Origin: Armatimonadota bacterium
Lineage (GTDB): Bacteria > Sysuimicrobiota > Sysuimicrobiia > Sysuimicrobiales > Sysuimicrobiaceae
Reading direction: 5' to 3'
Length of the DNA: 56,266 nt
NCBI GenBank assembly: GCA_025060455.1
Contig: JANXBY010000035.1
Location: forward strand, 1-56,266
Under the pieces are notes generated by a model that was not told the DNA's origin, did no database searches, and saw only the letters and a program-made list of their open reading frames with translations. Below, piece by piece: positions 1 to 56,266 of this stretch. Position 1 is the stretch's first letter; the number at the start of each line of letters is the position of its first letter. The position numbers and the translations under genes were made by a program.

Positions 1-44
1 TCGTAATCAGCAGGTCAGGGGTTCGAATCCCCTCGCCGGCTCCA
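1..44 (+). tRNA. tRNA-Thr (anticodon CGT), 3' part only
   Basis: The window opens inside the anticodon loop: U33 is base 1, the anticodon CGT is bases 2-4, and AA follows. The T arm (AGGGG, TTCGAAT, CCCCT) at 17-33 and the acceptor 3' strand CGCCGGC plus discriminator T and an encoded CCA (42-44) complete the 3' half. The 5' half lies outside the window. The CGT anticodon reads ACG threonine codons, which are frequent in this GC-rich DNA. Confidence 0.85.
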
Positions 45-67
45 GCGTGCCTTCTCCGGAGCGCGCC

Positions 68-96
68 TTGACAGCCCTCAGGGGGGCCCGTATCAT
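68..96 (+). promoter_or_regulatory. Sigma-70 type promoter for the nuo operon
   Basis: TTGACA at 68-73 is followed by a 17-base spacer and TATCAT at 91-96. This is a perfect -35, optimal spacing and a -10 with one mismatch. It lies between the tRNA-Thr end and nuoA and points into the operon, so transcription would start near 103 and leave a leader of about 165 bases. It is the best full promoter match seen in the window. Confidence 0.6.
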
Positions 97-113
97 GCCC
101 GTGGGCCGCGGCC

Positions 114-135
114 GGACGCGCGCCCCGGCGCGTCC
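114..135 (+). promoter_or_regulatory. GC hairpin in the nuo leader, possible attenuator
   Basis: GGACGCGC (114-121), a 6-base loop and GCGCGTCC (128-135) form a perfect 8-bp stem just downstream of the predicted transcription start. The following bases are pyrimidine-rich (137-153, including TGTTTGTTTC) but not a clean T run. It could be a weak terminator or attenuator, or simply a leader structure. No riboswitch family was recognised. Confidence 0.3.
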
Positions 136-266
136 CTTCGCTGTTTGTTTCCCGCCTTCCCACCGGCGCAGGTTGCGCCGCACGCGGCCGCAGGAAGGGC
201 TCGGCCGCGCCGCCGGCGAACCCATGCGCGGACAAGGAGGCAACCGAAGCCTTTTGAGGTGACCGG

Positions 267-623
267 GTGCCGCTGGACTGGGCGTACGTGGCGGTGTTCG
301 CGCTCGTGGGAGCGGGGATGGCCGCCCTCCCCCTGGGGCTGGTGTGGCTGCTGGCGCCCCGGAGCCACTACCCCCAGAAGCGCGTGGCCTACGAGTCGGG
401 GATCATCCCCTTCGGCGAGGCGTGGAGCCAGTTCCACGTCCGCTACTACCTGTTCGGGCTGGCGTTCCTCCTGTTTGACATCGAGGTCATCTACATCTAC
501 CCGTGGGCTGTGGTCCTCCGGGAGCTGGGCGCGTTCGCGTTCGTGGAGATGTTGATCTTCCTCGGGGTGCTGGGGGTGGGCCTGGCCTACGCGTGGAAGA
601 AGGGTGCGCTGGAGTGGGTGTAG
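267..623 (+). CDS. nuoA: NADH-quinone oxidoreductase subunit A
   Basis: This is the small membrane subunit of complex I (118 aa, usual family length), with three hydrophobic segments. The conserved family core is visible as YYLFGLAFLLFDIEVIY around residues 58-75, with the acidic residues of the loop and second helix near the quinone channel. The GTG start at 267 is chosen because GAGGTGA at 256-262 gives a ribosome-binding site. It is the first gene of the nuo operon and its end overlaps the likely start of nuoH. In most genomes nuoB, C, D and often E, F, G come between nuoA and nuoH; here none is present. Confidence 0.93.
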   Translation: MPLDWAYVAVFALVGAGMAALPLGLVWLLAPRSHYPQKRVAYESGIIPFGEAWSQFHVRYYLFGLAFLLFDIEVIYIYPWAVVLRELGAFAFVEMLIFLGVLGVGLAYAWKKGALEWV

Positions 624-1627
624 GAGGGCTGCTGGCAGCCGTCTGGCAGGTGGAGATCGTCCGCATGGTGGTCCTGGCCGCCGTGGTGTTCACCTTCCTG
701 GCGGTCGGGGGTCCCCTGTTCCTGGTGCTGGCGGAGCGGAAGATCAGCGCGTGGATCCAAGCCCGAGTCGGCCCCAAACACGTGGGCCCCCACGGGTTGC
801 TGCAGACGGTGGCGGACACGCTCAAGCTACTGTACAAGGAGAACATCCTCCCGCACCGGGCCGACGTGGTGTTGTTCTCTGTCGCTCCCATCCTGGTGGC
901 GGTGGCGGCCCTGCTGGACTGGGTGGTGATCCCCTTCGCCCCCGGCTGGGTGGTGCGGGACCTGAACGTGGGTGTGCTGTACTTCGCGGCTGTCAGCAGC
1001 CTCACGGTGATCGGGATCCTGGCGGGCGGCTGGGCCTCCAACAACAAGTACTCCCTGTTGGGCGCACTCCGGTCGGCCGCGCAGATGGTGTCCTACGAAC
1101 TTCCTCTCGGCTTCTCCCTGATCCTGGTGGCCACCATCACGGGGACCCTGTCCACGGTAAGGATCGTGGAGGCGCAGCCGTACCCCGCCTACCTGTACCC
1201 CTCGGTGGTGGTGGCCGCGGTGGTGTTCCTGATCGCGGCTACCGCGGAGGCCAACCGCATCCCCTTCGACCTTCCGGAGGCGGAGGCGGAGCTGGTGGCG
1301 GGGTACTTTTCCGAGTACACGCCCATGCGGTTCGCCCTCTTCCAGCTGGGGGAGTACGGGTCCTTGCTGGCCAGCTCCGCGCTGTTCACCACCCTGTTTT
1401 TGGGAGGGTGGAAGGGGCCGTTCCAGATCCCCGGGGTGGGCCCGGTGGTGGACGGCCTGGTGTGGTTCCTGTTGAAGACCTACGCGGTGGTGTTCTTCCT
1501 CATGTGGGTGCGCTGGACGTACCCGCGGTTGCGCATCGACCAGCTGCTGGGACTCTCCTGGAAAGTGCTGCTGCCCGTGAGCATGGTCAACCTCCTGGTG
1601 GCCGGGCTGCTGGTGGTGGTGCGGTGA
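614..1627 (+). CDS. nuoH: NADH-quinone oxidoreductase subunit H
   Basis: NuoH is the multi-helix membrane subunit that holds most of the quinone-binding chamber and links the peripheral and membrane arms. The sequence shows the family marks: LAERKISAWIQARVGP, then GLLQTVADTLKLLYKE, GGWASNNKYSLLGALRSAAQ, PFDLPEAEAELVAGY and the C-terminal WVRWTYPRLR. The start is uncertain. GTG 614 gives 337 aa and an overlap with nuoA; GTG 650 would shorten it by 12 aa. AGGAGG at 622-627 does not sit well before either. The stop overlaps nuoJ by GTGA. NuoI, often encoded just after nuoH, is missing. Confidence 0.9.
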   Translation: MGVGGLLAAVWQVEIVRMVVLAAVVFTFLAVGGPLFLVLAERKISAWIQARVGPKHVGPHGLLQTVADTLKLLYKENILPHRADVVLFSVAPILVAVAALLDWVVIPFAPGWVVRDLNVGVLYFAAVSSLTVIGILAGGWASNNKYSLLGALRSAAQMVSYELPLGFSLILVATITGTLSTVRIVEAQPYPAYLYPSVVVAAVVFLIAATAEANRIPFDLPEAEAELVAGYFSEYTPMRFALFQLGEYGSLLASSALFTTLFLGGWKGPFQIPGVGPVVDGLVWFLLKTYAVVFFLMWVRWTYPRLRIDQLLGLSWKVLLPVSMVNLLVAGLLVVVR

Positions 1628-2118
1628 ACGCAGAAGCCCTGGCGTTCTACGCGCTAGCGGCCATGGTGGTGGTGGGCGGCGGGCTCGTGGTGCAGTCCCG
1701 GAACCTGGTGCACGCGGCCGTCTCCCTGGTCCCCACCCTCCTCGGGGTGGCGGGCCTGTACGTGCTCCTGCACGCGGAGTTCGTCACCGCCATCCAGCTC
1801 CTCATCTACGTGGGCGCCATCACCGTTCTCATCCTCTTCGTGATCCTGCTCACGGAAGGGGCCACGGGGCTGCGGGTCCCCCAGCGCAACGAGCAGGTCC
1901 CCCTGGCCCTGGTGGTGAGCGGCGCGCTGGTGCTGTTGCTGTGGGCGGTGCTGCTGCGGGTGCCGTGGGGCCCGCCGGCGGGGACCCTGCCGCCGTACAA
2001 CCCCGGTGCGGTAGGGCGGAGCCTCCTCATGCCCTACGTGCTGGCGTTTGAGGTGACCTCCCTGGTGATTCTGGCATGCCTGGTGGGGGCCATCGTCATC
2101 GCCCGGAGGGAGGAATGA
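1624..2118 (+). CDS. nuoJ: NADH-quinone oxidoreductase subunit J
   Basis: This is the complex I membrane subunit next to NuoK (164 aa, five predicted helices). The conserved stretch FVTAIQLLIYVGAITVLILF around residues 47-66 contains the third-helix region that forms a pi-bulge in solved complexes. The GTG start at 1624 overlaps the nuoH stop (GTGA), and the stop overlaps nuoK (ATGA), so the three are probably translationally coupled. The C-terminal half is short and glycine/proline-rich, as is usual for the family. Confidence 0.92.
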   Translation: MNAEALAFYALAAMVVVGGGLVVQSRNLVHAAVSLVPTLLGVAGLYVLLHAEFVTAIQLLIYVGAITVLILFVILLTEGATGLRVPQRNEQVPLALVVSGALVLLLWAVLLRVPWGPPAGTLPPYNPGAVGRSLLMPYVLAFEVTSLVILACLVGAIVIARREE

Positions 2119-2423
2119 TCGGGCTTTCTCACTACCTGGTGCTCTCTAGCCTGCTGTTCGGCCTGGGCCTGTACGGCGTGCTGACTCGCCGCAACGCGGT
2201 GGCCATCCTGATGGGTATCGAGCTGATGCTGAACGCGGCCAACGTGAACTTTGTGGCGTTCACGCGCTTCGTGGACCCTACGTTCGTGCGCGGGCATGTG
2301 GCGGCCCTGATCGTGATCACCCTGGCCGCGTGCGAGGCGGTGGTGGGGCTGGCGCTGGTGATCAACGCGTACCGCCACCTGGAGACGGTGAACGTGGACC
2401 AGGTGGACCTCATGAAGGGGTAG
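2115..2423 (+). CDS. nuoK: NADH-quinone oxidoreductase subunit K
   Basis: NuoK is a three-helix subunit (102 aa, standard length) related to MrpC. GLYGVLTRRNAVAILMGIEL contains the conserved Glu in the second helix of the proton path, followed by MLNAANVNFVAF. A second Glu lies in the third helix (ACEAVVGLAL). The ATG at 2115 overlaps the nuoJ stop as ATGA and is preceded by GGAGGGAGG. It acts in the inner membrane as part of the proton-pumping arm. Confidence 0.93.
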   Translation: MIGLSHYLVLSSLLFGLGLYGVLTRRNAVAILMGIELMLNAANVNFVAFTRFVDPTFVRGHVAALIVITLAACEAVVGLALVINAYRHLETVNVDQVDLMKG

Positions 2424-2433
2424 GAGGGCCGGC

Positions 2434-4500
2434 TTGGCGCGCCTGGCCTGGCTGATCCCGCTGTTCCCCCTGGTCAGCTACGGGGTCCTCGCCTTCCGGG
2501 GACGGTCGCTGGGAGAGCGGGCGCCCTACGTGGCCATCGGGGCCATGGCGCTGTCGGCCCTCGTGGCCTGGGCGGTGTTCCTGGAGCAGGCGCTGGGTGC
2601 GGAGCCCTTTGTGTGGCGGGCTGCGTGGGCCGTGGGCGGGGAGCGGGTGATCACCGTGGGGTACACGGTGGACCCCCTGTCGTCCATCACCGTGGCCATG
2701 ATCACCCTGGTGGGCGGGCTGATCTTCGTGTACTCCGTGGGGTACATGCACGGAGACCCCTACTACGCCCGGTTCTTCGCCTTCCTGTCCCTGTTCTGCG
2801 CGGGCATGCTCACCATGGTGCTGGCCAACAGCTTCCTCCTGATGCTCATCGGGTGGGAAGTGATCGGCCTGTGTTCGTACCTGCTCATCGGGTTTTACTT
2901 CCGGCGCCGGTCCGCCAACATGGCCCAGATGAAGGCGTTCCTCACCACCCGGGTGGGCGACACCCTGATGCTCATCGGGATCATGGCGCTGTTCTGGCAG
3001 TTCGGCACCGTGGACTACCACGCGGTGTTCGAGTCGGTGCGGAAGGGTGCAAAGGAGGCGTCCGCGGTGGTCCGCTTGGGGCCCTGGGAGGTGCCCGTGG
3101 TGACCCTCACCGCCCTGCTGGTGTTCGGGGGCCCCATCGGCAAGAGCGGGCAGTTCCCCCTGCACGTGTGGCTCCCCGACGCCATGGAGGGGCCCACACC
3201 TGTGTCCGCCCTGATCCACGCGGCCACCTTGGTGGCCGCGGGGGTATACCTGGTAGGGCGGGCCTATCCCCTGTTCTTCTTCACCCCCCACCACGAGGCG
3301 CTGGTGTGGGTCGCCTGGGTGGGGACCCTGACCGCGGTGATGGCGGCCCTCATCGCGGTGGCGCAGGACGACATCAAGCGGATCCTGGCCTACTCCACCA
3401 TCAGCCAGCTGGGCTTCATGATGGCCGGCCTGGGGGTCCTGGGCTACACCGCGGGCCTGTTTCATCTGCTGACCCACGCCTTCTTCAAGGCGCTCCTGTT
3501 CCTGGCCGCGGGCAGCGTCATCCACGCGGTGCACACGAACAACATTAAGGAGATGGGCGGCCTGTGGCGGTGCATGCCGGTGACCTTCTGGACCTTCCTG
3601 GCAGGGTTCCTGGCCCTGGCGGGGGTGTTCCCCTTCGCGGGGTTCTGGAGCAAGGACGAGATCCTACTGGAGGCCTACCATCACAACCCCGCGGTGTACG
3701 TCCTCCTCACGGCCGCGGCGTTCCTCACCGCCCTGTACATGTCGCGGCTCGTGGCCTACGCCTTCTTCGGGCGTTACCGGGGTCCGGAGCACCCGGAGCC
3801 GGACCCGTGGCTGCCGGAGGACTACGAGCGGGCGGGCCTGCACCCGCCGGGTCACGGGCACCACCACCGGCAACCCCACGAGAGCCCACCGGTGATGACC
3901 GTCCCCTTGGTGGTGCTGGCGTTCTTCGCCCTGGTGGTGGGGTTCGTGGGTGTGCCGGGCACGGGCCCGGACGGCGGGTCGTGGATCCACCACTTCCTCA
4001 AGTTCGAGGGCTTTGAGGAAGCCGGGATCCATGCACCGAGCTTCTCCTGGCCCCTGGCCCTGCGGTCGCTGGCGGTGGCCCTAGCGGGGATCGGCGTAGC
4101 GTGGGTGGTCTACGGGCTGCGCTGGGTGCGCAGCGAGCAGGTGCGTGCGTGGATCGGGCCCCTATACCCGTTCCTCCGCCACCGCATGTACATCGACACG
4201 GTGTACGGGTGGGTGTTCGTGCGGGGCGGGCTGGCCCTCGCAACAGGGTTGCGGTGGTTTGACGTGCACGTGGTGGACGGGCTGGTGAACCTGGTGGGGT
4301 GGGTGACGGTGCTGCTGAGCCGGCTGCACCGGCTGTTCGACACCTACGTGGTGGACGGACTGGTGAACCTGGTGGGGTGGGCCACCCGGGGCCTGGGATC
4401 CCTCCTGCGCCCCTTGCAGACGGGCCGGGCGTACAACTACATCCTGGTGGCCGCCGCAGGCGTGGCGGTCCTCGTGCTGGTGAGCCTGTGGAGACTGTGA
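2434..4500 (+). CDS. nuoL: NADH-quinone oxidoreductase subunit L
   Basis: NuoL is the distal antiporter-like proton pump of complex I with the long lateral helix. At 688 aa it is longer than the E. coli protein (about 613 aa). The core family sequences are clear: LIGWEVIGLCSYLLIGF, GKSGQFPLHVWLPDAMEGPT, VSALIHAATLVAAGVYL and LTHAFFKALLFLAAGS. A TTG start at 2434 is supported by TAGGAGGG at 2421-2428. A His-rich loop occupies about residues 470-484. Near the C-terminus VVDGLVNLVGW occurs twice (residues 613-623 and 639-649), a 26-residue repeat in the lateral helix region. Confidence 0.93.
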   Translation: MARLAWLIPLFPLVSYGVLAFRGRSLGERAPYVAIGAMALSALVAWAVFLEQALGAEPFVWRAAWAVGGERVITVGYTVDPLSSITVAMITLVGGLIFVYSVGYMHGDPYYARFFAFLSLFCAGMLTMVLANSFLLMLIGWEVIGLCSYLLIGFYFRRRSANMAQMKAFLTTRVGDTLMLIGIMALFWQFGTVDYHAVFESVRKGAKEASAVVRLGPWEVPVVTLTALLVFGGPIGKSGQFPLHVWLPDAMEGPTPVSALIHAATLVAAGVYLVGRAYPLFFFTPHHEALVWVAWVGTLTAVMAALIAVAQDDIKRILAYSTISQLGFMMAGLGVLGYTAGLFHLLTHAFFKALLFLAAGSVIHAVHTNNIKEMGGLWRCMPVTFWTFLAGFLALAGVFPFAGFWSKDEILLEAYHHNPAVYVLLTAAAFLTALYMSRLVAYAFFGRYRGPEHPEPDPWLPEDYERAGLHPPGHGHHHRQPHESPPVMTVPLVVLAFFALVVGFVGVPGTGPDGGSWIHHFLKFEGFEEAGIHAPSFSWPLALRSLAVALAGIGVAWVVYGLRWVRSEQVRAWIGPLYPFLRHRMYIDTVYGWVFVRGGLALATGLRWFDVHVVDGLVNLVGWVTVLLSRLHRLFDTYVVDGLVNLVGWATRGLGSLLRPLQTGRAYNYILVAAAGVAVLVLVSLWRL

Positions 4501-4516
4501 GTCCGGGAGTGCGAGG

Positions 4517-6025
4517 ATGCCGATCCTGACCATCACCCTCTTCCTGCCCCTGTTGGGAGCCCTGGTGGTGCTGTTCCTGCCCCGGGAGGACGCGGACCGG
4601 ATCCGCCGCGTCACCCTGGGGTTCGCCCTAGCCACCTTCGTGGCCTCCTTGCTGATCCTGCCGCGGTTCGAGTACGGACGGCGGGAGATCCAGCTGATCG
4701 AGCAGGCCGCGTGGATCCCCGCGGTGGGCATCCAGTACAAGGTGGGGGTAGACGGGCTCAGCTTGGTCCTGGTCCTCCTCACCACCCTGCTCACGGTGCT
4801 GTCGGTCCTGTACTCCTTCCGGGAGCACCACCGGGTGAAGGAGTACAACCTGCTGTTCCTGCTCCTGGAGACGGGGATGCTGGGGGTGTTCTTCGCCCTG
4901 GACTTCTTCCTGTTCTACGTGTTCTGGGAGCTGACCCTGGTGCCCATGTACTTCCTTATCGGCATCTGGGGCGGGCCCCGGCGGGAGTACGCGGCCATCA
5001 AGTTCTTCCTGTACACGCTGGTGGGCTCCCTGGCCATGCTCCTGGGGATCCTGCTCCTGTACTTCCACCTGCCCGCCGGCCAGCGCACCTTCGACGTCCT
5101 GGAGATCCTCCGGCAGCGGCCCCTGGCGGGGACGGGCCTCCTGGCGCAGCTGGCCTTCTGGGGATTCTTCCTGTCCTTCGCCATCAAGGTGCCCATGTGG
5201 CCGTTCCACACGTGGTTGCCGGACGCCCACGTGGAAGCGCCCACCGCGGGCAGCGTGATTCTGGCGGCCATCCTGCTGAAGCTGGGGACGTACGGGTTCG
5301 TCCGGTTCAGCCTGCCCCTGTTCCCGGAGGTGTTCCACCAGCACGCCCTGCTGGTGGCGGGGCTGGCGGTGGTGGGGGTGATCTACGGCGCCCTGGTGGC
5401 CATGGCCCAGACGGACCTGAAGAAACTCGTGGCGTACTCCTCCGTGAACCACATGGGCTACGTGATGCTGGCGGTGGCCGCGGCCGCCTACGCGTACGGC
5501 CGGCCCGAGCTGGCCGACGCGGCCGCCACCGCCCTGAACGGCGCCACCATGGAGATGCTGGCTCACGGGATCATCACGGGGGCACTGTTCCTCGTGGTGG
5601 GTGTGATCTACGACGACCGCACGCACACCCGGGGCGTGGAGGACTTCGGCGGGCTGTGGGCCGTGTTGCCCAAGTATGGAGCCGTTTCCATCACCGCCAT
5701 GTTCGCCTCCCTGGGGCTGCCGGGTCTCATGGGGTTCGTGGCCGAGTTTCTCATCTTCGTGGGGTCGTTCAGCATCATCCCGGTGTTCACCGCGCTGGCG
5801 GCACTGGGAGTGGTGATCACCGCGGCCTTCTTCCTGTGGACCATCCAGCGCATCTTCCTGGGGCCCACAAACCCGCGCTGGGCCCACCTGCCGGACCTGG
5901 ACCGCCGGGAGATGTGGACCCTGGTGCCCCTGGTGGTCCTCATGGTGGTGTTCGGGGTGTACCCGAAGCCCTTGCTGGATATCATCAACCTCACCAGCAG
6001 CCAGCTGGTGGCGATGCTGCGATGA
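4517..6025 (+). CDS. nuoM: NADH-quinone oxidoreductase subunit M
   Basis: NuoM is the middle antiporter-like proton-pumping subunit (502 aa, normal length). Conserved sequences include VFWELTLVPMYFLIGIWGG with the helix-5 Glu, FAIKVPMWPFHTWLPDAHVE with the helix-7 Lys, and LKKLVAYSSVNHMGYVML. ATG 4517 follows the nuoL stop by 16 bases. The stop overlaps the nuoN start (ATGA at 6022). Its place between nuoL and nuoN is canonical. Confidence 0.94.
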   Translation: MPILTITLFLPLLGALVVLFLPREDADRIRRVTLGFALATFVASLLILPRFEYGRREIQLIEQAAWIPAVGIQYKVGVDGLSLVLVLLTTLLTVLSVLYSFREHHRVKEYNLLFLLLETGMLGVFFALDFFLFYVFWELTLVPMYFLIGIWGGPRREYAAIKFFLYTLVGSLAMLLGILLLYFHLPAGQRTFDVLEILRQRPLAGTGLLAQLAFWGFFLSFAIKVPMWPFHTWLPDAHVEAPTAGSVILAAILLKLGTYGFVRFSLPLFPEVFHQHALLVAGLAVVGVIYGALVAMAQTDLKKLVAYSSVNHMGYVMLAVAAAAYAYGRPELADAAATALNGATMEMLAHGIITGALFLVVGVIYDDRTHTRGVEDFGGLWAVLPKYGAVSITAMFASLGLPGLMGFVAEFLIFVGSFSIIPVFTALAALGVVITAAFFLWTIQRIFLGPTNPRWAHLPDLDRREMWTLVPLVVLMVVFGVYPKPLLDIINLTSSQLVAMLR

Positions 6026-7473
6026 ACTGGGCGGACCTCCGGTGGCTGGTCCCCGAACTGGTGCTCAGCGCGGCCGCGGTGCTGCTGCTGGTGGCGGACC
6101 TGTTCACCCCCGCGGAACGGAAACGGTGGCTGGGGTGGTTCGCGGTGGCCTCCGTGGTGCCCGCCGCCGCGTCGGCGGTGATCCTGCTGGGCGACCTGCA
6201 GGCCCTCCGCAGCCCGGGCGTGCGCATCTTCTCCGACACGTACACCTTAGACGCCTTCGCGGTGTACTTCAAGCTGGTGGCCTTGGGGGCCGTGGCCCTG
6301 GTGTCCCTGGTGAGCCTGGAGTACTTCCCGGGGCGGACGCCGCACCTGGGAGAGGTGTTTGCACTGCTGCTGTTCGCGGGTGTGGGCCTGCTGCTGATGG
6401 CCAGCGCCTCGGACCTCATCCTGCTGCTGCTCAGCATCGAGTTCGTATCCCTTAGCTCCTATCTGCTGGCGGGGTTCCTCAAGCGGGACCCGAAGAGCAA
6501 CGAGGCCGGGGTGAAGTACTTCCTGTACGGGGCCGCCACCACGGGCGTGATGGCCTACGGGTTCTCCTTGCTGTACGGCCTCACGGGGAGCACGAGCCTA
6601 TACGACATCGGGCCCCGCCTGGGGCAGGCGGGCCCCGCCGTGTACCTGGCCGTCGGGATGGCCCTGGCCGGGTTCGGGTTCAAGGTGTCCATGGTCCCCT
6701 TCCACCAGTGGACCCCGGACGTGTACGAGGGCGCACCCACCCCCATCACCGCCTTCCTGTCCGTGGGTCCGAAGGCCGCAGGGTTCGCGGCCCTGGTGCG
6801 GACCCTCAGCGTGGGGATCCCCCTGGAGCAGGTGAACTGGCCGCTTCTGCTGGCGGCCCTCAGCGCCCTCACCATGACCGTGGGGAACCTCCTGGCGTTG
6901 GTCCAGCGCAACCTGAAGCGCATGCTGGCGTACTCCAGCATCGCCCACGCGGGCTACGTACTCATGGCCCTCGCCGCCTGGAGGTCGCCGTGGGCGCTGC
7001 AGGGGCTCCTGTACTACCTGCTGGCGTACCTGTTCATGAACCTGGGTGCCTTCTTCGTGGCCATGGTGGCCGCGGACGCCACCGGATCGGACGAGATCCC
7101 GGACCACGCGGGCCTGAGCCAGCGAGCGCCGTGGGTGGCGGCGGCCATGGCGGTGTTCATGCTGTCGCTTACGGGGATTCCGCCGACCGCGGGCTTCTTC
7201 GGCAAGTTCTACCTGTTCGCCGCCGCGGTGGACGCGGGCCTGCTGTGGCTGGCCGCCCTGGCGGTCGCCAACAGCGTAGTGTCCCTGTACTACTACGTGG
7301 GCGTGCTGCGGGCCCTGTACCTGATGCCGCCGGCCACGCCGGGCCCCCTGCCGGTCCCTGCGGGGCTGCGGGCGGGTCTGCTGGTGGCCCTGGTGGGAAC
7401 CCTCGCCGCGGGCCTGTATCCGCAGCCGGTGGTGCTGTTCGTGGAGACGGCCCGGCGCCTGCTGACCGGCTAG
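6022..7473 (+). CDS. nuoN: NADH-quinone oxidoreductase subunit N
   Basis: NuoN is the proximal antiporter-like proton pump of complex I (483 aa). Visible family motifs are SIEFVSLSSYLLAGFLKRD, GFKVSMVPFHQWTPDVYEGA with the conserved Lys, KRMLAYSSIAHAGYVLM and LSLTGIPPTAGFFGKFYLF. The ATG at 6022 overlaps the nuoM stop. It is the last gene of the operon: the next 286 bases are non-coding and start with an inverted repeat (TCTGTG 7481-7486, CACAGA 7499-7504) that could help end transcription. Confidence 0.94.
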   Translation: MNWADLRWLVPELVLSAAAVLLLVADLFTPAERKRWLGWFAVASVVPAAASAVILLGDLQALRSPGVRIFSDTYTLDAFAVYFKLVALGAVALVSLVSLEYFPGRTPHLGEVFALLLFAGVGLLLMASASDLILLLLSIEFVSLSSYLLAGFLKRDPKSNEAGVKYFLYGAATTGVMAYGFSLLYGLTGSTSLYDIGPRLGQAGPAVYLAVGMALAGFGFKVSMVPFHQWTPDVYEGAPTPITAFLSVGPKAAGFAALVRTLSVGIPLEQVNWPLLLAALSALTMTVGNLLALVQRNLKRMLAYSSIAHAGYVLMALAAWRSPWALQGLLYYLLAYLFMNLGAFFVAMVAADATGSDEIPDHAGLSQRAPWVAAAMAVFMLSLTGIPPTAGFFGKFYLFAAAVDAGLLWLAALAVANSVVSLYYYVGVLRALYLMPPATPGPLPVPAGLRAGLLVALVGTLAAGLYPQPVVLFVETARRLLTG

Positions 7474-7510
7474 GAGCCTATCTGTGAAACGCGCAACGCA
7501 CAGAGAGGAC

Positions 7511-7563
7511 CGGGGTCCCCAAAAATCCGGGGTCCCCAAAAATCGCGTCAGCGATTCTTGGGG
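7511..7563. repeat. 17-bp tandem repeat running into a 13-bp hairpin
   Basis: The 17-mer CGGGGTCCCCAAAAATC occurs twice head to tail (7511-7527 and 7528-7544). The end of the second copy is also the left arm of a hairpin: CCCCAAAAATCGC (7534-7546), loop GTCA, GCGATTCTTGGGG (7551-7563), with 12 of 13 positions paired. No T run follows, so it is not a classic intrinsic terminator. The form is that of a dispersed REP-like palindrome placed between two operons. A weak promoter for the ATPase operon may follow (TAGCAT at 7614-7619), but the rest of 7564-7759 shows nothing clear. Confidence 0.55.
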
Positions 7564-7759
7564 GTGGTCTAGGGTCTCGGTCCAGAGGTCGGGATGGGTG
7601 GGCAGGGGTGTGGTAGCATAGTTCGGGCGGCACCGCCGCGCCACGCGGGGGCGGCGGGAGCCGCCGTTCACATGGTTAGGCGGTTCGTCTCGCCGCGTCG
7701 TGCCGCGGACTGCCCGCGCCAAGGGCGCAAGGATCGCGGGACGGAGGAGGAAGGACAGC

Positions 7760-8104
7760 ATGGCTGAGGGCCACGACCCCCACCGGCCGAACGTGCTGGC
7801 GTTGCTCGCGGAGAAGGAGCGCGAGCTGGAGCGCCGCCTGGCGCAGGCGCGGGAGGAGGCGGAGCGGCTCGTGAAGGAAGCCCAGGAGCAAGCCGCCCGG
7901 ATCCGGGCCAGGGCCCAGGAGGAGGCGGCCCGGCTGGAGCGGGAGGCCCGGCAGCGGGCGGAGGCAGAGGCCCGTGCTGCGGAGGAGGAGGAGCTGAGGC
8001 GGGCCCAGCAGGAGGCAGAACGGGTCCGAAGGACCGCCCAGCAGAACATGGACGCCGCGGTCCGGCGGGTGGTCGCCGTGGTGCTGCAAGGGCTGGAGCC
8101 ATGA
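7760..8104 (+). CDS. V/A-type ATPase peripheral stalk subunit G/H
   Basis: This short, almost entirely charged helical protein (114 aa) has continuous heptads rich in Arg, Glu and Ala (residues 15-95), such as AEKERELERRLAQAREEAER. It matches the G subunit (also called H or NtpF) that pairs with subunit E to form the peripheral stator stalk. Function rests mainly on its first place in an operon with the Thermus order G-I-L-E-C-F-A-B-D. ATG 7760 is preferred over the upstream ATG 7700 because GGAGGAGGAAGGA (7743-7755) is well placed. Its stop overlaps the next start (ATGA). Confidence 0.8.
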   Translation: MAEGHDPHRPNVLALLAEKERELERRLAQAREEAERLVKEAQEQAARIRARAQEEAARLEREARQRAEAEARAAEEEELRRAQQEAERVRRTAQQNMDAAVRRVVAVVLQGLEP

Positions 8105-10077
8105 TCGTGGAGATGAGCCGGGTCATCCTGCTGGGGCCCAAGCGGCTTTTGGGCGAGGTGACGGACGCGATCCAGCGGCTGGGTGTGATGCACGTGGACC
8201 GGGTGGAGGCAGAAGAGGTCCCGCAGCTGCGCCCGGTGGAGCCCGGTAGTGAGGAAGAAGCGTTGCAGCGGCGGCTGGAGTCCTTGCTGGCCCGCACCAA
8301 AGGGCTGCTGGAGTTGTTGCCCCGGGTGGGGCCCGTGGACATCCCCGACCTGCAGGACCGCAGCCTGGACGAGCTCGAGGCCTTGCTGGAGCCGGTGGAG
8401 CGGGAAGCCCGGGAGTTGGTGCGCCGGCGGGTGGAGGCGGAGGAGGAGCTGGAGCTGATCCGCTCCTACGAGGGGGCGCTGCGCGTGCTGTCGCCCCTGC
8501 TGTCCGCCCTGCAGGGCAGCCGCCACTTTGAAACCTACGGGTTCGTCCTGCGAGGGAAGGCCATGCCGGCGGTGACCGCCCTGCATCACGAGCTGGACCG
8601 GATCACGGGCGGCCGGGTGGAGGTGGTGGCGCGCCAGGTGGACGACAACACCATTGGGGTGGTGGTGGCGTTCCACCGGCGGGACGCGGACACGGTCCGG
8701 TCGTTCCTGCAGCGGGCGGGGGTGACGGAGCTGCGCCTGCCGGCCCGGTTTGCGGACCGGCCGGCCGCGGAGGCGGTGCACGAGATGGCACGCCTGCGGG
8801 AGGAGCTGCCGCAGGTGGTGGCGGACTGCCAGCACCGGCTGCAGGCCCTGAGCCGATCCGCCCGGGGGATGGTGCAGGCGGTGGAGGCACGGCTGCGCGA
8901 CGAGCTGGCGAAGCTGGAGGTACTGCCCACCTTCGCGCAGTCTCGGTACACGTTCATCGTGCACGGGTGGGTGCCCACGCGGGAGGTACCCAGGCTGCGG
9001 GCGGCCCTGCGCCAGCGGTTCGGAGACCAGGTGGTGGTGGTGGACAGCCCTGCAGACCCCCACGACCACGAGGAGGCCGCGCACGTGCCCGTGGCCCTGG
9101 AAAACTCCCCTGCGGTCCGGCCCTTTCAGCTTTTGCTGTCCATCTTCCGGCCGCCCAGGTACGGCACCTGGGATCCCAGTCCCCTCCTCGCGCTGACCTT
9201 TCCGCTGTTCGTGGGGCTCGTCATCGGCGACGTGGGGTACGGAGCTTTGTTCTTCGCCCTGGGCTGGTGGATGCGGAACCGGGCGCGCCGAGGGCAACCC
9301 TTGGAGGTGGCCTTGCTGAACCTTCGCCTGGAGCCCGACACCCTGCAGTCGGTTTCGTGGATCGTCCGGGTCATCGCGTCCTGGGTGATGGTGTTCGGGG
9401 TGCTGTACGCGGAGGTGTTCGGAAACCTACCCGAGCTGCTGTTCCACGTGCACCCCCCGTTCGACCGGGTGCGGGCGCAGCGGGACCTGTACTTCCAGCT
9501 CATCGTGTTGCTCGGCATGGTCATGATCTACGGAGGCCTGCTGGGCCACTTGGCTCAGGCGCTCCGCCACCGCAACCTGCGGGGGATCTTCGAAAGCGCG
9601 GTGATGGTGCTGACCCTCACCTGGGTGCTCCTCCTCCTGGGCGGGCTGTCGGGCCTTCTGCCGGCCGGAGTCGTGCCCGTGAGCTGGTCGTTCCTGTGGG
9701 CGGCCCTGGCGGTGTTCGGGCTGGGGCTGGCCTTCCGGGCGGCGAACCCCATGTGGTTTTTGGAGTCCGCCGCCGCTTTCGGGCACGTGCTGAGCCATGC
9801 GCGTCTCATGGCGTTCGGGCTGGCGGCGGCGGCCCTGGCCACCGCCGCCAACGAGCTGGGGCCCAGCATGGCGAAGACCTTCGGGCTGCACGGGGCCGTG
9901 GGGACGGTGGTGGGCTCCCTGATCTCCGCGCTGGCGCAGGTGCTGTTCTTCGTGTTCACCATCGTGGGACACGTGATCCAGCCCGCGCGTCTACACTGGG
10001 TCGAGTTCTTCACCAAGGTGAAGTACCACGAAGAGACCGGACAGCCGTACCGACCATTCCAACGGACAGGGAGGTGA
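8101..10077 (+). CDS. atpI: V/A-type ATP synthase subunit I (a-subunit homologue)
   Basis: Subunit I joins the membrane rotor to the peripheral stalks and contains the two ion half-channels. The protein (658 aa; Thermus is about 650) has a soluble, coiled-coil N-terminal half to about residue 340 and then about seven membrane helices. The typical transition PPRYGTWDPSPLLALTFPLF and the helix starting GLVIGDVGYGALFF are visible. Near the C-terminus HVLSHARLMAFGLAAAAL holds the Arg of the half-channel helix. It overlaps the previous gene by ATGA and is followed directly by the c subunit. Confidence 0.93.
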   Translation: MIVEMSRVILLGPKRLLGEVTDAIQRLGVMHVDRVEAEEVPQLRPVEPGSEEEALQRRLESLLARTKGLLELLPRVGPVDIPDLQDRSLDELEALLEPVEREARELVRRRVEAEEELELIRSYEGALRVLSPLLSALQGSRHFETYGFVLRGKAMPAVTALHHELDRITGGRVEVVARQVDDNTIGVVVAFHRRDADTVRSFLQRAGVTELRLPARFADRPAAEAVHEMARLREELPQVVADCQHRLQALSRSARGMVQAVEARLRDELAKLEVLPTFAQSRYTFIVHGWVPTREVPRLRAALRQRFGDQVVVVDSPADPHDHEEAAHVPVALENSPAVRPFQLLLSIFRPPRYGTWDPSPLLALTFPLFVGLVIGDVGYGALFFALGWWMRNRARRGQPLEVALLNLRLEPDTLQSVSWIVRVIASWVMVFGVLYAEVFGNLPELLFHVHPPFDRVRAQRDLYFQLIVLLGMVMIYGGLLGHLAQALRHRNLRGIFESAVMVLTLTWVLLLLGGLSGLLPAGVVPVSWSFLWAALAVFGLGLAFRAANPMWFLESAAAFGHVLSHARLMAFGLAAAALATAANELGPSMAKTFGLHGAVGTVVGSLISALAQVLFFVFTIVGHVIQPARLHWVEFFTKVKYHEETGQPYRPFQRTGR

Positions 10078-10085
10078 TGGTTCGA

Positions 10086-10412
10086 ATGCGCAACACATGG
10101 TGGGTCGTCGTGCTGGCGGTGCTGGTGGTGGCGGTGGCGGGCTTGCCCGCGCTGGCGGCGGAGGCGCCGGAGGCGGCACCTCGGGCTGCGGACGGCGTGC
10201 GGGCAGGGGTACTGGGGATCGCCGCGGCCCTGTCGGTGGCCTTCGGCGCCCTGGGGACGGCCTGGGCCCAGTCGCGGATCGGGGCCGCGGCCGCGGGCGC
10301 CATGGCGGAGCGGCCGGAGATCGGAGGCCTCATGCTGGTGTTCCTGGCCCTGCCGGAGACCATGATCATCCTGGGCTTCCTGGTCGCCTTCTTCCTGATC
10401 GGCCGCATCTAG
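10086..10412 (+). CDS. atpK: V/A-type ATP synthase c (proteolipid) subunit K
   Basis: This is the rotor-ring proteolipid (108 aa): an N-terminal signal-like segment (residues 5-25, ending ALAAE) followed by one helical hairpin, so two mature membrane helices. The ion-binding carboxylate is Glu91 in LALPETMII. The layout and sequences such as GTAWAQSRIGAAAAGAMAE resemble the Thermus L subunit, which is proton-translocating. ATG 10086 is chosen over ATG 10077 because GGGAGGTGA (10069-10077) is then 8 bases upstream. I infer proton rather than sodium use from the Thermus likeness, without certainty. Confidence 0.9.
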   Translation: MRNTWWVVVLAVLVVAVAGLPALAAEAPEAAPRAADGVRAGVLGIAAALSVAFGALGTAWAQSRIGAAAAGAMAERPEIGGLMLVFLALPETMIILGFLVAFFLIGRI

Positions 10413-10418
10413 TAGCCC

Positions 10419-11003
10419 ATGACCTCCGAGCTGATCGACCTGCTCGAGCGCGAGGCGGAAGCGGAGCGACAGCGCCTGTTGACGGAGGCGCGGGAGCAGG
10501 CGGAGGAACTCGTTCGGCAGGCGCAGGCCGAAGCCGAGGCCCTGCTGGAGTCCCAGCGTCAGCGGGCGGCCTCCGCGGTGGAAGCTGCCCGGGTGCGCGC
10601 CCGCGGGGTCGCCCAGCTGCGGGCTACCTCCAGAATCCTGGAGGCGAAGGACCGGCAGGTGGAGGAGGTGTTCCGTCGGGCCTCGGCGGAGCTCGAGCGA
10701 ATCCCCCAGGACGCGGACCGCTACCGGCGAATCCTCCGAGGGCTGCTCCGGGAGGCGGCGGAGGGGTTCAACGGGCCGGTAGTGGTGTACGCTCCGGAAC
10801 GGGACACAGCCGCGGTGGAGGCCGCCAGCCGGGAGCTGGGCTTGCACGTGGTGCACGTGGTCCCGGACCCTTCTTTGAAAGACGGCGTGCGGGTGTGTAG
10901 CGAGGACGGCCGGTTCGTGGTGGAGAACACGCTGACCTCGCGGCTCCAGCGGGCCCGCCAGCTGCTCGTGTCAGAGGTCGCGCAGCTCCTCTGGGAGGGT
11001 TAG
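10419..11003 (+). CDS. atpE: V/A-type ATP synthase subunit E (peripheral stalk)
   Basis: Subunit E (194 aa) pairs with G to form the stator stalk. The N-terminal half (residues 1-110) is a charged helix rich in Arg, Glu, Gln and Ala. The globular C-terminal half carries the family ending, with VCSEDGRFVVENTLTSRL near residues 158-175, the part that binds the top of the catalytic head. ATG 10419 lies 6 bases after the c-subunit stop, and the stop is immediately followed by the GTG of subunit C. Length and order match the Thermus operon. Confidence 0.9.
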   Translation: MTSELIDLLEREAEAERQRLLTEAREQAEELVRQAQAEAEALLESQRQRAASAVEAARVRARGVAQLRATSRILEAKDRQVEEVFRRASAELERIPQDADRYRRILRGLLREAAEGFNGPVVVYAPERDTAAVEAASRELGLHVVHVVPDPSLKDGVRVCSEDGRFVVENTLTSRLQRARQLLVSEVAQLLWEG

Positions 11004-12032
11004 GTGCCGGCGGACTTCGGGTACATTAACGCCCGGGTCAAGGGCATGAAGGCCCGCCTGCTCCCGCCGGGCCGCCTGGAGGAGCTGCTGAGCGTGCCGG
11101 ATCTGGACGCCTTCCTGCACGCGCTGACCAGCACCCCCTACGGGCCGGAGCTGCAGGAGGCCCTGTCGCGCTACCGCGGTCTGCGGGCCGTGGACGAGGC
11201 CCTGGCGCGTGCCTTCCAGAAGGCGGCGCGGCGGGTGCTGTCGTTTGCGGACGGCAAGCCCCGCACGCTGATCCAGGTGCTGCTGATGCAGTGGGACGTG
11301 CACAACCTGCGGGCGGTGCTGCGGGCCAAGCACGCCGGCCACCCCCCGGAGGCGGTGGAGGCCACCTTGGTCCCCGCCGCGGAGCTGTCCGACGTCCGGC
11401 TTCGGGAGCTGCTGCAGCAACCGGACGTGGCCGCGGTGGTGGCCACCCTGGTGACCTGGGGGCACCCTTTGGGGAACGCGCTGGCCGAAGCCCTCCCGGA
11501 GTACCAGGCCTCCCAGGACCTGTTGAACCTGGAGCTGGCGCTGGACCGGGCGTACTACCACTGGGCCCTGCAGGCCTCCAAGGGTCGGGGCGGCGACGCC
11601 GCCCGAGTGTTGGAGCTGGTGCGGACACAGGTAGACTTCACCAACGTGAAGACCGCGTTCAAGCTCCAGCAGCTTCCGGACCTTTCGCCGGAGCAGCGGG
11701 AGCGGTTCTTCCTGGAAGGGGGCGTCCTGGTCACCCGCGAGGTTTTCCGGAACCTGGCGGACCCGAAGACCGCGGAGGTGGGGATCCGGGAGATGCGGGC
11801 CCGCGGGATCCAGCCGGAAGGGCGGACCCCGGCGGAGGTGGAACGGTGGCTGGAGCAGGAAGCTACCCGGCGGATGGCTGACCTGTACCTGGGGGATCCT
11901 TTGGGCGTGGACGTGGTGATCGGCTACCTGACGTTGCTGGCCAACGAGGTGCGGAACCTGCGGCTGATTGCCCGGAGCAAGGCCATGGGGATCCCCCGGG
12001 ACCTGGTGCGGCGGGAGATGGCCCTGGTGTAG
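11004..12032 (+). CDS. atpC: V/A-type ATP synthase subunit C (d-subunit family)
   Basis: Subunit C (342 aa; Thermus about 323) is the funnel-shaped socket that connects the central shaft to the c ring. The N-terminal DFGYINARVKGMKARLL and the internal repeats typical of V0 d/C subunits are visible, including EALPEYQASQDLLNLELALD and FTNVKTAFKLQQL, ending NLRLIARSKAMGIP. The GTG start at 11004 directly follows the atpE stop with GGGAGG upstream (10993-10998). Confidence 0.9.
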   Translation: MPADFGYINARVKGMKARLLPPGRLEELLSVPDLDAFLHALTSTPYGPELQEALSRYRGLRAVDEALARAFQKAARRVLSFADGKPRTLIQVLLMQWDVHNLRAVLRAKHAGHPPEAVEATLVPAAELSDVRLRELLQQPDVAAVVATLVTWGHPLGNALAEALPEYQASQDLLNLELALDRAYYHWALQASKGRGGDAARVLELVRTQVDFTNVKTAFKLQQLPDLSPEQRERFFLEGGVLVTREVFRNLADPKTAEVGIREMRARGIQPEGRTPAEVERWLEQEATRRMADLYLGDPLGVDVVIGYLTLLANEVRNLRLIARSKAMGIPRDLVRREMALV

Positions 12033-12035
12033 CCC

Positions 12036-12356
12036 ATGGCGTACCGGGTTGCGGTGATCACGGACTCCGAGACGGCCACCGGGTTCCGGCTGGCGGGGGC
12101 GGACGTGTTCGAGGCGGAGGACCCCCGCGGGGCGGTGTCGGTGCTGCGGGACCTGGTGCGGCGGGACTACGGCTTGGTAGCGGTGAACGAGGCACTGCTG
12201 GAGGGAGTGGAGGACGAGGTGAGCCGGGTGCTGCGGGGACGCGACCTCCCGGTGGTGGTCCCGTTCCCGGCGGCCCGGGCCCAGCAGGAGTCCGGCGAGG
12301 AGTATATCGCGCGGCTGGTGAAGGAGCACATCGGGTTTTACGTGAAGCTGCGGTAG
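12036..12356 (+). CDS. atpF: V/A-type ATP synthase subunit F (central shaft)
   Basis: Subunit F (106 aa) binds subunit D in the central rotor shaft and modulates ATPase activity. The N-terminus [19 protein letters not shown] is diagnostic for the family, followed by [12 protein letters not shown] and [20 protein letters not shown]. It starts 3 bases after atpC and lies just before the catalytic A subunit, the conserved order. Confidence 0.92.
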
Positions 12357-12372
12357 GAGGGAGGCGGTTTCC

Positions 12373-14121
12373 ATGCAGGGCGAGATCGTGAAGATCGCGG
12401 GGCCCGCGGTGATCGCCCGAGGAATGCGGGGTGCCCGGATGTACGACATCGTCCGGGTGGGCCACGAACGCCTGGTGGGGGAAATCATTCGGCTCAGCGG
12501 GGACACCGCCTTCATCCAGGTGTACGAGGATACCTCTGGCCTCCTGGTGGGAGAGCCCGTGGAGAGCACCGGCCTGCCCCTGGCGGTGGAGCTGGGGCCG
12601 GGGCTACTCAGCAACATCTTCGACGGCATCCAGCGGCCGCTGCCCGCGGTGCGGGCGCAGCAGGGCGACCTCATCCGGCGCGGCGCGGTAGCCCCCGCGC
12701 TGGACCGGGAGCGGCGGTGGGCGTTCCGTCCCACGGTCTCCGTCGGCGAGGAGGTGGGGCCCGGAGACGTCGTCGGAGAGGTGCAGGAGTTCGGCTTTAC
12801 CCACCGCATCATGGTCCCGCCGGACGCGAAGCCCTCGCGGGTGGCGGAGATCCAGGAGGGCGAGTTCACCGTCACGGACGTGGTGGCACGCCTGGAGGAC
12901 GGCCGGGAGCTGCGGCTGATGCACACGTGGCCCGTGCGGCTGGCGCGGCCGGAGGCGCGGCGGCTGGACCCCCGGGAACCCCTGGTGACCGGACAGCGGA
13001 TCATCGACGTGCTGTTCCCCGTGGCTATGGGCGGCACCGCGGCCATCCCGGGCCCCTTCGGGAGCGGCAAGACCGTGATGCAGCAGACCCTGGCCAAGTG
13101 GGCGGACGCGGACGTGATCATCTACGTGGGGTGCGGGGAGCGGGGCAACGAGATGACCCACGTGCTGGACGAGTTCCCGGAGCTGGAGGACCCCCGCACA
13201 GGCCGGCCGCTCATGGAGCGGACCATCATCATCGCCAACACCAGCAACATGCCCGTGGCCGCCCGGGAGGCCAGCGTGTACACGGGCATCACCATGGCGG
13301 AGTACTGGCGGGACCAGGGCTACAAGGTGGCGTTGATGGCGGACTCCACCAGCCGCTGGGCGGAGGCCATGCGGGAGATCTCCAGCCGCCTGGAGGAGAT
13401 GCCTGCGGAGGAGGGGTACCCGCCCTACCTCAGCAGCCGGCTTGCGGCCTTCTACGAGCGGGCAGGCCGGGTGGTGTGTCTGGGCCATCCGGAACGCCGG
13501 GGTGCCATCACCGTCATCGGCGCGGTCTCGCCGCCCGGCGGAGACCTGTCGGAGCCGGTGACCCAGGCCACCCTGCGGATCGTGGGGACCTTCTGGTCCC
13601 TGGACGCGGGGCTGGCCAACCGGCGCCACTTTCCCTCCATCCACTGGCTGCGCTCTTATAGCCTGTACACCCCCCTGTTCTCCGACTGGTACCGGCAGAA
13701 CCTGCCGGAGGACTTCGAGCACCTGCGGGAGCGGGCCTCGGCCCTCCTCCAGAAGGAGGCGGAGCTGCAGGAAATCGTGCAGCTGGTGGGCCCGGACGCC
13801 TTGCAGGACGACCAGCGCATGGTCATCGAGGCGGGCAAGATGCTGCGGGAGGACTTCCTGCAGCAGTCCGCGTTCTCCGAGGTGGACGCGTACTGCCCGC
13901 CCATCAAGTCGTACGGGATCCTGAAGGCGATCCTGAGCTTCTACGACGAGGCCAACGCGGCCCTGAAGCGCGGCGTGCCCATGGACGACATCCTGAACAT
14001 GCCGCAGATCCAGGAGATCGCCCGGATGAAGGAGGTGCCCGCGGACCGCTTCCCGGCCTACACGGAGGACTTCCTCCGCCGGCTGGTGGACGCTTTCCGG
14101 GCTCCCGCGGGTGCGGCCTGA
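12373..14121 (+). CDS. atpA: V/A-type ATP synthase catalytic subunit A
   Basis: This is the catalytic nucleotide-binding subunit (582 aa, Thermus-like length). The Walker A motif GPFGSGKT is at residues 227-234. The catalytic region [19 protein letters not shown] and the Walker B region [20 protein letters not shown] are intact, and the non-homologous insertion of A subunits lies between about residues 115 and 185. ATG 12373 follows AGGAGGGAGG (12356-12365). The complete catalytic set supports a working enzyme. In Thermus relatives it works as an ATP synthase, whereas in many anaerobes it hydrolyses ATP. Confidence 0.97.
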
Positions 14122-14139
14122 GGCGAGGAGGGGAAGGCC

Positions 14140-15564
14140 ATGGAGCTGGCGACCAAACGCTACCAGTCTATCTCGTATATCTCCGGCCCCCTACTGTTCG
14201 TGGAGGGCGCGCAGGACCTGGCCTACGGGGCCATCGTGAACATCCACCTGCCGGACGGGGGCGTCCGGGGTGGACAGGTCATCGAGGTGTCCAGGGAGCA
14301 CGCGGTGATCCAGGTGTTCGAGGAGACCACGGGGCTGGACGTGGCGCGGACCTCGGTGAGCCTGCGGGAGGACGTGGCGCGGTTCGGGGTGAGCCCGGAG
14401 ATCATCGGCCGGCGGTTCAACGGCCGCGGGGAGCCCATCGACGGGCTGCCGCCCATCATCCCGGAGAAGCGCCTGCCCATCATCGGCTCCCCCATCAACC
14501 CGGTGGCCCGGCAGCGGCCCCAGGAGTTCATCCAGACGGGCATCAGCAGCATCGACGGGCTGAATACCCTGGTGCGGGGCCAGAAGCTCCCCATCTTCTC
14601 CGGAGCGGGGCTTCCCCACAACGAGATCGCGGCCCAGATTGCCCGGCAGGCGAAGGTGTTAGGGGAGGAAGAGGAGTTCGCCGTGGTGTTCGCGGCCATG
14701 GGGATCACCCAGCGGGAGGCCGCGTACTTCATCGAGCAGTTCGAGGCCACAGGGGCCCTGTCCCGCAGCGTGGTGTTCCTGAACCTGGCGGACGACCCCA
14801 CCATCGAGCGGCTCATGACCCCCCGCCTGGCCCTGACCACGGCGGAGTACATGGCCTTTGAGCTGGACAAGCAGGTGCTGGTGATCCTGACGGACATGAC
14901 CAACTACTGCGAGTCCCTCCGGGAAATCGGGGCCGCCCGGGAGGAGATCCCCGGCCGGCGCGGCTACCCCGGGTACATGTACACGGACCTGGCCACCATC
15001 TACGAGCGGGCGGGCCGGATCCTGGGCCGCAAGGGGTCGGTGACGCAGCTCCCGATCCTCACCATGCCAGACGACGACATCACGCACCCCATCCCCGACC
15101 TTACAGGGTACATCACGGAGGGGCAGATCGTGTTGAGCCGGGCCCTGCACCGGCAGGGGATCTACCCGCCCATCAACCCGCTGCCGAGCCTGTCACGGCT
15201 CATGAACGACGGCATCGGCCCCGGCCGCACCCGGGAGGACCACGCGGGGCTGAAGGACCAGCTGTTCAGCGCGTACGCCAACGGCGTGGACCTGCGGCGG
15301 CTGGTGGCCATCATCGGGGAAGAGGCCCTCACGGAGCGCGACCGGCTGTACCTGCGGTTCGCGGACGCCTTCGAGCGGGAGTTCCTGAACCAGGGGAACA
15401 CGGAGCGGACCATCGAGGAGACCCTGAACCTGGGGTGGAAGCTGTTGTCCCTGCTGCCGAAGGCGGAGCTGAAGCGGGTCAAGCAGGACCACGTGGAAAA
15501 GTACTACTTCGGCGAGGCCTTGGAGCAGCTGTGGGCGGAAGGGGAACGCCTGTCCCGGCGGTAG
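14140..15564 (+). CDS. atpB: V/A-type ATP synthase regulatory subunit B
   Basis: Subunit B (474 aa) is the non-catalytic partner of A in the hexameric head. It has family sequences such as [40 protein letters not shown] and PNDD-like [20 protein letters not shown]. The P-loop position reads GAGLPHNEI, which lacks the Lys of a true Walker A; this is normal for B. ATG 14140 lies 18 bases after atpA with GCGAGGAGGGGAAGG upstream. Confidence 0.96.
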
Positions 15565-15602
15565 CGGGGCGCGGCAGGGGACGGGTGTAGGAGAGGCTAA
15601 GG

Positions 15603-16238
15603 ATGCCGGAGCTAGTTAGCCCCACCCGAATGAACCTCCTGCAGCGGAAGAACCAGCTGCGGGTGGCCCAGCAGGGCGTGGACCTGCTGAAGCGGAAGCG
15701 GGACGCCCTGGTGTCGGAGTTCTTCAAGGTGGTGCGCCAGGCCCTGGCAGCCCGGGAACGGCTGAACGCGGTGTCGCAGAACGCGTACGTGATCCTCAGC
15801 CTCGCGAAAGCGGTGGACGGCCGGCAGGCCCTGGAGGCCGCGGCGCTGGCGGAGCGCCGGCCGGTGACCGTGGACGTGGAGATCCGGAACATCTGGGGGA
15901 TCAAGGTCCCGGAAGTCCGGGCCCAGCGGGTGCACCGGTCCTTCCTGGAGCGGGGCCTGAGCCCCATGGCCACCACGGTGCGCACCCTGGAAAGCCAGCA
16001 GGCGTTCGAGGAGGTGCTGAGCGCCATCCTGGAGGTGGCCAGCACCGAGCTGCGGCTGCGGAAGATCGGCGAGGAGATCAAGAAGACCACCCGCCGGGTG
16101 AACGCCCTCGAGCAGATCGTGATCCCCCGGATCCGGGCGGAGATCCGGTACATCAACGACGTCCTCGAGCAGCGGGCCCGGGAGGACGTGTTCCGCCTCA
16201 AGCGGATCAAGAAGAAGCTGGAGTCCCGCCAGCCCTGA
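15603..16238 (+). CDS. atpD: V/A-type ATP synthase subunit D (central shaft)
   Basis: Subunit D (211 aa) is the long coiled-coil axle that turns inside the A3B3 head. The N-terminus PTRMNLLQRKNQLRVAQQGV and the C-terminal helix with VNALEQIVIPRIRAEIRYI are diagnostic. It is the last gene of the nine-gene operon, 38 bases after atpB with GGAGAGG upstream. A TATAAT box starts 15 bases after its stop, so the next genes can be transcribed separately. Confidence 0.95.
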   Translation: MPELVSPTRMNLLQRKNQLRVAQQGVDLLKRKRDALVSEFFKVVRQALAARERLNAVSQNAYVILSLAKAVDGRQALEAAALAERRPVTVDVEIRNIWGIKVPEVRAQRVHRSFLERGLSPMATTVRTLESQQAFEEVLSAILEVASTELRLRKIGEEIKKTTRRVNALEQIVIPRIRAEIRYINDVLEQRAREDVFRLKRIKKKLESRQP

Positions 16239-16252
16239 GGAGCCCCACGGCC

Positions 16253-16258
16253 TATAAT
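16253..16258 (+). promoter_or_regulatory. -10 box TATAAT before the DUF881 gene
   Basis: A consensus TATAAT lies between atpD and the DUF881 gene, with no recognisable -35 at 17 bases. The GTG and ATG start candidates of the next gene are only 4 and 10 bases downstream and no ribosome-binding site is present, so the mRNA is likely leaderless or nearly so. Confidence 0.5.
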
Positions 16259-16268
16259 AGGGGTGTTC

Positions 16269-17051
16269 ATGAAAGGCGCAGCCTGGGGCCGTGGAGCCGG
16301 ACCGCGGGGTGCTGTGCCCGCAGGGCGCGGGGCGCGGGTCACAGGGCTCCAGGTGGTCCTGACGGCGGCGCTGCTGGCGGCGGGGATGCTGGCCACCTGG
16401 CAGCTGAAAGCGGAGCGGTCCATCCGCGCCAGCCTCCGGGTCTCCTCCCAGCGTCTCGAGGAGCTGACGTTCCTGCTCCAGGAGCAGGCGCGACAGCGGG
16501 AGCGCATGGAGGGGGAGATCCTCCGCCTGCGGGAGCAGCTGGCCCGGTATGAGGAAGCGGCCACCCAGGACCAGGGCGTGCAGCAGGAGCTGCGCCGCCA
16601 GCTGGAAGCCCTCCGCTCCGCCGCGGGGCTGGAACCCCTTCGCGGCCCCGGGGTGGTGGTGGAGCTCCGGGACAGCCCGCAACACCTGCAGCCGGGAGAC
16701 GACCCCAACCTGGTGTTGATCCACTACACCGACGTGCAGGCGGTGGTGGCCACCCTGTGGGCCGCGGGCGCGGAGGCGGTGGCGGTGAACGGCGAACGGG
16801 TGGTCTCCACCACAGGCCTCAGCTGCGTGGGCACCACCATCCTGTGCAACGCGCGGCGGCTGGCCCCGCCGTACCTCATCGTGGCCCTAGGGGATCCGGA
16901 GAACCTGGCCGCGGCCCTGGAGGCGGAGGCAAGCCCCCTGACCACGCTGCGGGCGTTCCAGTTCCCCGTGCGCGTCACCAAGGCAGACGACCTGCGGATC
17001 CCCGCGTACCGGGGTGGATTCCAGTTCCGGTTCGCGCGGGTAGACCGGTGA
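16269..17051 (+). CDS. DUF881 family membrane-anchored coiled-coil protein
   Basis: This 260-aa protein has a basic N-terminus, one membrane helix (about residues 25-44, VVLTAALLAAGMLATW) and a coiled coil (about 50-120) that leads into the DUF881 domain. DUF881 marks are RGPGVVVELRDSP, DVQAVVATLWAAGAEAVAVNG and APPYLIVALGDP. Members in Firmicutes and Actinobacteria (YlxW-type) usually sit beside the small basic protein Sbp near cell-division genes; the molecular role is unknown. Here too sbp follows. ATG 16269 is taken as start, but GTG 16263 in the same frame is also possible. Confidence 0.85.
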   Translation: MKGAAWGRGAGPRGAVPAGRGARVTGLQVVLTAALLAAGMLATWQLKAERSIRASLRVSSQRLEELTFLLQEQARQRERMEGEILRLREQLARYEEAATQDQGVQQELRRQLEALRSAAGLEPLRGPGVVVELRDSPQHLQPGDDPNLVLIHYTDVQAVVATLWAAGAEAVAVNGERVVSTTGLSCVGTTILCNARRLAPPYLIVALGDPENLAAALEAEASPLTTLRAFQFPVRVTKADDLRIPAYRGGFQFRFARVDR

Positions 17052-17063
17052 GGAGGAGAGGAC

Positions 17064-17441
17064 ATGTGGCTTCCCGTGATGGGCCTGCTGGCGGGCGTAC
17101 TGTTGGGCCTCCTGGTGGGTGTGGAGATCCCCCTGGGACTGGTGAAGTATACCGCCATCGCGGTCCTGGCGGCTCTGGACACCCTGCTGGGGGGTCTTCG
17201 GGCGCAGCTGGAGGGGCGGTTTGACCTCGTGGTGTTCACCAGCGGGTTCGTCGTGAACACCTCCTTCGCCGCGCTTTTGACCGCCATCGGAGACCTGCTG
17301 GGGGTGGACGTGTACTTGGGCGCGGTGATCGTCTTCAGCATGCGGATCTTTAACAACGTGAGTTTCGTCCGCCGGGACCTGCTCCGCAGGTTCACGCGGG
17401 AGCCCGCGGGGGTCGCGGCGGCACAAGCGGAAGGGAGGTGA
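17064..17441 (+). CDS. sbp: Small basic protein Sbp (DUF1290)
   Basis: This 125-aa integral membrane protein has three to four hydrophobic segments. The family signature is clear: [29 protein letters not shown] and [18 protein letters not shown]. Sbp is found with DUF881 proteins in the ylxWX region of Bacillus; its function is not established. ATG 17064 is preceded by AGGAGGAGAGG. The stop overlaps a GTG at 17438, but gap more likely starts at ATG 17447, so sbp and gap are probably in one operon. Confidence 0.88.
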
Positions 17442-17446
17442 AGGGG

Positions 17447-18460
17447 ATGGCTGTGCGGGTGGGGATCAACGGCTTCGGGCGAATCGGCCGTCAGGTGCTG
17501 CGGGCCATCCTCCAGCGGTGTCGGGACGCCCTGGAGGTGGTGGCGGTGAACGACCTCGTGGACGCCCACATGAACGCGCACCTGTTCAAGTACGACACCA
17601 ACTACGGGGTGTACCCGGGAATCGTGGAGGCCCGGGACGGGGAGATCGTGGTGGACGGGTGCCCCATCCGGGTGTTCGCGGAGCGGGAGCCGGGCAAGAT
17701 TCCCTGGCGGGAAGTGGGCGCGGAGCTGGTGGTGGAGTCCACGGGGCTGTTCACGGACGCGCGGCAGGCGCGGGCCCACCTGGACGCGGGAGCCAAACGG
17801 GTCATCATCTCCGCGCCGGCCAAGAACGAGGATCTGACCGTGGTACTGGGGGTGAACGAGCACCGCTACGATCCCGCCCAGCACCGGATTGTGTCCAACG
17901 CCTCCTGCACCACCAACGGGCTTGCGCCCGTAGCGCGGGTGCTGCACGAGGAGTTCGGGATCGAGAAGGGAATCCTGACCACGGTGCACGCATACACCAA
18001 CTCCCAGCGGCTGCTGGATGTGGCCGCCAAGGACCCCCGGGACGCGCGGGCCGCGGCCATGAACATCGTGCCGTCGGAGACGGGGGCCGCGCGGGCGGTC
18101 GGGCTGGTGATCCCGGAACTGCAGGGCAAGTTCACGGGGATGGCGTTCCGGGTGCCCGTCTCCACGGTCTCCGTGATCGACTTCACGATCCTCCTGCGCC
18201 GGGACGTAACCCGGGACGAGGTCAATGCCGCGGTGCGGCGGTGGGCGGAGGAGCGCATCCCCGAGATCCTCGGGTACACGGAGGAGCCCCTGGTGAGCAG
18301 CGACCTCAAGGGCGATCCTCGGTCGTCCATCTTCAGCGCCTTGGACACCCTCGTGGTGGGCGGCAACCTGGTGAAGGTGGTTTCGTGGTACGACAACGAG
18401 TGGGGCTACGCGTGCCGGGTGGCGGATCTGGGCCGCTACATGGCGGAGCGGGGCGTGTAG
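17447..18460 (+). CDS. gap: Glyceraldehyde-3-phosphate dehydrogenase, type I
   Basis: GapA oxidises glyceraldehyde-3-phosphate to 1,3-bisphosphoglycerate with NAD(P). The Rossmann motif [14 protein letters not shown] is at residues 6-19 and the active-site Cys154 is in [13 protein letters not shown]. The expected C-terminal [12 protein letters not shown] is present. Length 337 aa is normal. ATG 17447 is chosen because GGGAGG at 17433-17438 is 8 bases upstream; a GTG at 17438 would overlap sbp. It leads the classic lower-glycolysis set gap-pgk-tpiA. Confidence 0.96.
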
Positions 18461-18483
18461 GCGCCGAGCTGGGAAGCGTGTGG

Positions 18484-19662
18484 ATGAGGACCATCCGAGA
18501 CGTGGACGTGGCCGGCCGACGGGTACTGGTCCGGGTAGACTTCAACGTGCCGCTGGACGAACAGGGGCGGGTGACGGACGACCGCCGGATCCGGGAGTCC
18601 CTGCCCACCGTGCTGGACCTGGTCCACCGGGGAGCGGTGGTGGTGTTGATGTCCCACCTTGGCCGTCCGGGCGGGAGGGTGGTGGAGGAGCTGCGGATGG
18701 CGCCCGTGGGGGAGCGGCTGTCGCAGCTGCTGGGCAGACCGGTGCGGGTGCTGCCGGACTGCGTGGGACCGGAGGTGGAGGCCGCGGTGGCTCAGATGCA
18801 ACCAGGGGAGGTGGCCCTGCTGGAGAACCTGCGCTTCCACCCGGGGGAGGAGGCCAACGACCCAGAGTTTGCCGCCGCCCTGGCCCGCCTGGGGGACGTT
18901 TACGTGAACGACGCGTTTGGGACCGCGCACCGGGCCCACGCCTCCACGGTAGGGGTGGCCCGCCACCTGCCCGCGGTGGCCGGCCTGCTCATGGAAAAGG
19001 AGATCCGCTACCTGAGCCGCCTGCTCCACAACCCCGAGCACCCCTTTGTGGCCGTGCTGGGCGGCAAGAAGGTCTCGGACAAGATCGGGGTCCTCCACAA
19101 CCTCCTGGAGCGCGTGGACGCGGTGCTGGTGGGCGGGGGGATGGCGTACACCTTCTTGAAGGCAGCCGGGTACCCTGTAGGCCGGTCGGTGGTGGAGGAG
19201 GACAAGGTGGACCTGGCGCGCGCGCTGGTCGAGCGGGCGCGCGCCCGCGGGGTGGAGTTTCTGCTCCCCGAGGACGTGGTGGTAGCGGAGCGGCCGGCGG
19301 CGGATGCGCCCCGCCGCGTGGTCCCCGCCCATGAGATCCCGGAAGGGTGGATGGGGCTGGACATCGGTCCGGCCACCGCCCGCCGGTTCACCGAGGTGAT
19401 CCGGGGCGCCCGCCTCGTGGTGTGGAACGGGCCCATGGGGGTGTTCGAGGTGGAGCCGTTCGCGGAGGGCACCCGGGCGGTGGCGGAGGCGGTGACCCGG
19501 TGTCCTGGCACCAAGGTGGTGGGGGGAGGCGACACCGCGGCCGCCGTGGAGCAGTTCGGGCTGCTGGAGCGCTTCGACCACGTGAGCACCGGCGGGGGCG
19601 CCACCCTGGAATTCCTGGAGGGCAAGGAACTGCCGGGGATCCGCGTGCTGCAGGACGACTGA
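18484..19662 (+). CDS. pgk: Phosphoglycerate kinase
   Basis: Pgk transfers phosphate between 1,3-bisphosphoglycerate and ADP (392 aa). Substrate-site sequences [20 protein letters not shown] and SHLGRPGG are in the N-domain; the hinge and nucleotide domain show [25 protein letters not shown] and [13 protein letters not shown], ending [21 protein letters not shown] 18484 is favoured over GTG 18478 because GGGAAG (18471-18476) then has normal spacing. It lies 23 bases after gap and 3 bases before tpiA. Confidence 0.96.
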
Positions 19663-19665
19663 GCC

Positions 19666-20421
19666 GTGCGCACGCCCCTGGTGGCCGCCAACTGGAAGAT
19701 GCACAAGACGCGGGCGGAGGCTACCGCCTTCGTAGAAGCAGCCCTCCCGCAGCTGACGGGCTTGGACGGTGTGGAGGTGGTGGTCTGCCCCGCGTTCACC
19801 GCCCTGGAGACCGTGGGACGGCTGCTGGCGGGGTCAGCGGTGCGGTTGGGCGCCCAGAACCTGCACTGGGAGCGCGAGGGGGCGTTCACGGGCGAGGTGT
19901 CCGCGGGGATGCTGGCGGAGCTGGGCTGCACGTACGTGATCGTAGGCCACTCCGAGCGCCGGAGGCTGTTCGGGGACACCGACGAGCGGGTGCGGCGGAA
20001 GGTACGCGCGGCGTTTGACGCGGGGCTGGTGCCCATCTTGTGCGTGGGCGAGACTCTGGAGGAACGCCAAGCGGGACAGACGGAGTCCCGGGTAGCCGGG
20101 CAGGTGGCGGTGGCCACCGCGGACCTGTCCGCGGACGAAGTGGCCCACCTGGTGGTGGCCTACGAGCCCGTGTGGGCTATCGGCACGGGACAGGCGGCCA
20201 CCGGACAGGAGGCGAACCGGGTCATCGGACTGATCCGCCAGCACCTGCGGCACCGGTTCGGCCCTGCTGCAGACGCGGTTCGCATCCAGTACGGGGGGAG
20301 CGTGACTGCCCGCAACGCTGCAGAGTTTTTCAGCCAGCCGGAGGTGGACGGAGCCCTGGTGGGCGGGGCGAGCCTGAACCCCCACGAGTTCGCGGCCATC
20401 ACCCGGACCGCCCGCCGGTAG
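19666..20421 (+). CDS. tpiA: Triosephosphate isomerase
   Basis: TpiA interconverts dihydroxyacetone phosphate and glyceraldehyde-3-phosphate (251 aa). The catalytic residues can be seen: Lys in AANWKMHK near the N-terminus, His in IVGHSERR and Glu in VAYEPVWAIGTGQ, with the phosphate-binding GGSVTARNAAEF near the C-terminus. The GTG start at 19666 is 4 bases after the pgk stop, which indicates coupled expression with gap and pgk. Confidence 0.96.
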   Translation: MRTPLVAANWKMHKTRAEATAFVEAALPQLTGLDGVEVVVCPAFTALETVGRLLAGSAVRLGAQNLHWEREGAFTGEVSAGMLAELGCTYVIVGHSERRRLFGDTDERVRRKVRAAFDAGLVPILCVGETLEERQAGQTESRVAGQVAVATADLSADEVAHLVVAYEPVWAIGTGQAATGQEANRVIGLIRQHLRHRFGPAADAVRIQYGGSVTARNAAEFFSQPEVDGALVGGASLNPHEFAAITRTARR

Positions 20422-20488
20422 CGGGCGGGGTTGCGGGCGGCGGGGGAGTCCGTTACCATGGCGGCGGCCCTTCGGGAGGGAGACGGAC

Positions 20489-20707
20489 GTGGATCGAGTG
20501 GTGCTGGTGGTGCACTTCGTGCTGGCCGCGGCGGTGGTGGGGCTGGTGTTGCTGCAGGGCCCCAAGGGGGAGGGTCTGGGAGCCATCGGCGGCAGCGCCA
20601 GGCTGTTTCACGGGCCCAGGCCCCGGGAGACCTTTTTCACCCGGGCTACCGCACTGGCCTCCGTGCTGTTCGCTCTCACCAGCGCGTACCTGGCGTTCGC
20701 GCGCTGA
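20489..20707 (+). CDS. secG: Preprotein translocase subunit SecG
   Basis: SecG is the small third subunit of the SecYEG translocon (72 aa) with two membrane helices (about residues 3-22 and 50-70). Between them lie the family sequences [15 protein letters not shown] and the short loop before [19 protein letters not shown] start at 20489 follows GGGAGACGG. Its place after tpiA and before tRNA-Leu is a conserved arrangement in Firmicutes and relatives. Confidence 0.92.
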
Positions 20708-20735
20708 GGCGTCCGTTTCGCCTACTGCGGTCCGT

Positions 20736-20744
20736 TGCTATAAT
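20736..20744 (+). promoter_or_regulatory. Extended -10 promoter for tRNA-Leu
   Basis: TGCTATAAT matches an extended -10 (TGN plus perfect TATAAT at 20739-20744). At 17 bases upstream only a weak TTTCGC can serve as -35. The expected start near 20751 lies 14 bases before the mature tRNA 5' end. Confidence 0.65.
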
Positions 20745-20764
20745 CGGGCTGGCACATACACCGT

Positions 20765-20849
20765 GCCCGGATGGCGGAACTGGCAGACGCGCACGTTTGA
20801 GGGGCGTGTGGGGAAACCCGTGGGGGTTCGAATCCCCCTCCGGGCACCA
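20765..20849 (+). tRNA. tRNA-Leu (anticodon GAG)
   Basis: This is a complete 85-base class II tRNA. The acceptor stem GCCCGGA (20765-20771) pairs with TCCGGGC, followed by discriminator A and encoded CCA. The anticodon stem CACGT/GCGTG closes the loop TTGAGGG, giving anticodon GAG. The extra arm GGGGAAACCC and the T loop TTCGAAT are typical for leucine tRNA. Confidence 0.95.
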
Positions 20850-20854
20850 GGGGC

Positions 20855-21727
20855 TCAGTCCGAGTACGGAACGCCGAGGGCCTGAGGCTTCGCCAGCCCC
20901 CAGCGGGTCCGGAACCACGGTGTGCTGATCACGGTGAGCGTGACCACCGTCACCAGGAAGGGGACGGTGCGCCAAACGTACCGCGACAGCACCCCCGGCA
21001 AGACGTACTCCGGGTTCAGGGACAGCTGCCACATGGCGCCGAACAGCACCGATCCACCCAGGAGAATCCACGGGTTCCACATGGAGAAGAACACCAGCGC
21101 GAGGCTCACGAACCCCCAGCCCATGAGGAAGTTGTAGTTCCACACCGGGTTGTAGGACAGGGTGTACGCGGCTCCCGCGAGCCCTGCCAGGGTTCCGCCG
21201 AATACTACGCACAGGTACCGGACCGCCGGCACGTTGACCCCGGAAGCCGCTGCGGCCGCGGGGTTTTCGCCCGCGGATCGGATGGCAAGCCCCAGGGAGG
21301 TGCGCGACAGGACGAACCATACCGCCACCACCAGGAGGACTCCCGCGTGCACAAAGGGGGACAGGCCCGCGAAGGTGGGGAACGGAGGCAGGCCCAGGGG
21401 ACCCGTGTGAGGGCTTCCGAGGTAGGTGGTGAGCCCGAAGCTGAGGACCCACAGGCCCATACCGCTGATGACCTGGTCGCCCCTGAGCCGGATGGAGAAC
21501 ACCCCGTGTACTCCACCCAGCAGCGCCCCCACCGCGACCCCCGCGCCCAGACCCAGGGCGTAGCTCGCCGAGGACTTGGCCACCACGAAGGCCGCGGTGC
21601 CGCCGAACAGCATGAGGCCTTCCACGCCCACGTTCAGCACCCCGGACCGTTGGTTCACCAGCTCCCCCAGGGCGGCGAGGAGGAAAACCGTGGACGCCTC
21701 CAGGCTTCGGACCAGCAGCTCGCTCAC
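20855..21727 (-). CDS. ABC transporter permease, BMP/nucleoside type (second permease)
   Basis: This inner-membrane permease of about eight helices (290 aa) belongs to the branched-chain/ribose-type permease family found with BMP binding proteins. The marks [22 protein letters not shown] near the N-terminus and [21 protein letters not shown] are typical of the short permease of such systems (YufQ/NupQ type). The GTG start at 21727 overlaps the stop of the first permease (GTGA). It is the last gene of a four-gene minus-strand operon and ends only 6 bases from the 3' end of tRNA-Leu. Confidence 0.88.
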
Positions 21728-22854
21728 CGGGCTTCCTCTGGCTGCGGACGGGCCGCGCGCGGCGGAGAGATGCGGCGCCACCGGAACCCATACCGGTCCA
21801 CCAGGTGCGACAGCACAAAGGTGGTCATGAGCAGCCCCAGGATGGCGTAGTCGACTCCGAAGGGCAGGCGCAGGGCTCCCTGCGCGAACCGGCCGCCCAC
21901 GGACAGGCCCGCGAACATGAGGGCCATGGGCACAGCCCCCACGGCGCTTCCTCGGGCGATCAGGGCGCAGATCATGCCGTAGAAGGACAGGTCTCCGTAG
22001 TAGCCGTAGTTGGTGGGGATCTTGTACAGCCCGGGGACCGCGGTGAAGTAGTGGTAGCCCGCCAGGCCTGCAAACGCGCCGCCCGCCACAAACACCCCCA
22101 CCGACACCCGGAGGGGGTCGATCCCCGCGTACCGGGCCGCCTGCGGGTTCAGACCGTAGGTGCGCACCCGGTAGCCCGCCGCGGTACGGGAGAATACGAA
22201 GTCGCTGGCCACCGAGGCCGCGAGGGCCAGAAACGCGGTCGGCGGCAGTCCCAGGAGGAGCGGGGGGCGGAAGTCCTGCGGCAGGGTGAAGCTTTCGCCC
22301 TCCGCGGTGGCGCTCATGAGGGCGCCACCCTCCTTGATGAAGTCTGCGACCAACCAGAACAGCACCGAGTTGAGCATCATGGTGACGAGGATCTCGTTGA
22401 GGTCCAGCTTGGCGCGGAGCAGCCCCACGAGCGCGCCCACGGCGGAGCCCGCCAGGGCCGCGGCCAGGGGCATGAGGAGCAACCACGGGCCCGGGGCTGC
22501 CGCCTCCCGGGCGCCGGCCCAGAAGGCCACCCCGAAGGCCGCCAGCGCTCCCGCGTACACCTGGCCGGGAAGCCCAATGTTCCACAGCCCGCCTCGCAAC
22601 GGCACGAGGAAAGCCAGGGTGCACAACAGGAGGTACGCGGCCCGGTGCACGGTGGCGCCCAGGCCCGAAGGGTTGGCGAAGGCGTAGCCGAACGCGATGC
22701 GGTAGGCGGCCCACGGTCCTGCCTCCGGCGTCCAGAACAACGCGCTGGCTAACAGGAGGGCCAGAGCCACAGCCACCAGGGCGCCCACAGCCACCCGGGC
22801 GGGAGAAGCGCCCTCCGCCCGTTCCACGGACAGTTCCCAGGCACCGAACCTCAA
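21724..22854 (-). CDS. ABC transporter permease, BMP/nucleoside type (first permease)
   Basis: This is the longer permease partner (376 aa) with an N-terminal helix, then typical family sequences: LVPLRGGLWNIGLPGQVYAG, AKLDLNEILVTMMLNSVLFW and GYRVRTYGLNPQAARYAGI. The start is set at TTG 22854, giving an N-terminus of MRFGAWELSVERAEG, the usual beginning of this family, and a TTGA overlap with the ATPase stop. GTG 22827 is the alternative. It forms the membrane channel with the next gene. Confidence 0.87.
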   Translation of the reverse strand: MRFGAWELSVERAEGASPARVAVGALVAVALALLLASALFWTPEAGPWAAYRIAFGYAFANPSGLGATVHRAAYLLLCTLAFLVPLRGGLWNIGLPGQVYAGALAAFGVAFWAGAREAAAPGPWLLLMPLAAALAGSAVGALVGLLRAKLDLNEILVTMMLNSVLFWLVADFIKEGGALMSATAEGESFTLPQDFRPPLLLGLPPTAFLALAASVASDFVFSRTAAGYRVRTYGLNPQAARYAGIDPLRVSVGVFVAGGAFAGLAGYHYFTAVPGLYKIPTNYGYYGDLSFYGMICALIARGSAVGAVPMALMFAGLSVGGRFAQGALRLPFGVDYAILGLLMTTFVLSHLVDRYGFRWRRISPPRAARPQPEEAR

Positions 22855-24404
22855 CGGTCCCTCCCGGCCAGGCCGGCCATCCACGCGCCCACCGTCTCGG
22901 GGTCCGTCTGGTGTCGAGGGACCAGGGCCACGAACCTCCCCTCGTAGAGGGCGCCCACGCGGTCGCTTACCGCGAACACCTCGTCCAGGTCCTCCGAGAT
23001 CAACACCACCGCGGCCCCCCGCGACTTGGCCTCCAGGAGACGCCCCCGCACGAAAGTGGCGGCCTCCACGTCCAGGCCCTGGGTGGGCAGGTGGGCGACC
23101 ACCACCCGGGGCTGCCTGGAGAGCACCCTCCCCACCACCAGCTTCTGCAGGTTGCCGCCTGAGAGGTGGCGCGCCTGCACGTACGGGTGAGGCGCCTTCA
23201 CGCGGAAGGTGGCCAGGATCCGGCGGGTCAGCCGTTCCAGCCGGCCGCGGTCCAGTAGCCCACGACGGCAGATCTCGGGGTCGAAGTGGTAGTTGAGCCC
23301 CACGTTGTCCACCAGGCTGAAGGCGGCCACGGTGGCCACCTCCGACCGGTCCGCGGGCACGTAGCCCATTCCCAGGCGCCACCGGTCCAGGGGCCGAAGG
23401 TGCGTGATGTCCCGGCCGGCCAGCCGGACGCGTCCCGAGGCCGCAGGCCGAAGGCCGGCCAGGACCTGCGCCAGCTCATCCTGCCCATTGCCCGTGACCC
23501 CGGCCACGCCCACGATCTCGCCCTCGTGCGCCGAGAACGAAACCCCCCGCAGGCTGAGCTGCCCCTTGTCGTTGTACGCGCAGAGGTCTTCCACCTCCAG
23601 CAGCACACCGCCCCGAGGGGTGTCTGTGGGAAGTCCGGGCAGGGCCACCTCCTGGCCCACCATGAGCTGGACCAGCTCCTGGTCGCTGGCTTCGGAGACC
23701 GGAAGCCGCGCCACCGCCCGGCCCGCCCGCAGCACCGTGACGGTCCGGGCCACCGCGCGGATTACGGGAAGCTTGTGGGTCACCAGCAGCACGGTCACCC
23801 CATGCTCCTCCACGAGGTTCCGCAACGCCCGGAGGAGGACCTGGACTTCTGGCGGGGTGAGGGCAGAGGTGGGCTCGTCCAGGATGAGGATCCGGGCGCC
23901 TGCGTACAGGGCCTTAAGGATCTCCACCCACTGCTTTTCGCCCTCCGGCAGCTGCCAGACCCGCGCGTCCAGGTCCACGTGCACGCCGTACCGCTGGCAC
24001 AGGCTCCGCAGCTCCCGCCGCGCGGCGTGCAGGTCCAGCAGGCCCCGCGCCCGGGGGTGGCCCAGCACCAGGTTCTCCAGCACCGTGTGGGCCGCCACCA
24101 GCTTGCGGGTCTGGTGCACCATGCCGATGCCGTGGGCCAGCGCGTCGTGGGGGGACCGGAATCGCACCCGCCGGCCGCGCAGGTACACCTCTCCCGCGTC
24201 CGGCTGCACCAGCCCGAACAGCACGTTCATGAGGGTGGTTTTCCCCGCACCGTTCTGCCCGAGGACCGCGTGGACCTCGGCTTCCTCCACCTCCAGATCC
24301 ACGCCGTCCAGGGCCAGCACGCCGGGGAACGCCTTGGTGATCCCGCGGGCGCGGAGGACGGGAGGTCGGGCCGTGGCTTGGGCGGAGTGTTGCTCGCGCG
24401 TCAC
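22851..24404 (-). CDS. ABC transporter ATPase, two nucleotide-binding domains (BMP system)
   Basis: This tandem ATPase (517 aa) powers the transporter encoded around it. The first domain has Walker A GQNGAGKTT near residue 55. The second domain has the degenerate P-loop GVTGNGQDE usual in RbsA-like and NupO-like ATPases, and a signature LSGGNLQKLVVGR. The GTG start at 24404 lies 46 bases after the binding-protein stop. Sugar and nucleoside systems share this architecture; the BMP binding protein argues for a nucleoside-type ligand. Confidence 0.9.
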   Translation of the reverse strand: MTREQHSAQATARPPVLRARGITKAFPGVLALDGVDLEVEEAEVHAVLGQNGAGKTTLMNVLFGLVQPDAGEVYLRGRRVRFRSPHDALAHGIGMVHQTRKLVAAHTVLENLVLGHPRARGLLDLHAARRELRSLCQRYGVHVDLDARVWQLPEGEKQWVEILKALYAGARILILDEPTSALTPPEVQVLLRALRNLVEEHGVTVLLVTHKLPVIRAVARTVTVLRAGRAVARLPVSEASDQELVQLMVGQEVALPGLPTDTPRGGVLLEVEDLCAYNDKGQLSLRGVSFSAHEGEIVGVAGVTGNGQDELAQVLAGLRPAASGRVRLAGRDITHLRPLDRWRLGMGYVPADRSEVATVAAFSLVDNVGLNYHFDPEICRRGLLDRGRLERLTRRILATFRVKAPHPYVQARHLSGGNLQKLVVGRVLSRQPRVVVAHLPTQGLDVEAATFVRGRLLEAKSRGAAVVLISEDLDEVFAVSDRVGALYEGRFVALVPRHQTDPETVGAWMAGLAGRDR

Positions 24405-24450
24405 GGTTGGGTGGCGGGGCCCGCGTCCAGGAGGGCGCGGGCCCCGGCGG

Positions 24451-25704
24451 TCACTTGAGCACGTTGAGGCCGTTCAGGTCAAAGTTGAACTTGGACAGCA
24501 GCCACTCGTCCGTGGGCATCTGCCCGGCGGGCTTCACCACGGTGCCCTTGGCAGGGATCGGGGTGCCCGGCAGGGCCAGCCCGGTCCCGTTGCTCACCAG
24601 GGCGTGCACCCGGAAGGGGTCCCACTCGCCCCTGCGCATCTGCTCCCGGCGCTGCGCCACCAGCCGCACGATGGAGTCGGGGATCTGGCGGCGCGCCTTC
24701 GGGCTGATGGCGTCCACCCCCTCCTTCTTGTTGTTCATGATGTCCACGGTGGAGACCACGGTCCCGTCCGCCAGGGTCATGCGGTCCCGCATCCCCAGGT
24801 ACAGCAGGTTGCGCGGGCTGCGGTTGCCCGCCAGGTAGTCGCGCACCATGCGGTCGTACAGCACCTCCCACCGGGTGTCGAAGGACACCGCCACCGTGTC
24901 CGTGTTAGACCACCCGTAGAACCCCACGATGTCCATGTCCTTGCCCACGAACCAGATCCTCCGCTGCTGGGCCACGTCCAGGGGAGACCCGGAGTCGGTC
25001 TGCTGGGTGAGGACGTCCACCCTGTACTGGGTGACCAGGGTGGTGGCCACCTCCCGCTCCTCCGTGGGCTTGTACCAGTCGCCCACGTATTTCACGTACA
25101 CGTTCACCCGCTTGCCCAGAGCCCGGGCGGCGTCCTGCACGCCCAGGAAGAAACCCGCGGTGCGCCGCAACACCTGCACGTTGGGGAACGCGGAGACGAC
25201 CCCGATGTTACCGGTGCGGGTGAGGGCGCCCGCGATGAGCCCCTCCAGGTACAGCGCCTGGTACTGGCGCGGGAAGAAGCGGATGAAGTTGGCCTTGCGG
25301 GTGACGTCGCTGGCCACCACCGACCCGAAGTACACGTTGGGGTATTTGTCCGCGATGTCCTTGAGGGGCAGCCCCATGAACTCCGCGTTGCCCACCACGA
25401 TGTTGGCACCCTGCCGGATGAGCTCCTCCGCGTACGGCACCGTGAGGTCCGGCCCCACCTCCTCACGGTACACGTACTTCACATTGGGGTACTTCTGTGC
25501 GATGCGCTGGCCCGCCCGGTGGTGGGCGCCCGACCACGTGGTGCCCTTGATCACGCTGAAGTGCAAGATGGCCAAGGTGACCGTGGGCGGCGCGGCGGCG
25601 GAACGCGCCTGCCAGGCCACGCCCACGGCCAGAAACAGCACCAACAGGGCGGCTGCCGGACGTGTCCACCGGCCACGCGCGCCGGAACCCGTTTGCCCGT
25701 GCAT
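24451..25704 (-). CDS. BMP family ABC transporter substrate-binding protein (long form)
   Basis: This 417-aa binding protein has a Sec signal (hydrophobic residues about 17-32, cleavage near SAAAPP) and no lipobox Cys. The BMP (PnrA-like) fold shows in GAHHRAGQRIAQKYPNV, the glycine/asparagine-rich pocket segment GANIVVGNAEFM, and DVLTQQTDSGSPLDVAQQRR. Known members bind purine nucleosides, though others bind different ligands. It is the first gene of the minus-strand transporter operon, with GGGAGGGAGCC before ATG 25704. It is longer than the second BMP protein (328 aa), so the two systems probably differ in ligand. Confidence 0.88.
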   Translation of the reverse strand: MHGQTGSGARGRWTRPAAALLVLFLAVGVAWQARSAAAPPTVTLAILHFSVIKGTTWSGAHHRAGQRIAQKYPNVKYVYREEVGPDLTVPYAEELIRQGANIVVGNAEFMGLPLKDIADKYPNVYFGSVVASDVTRKANFIRFFPRQYQALYLEGLIAGALTRTGNIGVVSAFPNVQVLRRTAGFFLGVQDAARALGKRVNVYVKYVGDWYKPTEEREVATTLVTQYRVDVLTQQTDSGSPLDVAQQRRIWFVGKDMDIVGFYGWSNTDTVAVSFDTRWEVLYDRMVRDYLAGNRSPRNLLYLGMRDRMTLADGTVVSTVDIMNNKKEGVDAISPKARRQIPDSIVRLVAQRREQMRRGEWDPFRVHALVSNGTGLALPGTPIPAKGTVVKPAGQMPTDEWLLSKFNFDLNGLNVLK

Positions 25705-25730
25705 GGCTCCCTCCCCCGAACCCCAAAGCT

Positions 25731-25749
25731 CGCCGGACGTCCTCCGGCG
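25731..25749. promoter_or_regulatory. Inverted repeat between the divergent BMP and allF genes
   Basis: CGCCGGA (25731-25737), 5 bases, TCCGGCG (25743-25749) is a perfect 7-bp inverted repeat inside the 149-base divergent spacer. It could be an operator shared by the two divergent operons, or a hairpin in the leader of the minus-strand transcript, since it is only 27 bases from the BMP start. No clear -35/-10 pair was found in this spacer. Confidence 0.25.
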
Positions 25750-25853
25750 GCGGAACGCAGCCTACATTCTTCGCGGGTTCGCGTTTCTCCTCCGGGCGGT
25801 GGGGAAGGGGCCGACGCAGAGCGGGTCGAACCACACGGTTGGAGGAAGCCGCC

Positions 25854-27611
25854 ATGCCGGTGGTCGGGCGCGTCCACAAGGGTCGCTACCACGACTCCGT
25901 GGCCCTGATGCAGGCGCAGCAGATCCTGCGCCAGATGCCCGGGGTGGAGGAAGCTGGCGTGGTGATGGGCACCCCCGCCAACCTGGCCCTGCTGAGGGAC
26001 GCGGGCCTGGATGCCCCGGAGCTGGCCGAGGCCGGGCCGGACGACCTGGTGGCGGTGGTGCGGGCTGCCACGGAAGCAGATGCCCTGCGGGCCCTGGAGC
26101 GGCTGGAGGAGGCGCTGAGCACGCGGTCCCGGGGCGAGGGCCCCGCCTACCGTCCCCGGAGCGTGCGGACCGCGGTGCGGGCGCTGCCGGGCGCCAACGT
26201 GGCCTTGGTCTCGGCCCCGGGACGGTTCGCGGCCGCCGTGGCGGAGGAGGCTCTGAGGGAAGGGCTGCACGTCTTCCTGTTCAGCGACAACGTGCCGGTG
26301 GAGGAAGAGGTCCGCCTGAAGCAGCTGGCCCAGCAGCGTGGCCTTCTGGTCATGGGCCCCGACTGCGGGACGGCCATGGTGGCCGGCGTGGGGTTGGGGT
26401 TCGCCAACCGGGTCCGGCGCGGCGGCGTGGGGATCGTGGCCGCCTCCGGCACGGGCCTGCAAGAGGTGGCGTGCCTGGTGCACCGCTGGGGTGCAGGCGT
26501 CTCCCACGCCCTGGGCACCGGCGGGCGAGACCTGTCCGACGCGGTGGGCGGGGCCAGCTTCACCGCGGCCCTGGCGGCCCTTTCGGCCGACCCCGACACC
26601 CGCGTGGTCGTGGTGGTGTCCAAGCCGCCTTCCCCGAGGGTGGCGGAGCGGATCCTGGCCTTGGCGCGGCGCTGCGGAAAGCCGGTGGTGGTGAATTTCC
26701 TGGGCGCCCGGGCGGCGCGCAGCCGAGAGGGCATCTACTTCGCCTCGACCCTGGAGGAAGCCGCGCGCCTGGCCACCACTCTGGCGGGTGCGAGGCCAGG
26801 GGAGCCCGCCGCCGAGGAGATCTGCGCCCCGCCGCGGTGGGCTGTTGGCCAGCGGTGGGTCCGCGGGCTGTTCGTGGGGGGCACTCTGTGCGCGGAGGCT
26901 CAGCTGGTCCTCCGTCAGCGTCTGGGCCGCGTGTGGTCCAACGCGCCCCTCACCCCGGACGCCAAGCTGGCAGGGGTTACGAGCCGGGAGCACACGGTGC
27001 TGGATCTGGGCTCAGACGAGTTCACCGTGGGACGGCTGCACCCCATGCTGGATCCCTCTCCGCGGCGCCACCGGCTGATCCACGAGGCCCGGGATGCGGA
27101 GGTGGCGGTGGTGCTGGCGGACGTGGTGCTGGGCTACGGTGCCCATCCGGACCCCGCGGCCGAGCTGGCAGGGGCGTGGGAGGAGGCGGTGGATGTAGCC
27201 CGGGCCGCGGGCCGCGAGCTGGTGTGCGTGGCGTCCGTGTGCGGGACGGAGCTGGACCCTCAGCCGTACGCGCAGCAGGTGGAGCGGCTGCGCCAGGCCG
27301 GGATCGTGGTGGCGTCCACCAACGCCGCGGCCGCGCGCCTGGCCGCGGGCCTGTGCGCCGGTGCGGCGCCTCCGCAGGAGGCTGGTCCGTTGCCCTCCGT
27401 GGACGTACCCGATGCCGAAGAACCCCTGCCCGCGACGTCGGACGCCTTGCGGAGTCTGCTGAGGGGGCCTGTACGGGCGGTAAACGTGGGCCTGGAGACC
27501 TTCGCGCAGAGCCTGGTTGCCCAAGGCGTGCCAGTGGTCTCGGTGGACTGGAGGCCGCCCGCGGAGGGCGACGCGGGGCTGCTGGCACTCTTGTCGCGCC
27601 TGGGCGGCTGA
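25854..27611 (+). CDS. allF: FdrA/AllF family protein, probable carbamoyltransferase subunit
   Basis: This 585-aa protein is of the FdrA family, related in fold to the succinyl-CoA synthetase and acyl-CoA synthetase group (E. coli FdrA is about 555 aa). The family start RVHKGRYHDSVALMQAQQIL and the motif MGPDCGTAMV (from residue 167) are clear, followed by the Rossmann segment GVGIVAASGTGLQEVACLV. E. coli FdrA (renamed AllF) has been reported as one of three proteins needed for oxamate carbamoyltransferase in allantoin breakdown. ATG 25854 is chosen over upstream starts because of GGAGGA at 25841-25846. AllG follows after a 126-base gap. Confidence 0.85.
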   Translation: MPVVGRVHKGRYHDSVALMQAQQILRQMPGVEEAGVVMGTPANLALLRDAGLDAPELAEAGPDDLVAVVRAATEADALRALERLEEALSTRSRGEGPAYRPRSVRTAVRALPGANVALVSAPGRFAAAVAEEALREGLHVFLFSDNVPVEEEVRLKQLAQQRGLLVMGPDCGTAMVAGVGLGFANRVRRGGVGIVAASGTGLQEVACLVHRWGAGVSHALGTGGRDLSDAVGGASFTAALAALSADPDTRVVVVVSKPPSPRVAERILALARRCGKPVVVNFLGARAARSREGIYFASTLEEAARLATTLAGARPGEPAAEEICAPPRWAVGQRWVRGLFVGGTLCAEAQLVLRQRLGRVWSNAPLTPDAKLAGVTSREHTVLDLGSDEFTVGRLHPMLDPSPRRHRLIHEARDAEVAVVLADVVLGYGAHPDPAAELAGAWEEAVDVARAAGRELVCVASVCGTELDPQPYAQQVERLRQAGIVVASTNAAAARLAAGLCAGAAPPQEAGPLPSVDVPDAEEPLPATSDALRSLLRGPVRAVNVGLETFAQSLVAQGVPVVSVDWRPPAEGDAGLLALLSRLGG

Positions 27612-27648
27612 CCCGGGCGCCGCCGTCTGACGCCCTGCATCGGTCAGG

Positions 27649-27672
27649 TAAGATGTGGAATAAGATGTGGAA
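27649..27672. repeat. Perfect tandem 12-bp repeat (TAAGATGTGGAA twice)
   Basis: TAAGATGTGGAA occurs at 27649-27660 and again at 27661-27672 without spacing, in the allF-allG gap. It is unusually AT-rich for this DNA. TAAGAT is also close to a -10 box. It may be a pair of operator half-sites or a duplicated promoter element. Confidence 0.6.
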
Positions 27673-27698
27673 GCGGGCCCGGCGAGCCCAGGGCCCGC
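27673..27698 (+). terminator. Hairpin with T-rich tail after allF
   Basis: GCGGGCCC (27673-27680), 10 bases, GGGCCCGC (27691-27698) is a perfect 8-bp GC stem, followed by GTTTGGTTTG. This resembles a weak rho-independent terminator or an attenuator ahead of allG. It sits directly after the tandem repeat. AllG keeps its own ribosome-binding site (CAGGAGG). Confidence 0.45.
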
Positions 27699-27737
27699 GT
27701 TTGGTTTGACAACGCAGCTGCCCACAGGAGGCGCCCC

Positions 27738-28979
27738 GTGGACGTGGACGCGGCCAACGAGGTGGTGGTGCGGAGGATCCTGGAGTCGCACCCGGTGCTG
27801 GTCGGGGTCGGCAGGGCCCTGGACGTGGTGCCGGGCATGCGGAAAGACCTGATCCTGCACGCGGGGCCGCCGGTGACGTGGGACCGCATGTGCGGACCGC
27901 TGCGGGGAGCGGTGATCGGCGCACTCCTGTACGAGGGCCTGGCCCGCGACGAACGGGAGGCGGGGGAGCTGGCCGCGTCCGGGGCGGTGCGGTTCGAGCC
28001 CTGCCACCACCACGCAGCGGTGGGCCCCATGGCCGGTGTCACCACGGCCTCCATGCCCGTCTACATCGTGGAGAACCGGACCTTCGGAAACCGCGCCTAC
28101 TCCAACTTCAACGAGGGTTACGGCCGGGTACTGCGGTACGGCGCGTACGCCCCGGAGGTCCTGGATCGCCTGCGGTGGATCAACGACACGGTCGCCCCGG
28201 CCATCGGGGAGGCGCTGCAGCGCATGGGCGGGCTGGACATGAAGGCCACCATCGGCCGGCAGCTCACCATGGGGGACGAAGGGCACAACCGCAACGTGGC
28301 GGGCTCCAGCCTGTTCGCGCGGCAGCTGGCCCCCGCCTTGGCGGACTGCGACTTGCCCCGGGAGGTGCTGTCCGGGGTCCTTCGGTATCTGGCGGACAAC
28401 GACCTGGCCATTCTGAATCCGGTGATGGCCGCCTGCAAGGCCACCATGGACGCCGCGCACGGGGTTTCAGGGTCCAGCGTGGTCACCTGCATGGCGCGCA
28501 ACGGCACCGAGTTCGGGATCCGGGTCTCGGGCCTGGGCGACCGGTGGTTCGTGGCCCCCGCGCCCGTGCCCAAGGGTCTGTACTTCCCCGGGTTCCGGGA
28601 CGAGGACGCCAACCCCGACATCGGAGACTCCACCATCACGGAGACCGCGGGCATCGGTGCTTTCGCCATGGCCGCGTCTCCCGCCATCGTGAGGTTCGTG
28701 GGCGGTACTCCCCAGGAGGCCCTGACAGCCACCCTGGAGATGTACGAGATCACCGTGGCGGAGAACCCCGCCTTCGCCATCCCGCAGCTGGACTTCCGGG
28801 GGGCGCCGACGGGCATCGACGTGCGGAAGGTGGTGCGCACGGGGATCACCCCGCGGGTGAACACCGGGATCGCCCACCGGGAGCCGGGCGTGGGGCAGAT
28901 CGGCGCAGGGTTGGTGCGGCCGCCCATCCGGCCTTTCCAGGAGGCGCTGCGGGCGCTGGCGGAGCTGGTCTCCCCATGA
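27738..28979 (+). CDS. allG: DUF1116 family protein (YlbE/AllG), probable carbamoyltransferase subunit
   Basis: This 413-aa protein matches the DUF1116 family (E. coli YlbE, about 420 aa). Recognisable sequences are PVLVGVGRALDVVPGM, GPPVTWDRMCGPLRGAVIGA, the His-rich CHHHAAVGPMAGV (from residue 89), VENRTFGNRAYSNFNEGYG and MARNGTEFGIRVSG. YlbE (AllG) is reported to act with AllF and AllH in oxamate carbamoyl transfer. The GTG start at 27738 follows CAGGAGG. Its stop overlaps the ABC ATPase start by ATGA, so it is coupled to nucleoside-type uptake genes. Confidence 0.88.
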   Translation: MDVDAANEVVVRRILESHPVLVGVGRALDVVPGMRKDLILHAGPPVTWDRMCGPLRGAVIGALLYEGLARDEREAGELAASGAVRFEPCHHHAAVGPMAGVTTASMPVYIVENRTFGNRAYSNFNEGYGRVLRYGAYAPEVLDRLRWINDTVAPAIGEALQRMGGLDMKATIGRQLTMGDEGHNRNVAGSSLFARQLAPALADCDLPREVLSGVLRYLADNDLAILNPVMAACKATMDAAHGVSGSSVVTCMARNGTEFGIRVSGLGDRWFVAPAPVPKGLYFPGFRDEDANPDIGDSTITETAGIGAFAMAASPAIVRFVGGTPQEALTATLEMYEITVAENPAFAIPQLDFRGAPTGIDVRKVVRTGITPRVNTGIAHREPGVGQIGAGLVRPPIRPFQEALRALAELVSP

Positions 28980-30490
28980 CCGCCCCTCTGGTGCGCATGC
29001 GCGGCATCTCCAAGCGCTTCGGGCCCGTGGTGGCCCTGGACGGCGCGGAGTTCGAACTCCTGGCGGGCGAGGTGCACGGGCTGCTCGGTGAGAACGGTGC
29101 GGGTAAGACCACCCTGATGAACGTGCTGGCAGGGCTGTACCGGGCGGACGCGGGCGAGGTGGAGGTGGACGGACGGCCTGCGGCCATCCGGGAGCCCCGG
29201 GACGCGGTGCGGCTGGGAATTGGGATGGTGCACCAGCACTTCGAGCTCGTGGGTCAACTGAGCGCCCTGGAGAACGTGGTGCTGGGTCGCGAGGGCGGCG
29301 CGTGGCTGCGGACGGACCGCCTGCGGCGCGAGGTGCAGGCCCTCATGGAGAGGGTAGGCCTGCCGGTGCCGCTGGACCGTCCGGTGCGGGAGCTGCCCGT
29401 GGGAGTCCAGCAGAAAGTGGAGATCCTCAAGGCCCTGTACCGGGGAGCCCGGGTGCTGATCCTGGACGAGCCCACCACCCTGCTGACCCCGCAGGAGGTG
29501 GACAGCCTGTTCGCCTCCGTGCGCGCCTTGGTGGAAGCAGGGGTTTCCGTGGTGTTCATCACCCACAAGCTGCACGAGGTGCTCCGCACCTGCGACCGGG
29601 TGACGGTGATGCGCCGGGGCCGGCGGGTGGTCACCGTGGGCCGACAGGAGGCCGACCCCACGCGCCTGGTGGAGTGGATGGTGGGCACCGCTCCACCCCC
29701 ACCCGCAGCCCGCAACCCCTCCCCGCCCGGCCGGCCGGTGCTGGAGCTGGAGGCGGTGAAGGTACTGGACAGCCGCGGCGTGCTGGCCCTGGACGGGTGC
29801 ACCCTGGCCGTGAGGGCCGGCGAGCTGGTGGGGGTGGCGGGCGTGAGTGGAAACGGGCAGCAGGCTCTGGCCTCGGTGGTGGCGGGGACCGTACGGCCTG
29901 CGTCCGGGGTGGTGCGGCTGGATGGCCGGGTGGCCACGCGGCACGGGGTGGCGGAGCGGATGCGTGCGGGCGTGCTCAGCGTCCCCGAGGACCGGTTGCG
30001 GGACGGAATCCTGCCCCGCATGAGTGTGGCGGAGAACGTGCTGCTGGGGCGCCACCGGCTGCACTTCCGGGGCGTGTGGTACGAGCCGGAAGTCGGTCGC
30101 CGGCTCGCTCAACAGGCCATTGAGGAGTTCCGCATCGCCTGCCCCGGGCCGGACGCCCCCGCGGGCCAGCTCAGCGGCGGCAACCTGCAGAAGCTCATCG
30201 CGGCCCGGGTGTTCGGCGGCGCCCGCGAGCGCGGCGCGCGGCTGCTGGTGGCGCACAACCCGACCCGGGGCCTGGACGTGCCCTCCACGGAGTTCCTGCA
30301 CGGCCGGCTGGTGGAGTTCTGCCAGGCGGGAGGGGCGGTCCTGCTCATCTCGGAGGACCTGGACGAGCTGCTGAAGCTGTCGGACCGCATCGCGGTCCTG
30401 TACCGCGGACGAGTGGTGGCAGAGTTCCCCAGGGGACGGTTCGACCGGTACGAGATCGGACGCGCCATGACCGGAGGGGTCTCGGCATGA
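28976..30490 (+). CDS. ABC transporter ATPase, two nucleotide-binding domains (second BMP system)
   Basis: This tandem ATPase (504 aa) is parallel to the one at 22851-24404. Domain 1 has Walker A GENGAGKTT and Walker B VLILDEPTTLLTP; domain 2 has the degenerate GVSGNGQQA and the signature LSGGNLQKLIAAR. ATG 28976 overlaps the allG stop (ATGA), and the stop overlaps the first permease. It belongs to the RbsA/NupO-like class used by BMP-type uptake systems. Confidence 0.9.
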   Translation: MTAPLVRMRGISKRFGPVVALDGAEFELLAGEVHGLLGENGAGKTTLMNVLAGLYRADAGEVEVDGRPAAIREPRDAVRLGIGMVHQHFELVGQLSALENVVLGREGGAWLRTDRLRREVQALMERVGLPVPLDRPVRELPVGVQQKVEILKALYRGARVLILDEPTTLLTPQEVDSLFASVRALVEAGVSVVFITHKLHEVLRTCDRVTVMRRGRRVVTVGRQEADPTRLVEWMVGTAPPPPAARNPSPPGRPVLELEAVKVLDSRGVLALDGCTLAVRAGELVGVAGVSGNGQQALASVVAGTVRPASGVVRLDGRVATRHGVAERMRAGVLSVPEDRLRDGILPRMSVAENVLLGRHRLHFRGVWYEPEVGRRLAQQAIEEFRIACPGPDAPAGQLSGGNLQKLIAARVFGGARERGARLLVAHNPTRGLDVPSTEFLHGRLVEFCQAGGAVLLISEDLDELLKLSDRIAVLYRGRVVAEFPRGRFDRYEIGRAMTGGVSA

Positions 30491-31518
30491 CCACGGGGGC
30501 CGCGCCGCGCGGCGGGTGGCAGGCCGCCTGGCCGTACGCGGGTGCGCTGGCCATCGCCCTAGCGGTGCTGGCGGGGCTCGTGGCGGCGCTGGGAGGCAAC
30601 GCCTCCGAGGCGCTGGCGGGGGTGTTCCGGGCGGCTTTCGGCACGGGCGCGGGCCTGGGCCAGACCCTGAACAAGACCACCCCGCTTTTGCTGGGCAGCC
30701 TGGCGGTGGTGCTGGGCCTGCGGGCGGGCGTGTTCAACATCGGGGTGGACGGGCAGATCTACGCGGGGGCGGTGGCCGCCACCGGTGCGGCCTTCCTGCT
30801 GGCGGACGTTCCCAGAGCCGTGGCACTACCCGGGGTGCTGCTGGCAGGCCTGGCGGGCGGTGCGGCGTGGGGCCTGCTGCCCGGATTGCTGCGGGCACGC
30901 ATGGGCGTGAACGAGATCTTCGTGACCGTGATGCTGAACTTCGTCGCCTTGTTCCTGGTCGAGTACCTGAGCACCGGCCCCTGGAACGACCCCACCGCGG
31001 GCGAGGCCATCACCCGGGCCATTCCGCCCCAGGCAACTCTCCCGTGGCTTTTCGCCCGCGCGGGAGCCCACGCGGGTGTTCTTTTGGCCTTGGCGGCGGC
31101 CGGAGGGGTGTGGCTGCTGCTGTACCGCACGGTGTTCGGCTACGAGCTGCGAGCTACGGGCGACAACCCCTCCGCAGCCCTGGTAGGCGGCGTGCCCGTG
31201 GCCCGGGTGGTGGCGGTGGCCCTGGTGGCCAGCGGCGCGCTGGCGGGGCTGGCGGGCGCGGTGGAGGTCAGCGGGTTCCACTACCGGCTGATCCTGGGGC
31301 TTTCGCCCGGCTACGGGATGATGGCCATCCTCATCGCGGTGCTCAGCCGTCGTCACCCGCTGCTGGCTGTGCCCGCGGCCCTGGGGTTCGCAGCCCTTCT
31401 GGTGGGTACTGACTCCCTGCAGCGGAGCGTGGGCCTGCCTGCCAGCGCGGTATTCGTGGTGCAGGCGGCGCTGCTGCTGGTGCTGCTGGCGGTGGAGGGC
31501 GTGCGGAGGGCGCGGTGA
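30487..31518 (+). CDS. ABC transporter permease (second BMP system, first permease)
   Basis: This integral membrane permease (343 aa) shows the family marks LRAGVFNIGVDGQIYAGAVA, ARMGVNEIFVTVMLNFVALF and GYELRATGDNPSAALVGGVP, the last being the loop that contacts the ATPase. ATG 30487 overlaps the ATPase stop and the stop overlaps the next permease (GTGA). It corresponds to the permease at 21724-22854 in the other system. Confidence 0.9.
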   Translation: MTTGAAPRGGWQAAWPYAGALAIALAVLAGLVAALGGNASEALAGVFRAAFGTGAGLGQTLNKTTPLLLGSLAVVLGLRAGVFNIGVDGQIYAGAVAATGAAFLLADVPRAVALPGVLLAGLAGGAAWGLLPGLLRARMGVNEIFVTVMLNFVALFLVEYLSTGPWNDPTAGEAITRAIPPQATLPWLFARAGAHAGVLLALAAAGGVWLLLYRTVFGYELRATGDNPSAALVGGVPVARVVAVALVASGALAGLAGAVEVSGFHYRLILGLSPGYGMMAILIAVLSRRHPLLAVPAALGFAALLVGTDSLQRSVGLPASAVFVVQAALLLVLLAVEGVRRAR

Positions 31519-32453
31519 GCTGGGAGCTGTTCGCAGACCCGTCCCTGTTCCGCCTGGCGGTGGCCATGGCGGTGCCGCTGGTCCTGGCCAGCGCCGGCGA
31601 AGTGCTGATGGAGCGGGGCGGGATCCTCAACGTGGCCGTCGAGGGCATGGTCACCCTCGGAGCCGCGGCGGCCTTCCTGGCAGGGTTTGCCACCGGCAGC
31701 ACCTGGGTCGGTTTCACGGCCGCGGCCGCCGCCGGCGTCCTGGTGGCGTCGGTGCTGGCCCACTACGCAGTGGTCTGGCGGCAGGAGCAGGTGACCGTGG
31801 GCCTCACCCTGTATGTGCTGTGCCTGGGGCTGGCGTCCTTGCTGTACCGGGTGGTGGTGGGCGTGCGGCTCTCCCCGCCGCGGGTGGAGACGCTGCAGCC
31901 GGTCTCCCTGCCCGTGCTGAGCCAGGTGCCGGTGCTCGGCGAGGTGCTGTTCCGCCAGCACGCCCTGGTGTACCTGTCCGCCGCGGTGGTGGCCGCAGCA
32001 CACGTGCTGTTGTTCCGCACCGCCCTGGGGCTGCGGCTGCGGTCGGTGGGCGAGAACCCCGTGGCCGCGGACACCGTAGGGGTGGACGTGTTCCGGCTGC
32101 GCAGGGCCGCCGCGGCCGCCGGCGGGGCGCTGGTGGGGCTCGCAGGCGCCAGCCTGCCCTTCACCCTCACGGGGACCTTCACGGAGGGTATCGCGGGCGG
32201 GCGGGGGTGGATCGCCCTGATGTTGGTCATCTTCGGGCGGTGGACGCCCGCGGGGGCCGCGGGCGGGGCGTTGTTATTCGCGTACGTGGAGGCGCTGCAG
32301 TTCAAGCTGGCCATGACGAGCCGGGCGGTGCCCCCGCAGTTCCTCCAGATGCTGCCGTACCTCTTCGCGGTGGCGGTGCTGGTCCGCGCGTACCGGGGAG
32401 CCCAGGCCCCGGGGGCCCTGGGCAAGCCATACCACCGGGAGGCGCGGGCGTAA
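31515..32453 (+). CDS. ABC transporter permease (second BMP system, second permease)
   Basis: This is the shorter permease (312 aa) of the pair, with LVLASAGEVLMERGGILNVA, the nucleoside-type permease N-terminus, and ALGLRLRSVGENPVAADTVG, the ATPase-contacting loop. GTG 31515 overlaps the preceding stop. It pairs with the gene at 30487 and corresponds to 20855-21727 in the other system. Confidence 0.9.
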   Translation: MSWELFADPSLFRLAVAMAVPLVLASAGEVLMERGGILNVAVEGMVTLGAAAAFLAGFATGSTWVGFTAAAAAGVLVASVLAHYAVVWRQEQVTVGLTLYVLCLGLASLLYRVVVGVRLSPPRVETLQPVSLPVLSQVPVLGEVLFRQHALVYLSAAVVAAAHVLLFRTALGLRLRSVGENPVAADTVGVDVFRLRRAAAAAGGALVGLAGASLPFTLTGTFTEGIAGGRGWIALMLVIFGRWTPAGAAGGALLFAYVEALQFKLAMTSRAVPPQFLQMLPYLFAVAVLVRAYRGAQAPGALGKPYHREARA

Positions 32454-32474
32454 AAAAGCAGGGGAGGTGATCCA

Positions 32475-33461
32475 GTGCGACGGGTGATGTGGCTGCTGCT
32501 GGTCAGCGTGGCGGTGGCGGCGGGTCTACCCTCCGGGGCCGCTCCCGCGCGGCCGCGGATGGCCATGATCCTTCCGGGCGTGATCCAGGACGCGGACTTC
32601 AACGCGGTGGGCTACCAGGCCCTCAAGGAGGTCCAGGCCACCACCGGGGTGCAGACCGCGCACTCCGAGCAGGTGGCGGTGGCGGACGCGGAGCGGGTGG
32701 CGCGGGAGTACCTGAGCGCGGGCTACAGCATCGTGGCCTTCCACGGGGGCCAGTACCTGACCATCGTGCAGAAGCTGGCGCCCCTGTTCCCGGACGCCAC
32801 CTTCATCATGGAGTCCTCGGGGCAGATCCCCAACCTGCCGGCCAACGTGTGGAACATCGGCCGCAAGTTCTACGAGGGCTTCTACGTCCTCGGCGTCCTG
32901 GGTGCCCTGGCCACCCGCTCCAACAAGGTGGGCTACATCGCGGGCATCCGACTGCCGGACTTCGTGGCGTCCTTGAACGCGGTATTCCAGGCGGTGGCGA
33001 AGTACAACCCCCGGGCGGAGGTGCTGTACACCTTCGTGGGTGACCAGAACGACCCCGTGAAGGCACGCCAGGCGGCGGAGTCCCAGATCGCCGCGGGCGT
33101 GGACTTCATCGTGATCAGCGTGAACCTCGGGACGGTGGGGGTGATCGAGGCCGCGCGGGCAGCCCGGCGGCCTGTGCTCCTCACCACCTTCTACACGGAC
33201 AAGAGCAGCTACGCGCCGCAGCACTTCACCGCCTCTCTCCTGTCCAACTTCGGCAAGCCCTACGTGGAGGTGGTGCGGCAGATCCTGGCCGGCCGTCGGT
33301 CCGGCTACTACGAGATGCGGCCGGGTGCGGGCTTCGGGCTCACCCCGCCCAAGAACGTGCCGCCGGAGGTGAGCCGGCGGGTTCAGGAGGTGTGGCGGGC
33401 GGTGGTGTTGCGCCAGGAACGCATCGAGGAGGTCACCGACCGGATCGTGGAACGGCGGTAG
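32475..33461 (+). CDS. BMP family ABC transporter substrate-binding protein (short form)
   Basis: This 328-aa binding protein has a Sec signal (residues about 4-22, no lipobox Cys) and the BMP-family core IQDADFNAVGYQALKEVQAT, SIVAFHGGQYLTIVQKLAPL and YEGFYVLGVLGALATRSNKV. The GTG start at 32475 follows a strong GGGGAGGTGA (32461-32470). It closes the operon allF/allG-ATPase-permease-permease-BMP. Purine nucleosides are the known ligands of the family; the co-transcribed allG suggests a compound feeding N-heterocycle breakdown. Confidence 0.88.
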   Translation: MRRVMWLLLVSVAVAAGLPSGAAPARPRMAMILPGVIQDADFNAVGYQALKEVQATTGVQTAHSEQVAVADAERVAREYLSAGYSIVAFHGGQYLTIVQKLAPLFPDATFIMESSGQIPNLPANVWNIGRKFYEGFYVLGVLGALATRSNKVGYIAGIRLPDFVASLNAVFQAVAKYNPRAEVLYTFVGDQNDPVKARQAAESQIAAGVDFIVISVNLGTVGVIEAARAARRPVLLTTFYTDKSSYAPQHFTASLLSNFGKPYVEVVRQILAGRRSGYYEMRPGAGFGLTPPKNVPPEVSRRVQEVWRAVVLRQERIEEVTDRIVERR

Positions 33462-33491
33462 GGGCGTGGGGCGGCGCTGCCGTGCTAACCT

Positions 33492-33504
33492 CACCTCGGA
33501 GGTG
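33492..33504. promoter_or_regulatory. 13-bp palindrome before accDA
   Basis: CACCTCGGAGGTG is a perfect palindrome around a central G, in the 83-base spacer between the BMP gene and the fused carboxyltransferase gene. It may be an operator or a short hairpin. It is 41 bases from the accDA start. Confidence 0.25.
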
Positions 33505-33544
33505 TGGCCCGGAAGTTGCCCTGTGCCCCGTGCAGGAGGGCCGG

Positions 33545-35284
33545 ATGGCGGAAGCCAGGTCTCAAGCGCAGGTGTCGTGCCCGCGGTGTGGGACCGCCGC
33601 GGACGAGGGGCTGCTGGCGTCCACGTGGTACACGTGCCCCAGCTGCCAGTACCACCTACCGGTGCCGGCACCGGTGCGGATCGCCCAGCTGGCGGATGCC
33701 GGGAGCTTCCGGGAGTGGGACCGGGGACTCACGTCCGTGGACCCGCTGCACTTCGCGGACCACAAGCCCTACCGGGAGCGGTTGTGGGAGGCCCGGCGGG
33801 CCACAGGGCTGCGGGAGGCGGTGGTCACCGGCCAGGCCACCCTGGACGGCCAGCCGTTCGTGCTGGTGGTGTTTGACTTCCGCTTCCTGGGGGGAACCAT
33901 GGGTTCCGCGGTGGGAGAGAAGGTCGCCCGGGCCTTCGAGGGGGCGACCCGGAGGCGGCTTCCGGTGCTGGCGGTGACCGCGTCCGGCGGGGCACGGATG
34001 CAGGAGGGGATGCTGTCATTGCTGCAGATGGCGAAGACCGCGGCGGCAGCCGGGCAGCACCACGCCGCGGGGCTGCCATACGTGGCGGTGCTTAGCAACC
34101 CCACCTTCGGCGGGGTGGCGGCTTCCTTCGGGGTGCGGGCGGACGTGCTGCTGGCGGAGCCGGACGCGCTGATCGGGTTCGTGGGGCCGCGGGTGGTGGA
34201 GATGACCACGGGGGAGCCCGCTCCCGAGGAGGCGTACCGGGCGGAAAGCCTGCTGCGGCACGGGCTGGTGGACATGGTGGTGCCGCGGGGCCAACAGCGC
34301 CGGGTGTTGAGCTACCTGCTGCGGCACCTGCGGCCTGCGCCCTCCGGCCGGGTGGGGCGGCCACAGCTGCCGCCCCTGCCGCAACCCGCCCACCTGTCCG
34401 CGTGGGAGACGGTGCAGCTGGCGCGGCGGGTGGGCCGGCCCACCGCGGTGGACTACCTGCTGCGGGCCTTCGACGGGTTCTTGGAGCTGCACGGGGACCG
34501 GGCTTCGGGGGACGACCCCGCGGTGGTGGCGGGCCTGGGGGAGCTGGGCGGCCAGACGGTGTTCGTGGTGGCGCAGGAACGGGGCCGGACGGAGGAGGAG
34601 CAGGTGCAGCGCCGCCGCGGGATGGCCCTGCCCGAGGGGTTCCGCAAGGCGTGCCGTATCCTGCGCATGGCGAGCAAGTTCCAACTACCCCTGGTGACCC
34701 TGGTGGACACCCCGGGGGCCTACCCCGGGCCGGAGGCAGAGCGCCGGGGCATTGCCGCGGCCATCGCGGAGTGCCTGGCCACCCTGGTGGCCCTACCCGT
34801 GCCCACGGTGGCGGTGGTGATCGGGGAAGGCGGCAGCGGAGGTGCGCTGGCCCTGGCCACCGCGGACCGGGTCCTGATGCTGGAGCACGCCATCTACTCC
34901 GTGATCTCTCCGGAGGGTGCTGCGGCCATCCTGTACAGGAACGCCAGCAGGGCTCCGGAGGTGGCGGAAGCGCTGCGGCTCACCTCCGCGGACCTGCGGC
35001 GCCTGGGGGTGGTGGACCGGGTGGTGCCCGAGCCGCCTGGGGGCGCCCACAACGACCCCCAGAGGGCCGCGGAGCTGCTGCGGGACCACCTGCTGGACGC
35101 CCTTCGGGATGTGCAGGCACAGCCCATCCGCCGGCTGGTGCGGCAGCGCTACCAGCGGTACCGCCACATCGGGCCGGTGGGCACGTACTGGAAGGTGTTG
35201 CTGCGGGAGGAGCTGGAGGAGTTCCGGGAAGGCGTGGTCAGGCGCCTGCGCCGCCCTGCCGCGAAGGCGGCGGAGCCCTCCTAG
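33545..35284 (+). CDS. accDA: Fused acetyl-CoA carboxylase carboxyltransferase beta-alpha (AccD-AccA)
   Basis: This 579-aa protein fuses the two carboxyltransferase subunits that move CO2 from carboxybiotin to acetyl-CoA, the first step of fatty acid synthesis. Residues 1-40 form the AccD zinc ribbon (Cys12, Cys15, Cys31, Cys34). The beta core follows (SGGARMQEGMLSLLQMAKT, GGVAASFGVRADVLLAEPDA) to about residue 270. From about 285 the alpha part shows LHGDRASGDDPAVVAGLG, LVDTPGAYPGPEAERRGIA and IGEGGSGGALALATADRVLM. ATG 33545 follows AGGAGGG. In most bacteria accA and accD are separate genes. Confidence 0.93.
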   Translation: MAEARSQAQVSCPRCGTAADEGLLASTWYTCPSCQYHLPVPAPVRIAQLADAGSFREWDRGLTSVDPLHFADHKPYRERLWEARRATGLREAVVTGQATLDGQPFVLVVFDFRFLGGTMGSAVGEKVARAFEGATRRRLPVLAVTASGGARMQEGMLSLLQMAKTAAAAGQHHAAGLPYVAVLSNPTFGGVAASFGVRADVLLAEPDALIGFVGPRVVEMTTGEPAPEEAYRAESLLRHGLVDMVVPRGQQRRVLSYLLRHLRPAPSGRVGRPQLPPLPQPAHLSAWETVQLARRVGRPTAVDYLLRAFDGFLELHGDRASGDDPAVVAGLGELGGQTVFVVAQERGRTEEEQVQRRRGMALPEGFRKACRILRMASKFQLPLVTLVDTPGAYPGPEAERRGIAAAIAECLATLVALPVPTVAVVIGEGGSGGALALATADRVLMLEHAIYSVISPEGAAAILYRNASRAPEVAEALRLTSADLRRLGVVDRVVPEPPGGAHNDPQRAAELLRDHLLDALRDVQAQPIRRLVRQRYQRYRHIGPVGTYWKVLLREELEEFREGVVRRLRRPAAKAAEPS

Positions 35285-35385
35285 GAGCGCGTCCGTGCGG
35301 CGGAGCCTGGGGCCGCCCCGCCGCAGGAGGAGGTCCGCCGGAACGCGTACAGGAAACTCCATCCTGGCATCCGGAGGTGAGACCC

Positions 35386-36222
35386 ATGGCCTTTGACCTG
35401 TTCGACCTGCGGGGTTGCCGCGTGCTGGACCTTTCCCAGAACTTCAGCATGGACTCCCCGCCCTTCGCGTACTACGACGGCCCCACCATCAAGTGGGTCA
35501 AGAAGATCGCCTTCGAGGGGGTGAACGCCCAGCACATCTCTACCACCAACCACATCGCCACACACCTGGACGCGCCCCTGCACTTCTACGACCCTGGCCC
35601 GGACATCTCGGGGATCCCCATCGAGCGACTGGTGGGACCCGCGTGCATCGTGGACCTGCAGCAGTTCGGCATCGGCGACTACGACATCTACGGACCGCAG
35701 CACTTCGAGGAGTGGGAGCGCCGCACCGGGATCCGGATCGAGCCCGACGACATCCTGGTGATCCACACCGGCTATCACGCCTACTACAACGAGGATTGGT
35801 CGCCGCACACCAAGGAGCGCCACCCGGACGCCGCCGCGGACCTGCCGCGGTCCTTCCTGAAGCACCCCGGGCCGCGGGCGGAGTTCTGCGAGTGGGTCCT
35901 GGACCGCAAGATCCGGTGGCTGGCGGTGGATGCCATCTCGACCGACCACCCCTTCAACACGAAGGTCCGGGAGGCCCGGCGGGACCTGATCCCGGAGGTG
36001 GAGCGGAAGATCGGCATGTCCGTGGACGAGGCCTTCCCGTGGCCGCGGGACTACCAGGCCACCCACACCAAGCTGTTCCCCCGTGGGGTGTTCCACGTGG
36101 AGAACGTGGGCGGCGACATCGACCTGGTGCTGAACCGGAGGGTGTGGGTGGGCGCCTTCCCGTTCCGGTTCAAGGGCGGTGAGGCGGCCTTCTGCCGGTT
36201 CGTGGCGTTCGTGCGGGAGTAG
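35386..36222 (+). CDS. Cyclase-family metal-dependent hydrolase (kynurenine formamidase-like)
   Basis: This 278-aa protein belongs to the cyclase/kynurenine formamidase/isatin hydrolase superfamily. The metal-binding motif HxxTHxDxPxH is intact at residues 56-66 (NHIATHLDAPLHF), and family sequences DILVIHTGYHAYY and VFHVENVGGDIDL follow. Members hydrolyse amide bonds such as N-formylkynurenine or isatin with Mn or Zn; the substrate here cannot be told. ATG 35386 follows GGAGGTGAG. A family III CoA-transferase starts right after its stop, so the two probably serve one pathway. Confidence 0.85.
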   Translation: MAFDLFDLRGCRVLDLSQNFSMDSPPFAYYDGPTIKWVKKIAFEGVNAQHISTTNHIATHLDAPLHFYDPGPDISGIPIERLVGPACIVDLQQFGIGDYDIYGPQHFEEWERRTGIRIEPDDILVIHTGYHAYYNEDWSPHTKERHPDAAADLPRSFLKHPGPRAEFCEWVLDRKIRWLAVDAISTDHPFNTKVREARRDLIPEVERKIGMSVDEAFPWPRDYQATHTKLFPRGVFHVENVGGDIDLVLNRRVWVGAFPFRFKGGEAAFCRFVAFVRE

Positions 36223-36223
36223 C

Positions 36224-37417
36224 GTGCAGCCCCTGGACGACCTGCTGGTGGTGGACCTCACCCGGGCGCTAGCGGGGCCGTACTGCACCATGATGCTGGC
36301 GGACCTGGGCGCCCGGGTGATCAAGGTGGAGTCCCCGGAGGGGGGCGACGACACGCGCGGGTGGGGCCCACCCTTCGTGGAGGGCGAGAGTGCCTACTTC
36401 ATGAGCGTGAACCGGAACAAGGAGTCGGTGGCCCTGAACCTCAAGCACCCGCGTGGGGTGGAGGTCCTGCACCGGCTGCTGGAGCGGGCGGACGTGCTGG
36501 TGGAGAACTTCCGGCCGGGGGTGATGGAGCGCCTGGGGCTGGACTATCCCCGGCTGCACCCGCGCTACCCGCGGCTGGTGTACTGCTCGATCTCCGGGTT
36601 CGGCCAGACCGGGCCGTACCGGGAGAAGCCCGCGTACGACCTCATCCTGCAGGGGATGGGAGGGATCATGGGCATCACGGGGGAGGAGGACGGCCCGCCG
36701 GTAAAGGTGGGGGTGGCGGTGGCGGACATCTGCGCGGGCATGTTCGCCGCGTTCGGCATCCTGGCGGCGCTGCGGGTGCGGGAGCGGACGGGCCGCGGGC
36801 AGTGGGTGGACGCGGCGTTGCTGGACGGGCAGGTGGCGTGGCTCACGTACGCCGCGGCCAACTACTTTGCCACGGGTCAGGACCCGCACCGGATGGGATC
36901 CGCGCACCCCAACCTGTGCCCGTACCAGGCGTTCCAGACCCAGGACGGCTATCTGAACGTGGCGGTGGGCAGCGAGGCCATCTGGAAGCGGTTCTGTGAG
37001 GTGGTGGCCCCCCATTTGGCGGAAGACCCGCGTTTCCGCACCAACCCGGACCGGGTGCGCCACCGCCACCAGCTGGTGCCGCTGCTGGCGGCGCATTTCC
37101 GCCAGCGTCCCACCGCGGAGTGGATCGAGGTGCTGGAGGGTGCGGGCGTGCCCTGCGGGCCCATCTACACCGTGTCCCAGGTGTTCGCGGACCCGCAGAC
37201 GCAACACCGTGGGATGCGGGTGGAGTTGGACCACCCGAAGGCAGGCCGCATCAGTGTGACCGGGGTGCCGGTGAAGTTTTCCGAAACTCCGGGCTCGGTA
37301 CGCACCCCGCCTCCGCTACTGGGGCAGCACACCCGTCTGGTGCTGCGCGAGCTGGGCTACCGGGAGGAGGAAGTGGAGGAGCTCTGCCGCGCAGGCGCGG
37401 TCGCGGCCGCCGGATAG
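36224..37417 (+). CDS. Family III CoA-transferase (CaiB/BaiF type)
   Basis: This 397-aa family III CoA-transferase moves CoA between acyl groups through an aspartyl intermediate. The N-terminal GPYCTMMLADLGARVIKVE and the putative catalytic Asp168 in VGVAVADICAG are intact, with FGQTGPYREKPAYDLI between them. The GTG start at 36224 lies 1 base after the cyclase stop, with no ribosome-binding site except the overlapping context, which suggests coupling. The substrate is unknown. A second CoA-transferase lies at 51472-52617 and differs strongly, so it is not a recent duplicate. Confidence 0.88.
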   Translation: MQPLDDLLVVDLTRALAGPYCTMMLADLGARVIKVESPEGGDDTRGWGPPFVEGESAYFMSVNRNKESVALNLKHPRGVEVLHRLLERADVLVENFRPGVMERLGLDYPRLHPRYPRLVYCSISGFGQTGPYREKPAYDLILQGMGGIMGITGEEDGPPVKVGVAVADICAGMFAAFGILAALRVRERTGRGQWVDAALLDGQVAWLTYAAANYFATGQDPHRMGSAHPNLCPYQAFQTQDGYLNVAVGSEAIWKRFCEVVAPHLAEDPRFRTNPDRVRHRHQLVPLLAAHFRQRPTAEWIEVLEGAGVPCGPIYTVSQVFADPQTQHRGMRVELDHPKAGRISVTGVPVKFSETPGSVRTPPPLLGQHTRLVLRELGYREEEVEELCRAGAVAAAG

Positions 37418-37432
37418 GGCGCAAGGCGCGAG

Positions 37433-38359
37433 CTATCCGGGCTCCACCCGCCCGGTGTCGTGCGGGCGGAGCCCTTCCCGGTGGGTCCAGACCACCGCGG
37501 CCAGGATGGACGCCGCCCCGGCCACCTGCTCCGGGGTCAGGCGCTCGCCCAACAGCAGGTAGGCGGCGAGGGCGGCCACCACCGGCTCCCAGGTGGCCAC
37601 CAGGCTGGCCCGCGCGGGGTCAACCGACCGCAGGCCGTACAGGAACAGCCCGAAGGGGACCACGGTGGCCAACACCGCCAGGTGCGCGAACCGCAGCCAC
37701 TGCGTGGCGGAGTAAGGACGCAGCCACACCTCCCACGGCGGGACCACGACGCTCCACGCCAGCGCGCCTGCCCCCATGGCCAGAGCCAACACGCCCCAGG
37801 ATCCGGAACGGGCCACCTCGCGCCGCGCCAGCACCGTGTACGCCGCGAACAGCACCGCCGACGCCAGGCCCCACCCCAACCCCGCGGGCGTGACCACCAG
37901 CCCCCGAGGGCCGGCCACCAGGAGAAAGGCCCCGCACACCGCCAGGGCCACCGCGCCTACGCGGGAGGGCGTGAGCGGCTGGGCCTCCACCACCCGCGCC
38001 CACACCGCCAGCAGCACCGGCGCCAGGTACTGCAGGAAGACCGCGGTGGCCACGTCCGCGGACGCGATGGCCGCGTAGTAGGCGAACTGGTTGGCTGCCA
38101 GGCACAGCCCAAGAAGGGCCAGGGGCCTGCGCCGGGTCCACGCGCGGCGCAGGCTGTCTGCTGGGACCACGCCCGCGTACAGCAGCCCGCAGGCGGCTGC
38201 GCCCCACAGCCGCACGGCCACCAGGTCCTGCGGAGGGATCTGCTCTGCCAGCAGCGACTTGGCCACCACCCCGGAAACTCCCCACAGGCTCGCGGCCAGC
38301 ACCACCGCCCCATACCCCCTTGCGGTGGCGGGGCGGCGCGGCTGGCGGGCGCGGTTCAT
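37433..38359 (-). CDS. EamA/DMT-family membrane transporter
   Basis: This 308-aa protein has about ten membrane helices in two EamA repeats. The first begins GAVVLAASLWGVSGVVAKSL and the second follows GLGWGLASAVLFAAYTVLAR, ending RASLVATWEPVVAALAAYLLLGE, the usual EamA sequence. Members export amino acids, nucleosides or other metabolites; no substrate can be assigned. The start is taken as ATG 38359, with an in-frame GTG at 38368. It is convergent with the CoA-transferase and divergent from the YkoP-like gene. Confidence 0.88.
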   Translation of the reverse strand: MNRARQPRRPATARGYGAVVLAASLWGVSGVVAKSLLAEQIPPQDLVAVRLWGAAACGLLYAGVVPADSLRRAWTRRRPLALLGLCLAANQFAYYAAIASADVATAVFLQYLAPVLLAVWARVVEAQPLTPSRVGAVALAVCGAFLLVAGPRGLVVTPAGLGWGLASAVLFAAYTVLARREVARSGSWGVLALAMGAGALAWSVVVPPWEVWLRPYSATQWLRFAHLAVLATVVPFGLFLYGLRSVDPARASLVATWEPVVAALAAYLLLGERLTPEQVAGAASILAAVVWTHREGLRPHDTGRVEPG

Positions 38360-38363
38360 GGTG

Positions 38364-38369
38364 TACACT
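38364..38369 (+). promoter_or_regulatory. -10 box TACACT directly before the YkoP-like gene
   Basis: TACACT ends 7 bases before the GTG at 38377, and no ribosome-binding site lies between. This is the spacing expected when transcription begins at or next to the start codon. The -35 region is not recognisable. It overlaps the alternative start of the divergent EamA gene. Confidence 0.4.
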
Positions 38370-38376
38370 GGCGGCG

Positions 38377-39000
38377 GTGCTGCAGCGCCTCATTCCCCGC
38401 CCGTGGTTCGACCGGTTCGAGCGATGGTGGGCGCGCCGGTACGGGGTGTTCGACTACGCCCCCGGCAGCGTGCTGCGGCTGCAGCTGCACGCCCACACGG
38501 GGCCGGAGGTGCACCTCTCGGACGGCACCGTGGTGCGCCCCGGCGATCCCGTGGCGGAGGTGCACGTGGACAGCGCGCAGGTCGCACAGCTGCACGCGGA
38601 GGCCGCGGACCCGCGGCGCGTGGGGCTGCAGTTCGCGCGGAAGCTCACCGACGCCTTCACGGCCCTGGCGGCGTACCTCCGCGACAACCCTCACGTACCC
38701 GCGGTGGCGGTGTTCGGCAACACCCTGTACTGGCAGGGGGCCGAGCGGCTGGGCTGGGAGGTGCGAGACCTTCCCCCGGGGCTGCACCGGTGGATCCTCA
38801 ACGCGTGGCTGCGCTTCCTCGTATGGTACTACCACCCCATGGGGACCCGGCGCACCGCGGGACGGGAGCGGCTGGCCCGCGTCCGGCAGATCTGGATGTC
38901 ACGCCGCCGGCTACTGGAGCTGTACGGGGCTGCACGCAGGGGGGGATCCGTCCGACGCCCCGAGCAGCTCGTCCAGGGAGACCGGCTGCAGACCCCGTGA
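38377..39000 (+). CDS. YkoP-like protein of unknown function
   Basis: This 207-aa protein resembles Bacillus YkoP, a family of unknown function found beside glycosyltransferases and deacetylases. A recurrent family region is visible as RPGDPVAEVHVDSAQVAQLH followed by VAVFGNTLYWQGAERLGWEV; it ends with a basic segment (TAGRERLARVRQIWMSRRRL). GTG 38377 is chosen because it sits 7 bases after a TACACT box. The last 90 bases overlap the 3' end of the convergent deacetylase gene. Its surroundings suggest a part in envelope lipid or polysaccharide work, which is inference only. Confidence 0.7.
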   Translation: MLQRLIPRPWFDRFERWWARRYGVFDYAPGSVLRLQLHAHTGPEVHLSDGTVVRPGDPVAEVHVDSAQVAQLHAEAADPRRVGLQFARKLTDAFTALAAYLRDNPHVPAVAVFGNTLYWQGAERLGWEVRDLPPGLHRWILNAWLRFLVWYYHPMGTRRTAGRERLARVRQIWMSRRRLLELYGAARRGGSVRRPEQLVQGDRLQTP

Positions 39001-39636
39001 CCGCAGTCCCCGGAGGATCCCGGGCAGCGCGGCCAGCACGCGGGCCGGCGTGTCAGGGAAGCCTCCACGGTCGTGGAGGTTCACCACCGCGCCCGGGTGA
39101 GCGCGGCGCACCACTTCCCGGACCATCTCGTCCGCGCTGGGCTTCCAACGGTAGCCTTCCCCGCGCACCGTCCACAGTACGGGCACGAGGCCCAAAACCC
39201 GGCACGCGTGGAGCGCCGCGAGGTTGAAGGTCCCCCAGGGAGGCCGGAAGTAGCGGGGCCGGATCCCGGTCGCCTGCTGCACCGCCTGCACGCCGGCTGC
39301 CACCTCGCGCCAGGTGGCGCCAGGACCCAACGTCCACAGGTGTGGGTGGCTCAGGGTGTGGGTGCCCACACAGTGGCCCGCCCGCACCACCTCCCGGGCC
39401 ACCTCCGGTAGCTCCAGGGCGTGGCGGCCCACGAAGAAGAACGTGGCCCGGACCTGGTGGTGGGCCAGCACCTCCACGATGCGCAGGGTGTACTCTGGGT
39501 GTGGGCCGTCGTCGAAGGTCAGAGCCACCTGCGGCCGTGCAGGACCACTGCGCACCGCCGCCCCGGCCCGCGCGGCCAGCTGGGCGCCCACGGTGTAGCC
39601 CAGCCCCGCACCGAGCAGGATCCACCACACCCTCAC
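38911..39636 (-). CDS. Polysaccharide deacetylase (NodB domain), membrane-anchored
   Basis: This 241-aa protein has an N-terminal membrane anchor (about residues 3-27) and a CE4 NodB domain. The catalytic motif TFDDGP (Asp42, Asp43), the metal-binding HTLSH (His93, His97), the groove motif RYFRPPWG and the final VVNLHDRG are all present, so it should be active. It would remove acetyl groups from an envelope or extracellular polysaccharide or peptidoglycan. The GTG start at 39636 overlaps the MFS stop (GTGA). Its 3' end overlaps the convergent YkoP-like gene by 90 bases. Confidence 0.9.
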   Translation of the reverse strand: MRVWWILLGAGLGYTVGAQLAARAGAAVRSGPARPQVALTFDDGPHPEYTLRIVEVLAHHQVRATFFFVGRHALELPEVAREVVRAGHCVGTHTLSHPHLWTLGPGATWREVAAGVQAVQQATGIRPRYFRPPWGTFNLAALHACRVLGLVPVLWTVRGEGYRWKPSADEMVREVVRRAHPGAVVNLHDRGGFPDTPARVLAALPGILRGLRSRGLQPVSLDELLGASDGSPPACSPVQLQ

Positions 39637-40838
39637 GGGTCTCCGGCCTCCCACCCACCGCCCGCCTCCTTCCGCCGCAGGACCGGCTCCACGGAGCGGG
39701 GCAGCAGGACCAGGTAGTTGGCAGCCACCAGCAGCAGGAACAGCCCGGCCGCGTGGAACGGCGCAGAGGGGCCCAGCCCGTCCCACAGCACCCCTCCCAG
39801 GGTCGTCCCCAACGCGACCCCCACGCCCTCGATGGACATGGCCAGGCCCAACAGGGTGGCACGCCGGGAGGGCGGCAGTAGGTCCATGAGCAGCGCGTTC
39901 CACGCGGGCAGCATGGTGGCGTACCCGAGGCCCAGGATGGCCACCAGGGGCACTAGGATCCACAGAGACCGGAAGAAGGGCAGGACGAACAGCACCACTG
40001 CGCCCACCGCGATGCTGGCGGGCAGGACTTCCAGCCGGTCCACCCGGTCGATCAGCCGCCCCAGGGGGATCAGCAGCAGCACCGTGAGCCCCGGCCCTGC
40101 CAGCAGCAGCACCCCGACCCACAGGGGCGTGAGCTGCAAAACCTCGCGGGCGTACGGGGACAGGGTGGGCACCAGCATCCCCATGGCCAGTGTCTGGGCC
40201 GCCATGCCCGCGACCAGGGGCCACAGCCGGGCCAGGCTAAGCTCCACCTCGTGCACGGACTCTCGGAGCTCCTCCTGCACGTGGCCGGGCGGGCCGGTCC
40301 GCAGGCACCAAGCCGTGGCTAGGGCGGCCAGCTGGCAGGCCACCACGAGCCCGAAGGCCGCCAGGGTGTGGATTTCCAGCAGGAAGTTGGCCACCACGAA
40401 CCCGAGTCCGGTCCCCACCATCCAGCTGGTGAACACCGCGCCCATGGCGCTTCCTCGGCCGCCCTCCTCCGTGGCCTCTGCCACGCCGCTGACCACCGCC
40501 GGCCACACAGGCGCAGCGCCCGCTCCGCCCACGGCGGCGGCCAGCAGCAGCACCCACACCGCCTCCACCCGGGCGAACAGCGCGGTAGCCAGCAGGCTGG
40601 CGACGAGCCCCACCACCACGGGCAGGCGCCGGCCCCAGTGGTCCACCAGCCAGCCGGAGGGCACCTTCAGCGCCAGCTCGCTCAGGTAGTAGACGGACAG
40701 GGTGAGGCCCACCACCGACATCCCGTGCCCCACCCCGAACCGCAGGTGGTTGGGCAGGAGGGTGAACAGCAGAGCGCCCCGGGCGCACTCCACGAGCCCG
40801 ACCAGGGCCGCGTGGGTGGCCGTGCGCCTAGTGCGCAC
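39633..40838 (-). CDS. MFS transporter, possibly a lipid flippase
   Basis: This major facilitator protein (401 aa, about 12 helices) has the conserved loop 2-3 sequence SGWLVDHWGRRLPVVVG. GTG 40838 is used, which gives an 11-base overlap with the glycosyltransferase stop; a longer in-frame start inside that gene is less likely. In Staphylococcus an MFS protein (LtaA) next to a diacylglycerol glucosyltransferase flips glycolipids. The same pairing here suggests a similar job, but drug or sugar efflux cannot be excluded. Confidence 0.85.
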   Translation of the reverse strand: MRTRRTATHAALVGLVECARGALLFTLLPNHLRFGVGHGMSVVGLTLSVYYLSELALKVPSGWLVDHWGRRLPVVVGLVASLLATALFARVEAVWVLLLAAAVGGAGAAPVWPAVVSGVAEATEEGGRGSAMGAVFTSWMVGTGLGFVVANFLLEIHTLAAFGLVVACQLAALATAWCLRTGPPGHVQEELRESVHEVELSLARLWPLVAGMAAQTLAMGMLVPTLSPYAREVLQLTPLWVGVLLLAGPGLTVLLLIPLGRLIDRVDRLEVLPASIAVGAVVLFVLPFFRSLWILVPLVAILGLGYATMLPAWNALLMDLLPPSRRATLLGLAMSIEGVGVALGTTLGGVLWDGLGPSAPFHAAGLFLLLVAANYLVLLPRSVEPVLRRKEAGGGWEAGDP

Positions 40839-41991
40839 CGCGGCACGCCTCCGGCAGCAGCCCCGCGATGGCCTCCGCGGCCTCCCGGGCTGCGTGGGGC
40901 CGGCGCACCCTGCGGGCTGCGGCCCGCATGGACTCCAGCGCACCGGGGTCCGCCAGCAGCCGGTCCAGGGCCCGCCGCAGGTCCTCGGGATCGCGGGCCA
41001 CCCACGCAGCGCCCGCCGCGGCCAGCATGCGGGTATTCCACTCCTCCTGCCCGGGGATGGGGCGGTAGATCACCATCGGCAGCTCTCGCACCAGGGCCTC
41101 GGACACCGTGATGCCGCCTGCCTTGGTGATCAGCAGGTCCGCGGCGGCCATCCACTCGTGCACGTTGGACACGAACCCGTGCACGTGGAAGTCCGGTCTG
41201 CGCCGGCTCCGCTGCCGCAGGCGCTGCACCAGGGCATGGTCGCGGCCGCAGACGAACACCGCCTGCACGGGCTTCCGCAAGGTCAGCAGGACCCGGTGCA
41301 CGTCCAGGATCCCGCCCAGCATGGCGTAGGCGCCTGCCATCACGAGCACGGTGGTCCGGGAGGGATCCAGGCCCAGCCGGCGCGCAACCTCCCCACGGTC
41401 CACGGGCTGTGCGAAGGCGGGATCCACGGGGATCCCTGTCACCCGGATGCGGTCGGCGGGCACGCCCCGGTCCACCAGGCCTGCGCGCACCTCCTCGGAG
41501 GCCACGCAGTACAGGTCCACGTAAGGGTGGATCCACTGGGAGTGCACCGCGTAGTCGGTGAGCACCACCGCGGACGGGTGGTGGACCTTTCCCTCCCCCT
41601 TGAGCTCCGACAGGGAGCCCGCGGGAGTCGGGTGGACGGACACCACCACGTGGAAATCCCGCTCCCGCAGGTAGGCCAGCAGCCGCGACTTGCCGAGGCG
41701 GTTGATGAACCGCTGGGTGGGGGAGTCCGGCCGGATGTGGCCGGTGGCGTCGTAAAAGGCGCCCCACAGCCGCGGGGCGTGGCGGACGCTGCGGACGTAC
41801 AGCGAGCGGGTGAGGCGGTTCATCACCGGGTTCACGAACCGATCGAAGAAGTCCACCAGCTCCACCTCGACCCGGGGAAGGGAGCGGCGCCAGGCGGCTT
41901 CCAGGACCTCCGCCACCCGCTGGTGCCCGCCGCCGTAGGAGGCCGACAGCACCAGGAAGGAGGGGACTTCCCTGGGGGAGGTGCAGTCCAT
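40828..41991 (-). CDS. Diacylglycerol glycosyltransferase-like GT28 (MGDG synthase family)
   Basis: This 387-aa protein is of the MGDG synthase/UgtP type, transferring a sugar from a nucleotide sugar to diacylglycerol or a related lipid. Family marks are SASYGGGHQRVAEVLEAAW at the N-terminus, VSVHPTPAG, VLTDYAVHSQWIHPYVDLYC, and the donor-site region LLITKAGGITVSEALVRELP with PGQEEWNTRML. It lies 3 bases after the lipid kinase stop and overlaps the MFS gene, forming one operon. Product and sugar are not known. Confidence 0.88.
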   Translation of the reverse strand: MDCTSPREVPSFLVLSASYGGGHQRVAEVLEAAWRRSLPRVEVELVDFFDRFVNPVMNRLTRSLYVRSVRHAPRLWGAFYDATGHIRPDSPTQRFINRLGKSRLLAYLRERDFHVVVSVHPTPAGSLSELKGEGKVHHPSAVVLTDYAVHSQWIHPYVDLYCVASEEVRAGLVDRGVPADRIRVTGIPVDPAFAQPVDRGEVARRLGLDPSRTTVLVMAGAYAMLGGILDVHRVLLTLRKPVQAVFVCGRDHALVQRLRQRSRRRPDFHVHGFVSNVHEWMAAADLLITKAGGITVSEALVRELPMVIYRPIPGQEEWNTRMLAAAGAAWVARDPEDLRRALDRLLADPGALESMRAAARRVRRPHAAREAAEAIAGLLPEACRGAH

Positions 41992-41994
41992 GGC

Positions 41995-42981
41995 TTACGG
42001 AAGCGCGTCCCCGCGGCCCGAAGGGAACGCGGGAGCGGGTTCTTCACCGGCGGCGTGCCCGAGGGGTGAGGGCTTCCACGGCAGCGCCTCCGGCGGGAGG
42101 AGAATCTGCAGGGCTCGGGGCAGCACGCGGGCGTGGATCCTGCGGGAAGCGTCCATGGGGTTCCCGTCCACGTGGGTCTCTACGGGGCGGTCCGCCTCCA
42201 CGGTGACCTGGCGGCACCGCTGGATCACGATCTCGGGGATGGGAGACCGCCGGAGCATCTTCAGAGCCGCGTTCAGGGACCGCATGCGGCGCATCTCCTG
42301 GATGATGTACAGATCCAGCAGTCCGTCCCGCAGGCTGGGCGTGGGAAGGGACGGGACCCGTTCTCCATACATGCGCCCGTTCACCACCGCCACCAGCAGC
42401 ACGCGCCCGGAAAACCGCTCCGACTCCGTGACCACCTCCACCTCCAGGGGCTCGCGGCCGCTCACCAGCTCCAGCAGGCTTGCCAGGAAGTACACCGCGC
42501 GGCCCCGGAGGAAGCGCCGATCCCGCAGACGGTTGGCCCCCGCCGCCACCCGGGCGTCGAAGCCCAGGCCGAACACGTTGGCAAAGAACCGGCCGTTGAC
42601 CTCTGCCACGTCGAACGCCGCGGGCTGCGCGTGGGCCAGGGCTTGAGCGGCGCGCTGGGCGCTGCGTGGGATGGGCAACCCCCGGGCGAACTCGTTGGCC
42701 GTGCCCGCGGGAACGATCCCCACCGCGGTGCGGCCGCCGGCCCGCATCACCCCGTTCACCACCGCGTTCACGGTGCCGTCGCCACCCACCGCCACCACCG
42801 CGGCAAAACCCGAGCGGCTGGCCCGCTCCGCGGCGGCCGCGAGCGCCGCAAAGCCCGCAGCTTCCTCCACCGCGTAGGTCACCCCGCGGCTGCGCAACAC
42901 CCGGGTCACCACGGGCAGGACTTCCCCGATCCGCCCTCCGCCCGCGTACGGGTTTGCCACGAGGAGCAGCGGCTGCACCAC
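41995..42981 (-). CDS. Diacylglycerol kinase-family lipid kinase
   Basis: This 328-aa protein has the DAGK catalytic domain (YegS/DgkB/BmrU family). The N-terminal VANPYAGGGRIGE and the nucleotide-binding VAVGGDGTVNAVVNGVM are clear, followed by GIVPAGTANEFARGL, FANVFGLGFDARVA and SLRDGLLDLYII. It phosphorylates diacylglycerol or a similar lipid. It heads the lipid cassette, just before the GT28 gene. GTG 42981 is 6 bases after a TAGAAT box with no ribosome-binding site, so the mRNA is likely leaderless. Confidence 0.9.
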   Translation of the reverse strand: MVQPLLLVANPYAGGGRIGEVLPVVTRVLRSRGVTYAVEEAAGFAALAAAAERASRSGFAAVVAVGGDGTVNAVVNGVMRAGGRTAVGIVPAGTANEFARGLPIPRSAQRAAQALAHAQPAAFDVAEVNGRFFANVFGLGFDARVAAGANRLRDRRFLRGRAVYFLASLLELVSGREPLEVEVVTESERFSGRVLLVAVVNGRMYGERVPSLPTPSLRDGLLDLYIIQEMRRMRSLNAALKMLRRSPIPEIVIQRCRQVTVEADRPVETHVDGNPMDASRRIHARVLPRALQILLPPEALPWKPSPLGHAAGEEPAPAFPSGRGDALP

Positions 42982-42987
42982 AAGCCC

Positions 42988-42993
42988 ATTCTA
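42988..42993 (-). promoter_or_regulatory. -10 box TAGAAT before the lipid kinase (leaderless type)
   Basis: On the minus strand TAGAAT (5 of 6 consensus) ends 6 bases before the GTG start at 42981, and the bases between (GGGCTT) hold no Shine-Dalgarno sequence that could work at that distance. It provides the lipid cassette with a promoter separate from the molybdenum-hydroxylase operon upstream. Confidence 0.5.
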
Positions 42994-43019
42994 CGGTACC
43001 GGCGGGGCGCGGGCCGGCG

Positions 43020-43817
43020 TCAGGCCGGCAGCTGCCGGAGGCCCGCCAGGAAGCCCGCGAGGGCGTCCGCGCCGGAGGTGTGGCCTACGGAGACCACCGT
43101 GCGGGCAGCGGTCTCCCAGTGCGGCCCTTCCAGGGCGATGACCAGCCGGTGCCACGCCTCCGAAGCCTGCCCCAAGCAGGCGGCCTGCAGGTAGCTGCGG
43201 GCGATGCGGTGGGTGGAACGCGCGGCTTCCGGCATCCAGGGACGCGGCCGCCGGGTCACGAACAGGGCCAGCATCCAGCCGCATAGGAAGTCGTCTCCCG
43301 CAGGCGTGAGGCCTGGCCCCAGTCCGCACAGAAGCCCCCATCCGGACGCCAGGTCTCCCGCGGCCAGGGCCCGGGCTCCCGCCAGGGCCCTTTGCTGCCA
43401 GGCCTCCAGAGCCGGCCCGCGCCCTTCTGCCAGGTGCGGAACCAGGGCCGCCAGGCTGTCGCGGGGAGCACAGGACAGCAGCCACTCGCAGCACCGGCGC
43501 ACCTGCGTGGGGTCCGGTGCGGCAGCGGGCAGCGTGGCGTCCCACGGAGCCGCCGCGTCCAGCTCGAAGGTCAGGTGGCCAACCTGCAGGCGGCCGGCGG
43601 AGAGCCGCGCGGGCGTGCCGCGCCCCAGAGGCTCGCGGGGCAGACCTTCCACCACGAGGCTTAAAGGCCCCCGTCCCAGCTCCGGCGCCACCACGGCCAC
43701 CACGGCGTCGGTTCTGGGGAACTCCAGGTACGCGCTGCGCCGGAACGCGGCCAACACGCGGCCGGCGGAGCTGGAGCCTGCGGGGCGCAGCCAAGAAGGG
43801 TAGGCTAGGACCCGCAC
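43020..43817 (-). CDS. allH: DUF2877 family protein (YlbF/AllH), probable carbamoyltransferase subunit
   Basis: This 265-aa protein matches DUF2877 (E. coli YlbF). The hallmark GLGPGLTPAGDDFLCGWML starts at residue 165 and the C-terminal GHTSGADALAG at 245-255. YlbF (AllH) is reported to act together with AllF (FdrA) and AllG (YlbE) in oxamate carbamoyl transfer. In E. coli the three genes are adjacent; here allH lies 14 kb from allG and ends a molybdenum-hydroxylase operon, 6 bases after the 2Fe-2S subunit. The GTG start at 43817 has no strong ribosome-binding site, so it may depend on coupling. Confidence 0.85.
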   Translation of the reverse strand: MRVLAYPSWLRPAGSSSAGRVLAAFRRSAYLEFPRTDAVVAVVAPELGRGPLSLVVEGLPREPLGRGTPARLSAGRLQVGHLTFELDAAAPWDATLPAAAPDPTQVRRCCEWLLSCAPRDSLAALVPHLAEGRGPALEAWQQRALAGARALAAGDLASGWGLLCGLGPGLTPAGDDFLCGWMLALFVTRRPRPWMPEAARSTHRIARSYLQAACLGQASEAWHRLVIALEGPHWETAARTVVSVGHTSGADALAGFLAGLRQLPA

Positions 43818-43823
43818 CGCAAC

Positions 43824-44312
43824 TCACCCCCGTGCGGGCCGCAGCCGTCGAGCGGCGTCCTCCACCGCACGCACGATGTTCTGGTAACCGGTGCACCGGC
43901 ACAGGTGGCCCGCCAGGGCTTCCCGGATCTCTTCCCGGGACGGGGCGGGGTGTTCCCGGAGGAAGGCCACCACCGTCATCAAGATGCCGGGCGTGCAGAA
44001 CCCACACTGCAGTCCGTGGTTTTCCCAGAAGGCCTGCTGGACCGGGTGGAGATGATCTGCGGTCCCCAGGGCTTCCACGGTGGTCACCTGGTGGCCCTCC
44101 GCCTGGACCGCCAGCAACAGGCACGACCGCACGGGTTCACCGTCCAGCCACACGGTGCACGCGCCGCACACCCCTTGCTCGCAGCCTACGTGGGTACCCG
44201 TGAGCCGCAGCTCCTCCCGGAGGACGTCCGCGAGGGTCTTTCGGACGGGCACCGTGACGGTGGAGGCCTGCCCGTTCACGGACAGCTGGATGGTGCGCAC
44301 GGGCTCACGCAC
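43824..44312 (-). CDS. Molybdenum hydroxylase small subunit, two [2Fe-2S] clusters (CoxS/XdhC type)
   Basis: This is the electron-transfer subunit of a xanthine dehydrogenase-family enzyme (162 aa). The plant-type ferredoxin cluster uses Cys44, Cys49, Cys52 and Cys64 (GCEQGVCGACTVW); the second cluster uses Cys103, Cys106, Cys138 and Cys140 (QCGFCTPG and CRCTGYQNI). All eight ligands are present. GTG 44312 is chosen because GGGAGG lies just upstream; it overlaps the FAD subunit gene by 8 bases. GTG 44300 is the alternative. Confidence 0.93.
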   Translation of the reverse strand: MREPVRTIQLSVNGQASTVTVPVRKTLADVLREELRLTGTHVGCEQGVCGACTVWLDGEPVRSCLLLAVQAEGHQVTTVEALGTADHLHPVQQAFWENHGLQCGFCTPGILMTVVAFLREHPAPSREEIREALAGHLCRCTGYQNIVRAVEDAARRLRPARG

Positions 44313-45192
44313 GGGCGCCTCCCGCACCGTCCACGGCGCGGCGGTAGGCGAGCCGGACCACCCGCTCGGTGAGCACGCCGGCCAGGTGGCGGCGGAAGTC
44401 CGCAGACGCGTGGATGTCTGCCTCGGGCTCCAAAAGCCGCCGCGCCTCCGAACAGGCCGCCCGCAGGGCGTCTTCCAGAGGCCACCCCTCCCGCAGGGCT
44501 GTCTCCGCCTGGGGCAGCCGGACCGGCACGGGGCCAGCGCCCGCGTACGCCAGCCGGGCGTCGCGCACACGGCCGTCGGCCACGCAGACTCCTGCCGCCA
44601 CCGCGCACAGGGCGTAGTCACCGTGCCGGTTGCTCACCTCCACGAACGCCCACCCCCACCCAGGCGGGCTGCACGGGAACCGGGCCTCCACGAGCAGCTC
44701 GTCCGGGCTCAGCGCGGTGCTGAGGGGGCCGGTGAAGAACTCCTCCGCGGGGATCTCGCGGGCGCCCGCGCGGCTGCGGGCCACCATGCGGGCCCCCACC
44801 GCCACCGCCACCGCTGGCAGCTCCGCTGCGGGGTCTGCGTGCGCCAGGCTGCCGCACACCGTCCCGCGGTTGCGGATCTGCACGTGGCCCACGTACCGCA
44901 CCGCCTCCGCCAGCAGGGGGACTGCCCGGCGCACCGCCGGGTCGCGCTCCACCCAGCGCTGCCGCACCCGGGCGCCCACCCTCAGCCAGCCGGACTCCTC
45001 CGCCAGGTAGTCCAGGGAGTCGATGCGGTTGATGTCCACCAGCACCTCCGGCCTCGCAAGCCGCAGGTTCAACAGAGGGAGCAGGCTCTGGCCGCCGGCC
45101 AGCACCTTGGCCCCGGGGCCGTGGCGCGCCAGCAGCTCCAGCGCTTCCTCCACGGAGCTGGGGTCGTGGTACGCGAACACCTGCGGCTTCAC
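44305..45192 (-). CDS. Molybdenum hydroxylase FAD-binding medium subunit (CoxM type)
   Basis: This 295-aa flavoprotein passes electrons from the iron-sulfur subunit to the acceptor. The two FAD-binding motifs are present: AGGQSLLPLLNLRLARP near residue 34 and GTVCGSLAHADPAAELPAV near residue 108. The GTG start at 45192 overlaps the CoxG-like stop (GTGA) and has AAGGAG upstream. The order large-CoxG-medium-small is a rearranged version of the usual medium-small-large set. Confidence 0.92.
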   Translation of the reverse strand: MKPQVFAYHDPSSVEEALELLARHGPGAKVLAGGQSLLPLLNLRLARPEVLVDINRIDSLDYLAEESGWLRVGARVRQRWVERDPAVRRAVPLLAEAVRYVGHVQIRNRGTVCGSLAHADPAAELPAVAVAVGARMVARSRAGAREIPAEEFFTGPLSTALSPDELLVEARFPCSPPGWGWAFVEVSNRHGDYALCAVAAGVCVADGRVRDARLAYAGAGPVPVRLPQAETALREGWPLEDALRAACSEARRLLEPEADIHASADFRRHLAGVLTERVVRLAYRRAVDGAGGARA

Positions 45193-45632
45193 GCGGCTCC
45201 TTCCTGCAGCTTCCGGTCCAGGCACTGGAAGAACTGGGAAGCCAGCATGCGGGCGATCCCGGGGATCATCCGGCTGCCCAGGGTGAGGGCTCCACCCACC
45301 TGCACGTCCCCGGACCACCGCACGCCCGTCTGGACTCCCTGGTCCTCCAGCTCCAGCACGCCCGTGGCCCGCACGAAGCCCGCCGCGCTGCTGCCCTCCA
45401 CCTGCACCCCGTACCGCAGCGGTGGCGTGCGCTCGGTGATGCGCAGCTTACCCTTGTAGGTGCCCCGCACCGCGGCGATCCCGATGGACAGCACCGCCTC
45501 GAACTCGTCGGGGCCCACGGGCCTGAGCTCCTCCAGCCCGGGCGTGCAGCCGGCCAGGGCCTGAGGGTCGTCCAGCAAAGCCCACACGCGGTCCCGGGGT
45601 GCGTGCAGGGTCTCGTTGCCCTCGATCCTCAT
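45189..45632 (-). CDS. CoxG/SRPBCC-family protein
   Basis: This 147-aa protein resembles CoxG (carbon monoxide dehydrogenase subunit G), a small SRPBCC-fold protein common in molybdenum-hydroxylase clusters. The start EGNETLHAPRDRVWALLDDP, then CTPGLEELRPVG and YKGKLRITERTPP, are typical. In the CO dehydrogenase of Oligotropha CoxG helps membrane attachment; for other hydroxylases its role is unclear. Unlike longer CoxG proteins it has no C-terminal membrane helix. ATG 45632 overlaps the large-subunit stop (ATGA). Confidence 0.88.
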   Translation of the reverse strand: MRIEGNETLHAPRDRVWALLDDPQALAGCTPGLEELRPVGPDEFEAVLSIGIAAVRGTYKGKLRITERTPPLRYGVQVEGSSAAGFVRATGVLELEDQGVQTGVRWSGDVQVGGALTLGSRMIPGIARMLASQFFQCLDRKLQEGAA

Positions 45633-47968
45633 GGCTGCCTCCGTCTCGCGGCCTGGATCAGGTGGAACAGGGCGTCCGGGTGCAGGGGCATCTGGGTGAT
45701 CTCGAGGTCCAGGTCGTCCAGGGCGTCCTCGATGGCCTGCGCCAGCAAAGCGGGGACCGGGATCACCCCACCTTCCCCTGCGCCCTTGGCGCCCAGGGGG
45801 TTCAGCGGGGAGGGCGTCTCCTGGTGGTGCACCTCGATCTCCGGGATCTCCACGGCCGTGGGGATGTGGAAGTCCATGAAGGAGCCCGACAGCAGCTGGC
45901 CCGACCCGTCGTACACCAATCGCTCGAAGAACGCGCCGCCGATGCCCTGGGCCACGCCCCCGTGGATCTGCCCGTCCAGGATGAGGGGGTTGAGGACCAC
46001 CCCACAGTCGTGCACCACCACGTACCGGAGGAAGCGCAGGGTGGCCGTCTCCGGATCCACCTCCACCAGGGCCGCGTGCACCCCGTGGGAGAACGTGCCG
46101 CGGGGCGGCGCGAAGTAACGGGTGGCTTCCAGCCCAGGGCCCTCCCACTCCGCGGGGATCACGCCGCGGAGCGGGTTGGCCGCCCGCGCCACCTCCCCCA
46201 GGCTCACGGACCTCGACGGCGCGCCCCGCACCCGCACATAGCCGTCCGCCAGCTCCAGATCCTCGGGGCTGGCTTCCAGGAGCGTGGCGGCCACCTGCAG
46301 GGCCTTCTGCTGCACCGCCTTGGCCGCCAGGTGCACCGCGCTGCCCGCCACCACCGCGGCGCGGCTGGCAAACGTGCCCGTGCCCCACCCGAAGGCGGCG
46401 GTGTCGCCCGTGACCACATGCACGTCCTGCACGTCCACCCCCAGGGCGTCCGCCACCACCTGGGCGAAGGAGGTGAAGTGCCCCTGGCCCTGGGTGCCCA
46501 CCCCCGTGGCCACGAACACCTTGCCCGACGGCTCCACGGTGACCCGGCAGCCCTCGTACGGCCCGATGCCGGACCCCTCCACGTAGCAGGCGAACCCCAG
46601 GCCGACCCGCCGGCCCTCCGCGCGGTAGCGGGCCTTCTGTTCGGGCCACCGGTCGTACTCCACCGCTTCCAGGGCCCGCTCCAGGGCCGCGGGGTAGTTC
46701 CCGCTGTCGTAGATGAGGGGTGCGTTGTCCTGGTAGATGAGGCCGACGTCGTAGGGGAACTCATGGGGCTGGATGAAGTTGCGCCGCCGGATCTCCGCAC
46801 GGTCCATGCCGAGCTGGCGGGCGGCCAGGTCCAGCAGCCGCTCCATGACAAACACCCCGTGCGGCCGCCCGGCTCCCCGGTAGGGGCTCACGATGGTCTT
46901 GTTGGTGAACACCGCGCGGAACTCCGCGTGGTAGTTGGGGACGCGGTACGGCCCGGGCAGGGTGCACTCCGCCACGATGGGCACGATGAGGCCGTAGGGG
47001 ATGTAGGCCCCCGCGTCGTGCAGGAATACGGTACGCACCCCGAGGATGCGGCCGTCCTGGTCCAGGGCGATCTCCGCGTCATGGATCTGAGTTCGTTCGT
47101 GATTGGTAGCGAGGAAGTGCTCCCGCCGGTCCTCGATCCACTTCACGGGCCTTCCCAACCGCATGGCGGCGAGGGGTACCAGCACCTCCTCGGGGTAGAA
47201 CATCATGATCTTCGGGCCGAACCCGCCGCCCACGTCGGGCGCCACCACCCGGACGTCCTTCTGCGCCAGGCCGAACAGGGCCGCAAGCCCGTTGCGGATG
47301 GGAATGGGCGCCTGGGTGCTGTCCCACACGGTCAGCTGGCGGGCCTTGGGATCCCACTGCGCCACCACCCCTCGGGTTTCGATGGGCGAAGCGCACCCGC
47401 GGTCCACCACGAACCGCCGTGCCAGCACCAGGTGCGCGCGGGCGCGGGCCGCCTCGTAGTCGCCCACCCGCTGGACGGAGTGGGCGGCCACGTTGGTGCC
47501 GATGTCCTCGTGGACCAGGGCGGGCCGGCCCGCAGCGGCCTCCTCCAGGTCCACCACCGCGGGCAGGGGGTCGTAGTCCACCTCGATGAGCTCCAGGGCG
47601 TCCTCCGCCGCGGCACGGCTGGTGGCCACCACGAACGCCACAGGCTCGCCTACGTGCCGCACCTTGTCGGGTGCCAGGGCGTACTGCGTCTTGTGGTGCT
47701 TAAGGTCCGGGTGCGGGATCAGCTTCGGCAGCGGCTCCTTCAGGGCCGGCGGCAGGTCCGCGTGGGTGAGCACCAACAGGACCTCCGGGTGTTGCGACGC
47801 CCGCCGGGCGTCGATGCGCAGGATCCGGGCGTGGGCGTGAGGGCTGCGTAGGACGGCCGCGTGGACCATCCCAGGCAGCTGCACGTCGTCCACAAACAGC
47901 CCCTGGCCCACGAGCAGCCTGGGGTCTTCGTTGCGCTTGATGGGGCTGCCCAGCCACCGGGTCGCCAT
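45629..47968 (-). CDS. Molybdenum hydroxylase large (Moco) subunit, xanthine/aldehyde dehydrogenase type
   Basis: This is the 779-aa molybdopterin-cytosine-type catalytic subunit. The active-site loop reads PYRGAGR at residues 362-368, whereas true aerobic CO dehydrogenases have AYxCSFR with a Cys; so this is not a form I CO dehydrogenase. The catalytic Glu is Glu732 in GAKGAGEGG, and GVGTQGQGHFTSFAQV is the Moco-binding region. ATG 47968 with GGAG/GGAGG upstream is chosen. The context (allH in the same operon, nucleoside-type transporters nearby) favours a purine or N-heterocycle substrate, without proof. Confidence 0.92.
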   Translation of the reverse strand: MATRWLGSPIKRNEDPRLLVGQGLFVDDVQLPGMVHAAVLRSPHAHARILRIDARRASQHPEVLLVLTHADLPPALKEPLPKLIPHPDLKHHKTQYALAPDKVRHVGEPVAFVVATSRAAAEDALELIEVDYDPLPAVVDLEEAAAGRPALVHEDIGTNVAAHSVQRVGDYEAARARAHLVLARRFVVDRGCASPIETRGVVAQWDPKARQLTVWDSTQAPIPIRNGLAALFGLAQKDVRVVAPDVGGGFGPKIMMFYPEEVLVPLAAMRLGRPVKWIEDRREHFLATNHERTQIHDAEIALDQDGRILGVRTVFLHDAGAYIPYGLIVPIVAECTLPGPYRVPNYHAEFRAVFTNKTIVSPYRGAGRPHGVFVMERLLDLAARQLGMDRAEIRRRNFIQPHEFPYDVGLIYQDNAPLIYDSGNYPAALERALEAVEYDRWPEQKARYRAEGRRVGLGFACYVEGSGIGPYEGCRVTVEPSGKVFVATGVGTQGQGHFTSFAQVVADALGVDVQDVHVVTGDTAAFGWGTGTFASRAAVVAGSAVHLAAKAVQQKALQVAATLLEASPEDLELADGYVRVRGAPSRSVSLGEVARAANPLRGVIPAEWEGPGLEATRYFAPPRGTFSHGVHAALVEVDPETATLRFLRYVVVHDCGVVLNPLILDGQIHGGVAQGIGGAFFERLVYDGSGQLLSGSFMDFHIPTAVEIPEIEVHHQETPSPLNPLGAKGAGEGGVIPVPALLAQAIEDALDDLDLEITQMPLHPDALFHLIQAARRRQP

Positions 47969-48107
47969 GGCCTCCGTCTCCCGCCGCCCGCAACAGACTG
48001 GTACTATTCGCCGGCGGGGCCGAATCACCCTACCGGTTGGCAGGAGTTTGGGGTCGGGCTGCGAAATCCAGGCGAACGGGACTACCCCGGCCGGGACGGT
48101 GGTGAGG

Positions 48108-49184
48108 ATGCAGGGCCTTTCCCTGGCGCAAGAGCCGCTGGCGCAGCTGCAGCGGGAGTCCTGGCTCGCAGGGCTCAGCCTGCGCCACGAGCTGGCCTGG
48201 CGCGGCAGCCGCCTGTCCCAGCACAGCCTCCTGGAGGCCGCCCGGCGGATTTTGCGGCCCATGGACCTGCAAGGGGTGCTGGAGGAGGCCCTCACGGTGG
48301 TCCACACGGTGTTCGGGTACCGGGTGTCCGCGGTGCTGCTGGTAGACCGGGAGTCCCGGGAGCTGTGGTGCGCGGCGCACCGCGGTTGGACTCCGGAGGC
48401 CGCCCGACGCCGCTACCGGGTCGGCCGGGAGGGCTTGGCCGCGTGGGTGGCGTACACCGGCTGGCCGTACTACGCGCCCGACGTGCAGCGGGACCCCCGC
48501 TACGTGGAGATCGCTCCTGGGGTACGCAGCGAGCTGGCCCTGCCCCTGCGGCCGGAGGTCAGCGAGACCGTGGGCGTTTTGAGCGTGGCCAGCACCGAGC
48601 CGGAGGCGTTCTCCGAGGACTCCCGGGGACTGCTGGAGGCGTACGCGCTGCTCCTGGCCACCGCCGTCCAGCGGGCGGCCCGGGACGAGGAGCTGAGCCG
48701 CCTGGCGCTCACCGACCCCCTAACCGGGCTGGCCAACCACAGAGCCCTGTACCAGACCCTGCGCCGGGAGCTGGCGCAGGCGTCCCGGTACGCCTTCCCG
48801 CTGTCCGTGGTGCTGCTGGACCTGGACGGGTTCAAGCAGGTCAACGACCTGTTCGGGCACCCGTACGGTGACGAGGTGCTGCGGCAGGTGGCCCGGATGG
48901 CCACAGAGGCCTGCCGGGGCATGGACCTGCCCGCTCGCCTGGGCGGCGAGGAGTTTGTCCTGGTGTTGCCCCACGCACCGAAGCTGGCGGCCTTGCAGGT
49001 GGCGGAACGGCTGCGGCGCCGCATCGAGGAGACCTCCTTGGAAGAGGGGCTCCGCCTCAGTGCCAGCTTCGGAGTGGCGGTGTTCCCGGACGACGGCAAC
49101 ACGCCGGACGCTCTCATCCGTGCCGCGGACGAGGCCATGTACCGAGCCAAGCGGGCCGGCGGCAACCGGGTGGAAGCGTCCTGA
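48108..49184 (+). CDS. GAF-GGDEF diguanylate cyclase
   Basis: This 358-aa signalling protein makes cyclic di-GMP from two GTP. A GAF sensor domain covers about residues 50-190 (start LQGVLEEALTVVHTVFGYRV). The cyclase domain begins LTDPLTGLANHRALY at 201; its active-site motif is GGEEF at 279-283, with an inhibitory-site RGMD at 270-273 (RxxD exactly five residues before), so the enzyme should be active and product-inhibited. There is no membrane helix. ATG 48108 is chosen for its GGTGAGG; a TACTAT box at 48002-48007 may be its -10. No EAL or HD-GYP partner is in the window. Confidence 0.9.
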   Translation: MQGLSLAQEPLAQLQRESWLAGLSLRHELAWRGSRLSQHSLLEAARRILRPMDLQGVLEEALTVVHTVFGYRVSAVLLVDRESRELWCAAHRGWTPEAARRRYRVGREGLAAWVAYTGWPYYAPDVQRDPRYVEIAPGVRSELALPLRPEVSETVGVLSVASTEPEAFSEDSRGLLEAYALLLATAVQRAARDEELSRLALTDPLTGLANHRALYQTLRRELAQASRYAFPLSVVLLDLDGFKQVNDLFGHPYGDEVLRQVARMATEACRGMDLPARLGGEEFVLVLPHAPKLAALQVAERLRRRIEETSLEEGLRLSASFGVAVFPDDGNTPDALIRAADEAMYRAKRAGGNRVEAS

Positions 49185-49203
49185 AGCTGTCGCCGAGGTC
49201 CGG

Positions 49204-50928
49204 TTGACCGCCACGAGCTTCGCCGCGCTGCTCCGAACGGCCCCGCGGCGGTTCGTGCCCCCAGACGCCGACCTGGGCCAGTGGGCCCAGGTGGAGCCGT
49301 TGTTCCGCGCCCTCCTGGAGCGGCCGGTGAACTCCCCCGCGGAGCTGGAGGCGTGGCTGGTGGACTGCAGCGAGCTAGGTTCCGCGCTTTCCGAAGAGCG
49401 GAGCCGGCGGTACGTGGCCATGACCCAGCGGACGGACGACCCCGATCGGGAGGCCGCCTACCTGCAGTTCGTGCGCGAAGTCCAGCCGCGGGCAGAGCCC
49501 CTGTGGTTCGCCCTGCGGCGAAGGTACCTGGAGCTACGCGCCCGCTGCGGGCTGCCCGCGGACCGCTACTTCGTGCTGGACCGGGAGACCCGCAACGCGG
49601 TGGAGCTGTTCCGCGAGGAAAACGTGCCCCTGCGGGTGCAGGAGGCGGAGCTGGAGCAGCGCTACCAGAAGGTGGCGGGCGCGTGGACGGTGTCCTTCCG
49701 GGGCAAGGAATACACGGTGCAGCAGATGGCCCGTTTCCTCGAGGAGCCGGACCGGGCCGTGCGCCAGGAGGCGTGGGAGGCGGTGGTCCGACGCCGCCTG
49801 CAGGACCGGGAGGTGCTGGACGGGCTGTTCAACCAGCTCGTGCGGCTGCGCCACCGCATGGCGCACAACGCCGGTTTCCCCGACTACCGGGCCTACGCCT
49901 TCCGCGCCCTCGGGCGGTGGGACTATGGTCCGGAGGACTGCCTGGCCTTCCACGCGGCGGTGGAGCGGTACATCGTGCCGCTTTTGGCCGCGCTCCACGA
50001 ACGCCGGCGCCAGGCGCTGGGTGTGGAGCGCCTGCGACCGTGGGACCTGGAGGTGGACCCCCACGGACGGCCGCCCCTGCGGCCCTTCGCGGACGGGCAG
50101 GAGCTGGCCCGTCGGGGGCTGGAGCTGTTCACCCGGGTAGACCCCGAGCTGGGAGCGCAGTTCCGCTTCCTGATGGAACAGGGCCTGCTGGACCTGGAAA
50201 GCCGCAAGGGCAAAGCCCCCGGCGGCTACCAGGCCACCTTCGACGAGCGGCGGTGGCCGTTCATCTTCATGAACGCTGCAGGGCTGGCCTCGGACGTGCG
50301 CACCCTGGTGCACGAGGCAGGCCACGCCTTCCACACCCTGGCGGTGCGGGACGAACCGCTGCTGAGCTACCGGCACGCGCCCACGGAGTTCTCCGAGGTG
50401 GCCTCCATGGGGATGGAGATCCTGAGCCTGCCGCACCTGGACGTGTTCTACCCCGACGGGGCCGACCGCCAGCGCGCCCGCCGGGAGTTCTTCGAGGGCG
50501 TGGTGCGCTTGCTGCCGTGGGTCGCCACCGTGGACGCCTTCCAGCACCGCGTGTACACGCAGCCGGAAGCGGGGCCAGCGGAGCGGCCGCGGTGGTGGAT
50601 GGAGGTGTACCGGCGCTTCCAGCCCGGCGTAGACTGGTCCGGATGGGAGGAGGCGGAAGCGTACCTGTGGCACCGGCAGCTACACCTGTTCTTGCACCCC
50701 TTCTACTACGTGGAGTACGGGATCGCTCAAATCGGCGCGCTGCAGCTGTGGCTGCGGTCCCGCACGGACTACCGGGAGGCGGTGGCGGGCTACCGGGCGG
50801 CGCTACAGCTGGGCGGTTCCCGCCCCCTGCGGGAGCTGTTCCAGGCCGCGGGCCTGCAGTTCGGCCTGGGCGAGGAGGTGCTGGCCTCGGTGGCGCAGGC
50901 CCTGGCGGAGGAGCTGGGGCTGCGGTGA
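49204..50928 (+). CDS. M3-family oligoendopeptidase
   Basis: This 574-aa zinc metallopeptidase is of the M3 (oligoendopeptidase F/PepF) type that cuts short peptides in the cytoplasm. The zinc motif HEAGH is at residues 370-374, followed by the Glu ligand region PTEFSEVASMGMEIL and the substrate-binding tyrosine region FYYVEYGIAQIGAL. The length matches the family. TTG 49204 is the best start (CGAGGTCCGG before it); it lies 19 bases after the diguanylate cyclase stop, so the two may be co-transcribed although no functional link is known. Confidence 0.9.
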   Translation: MTATSFAALLRTAPRRFVPPDADLGQWAQVEPLFRALLERPVNSPAELEAWLVDCSELGSALSEERSRRYVAMTQRTDDPDREAAYLQFVREVQPRAEPLWFALRRRYLELRARCGLPADRYFVLDRETRNAVELFREENVPLRVQEAELEQRYQKVAGAWTVSFRGKEYTVQQMARFLEEPDRAVRQEAWEAVVRRRLQDREVLDGLFNQLVRLRHRMAHNAGFPDYRAYAFRALGRWDYGPEDCLAFHAAVERYIVPLLAALHERRRQALGVERLRPWDLEVDPHGRPPLRPFADGQELARRGLELFTRVDPELGAQFRFLMEQGLLDLESRKGKAPGGYQATFDERRWPFIFMNAAGLASDVRTLVHEAGHAFHTLAVRDEPLLSYRHAPTEFSEVASMGMEILSLPHLDVFYPDGADRQRARREFFEGVVRLLPWVATVDAFQHRVYTQPEAGPAERPRWWMEVYRRFQPGVDWSGWEEAEAYLWHRQLHLFLHPFYYVEYGIAQIGALQLWLRSRTDYREAVAGYRAALQLGGSRPLRELFQAAGLQFGLGEEVLASVAQALAEELGLR

Positions 50929-50986
50929 GGGGCGCGAGCGACACGGCGCCGAGCGACGTGTGAGCACGTTCCGTCTAGAAAGCCTC

Positions 50987-51475
50987 CTAGCCGGGGCTGG
51001 GGACTAGGGCGGGGCGGGGCGATGCCTCCCGCTTGTAGACCAGAATCGTCCGGTAGAACTCGATCACCACCACGCCGTCCTGGTTGTAGCCGGTGGTCTT
51101 CACCCGCACGATCCCCATGCCGGGACGCGACCGGGACTCCCGGACCTCCACCACCTCGCTGCGGGCGTACAGGGTGTCCCCTTCGAACACCGGGTGGGGC
51201 AGGCGCACCTGGTCCCACCCCAGGTTCACCGCGTTTTGAGACAGGTCCTGGACCGACAGCCCGGTGACGAGGGCCAGGGTGAAGCACGAGTTCACGAGAG
51301 GCCGGCCGAACTCCGTACGCGCCGCGTACCGTGCGTCGAAGTGGATGGGGTTGGTGGCCAGGGTCAGCAGGCTGAACCACACGTTGTCCGCCTGCGTCAC
51401 CGTCCGACCCCAGGGGTGCTCGATCACCTGGCCGACCTGGAAGTCCTCGAAAAACCGACCCACGTGGGCAGTCAT
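50987..51475 (-). CDS. MaoC-like acyl-CoA hydratase
   Basis: This 162-aa hot-dog-fold protein of the MaoC type adds or removes water on an enoyl-CoA. The N-terminal FFEDFQVGQVIEHPWGRTVT and the hydratase motif region TLATNPIHFDARYAARTEFG are present, with the catalytic Asp/His pair in NPIHFD. Similar proteins serve as beta-methylmalyl-CoA or itaconyl/mesaconyl-CoA hydratases. ATG 51475 overlaps the CoA-transferase stop (ATGA). It is the last gene of a five-gene minus-strand operon. Confidence 0.9.
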   Translation of the reverse strand: MTAHVGRFFEDFQVGQVIEHPWGRTVTQADNVWFSLLTLATNPIHFDARYAARTEFGRPLVNSCFTLALVTGLSVQDLSQNAVNLGWDQVRLPHPVFEGDTLYARSEVVEVRESRSRPGMGIVRVKTTGYNQDGVVVIEFYRTILVYKREASPRPALVPSPG

Positions 51476-52617
51476 GGCTCCACCTCCTCCAGACCAAGCT
51501 CCCGCAGCACCGCCCGGGTGTGCTGGCCCAGTTCCGGCACGGGTCCCAGCTGCGGTTCTTCCTCCTCGAGGGAAAATGGGGGCAGCAGGGCCAACAGGGG
51601 CCCCACAGCAGACGAGAGCTGGCGCCAGCGGTGGCGGGCGCGCAGCTGCGGGTGCTCCAGCAGGCCCTGCACCGTCCGCATCTGTGCGTACGCCAGGTCG
51701 GCGGCTTCCAGGCGCTGCTCCAGCTCCTCGGTACTCCACCGGGCGAAGGCCGCCCGGACGACCTCCTCCAGCTCCCGCCGGTGCGCCACACGGTCGGGGT
51801 TGGTGGCGAACCGGGGGTCCTCGGCCAGGTGCGGCTGGTCCAGCACCTGGTGGCAGAACCGCACCCACTCCCGGTCGTTCTGAATCGCCAGGAAGATCAC
51901 GCCGTCCCGGGCGGGGAACGGCCCGTAGGGCGCGATGGTGGCATGGTGTGCGCCCGTGCGCTCCGGAGCCCGGCCTCCGTAGGCCGCGTAGTACAGGGGG
52001 TAGCCCATCCACTCCGCCAGGCTATCCAGCAGGGACACCTCCAGGAGGGCGCCCTGGCCCGTGCGCTCCCGTCGGTACAGGGCCGCCAGGATGCCGCTGA
52101 AGGCGTACATCCCCGCGGCGATGTCCGCCACCGAAATGCCCACCTTGACGGGCTCGTCCGGGGTCCCGGTGATGGACAGCAGGCCGGACTCCGCCTGCAC
52201 CAGCAGGTCGTACGCCTTGCGGTCCCGGTACGGCCCCGTGCTGCCATAGCCGGAGATGCTGCACACCACCAACCGCGGGTAGCGCTGGCGGAGCTCGCGG
52301 GGTGCAAAGCCCAGGCGGTCCAAGGCCCCGGGGCTCAGGTTCTGCACGAACACGTCCGCCCGCTCCAGCAGCCGTTCTAGCGCCACGCGTCCCCGGTCGC
52401 TCTTCAGGTCCAGCACCACCGACTCCTTGGATCGGTTCAGCCACACGAAGTGGCTGGACCAGCCGCGCACCGCCCGGTCGTAGGCGCGGGCGAAGTCGCC
52501 CTCCGGCCGCTCCACCTTGATCACCCGGGCCCCCAAGTCCGCCAGCTGCCGGGTGGCGAAGGGTGCGGCCACCGCCTGCTCCACGCTGACCACGGTGATC
52601 CCCTCCAGGGCCCGCAT
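51472..52617 (-). CDS. Family III CoA-transferase (CaiB type) of the dicarboxylate operon
   Basis: This 381-aa CoA-transferase has PFATRQLADLGARVIKVERP near the N-terminus and the putative catalytic Asp165 in VGISVADIAAG. Members act on succinate, mesaconate, itaconate, citramalate, formate/oxalate and carnitine. Together with the fumarase-type, MaoC and acyl-CoA dehydrogenase neighbours it would activate a dicarboxylic acid as its CoA ester. ATG 52617 overlaps the acyl-CoA dehydrogenase stop (ATGA). Confidence 0.9.
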   Translation of the reverse strand: MRALEGITVVSVEQAVAAPFATRQLADLGARVIKVERPEGDFARAYDRAVRGWSSHFVWLNRSKESVVLDLKSDRGRVALERLLERADVFVQNLSPGALDRLGFAPRELRQRYPRLVVCSISGYGSTGPYRDRKAYDLLVQAESGLLSITGTPDEPVKVGISVADIAAGMYAFSGILAALYRRERTGQGALLEVSLLDSLAEWMGYPLYYAAYGGRAPERTGAHHATIAPYGPFPARDGVIFLAIQNDREWVRFCHQVLDQPHLAEDPRFATNPDRVAHRRELEEVVRAAFARWSTEELEQRLEAADLAYAQMRTVQGLLEHPQLRARHRWRQLSSAVGPLLALLPPFSLEEEEPQLGPVPELGQHTRAVLRELGLEEVEP

Positions 52618-53774
52618 CAGTACGACCGGGGCAGTCCCAGGACGTTGTGGGCCAGGTAAGCCAGCACCAGGTTGGTGGACACCGGCGCCACCTGGTACAG
52701 GCGGGTCTCCCGGAACTTACGCTCGATGGGATACTCTCGGGCGAACCCGTAGCCGCCGAAGGTCTGCAGCGCCGCGTTGGCGGCCTCCCAGGAGGCTTCT
52801 GCGGCCAGGAGCTTGGCCATGTTGGCCTCCGGCCCGCAGGGGAGTCCCGCGTCGTACAGCTCCGCGGCGCGGAACCGCATGAGGTCCGCGGCCCGCACCC
52901 GTGCGTAGGCCTGCGCGAGCGGGAACTGCACCCCCTGGTTCTGGCCGATGGGCCGTCCGAACACCCGACGCTCTTTGGCGTACGCCACCGCGCGGTCCAC
53001 GAAGTAGTCACCGTCGCCCACGCACTCCGCCGCGATGAGGATGCGTTCCACGTTCATCCCGTCCAGGATGCACCGGAACCCTTGGCCTTCCTCCCCGATG
53101 CGGTCCTCCAGGGGCACCTCCAGGTCCTCCAGGAACACCTCCGCGGTGTGGTGGTTGATCATCGTGCGGATGGGCCGCACGTGGACGGTCTTGCCCAGGT
53201 TGGCCCGCAGGTCCACCAGGAACAGGGACAGGCCTTCGCCTCGGCGCCGAGTTTGGTCTGCGGGCGTGGTGCGGGCCAGCAGCAGCATCAGGTCGGAGTG
53301 CTGCACGCGGCTGATCCACACCTTCTGCCCGGAGATCACGTAGCGGTCCCCGCGGCGCACCGCGGTGGTGCGGATGCTGGGGGTGTCGGAGCCCGCCTCC
53401 GGCTCGGTGACCGCGAATGCCTGCAGGCGCAGCTCCCCGCGGGCGATGGGCGGCAGGTAGCGTTGCTTCTGCTCCGGGGTGCCGTGGCGGAGGATGGCCC
53501 CCATCACGTACATCTGCGCGTGGCAGGCAGCGGCGTTCCCGCCGGACCGGTGGACCTCCTCCAGGATCACCGACGCCTCCGCCACCCCGAGCCCCGCCCC
53601 ACCGTACTCCGGTGGGATCAAGGCGGCCAGGTAGCCGGCCTCCGTCATGGCCCGCACGAAGGCCTCCGGGTATTCCTCCCGCTCGTCCAGCTCACGCCAG
53701 TACGACTCCGGAAAGCGCGCGCACAGCTTGCGGACGCCCTCCCGGAGGTCTCGGTAGGAGTCAGGCCCGGGCAT
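52617..53774 (-). CDS. Acyl-CoA dehydrogenase family flavoprotein
   Basis: This 385-aa FAD enzyme has the family sequences LIPPEYGGAGLGVAEASVIL, QAFAVTEPEAGSDTPSIRTT and TFGGYGFAREYPIERKFRE. The C-terminal loop reads RLYQVAPVSTNL where typical members have IYEGTxxIQ, so the usual catalytic Glu is absent at that place; this points to a divergent subfamily with its base elsewhere or another substrate class. ATG 53774 overlaps the fumarase small-subunit gene by 14 bases. Oxidation of a CoA ester made by the adjacent CoA-transferase is inferred. Confidence 0.9.
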   Translation of the reverse strand: MPGPDSYRDLREGVRKLCARFPESYWRELDEREEYPEAFVRAMTEAGYLAALIPPEYGGAGLGVAEASVILEEVHRSGGNAAACHAQMYVMGAILRHGTPEQKQRYLPPIARGELRLQAFAVTEPEAGSDTPSIRTTAVRRGDRYVISGQKVWISRVQHSDLMLLLARTTPADQTRRRGEGLSLFLVDLRANLGKTVHVRPIRTMINHHTAEVFLEDLEVPLEDRIGEEGQGFRCILDGMNVERILIAAECVGDGDYFVDRAVAYAKERRVFGRPIGQNQGVQFPLAQAYARVRAADLMRFRAAELYDAGLPCGPEANMAKLLAAEASWEAANAALQTFGGYGFAREYPIERKFRETRLYQVAPVSTNLVLAYLAHNVLGLPRSY

Positions 53775-54315
53775 ACCGCGCGGCGGCCTCCGCGTACAGG
53801 TCCCCGCCGTGGACGTCGTTGACCACCACCGCGGGGAAGTCGGAGAACTCCAGCTCCCAGATGGCCTCAGTACCGAGGTCTTCGTAGGCCACGGGACGGG
53901 CCCGGAGGATGTGCCGGGCCAGAAGGGCGGCCCCGCCCCCCACCGTGGCCAGGTAGACCGCCCGGTGGCGGACCATGGCCTGCTTGACCTCCGCGGAGCG
54001 GGTGCCCTTTCCCACGGTGGCCTTCAGCCCTCGTTCCAGGAGGGGGATGGTAAAGGGATCCATCCGGCCGCTGGTGGTGGGGCCCGCGGGGCCCACCGCC
54101 CAGCCTTCCTTGGCGGGGGCCGGGCCCACGTAGTAGATGACTTGGCCCCGCAGCGGGATGGGAGGTTCGTGGCCACGGCGCAGGGCTTCCGCTATGCGCT
54201 GGTGCGCGGCGTCCCGGGCTCCGTACACCACCCCTGACAGGTAAACCCAGTCACCCGCGCGCAGCGGCAGCACGTCTTCCTCCCGCAGCGGTGTGCGCAG
54301 GCGCCACTCCCTCAC
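53761..54315 (-). CDS. Class I fumarase-family hydro-lyase, C-terminal (beta) subunit
   Basis: This 184-aa protein matches the beta subunit of two-subunit class I fumarase or L-tartrate dehydratase (FumB/TtdB part). Family sequences LRAGDWVYLSGVVYGARDAA, IYYVGPAPAK and GPAGPTTSGRMDPF are intact, with KGTRSAEVKQAM after them. It forms one enzyme with the alpha subunit upstream. The GTG start at 54315 overlaps the alpha stop (GTGA). Fumarate, mesaconate and tartrate are the known substrate options. Confidence 0.92.
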   Translation of the reverse strand: MREWRLRTPLREEDVLPLRAGDWVYLSGVVYGARDAAHQRIAEALRRGHEPPIPLRGQVIYYVGPAPAKEGWAVGPAGPTTSGRMDPFTIPLLERGLKATVGKGTRSAEVKQAMVRHRAVYLATVGGGAALLARHILRARPVAYEDLGTEAIWELEFSDFPAVVVNDVHGGDLYAEAAARYARA

Positions 54316-55154
54316 AGCACCACCTCGGCCCTGCGGGGTGCCGAGCAGTTCAGGTTCACCGCCACGGGCAGGGCCGCGATGTGGGTGGGATAGCTCTCCA
54401 CGTGAACCGCCAGCGCGGTGAAACGTCCGCCCAGCCCCTGGGGCCCCACGCCGGTATCGTTGACCGCCTCCAGCAGCTCCCGCTCCAGGCGCGCCAGGTG
54501 CGGCTTAGGGTTGGGCGTGCCCAAAGGCCGCAGGAGGGCCTTCTTGGCCAACAGGGCCACACCGTCGAAGGAGCTGCCGAGCCCCACGCCCACGATCACC
54601 GGTGGACACGCGTTGGGGCCCGCCTGCCGGACCACCTCTACCACGAACTGTTTGACCTCCGTCTCGCCCGCGGTGGCGGGCAGCATGCGGACCGCGCTGG
54701 TCATCTCCGCCCCGAACCCCTTCACCAGGGCCGCGACGCGGACGCGGTCCCCGGGTACCACCTCGTAGTGCACAATGGGCGGAGTGTTGTCCCCGGTGTT
54801 CTGTCGCAGCAAAGGGTCCGACACTACCGACTTGCGCAGGTCCCGGTAGGCCTCCCGCACCGCGTCCTCCAGGGCCTCGCGGAGGGCACCTCCGGTGAGG
54901 TGAACGTCCTGGCCGAGCTGCACGAACAGCACCGGGATCCCGGTGTCCTGGCAGGTGGCCACTCCGGCCCGTTGGGCCAGCTCCGCGTTTTCCACCAACA
55001 GGCGCAGCATCTTTCGGCCCAGGGGAGAAGCCTCCCGGGCCTCCGCATCCCGCAGGGCTACGAGGTAGTCTGGCGGCAGGTGGGTGACCGCGCGGCGGAG
55101 TAGCTCCGCCACCGCGTCCCGGACCTCTTGCACGGGCAGTTCCCGGACTGCCAC
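54312..55154 (-). CDS. Class I fumarase-family hydro-lyase, N-terminal (alpha) subunit
   Basis: This 280-aa subunit carries the [4Fe-4S] cluster, with ligands Cys68 (TCQDTGIP), Cys183 (GPNACPPV) and Cys270 (NLNCSAPRR). It belongs to the fumarase/mesaconase/L-tartrate dehydratase family; the subtype cannot be fixed by eye. It is the first gene of the catabolic operon. The GTG start at 55154 lies 6 bases after a TACCTT -10 box with no ribosome-binding site, which suggests a leaderless mRNA. The GntR regulator is divergent. Confidence 0.93.
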   Translation of the reverse strand: MAVRELPVQEVRDAVAELLRRAVTHLPPDYLVALRDAEAREASPLGRKMLRLLVENAELAQRAGVATCQDTGIPVLFVQLGQDVHLTGGALREALEDAVREAYRDLRKSVVSDPLLRQNTGDNTPPIVHYEVVPGDRVRVAALVKGFGAEMTSAVRMLPATAGETEVKQFVVEVVRQAGPNACPPVIVGVGLGSSFDGVALLAKKALLRPLGTPNPKPHLARLERELLEAVNDTGVGPQGLGGRFTALAVHVESYPTHIAALPVAVNLNCSAPRRAEVVL

Positions 55155-55160
55155 GCCCTG

Positions 55161-55189
55161 AAGGTATCCCGTATACTGTAAACCGTCAA
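55161..55189 (-). promoter_or_regulatory. Promoter of the fumarase-CoA operon
   Basis: On the minus strand TTGACG (55189-55184), a 17-base spacer and TACCTT (55166-55161) form a good sigma-70 promoter. The -10 ends 6 bases before the GTG start, so transcription would begin at or near the start codon. It overlaps face to face with the promoter of the divergent GntR gene. Confidence 0.55.
55164..55177 (+). promoter_or_regulatory. GntR -10 box and overlapping palindrome, candidate operator
   Basis: TATACT at 55172-55177 can serve as the -10 of the GntR gene (ATG 16 bases downstream of its last base). It lies inside GTAT-CCCGT-ATAC (55164-55176), a 13-bp interrupted palindrome that also covers part of the -10 of the divergent fumarase operon. 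A regulator bound here would cover both promoters, which fits autoregulation and control by the neighbouring GntR protein. Confidence 0.4.
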
Positions 55190-55192
55190 CCT

Positions 55193-55885
55193 ATGGGAGC
55201 CCTCGCCACCGTGGAGCGGCTGCGCCTGGACGAGCAGGCGTACCGGTCCCTGCGCCGGGCGATCCTGCGGGGCGAGCTTGCCCCCGGCCAGCGCCTGGTG
55301 CAGGAGGATTTGGCCGCGCGTCTGGGAACCAGCCGGCTGCCGGTGCGGGACGCGCTGCGGCGCCTCGAACGGGACGGGCTGGTGGAGGCGGACGGGCGCG
55401 GCACCTACCACGTGGTGCGTTGGGGGGCGGAGGACCTGGCGCAGCTGTACGAGGTCCGGCTGCTCCTGGAGCCCGCGGCAGCTTCCAGGGCGGCAGCTCG
55501 CCTAAGCGCCCAGGACCTGAGCGAGCTGCGGGAGCTCCACACGCTCTTGGAGAGGGCCGCGTGCGCGGGCGACGCGGACGCGCTCGTGGAGGGGAACTAC
55601 CAGTTCCACTTCCGGGTGTACCAGGCCTCCGGCAATCCAAGGCTGGTGCGGGCCATCGAGGCCCTGTGGTCGGGGCTGCCACCCCTGGCGCCCGTGGTCC
55701 TGCCGGACCAGCTGTGGCGGTCGGTGCGGGAGCACGCGGAGATCCTCCGACAGCTGGAGGTGCAGTCCGCGCGGGGCGCTGCGGCAGCGTTGCGCCGGCA
55801 CATCCGCGGCGCGGGGGCCGCCCTGGTGGCCGCACTGCAGGCCCGCTCGCGGCAGACCGGGTCAGGAGGAGTCCGTGGGGGGTGA
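55193..55885 (+). CDS. GntR-family transcriptional regulator (FCD/FadR subfamily)
   Basis: This 230-aa regulator has an N-terminal winged helix (residues about 12-75: AYRSLRRAILRGELAPGQRL, then EDLAARLGTSRLPVRDALRR) and a C-terminal FCD ligand domain (about 85-215) with the usual helical motif and metal-binding pattern ending in a conserved His region (LRRHIRGAG). FCD regulators sense organic acids such as lactate, citrate or dicarboxylates. Its place between the fumarase operon and a TRAP binding protein implies control of both in response to the transported acid. The ATG at 55193 follows a short leader. Confidence 0.9.
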   Translation: MGALATVERLRLDEQAYRSLRRAILRGELAPGQRLVQEDLAARLGTSRLPVRDALRRLERDGLVEADGRGTYHVVRWGAEDLAQLYEVRLLLEPAAASRAAARLSAQDLSELRELHTLLERAACAGDADALVEGNYQFHFRVYQASGNPRLVRAIEALWSGLPPLAPVVLPDQLWRSVREHAEILRQLEVQSARGAAAALRRHIRGAGAALVAALQARSRQTGSGGVRGG

Positions 55886-55925
55886 GGCGTACCAAAAGCC
55901 TCGCAGGAGGAAAGGGGGGAGTCGT

Positions 55926-56266
55926 GTGACACGTGCGAAGGCTTTGTTCTGGGCGGTGGCGTTGCTCCTGGTTCTGGCGCTTCCGGTGTGGGGCCAGGGG
56001 CGGGCCAACTGGCCGCGGAGCGTGACCATCGGTTCCGCGTCCATCGGCGGCGTGTACTACGTGGTGGCGGGTGGGTACGCCAAGGTCATCCAGGAGAAGC
56101 TGGGGATCCCTGCCTCCAACCGCGTCACGGGCGGCCCGGTGCAGAACATCCAGCTGGTGCAGGCGAAGCAGATCGAGCTGGGCCTGACCACCATGGGACC
56201 CGCCTACGAGGCGATGGAGGGGATCGGCTGGGCGCGGGGCACCAAGTACGACGCCATCCGGTTCAC
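55926..56266 (+). CDS. TAXI-family TRAP transporter substrate-binding protein, 5' part
   Basis: The frame from GTG 55926 stays open to the window end (113 residues seen). Residues 1-24 form a Sec signal (LFWAVALLLVLALPVWG, no lipobox Cys), followed by the TAXI-family start VTIGSASIGGVYYVVAGGYA and the pocket region VTGGPVQNIQLVQAKQIELG. TAXI proteins deliver carboxylates (glutamate, oxoglutarate and similar) to TRAP permeases, whose genes should follow beyond the window. The GGGGGG stretch at 55914-55919 may be its ribosome-binding site. The link with the fumarase/CoA operon through GntR supports a dicarboxylate ligand. Confidence 0.85.
   Translation, partial: MTRAKALFWAVALLLVLALPVWGQGRANWPRSVTIGSASIGGVYYVVAGGYAKVIQEKLGIPASNRVTGGPVQNIQLVQAKQIELGLTTMGPAYEAMEGIGWARGTKYDAIRF

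Follow-up and report, generated by a model that had tools for sequence, protein, structure and literature searches.

Which compounds enter, and which are broken down, at a bacterial locus in which two BMP-type ABC importers surround homologues of allF and allG? The window analysed here, a stretch of 56,266 nucleotides from an Armatimonadota bacterium (Sysuimicrobiota in GTDB; CSP1-3), had been read in an initial annotation as a carbamoyl-metabolism locus with two nucleoside-type uptake systems. We put the probability at about 55% that the locus is instead an island for the catabolism of pyrimidine bases, served by two importers. What is observed is the content and order of the genes, their conservation, the clade of AllG and the differences between the binding pockets; from these we infer all reactions and ligands.

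Two old importer paralogues flank allF and allG

Both systems have the gene set of BMP (PnrA-like) ABC importers, that is, a PF02608 binding protein, a tandem ATPase and two BPD_transp_2 permeases, and are ordinary in kind. Importer 1, on the reverse strand, comprises permease A (20855-21727; PF02653, 112.1 bits at residues 335-590 of a long open reading frame, with a start inferred near 21727), permease B (21724-22854; PF02653, 101 bits; start inferred), the ATPase (22851-24404; two PF00005 domains; best NCBIfam match ABC_ATP_B6 at 440 bits, below the cut-off of 670) and the 417-residue binding protein BMP1 (24451-25704; PF02608, 78.2 bits). On the forward strand, the fdrA/allF homologue (25854-27611; PRK06091, 554.6 bits against a cut-off of 433; start inferred) and the allG homologue (DUF1116; 27738-28979; PF06545, 315.7 bits) are followed by importer 2: an ATPase (28976-30490; two PF00005 domains) whose ATG overlaps the allG stop codon, permease B (30487-31518; PF02653, 129.7 bits), permease A (31515-32453; PF02653, 105.4 bits) and the 328-residue BMP2 (32475-33461; PF02608, 104.5 bits). 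The layout first described was thus confirmed: of the two complete importers around the two all genes, one is read leftward and begins with BMP1, and the other is read rightward and ends with BMP2. The BLASTP comparison of BMP1 with BMP2 is not significant (E = 0.24, about 20% identity), and the ATPases are 46% identical; the importers are therefore old paralogues and, as the initial annotation had it, not the product of a recent duplication. The pair recurs in all three other genomes of the genus that were searched; as the whole arrangement is repeated in two of them (G001 and G003, loci L035 and L037) and is kept in the third (G002, L036) up to the contig end, which comes after the importer 1 ATPase, it is not due to chance. 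No Rfam family matched at the gathering threshold, and promoter and terminator scans found nothing above chance.

BMP1 resembles a nucleobase-binding protein

In the phylogeny, BMP1 groups with AtzT and 3s99, away from the nucleoside binders. AtzT is its closest solved relative by sequence and also the top structural match of its predicted fold (AlphaFold model; Z = 31.3, tied with 3s99 at Z = 30.7), with 22-25% identity to both in structure alignments. The model used, with a pLDDT of 76, was built from 11 sequences, which included relatives of BMP2; an earlier one from 6 sequences (pLDDT 55) was discarded as too poor. AtzT belongs to the AtzSTUVW importer of Pseudomonas sp. ADP and was solved with guanine bound (6pi5; PMC6834077); here, too, an ABC importer whose binding protein has the BMP fold adjoins putative genes for N-heterocycle catabolism. 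In sequence and fold, BMP1 is therefore closest to an AtzT-like nucleobase binder, and its best solved relative, model match and place in the tree speak against the label 'nucleoside-type'. By contrast, the genome's nucleoside-type BMP belongs to a third system, which lies beyond the window and adjoins a psuG-family gene. BMP2 forms a lone branch, a lineage separate from BMP1, and has AtzT as its best solved relative by sequence only.

The ligand-contacting residues of AtzT are not matched as a set. BMP1 keeps only the aromatic sandwich, with Trp and Trp for AtzT Tyr45 and Trp194, and is changed at six positions (Ala, Glu, Gln, Arg, Gln and Asp at AtzT positions 97, 98, 165, 169, 218 and 220). 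Since Gln and Arg stand in place of AtzT Glu165 and Asn169, BMP1 might bind something other than a plain base. Nine BMP1 pocket positions are identical in ten aligned sequences, the window's included, and form one distinct set that is constant across two phyla. BMP2 keeps less of the AtzT set: it carries Gln at position 194 and retains the Phe-Asn pair found in nucleoside binders. The two proteins differ at all nine AtzT-defined positions, which bears out the view that two distinct importers serve one catabolic locus. Both importers could still take up one and the same substrate, with affinity or regulation as the sole difference, or the BMP2 system could be a passenger of the operon with an unrelated substrate; the stretch that separates allG from the cyclase gene is exchangeable, as other genes, transporters among them, occupy it in other families. 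We regard this as unlikely, given the unlike pockets, the separate parts of the tree in which the proteins lie and the constant position of BMP2 in four genomes of the genus.

Neighbouring genes suggest oxidative pyrimidine breakdown

Three further genes follow BMP2 on the forward strand. They encode a fused AccD-AccA carboxyltransferase (AccDA; 33545-35284; start inferred), a PF04199 cyclase-family hydrolase that we propose as the ring opener (Cyc; 35386-36222; 116.1 bits; start inferred) and a class III (CaiB) CoA-transferase (36224-37417; PF02515, 484.9 bits; start inferred). AccDA is a second copy and unlikely to be the housekeeping carboxyltransferase, because another AccA is encoded on contig C55 (419.1 bits against 360.4). 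H56, H60, D62 and H66 of Cyc are invariant in ten aligned sequences, and the best solved relative of the CoA-transferase is 9br6, a succinate--hydroxymethylglutarate CoA-transferase. An EamA-family transporter gene (37433-38368, reverse strand; PF00892, 126 bits) is recurrent near the module; it adjoins allH in L199 and L200.

The coordinates given in the initial annotation do not extend to allH (DUF2877; 43020-43817, reverse strand; PF11392, 81.3 bits), the last gene of a Mo-hydroxylase operon in the window, so that homologues of all three subunits of the AllFGH oxamic transcarbamylase are present. The rest of this operon, also on the reverse strand, encodes a 2Fe-2S subunit (43824-44621; NF041020, 214.8 bits at residues 110-261, below the cut-off of 290; the true start is probably inside the open reading frame), an FAD subunit (44305-45198; NF041019, 252.1 bits, below the cut-off of 350; start inferred), a CoxG-like small protein (45189-45638) named by eye from its translation, homologues of which adjoin the Mo subunit in related loci, and the large subunit (45629-48307). 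A carbamate kinase on contig C51 scores above its profile cut-off. BMP1 travels with one catabolic module of Mo-hydroxylase, PF04199 cyclase, AllF-AllG-AllH and CoA-transferase: its gene is in line with those of the Mo-hydroxylase in three loci (L104, L114 and L130), and in L041 with these and allH.

We propose that BMP1, with its ATPase and permeases, would import the compound on which the Mo-hydroxylase acts; the likeliest candidate is a pyrimidine base, for instance uracil, or else an oxidised relative, for instance barbiturate. The Mo-hydroxylase would convert uracil to barbiturate, and the PF04199 enzyme would open the barbiturate ring to give ureidomalonate. AllF-AllG-AllH might then transfer the carbamoyl group of ureidomalonate to phosphate, yielding malonamate and carbamoyl phosphate, from which carbamate kinase would recover ATP. 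Malonamate would be hydrolysed to malonate by an amidase, malonate activated to malonyl-CoA by the CaiB enzyme and malonyl-CoA converted to acetyl-CoA by the extra AccDA; BMP2, within the allF-allG operon, may import a second, related compound. The window has no PF01425 amidase, and the three of the genome sit on contigs C36 and C65; CN-hydrolases were searched for by blastp within positions 20701-49500.

Two reports describe an oxidative pathway in which uracil is degraded via barbituric acid, with malonic acid and urea as products (PMC7662398, PMC3706326). Its likeness to our scheme lies in the proposed intermediates uracil, barbiturate, ureidomalonate and malonate. Unlike the Rhodococcus type, the scheme would yield carbamoyl phosphate in place of urea, and the genome has no AtzD-type hydrolase (PF09663), the family to which we take barbiturase to belong. 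We accordingly rejected an AtzD-type barbiturase as a member of the module. PF09663 is present in 2 of 61 genomes searched, and the two hits in these other genomes (loci L193 and L194) were inspected by tblastn with the query set only. A complete and undescribed oxidative pathway, in which a cyclase-family opener stands in for the AtzD-type barbiturase and a phosphorolytic transcarbamoylase of the AllFGH type for ureidomalonase, and for which some lineages have a dedicated importer of the BMP1 type, is a tentative proposal to which we give slightly less than even odds. With an AllFGH-type enzyme replacing ureidomalonase, the ureide end would be recovered as carbamoyl phosphate and ATP.

AllG clade I has pyrimidine- and malonate-type neighbours

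We compared the surroundings of 138 AllG loci (111 in clade I, which includes the window, and 27 others), scoring presence by blastp with one representative per gene. Clade I and the rest differed in the PF04199 cyclase (89/111 versus 0/27), CaiB (34/111 versus 0/27), AccDA (20/111 versus 0/27), amidase or CN-hydrolase (43/111 versus 0/27), NCS2 or cytosine deaminase-like genes (18/111 versus 0/27) and purine markers (1/111 versus 8/27). When clade I was restricted to the taxonomic order of the window (32 versus 27 loci), the cyclase (25/32), CaiB (21/32) and AccDA (20/32, and 0/79 outside the order) were again found in 0/27 of the rest; the direct signs of pyrimidine use, cytosine deaminase-like genes (4/32) and NCS2 (3/32), were scarce and not significant against 0/27, which weakens our reading, and amidase or CN-hydrolase occurred in 1/32. 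A malonyl-CoA synthetase-like gene lies in 10/111 clade I loci and also in 2/27 of the rest (its representative, at 553.9, falls just below the NCBIfam cut-off of 558). The best solved relatives of neighbour representatives, one each, are malonamidase E2, malonyl-CoA synthetase, cytosine deaminase and uracil permease. BMP1 (12 loci) and the NCS2 gene (17 loci) share no locus, a weak exclusion (one-sided p = 0.07). The module occurs in Sysuimicrobiota, Chloroflexota, Spirochaetota and others.

Another N-heterocycle that opens to an acylurea, such as orotate, thymine (via a methylmalonate branch), hydantoin or a modified pyrimidine, might be what the module degrades and the importers carry. The conserved Arg in the BMP1 pocket could suit an acidic ligand, and dihydropyrimidinase/hydantoinase-like genes occur in 8/111 clade I loci; however, genes resembling cytosine deaminase (10/111) and uracil permease (17/111) recur in the same clade, and we hold such a substrate to be improbable.

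As the family names imply, the enzyme might act on oxalurate as in E. coli, with CaiB acting on oxalate or oxamate and both importers serving purine-derived compounds. The E. coli AllFGH oxamic transcarbamylase has measured activity, interconverting oxalurate with oxamate and carbamoyl phosphate, according to the part of PMC11326118 available; the window holds its three subunit families within 18 kb. CaiB also resembles YfdE (305.9 bits), and the ligand found with AtzT is a purine base. The literature already has a case of a BMP importer close to allFGH genes: in the accessible portion of PMC12625717, comammox and Nitrososphaerales MAGs carry allFGHK near bmpA-nupABC, interpreted as oxalurate use, and cyclase, CaiB and AccDA are not mentioned. 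Yet none of the nine purine-labelled AllG rows, among them that of E. coli (a long branch), falls within the 110-row clade to which the window AllG belongs, and purine markers were found in 0/32 against 8/27 loci within the order and were absent from positions 20701-49500 of the window. Here, moreover, allH lies in another operon and carbamate kinase on another contig, and the malonate-type neighbours and extra AccDA would go unexplained. The clade of AllG and the pyrimidine and malonate chemistry indicated by its neighbours speak against the purine substrates first suggested, which we consider quite unlikely.

Finally, a CO dehydrogenase that adjoins allH by accident, the NCBIfam label of the large subunit (NF040766, 1036.4 bits, above the cut-off of 950, matching from residue 116 of the open reading frame), is very improbable: although Mo-hydroxylase subunits also lie beside clade II AllG (10/27), they accompany clade I AllG in 66/111 loci, and the protein has the form II-like motif PYRGAGR (coded at 46869-46885), not the form I motif AYXCSFR. 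The role of form II is described as unclear in the portion of PMC13203968 available. Within the order of the window, a Mo-hydroxylase subunit was counted in 7/32 clade I loci against 10/27 of the rest, though in at least five loci (L196, L197, L200, L201 and L202) it lies farther away than the 20-kb stretches reach.

Implications

Among the matches listed in open-licence literature, no title or abstract beginning links AllFGH to pyrimidines, which is no proof of absence, and the available text of a Sysuimicrobiota paper (PMC11604079) does not contain purine, pyrimidine, nucleoside, allantoin or uracil. Taken together, the gene set suggests an undescribed route of pyrimidine-base breakdown in largely uncultured bacteria, and with it a new job for a poorly understood family of carbamoyl-transferring enzymes. 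If so, the FdrA/DUF1116/DUF2877 family would split into a purine (oxalurate) and a pyrimidine branch, malonamate would gain a metabolic place, and there would be candidate genes for the oxidation of uracil and for a barbiturate-opening enzyme that does not belong to the AtzD family. Allantoin annotation would call for caution when transferred to genomes that bear the module, and with BMP1 and BMP2 there would be two marked proteins whose ligands could put the entire pathway to the test.

Conservation of the importer pair

The window is an entire contig (C38) of a 2.26-Mb genome in 80 contigs. Its named relatives are metagenome-assembled genomes labelled Armatimonadota, Bacterium HR32 and CSP1-3, and from these names we infer that it belongs to the group called Sysuimicrobiota in the available text of PMC11604079. 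The initial annotation described two complete BMP importers here, and their order, strands and lengths are all as it gave them. The + strand carries, in order, allF, allG, ATPase 2, two permeases, BMP2, AccDA (fused AccD–AccA carboxyltransferase), the PF04199 cyclase and the CaiB CoA-transferase; the − strand carries BMP1, ATPase 1 and two permeases, followed after 5 bases by a tRNA-Leu gene (operons were inferred from gene spacing and overlaps). This tRNA-Leu(GAG) gene (20765-20849, +) lies 5 bases from the end of importer 1, with the GAPDH, PGK and TIM genes beyond it.

AllG was present in 41 of the 61 genomes searched (the genome itself and 60 relatives, three of them of the same genus). 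The pair around allF–allG is whole in G001 (L035) and G003 (L037), and in G002 (L036) the contig stops after the importer 1 ATPase; the pair is thus real and, among the genomes searched, genus-wide. G005 (L038), from another genus of the family, has importer 1 in place (BMP 85% identical) and, after allG and in the opposite direction, a second system with a BMP2-like protein (45% identical). Two further genomes of the family, G004 and G006, gave no AllG match. Importer 1 also adjoins the module in G009 (BMP 81%) and, on extra stretches, in G025 and G034 (BMP 81%), where the space from allG to the cyclase also contains Dpp-type ABC transporter genes. Two uptake systems per locus are therefore a recurrent state, in which BMP1 is the more conserved and the other slot is exchangeable.

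Other genes accompany the locus. An EamA transporter gene (37433-38368, −) may be part of the module, since related stretches (L196, L197, L198, L199, L200, L202) also have one close to allH, CaiB or the Fe-S subunit. Genes for an LtaA-like MFS protein and a diglucosyl diacylglycerol synthase-like protein (both below cut-offs) and a lipid kinase-family protein stand in series at 39633-42981 (−), possibly a glycolipid set that separates the module's two halves. At 51472-53774 (−), a second CaiB gene adjoins an acyl-CoA dehydrogenase gene, an arrangement retained in G001 and G003.

Two clades of AllG with different neighbours

In a tree of 138 AllG rows (137 loci and E. coli AllG; L058 was too short and left out), the window's AllG and that of E. 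coli fall in different clades. All 88 cyclase-linked rows lie in a single 110-row clade (SH-aLRT 95), whose other 22 rows are unlabelled; the nine purine-labelled rows all fall outside it. The E. coli row was labelled purine from the available text of PMC11326118, and rows carrying both labels were counted as cyclase (one case, L152, with an allantoinase-like gene). For counting, clade I comprises these 110 rows plus L058 (111 loci) and clade II the remaining 27 loci; in the tree as drawn, a weak fork at the root puts three of the latter (L060, L065 and L071) on the same side as clade I. Genes near clade II AllG encode, for example, an 8-oxoguanine deaminase (L040; 647.2 bits, cut-off 532) and an allantoinase (L054; 506.2 bits, cut-off 357.85).

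For each neighbour gene, presence was scored by blastp against a single representative, and Fisher p values are uncorrected for relatedness or number of tests. Several genes occurred in clade I and in none of the 27 clade II loci: cyclase (89/111), amidase or CN-hydrolase (43/111), CaiB (34/111), AccDA (20/111), NCS2 (17/111), AllH (16/111), BMP1 (12/111), cytosine deaminase-like (10/111) and dihydropyrimidinase-like (8/111). FdrA was found in 99/111 versus 5/27, any Mo-hydroxylase subunit in 66/111 versus 10/27 (p 0.05, uncorrected), malonyl-CoA synthetase-like genes in 10/111 versus 2/27, BMP2 in 6/111 versus 2/27, Dpp in 9/111 versus 5/27, purine markers in 1/111 versus 8/27 and AllK-like carbamate kinase in 1/111 versus 3/27.

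Because all 27 clade II loci lie inside the window's order and 79 clade I loci lie outside it, a fair comparison has to stay inside that order (32 versus 27). There, cyclase (25/32), CaiB (21/32), AccDA (20/32), AllH (7/32) and BMP1 (6/32; p 0.03, uncorrected) were again confined to clade I, and purine markers (0/32 versus 8/27) to clade II. Differences within the order were not significant for cytosine deaminase-like (4/32 versus 0/27), NCS2 (3/32 versus 0/27), amidase or CN-hydrolase (1/32 versus 0/27), malonyl-CoA synthetase-like (1/32 versus 2/27), Mo-hydroxylase (7/32 versus 10/27) or carbamate kinase genes (0/32 versus 3/27). The 79 clade I loci outside the order had cyclase in 64, Mo-hydroxylase in 59, amidase or CN-hydrolase in 42, NCS2 in 14, CaiB in 13, malonyl-CoA synthetase-like in nine, cytosine deaminase-like in six and AccDA in none. 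Most of the direct pyrimidine and amidase markers are therefore contributed by other phyla, and all AccDA genes by the window's order.

Binding proteins and their possible ligands

The guanine-binding protein AtzT is the best solved sequence relative of both BMP1 (87.7 bits) and BMP2 (88.1 bits), with 3s99 next for both. We take 3s99 to bind adenine; its entry title mentions an iodide soak only. AtzT has been crystallized with guanine and with 2-hydroxyatrazine, and the available text of PMC6834077 names the pocket residues Tyr45, Ser97, Phe98, Thr139, Glu165, Asn169, Trp194, Asn218 and Asn220. At these nine positions BMP1 has W A E L Q R W Q D (window and nine other homologues aligned), keeping the aromatic sandwich but changing every other position; BMP2 has F G G F D S Q S N (three genus members aligned), with one aromatic lost, and the BMP2-type proteins of L038 and L118 have Y G G F F E F S N.

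A structure model of BMP1 (pLDDT 76) matched AtzT best (Z 31.3, rmsd 3.1, 323 residues), with 3s99 level (Z 30.7) and entries titled as nucleoside complexes at 26.8 or below. In a 23-row tree, which has several long branches and partial rows for the solved chains, BMP1 sits beside AtzT and 3s99. Of the six BMP2-labelled rows, five share a long branch of their own (support 92/96) on the side of the nucleoside binders, and the remaining one, L046, sits beside AtzT. The L046 protein (8142-9353; G013; Y S F F F N F I D at the nine positions) belongs, like L083:8173-9294 (G034), to a further BMP importer immediately before a clade II allG.

A third BMP system, on contig C64 (L095, G000:C64:27100-45911), provides an internal contrast. 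Its binding protein (L095 9094-10461, −; F G F S V F F P G at the nine positions) adjoins a gene (10785-11735, +; 352.9 bits) of PF04227, presumably the pseudouridine-5'-phosphate glycosidase (psuG) family. Among solved structures the binding protein is closest to 4pev, 7x0r and 2fqw (AtzT is absent from the nine listed at E 0.01), and in the tree it lies beside 4pev and the nucleoside binders 7x0r, 2fqw and 6yab. Judged by sequence, this protein, outside the pair, is the nucleoside-type BMP of the genome. The nucleoside-type assignment first proposed for BMP1 thus gives way to one with AtzT and 3s99, on both tree and model.

BMP1 homologues (66–78% identity) occur in six of the 80 named AllG loci fetched: L104, L105, L114, L123 (66%, cut by the stretch end), L125 and L130. 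For five the label is Chloroflexota or a group within it, and for L105 'bacterium' only. Mo-hydroxylase and CoxG-like genes precede BMP1 in L104, L114 and L130, and in L041 BMP1 is in line with allH and Mo-hydroxylase genes; most simply, therefore, its ligand is the Mo-hydroxylase substrate. Chloroflexota loci (L104, L105, L114, L123, L130 and others) also have two tandem PF04199-like cyclase genes after allG, the second of which may have a different intermediate as its substrate.

In the window's genus, the slot that separates allG from the cyclase is occupied by BMP2, with AccDA. Elsewhere this slot holds a cytosine deaminase-like gene (G010, L042; G023, L062; G029, L073; G017, L052) or Dpp-type genes (G007, L039; G016, L051; G025, L066; G034, L081). 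Downstream of AccDA, L042, L062 and L073 carry an NCS2 uracil permease-like gene, and in G005 (L198) AccDA and the cyclase are separated by a cytosine deaminase-like gene. Given these neighbours, a pyrimidine-related BMP2 ligand is at most plausible.

The module served by the pair

One representative per neighbour cluster was compared with solved structures. The synthetase was closest to malonyl-CoA synthetase (389.7 bits), the amidase to malonamidase E2 (177 bits; next family GatA, 139.7), the deaminase to cytosine deaminase (182.1 bits, with N-isopropylammelide hydrolase near at 172.9) and the permease to uracil permease (133.8 bits). The cyclase is distantly related to kynurenine formamidase and isatin hydrolase, its top score (44 bits) being to an unnamed cyclase. 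The known oxidative route, as available text of PMC7662398 and PMC3706326 describes it, leads from uracil through barbituric acid to malonic acid and urea. Ureidomalonate, the open form of barbiturate, would yield malonamate by an AllFGH-type reaction. An amidase gene immediately precedes fdrA in L116, L119 and L137, and a CN-hydrolase gene lies between fdrA and allG in L104, L114 and L130. In the window's genome the amidase step would have to fall to one of two amidases on C65 (39% and 32% identical to the module's representative); a carbamate kinase is encoded on C51 (369.1 bits, cut-off 358.25). Since AccDA is a second copy and tied to CaiB, our guess is that it decarboxylates malonyl-CoA. 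The window's Mo-hydroxylase has PYRGAGR, as in form II enzymes; across loci L035-L178 (duplicates included) the pattern search found 36 PYRGAGR and, by the pattern used, no CSFR-type motif. PF09663 (AtzD-type) genes occur in two relatives (G018:C156:24786-25871 and G036:C19:6202-7287), and the G018 gene shares its contig with a purine-labelled AllG.

Considered as transporters, both importers belong to a familiar kind and are unexceptional; what makes the pair interesting is the module that it serves.
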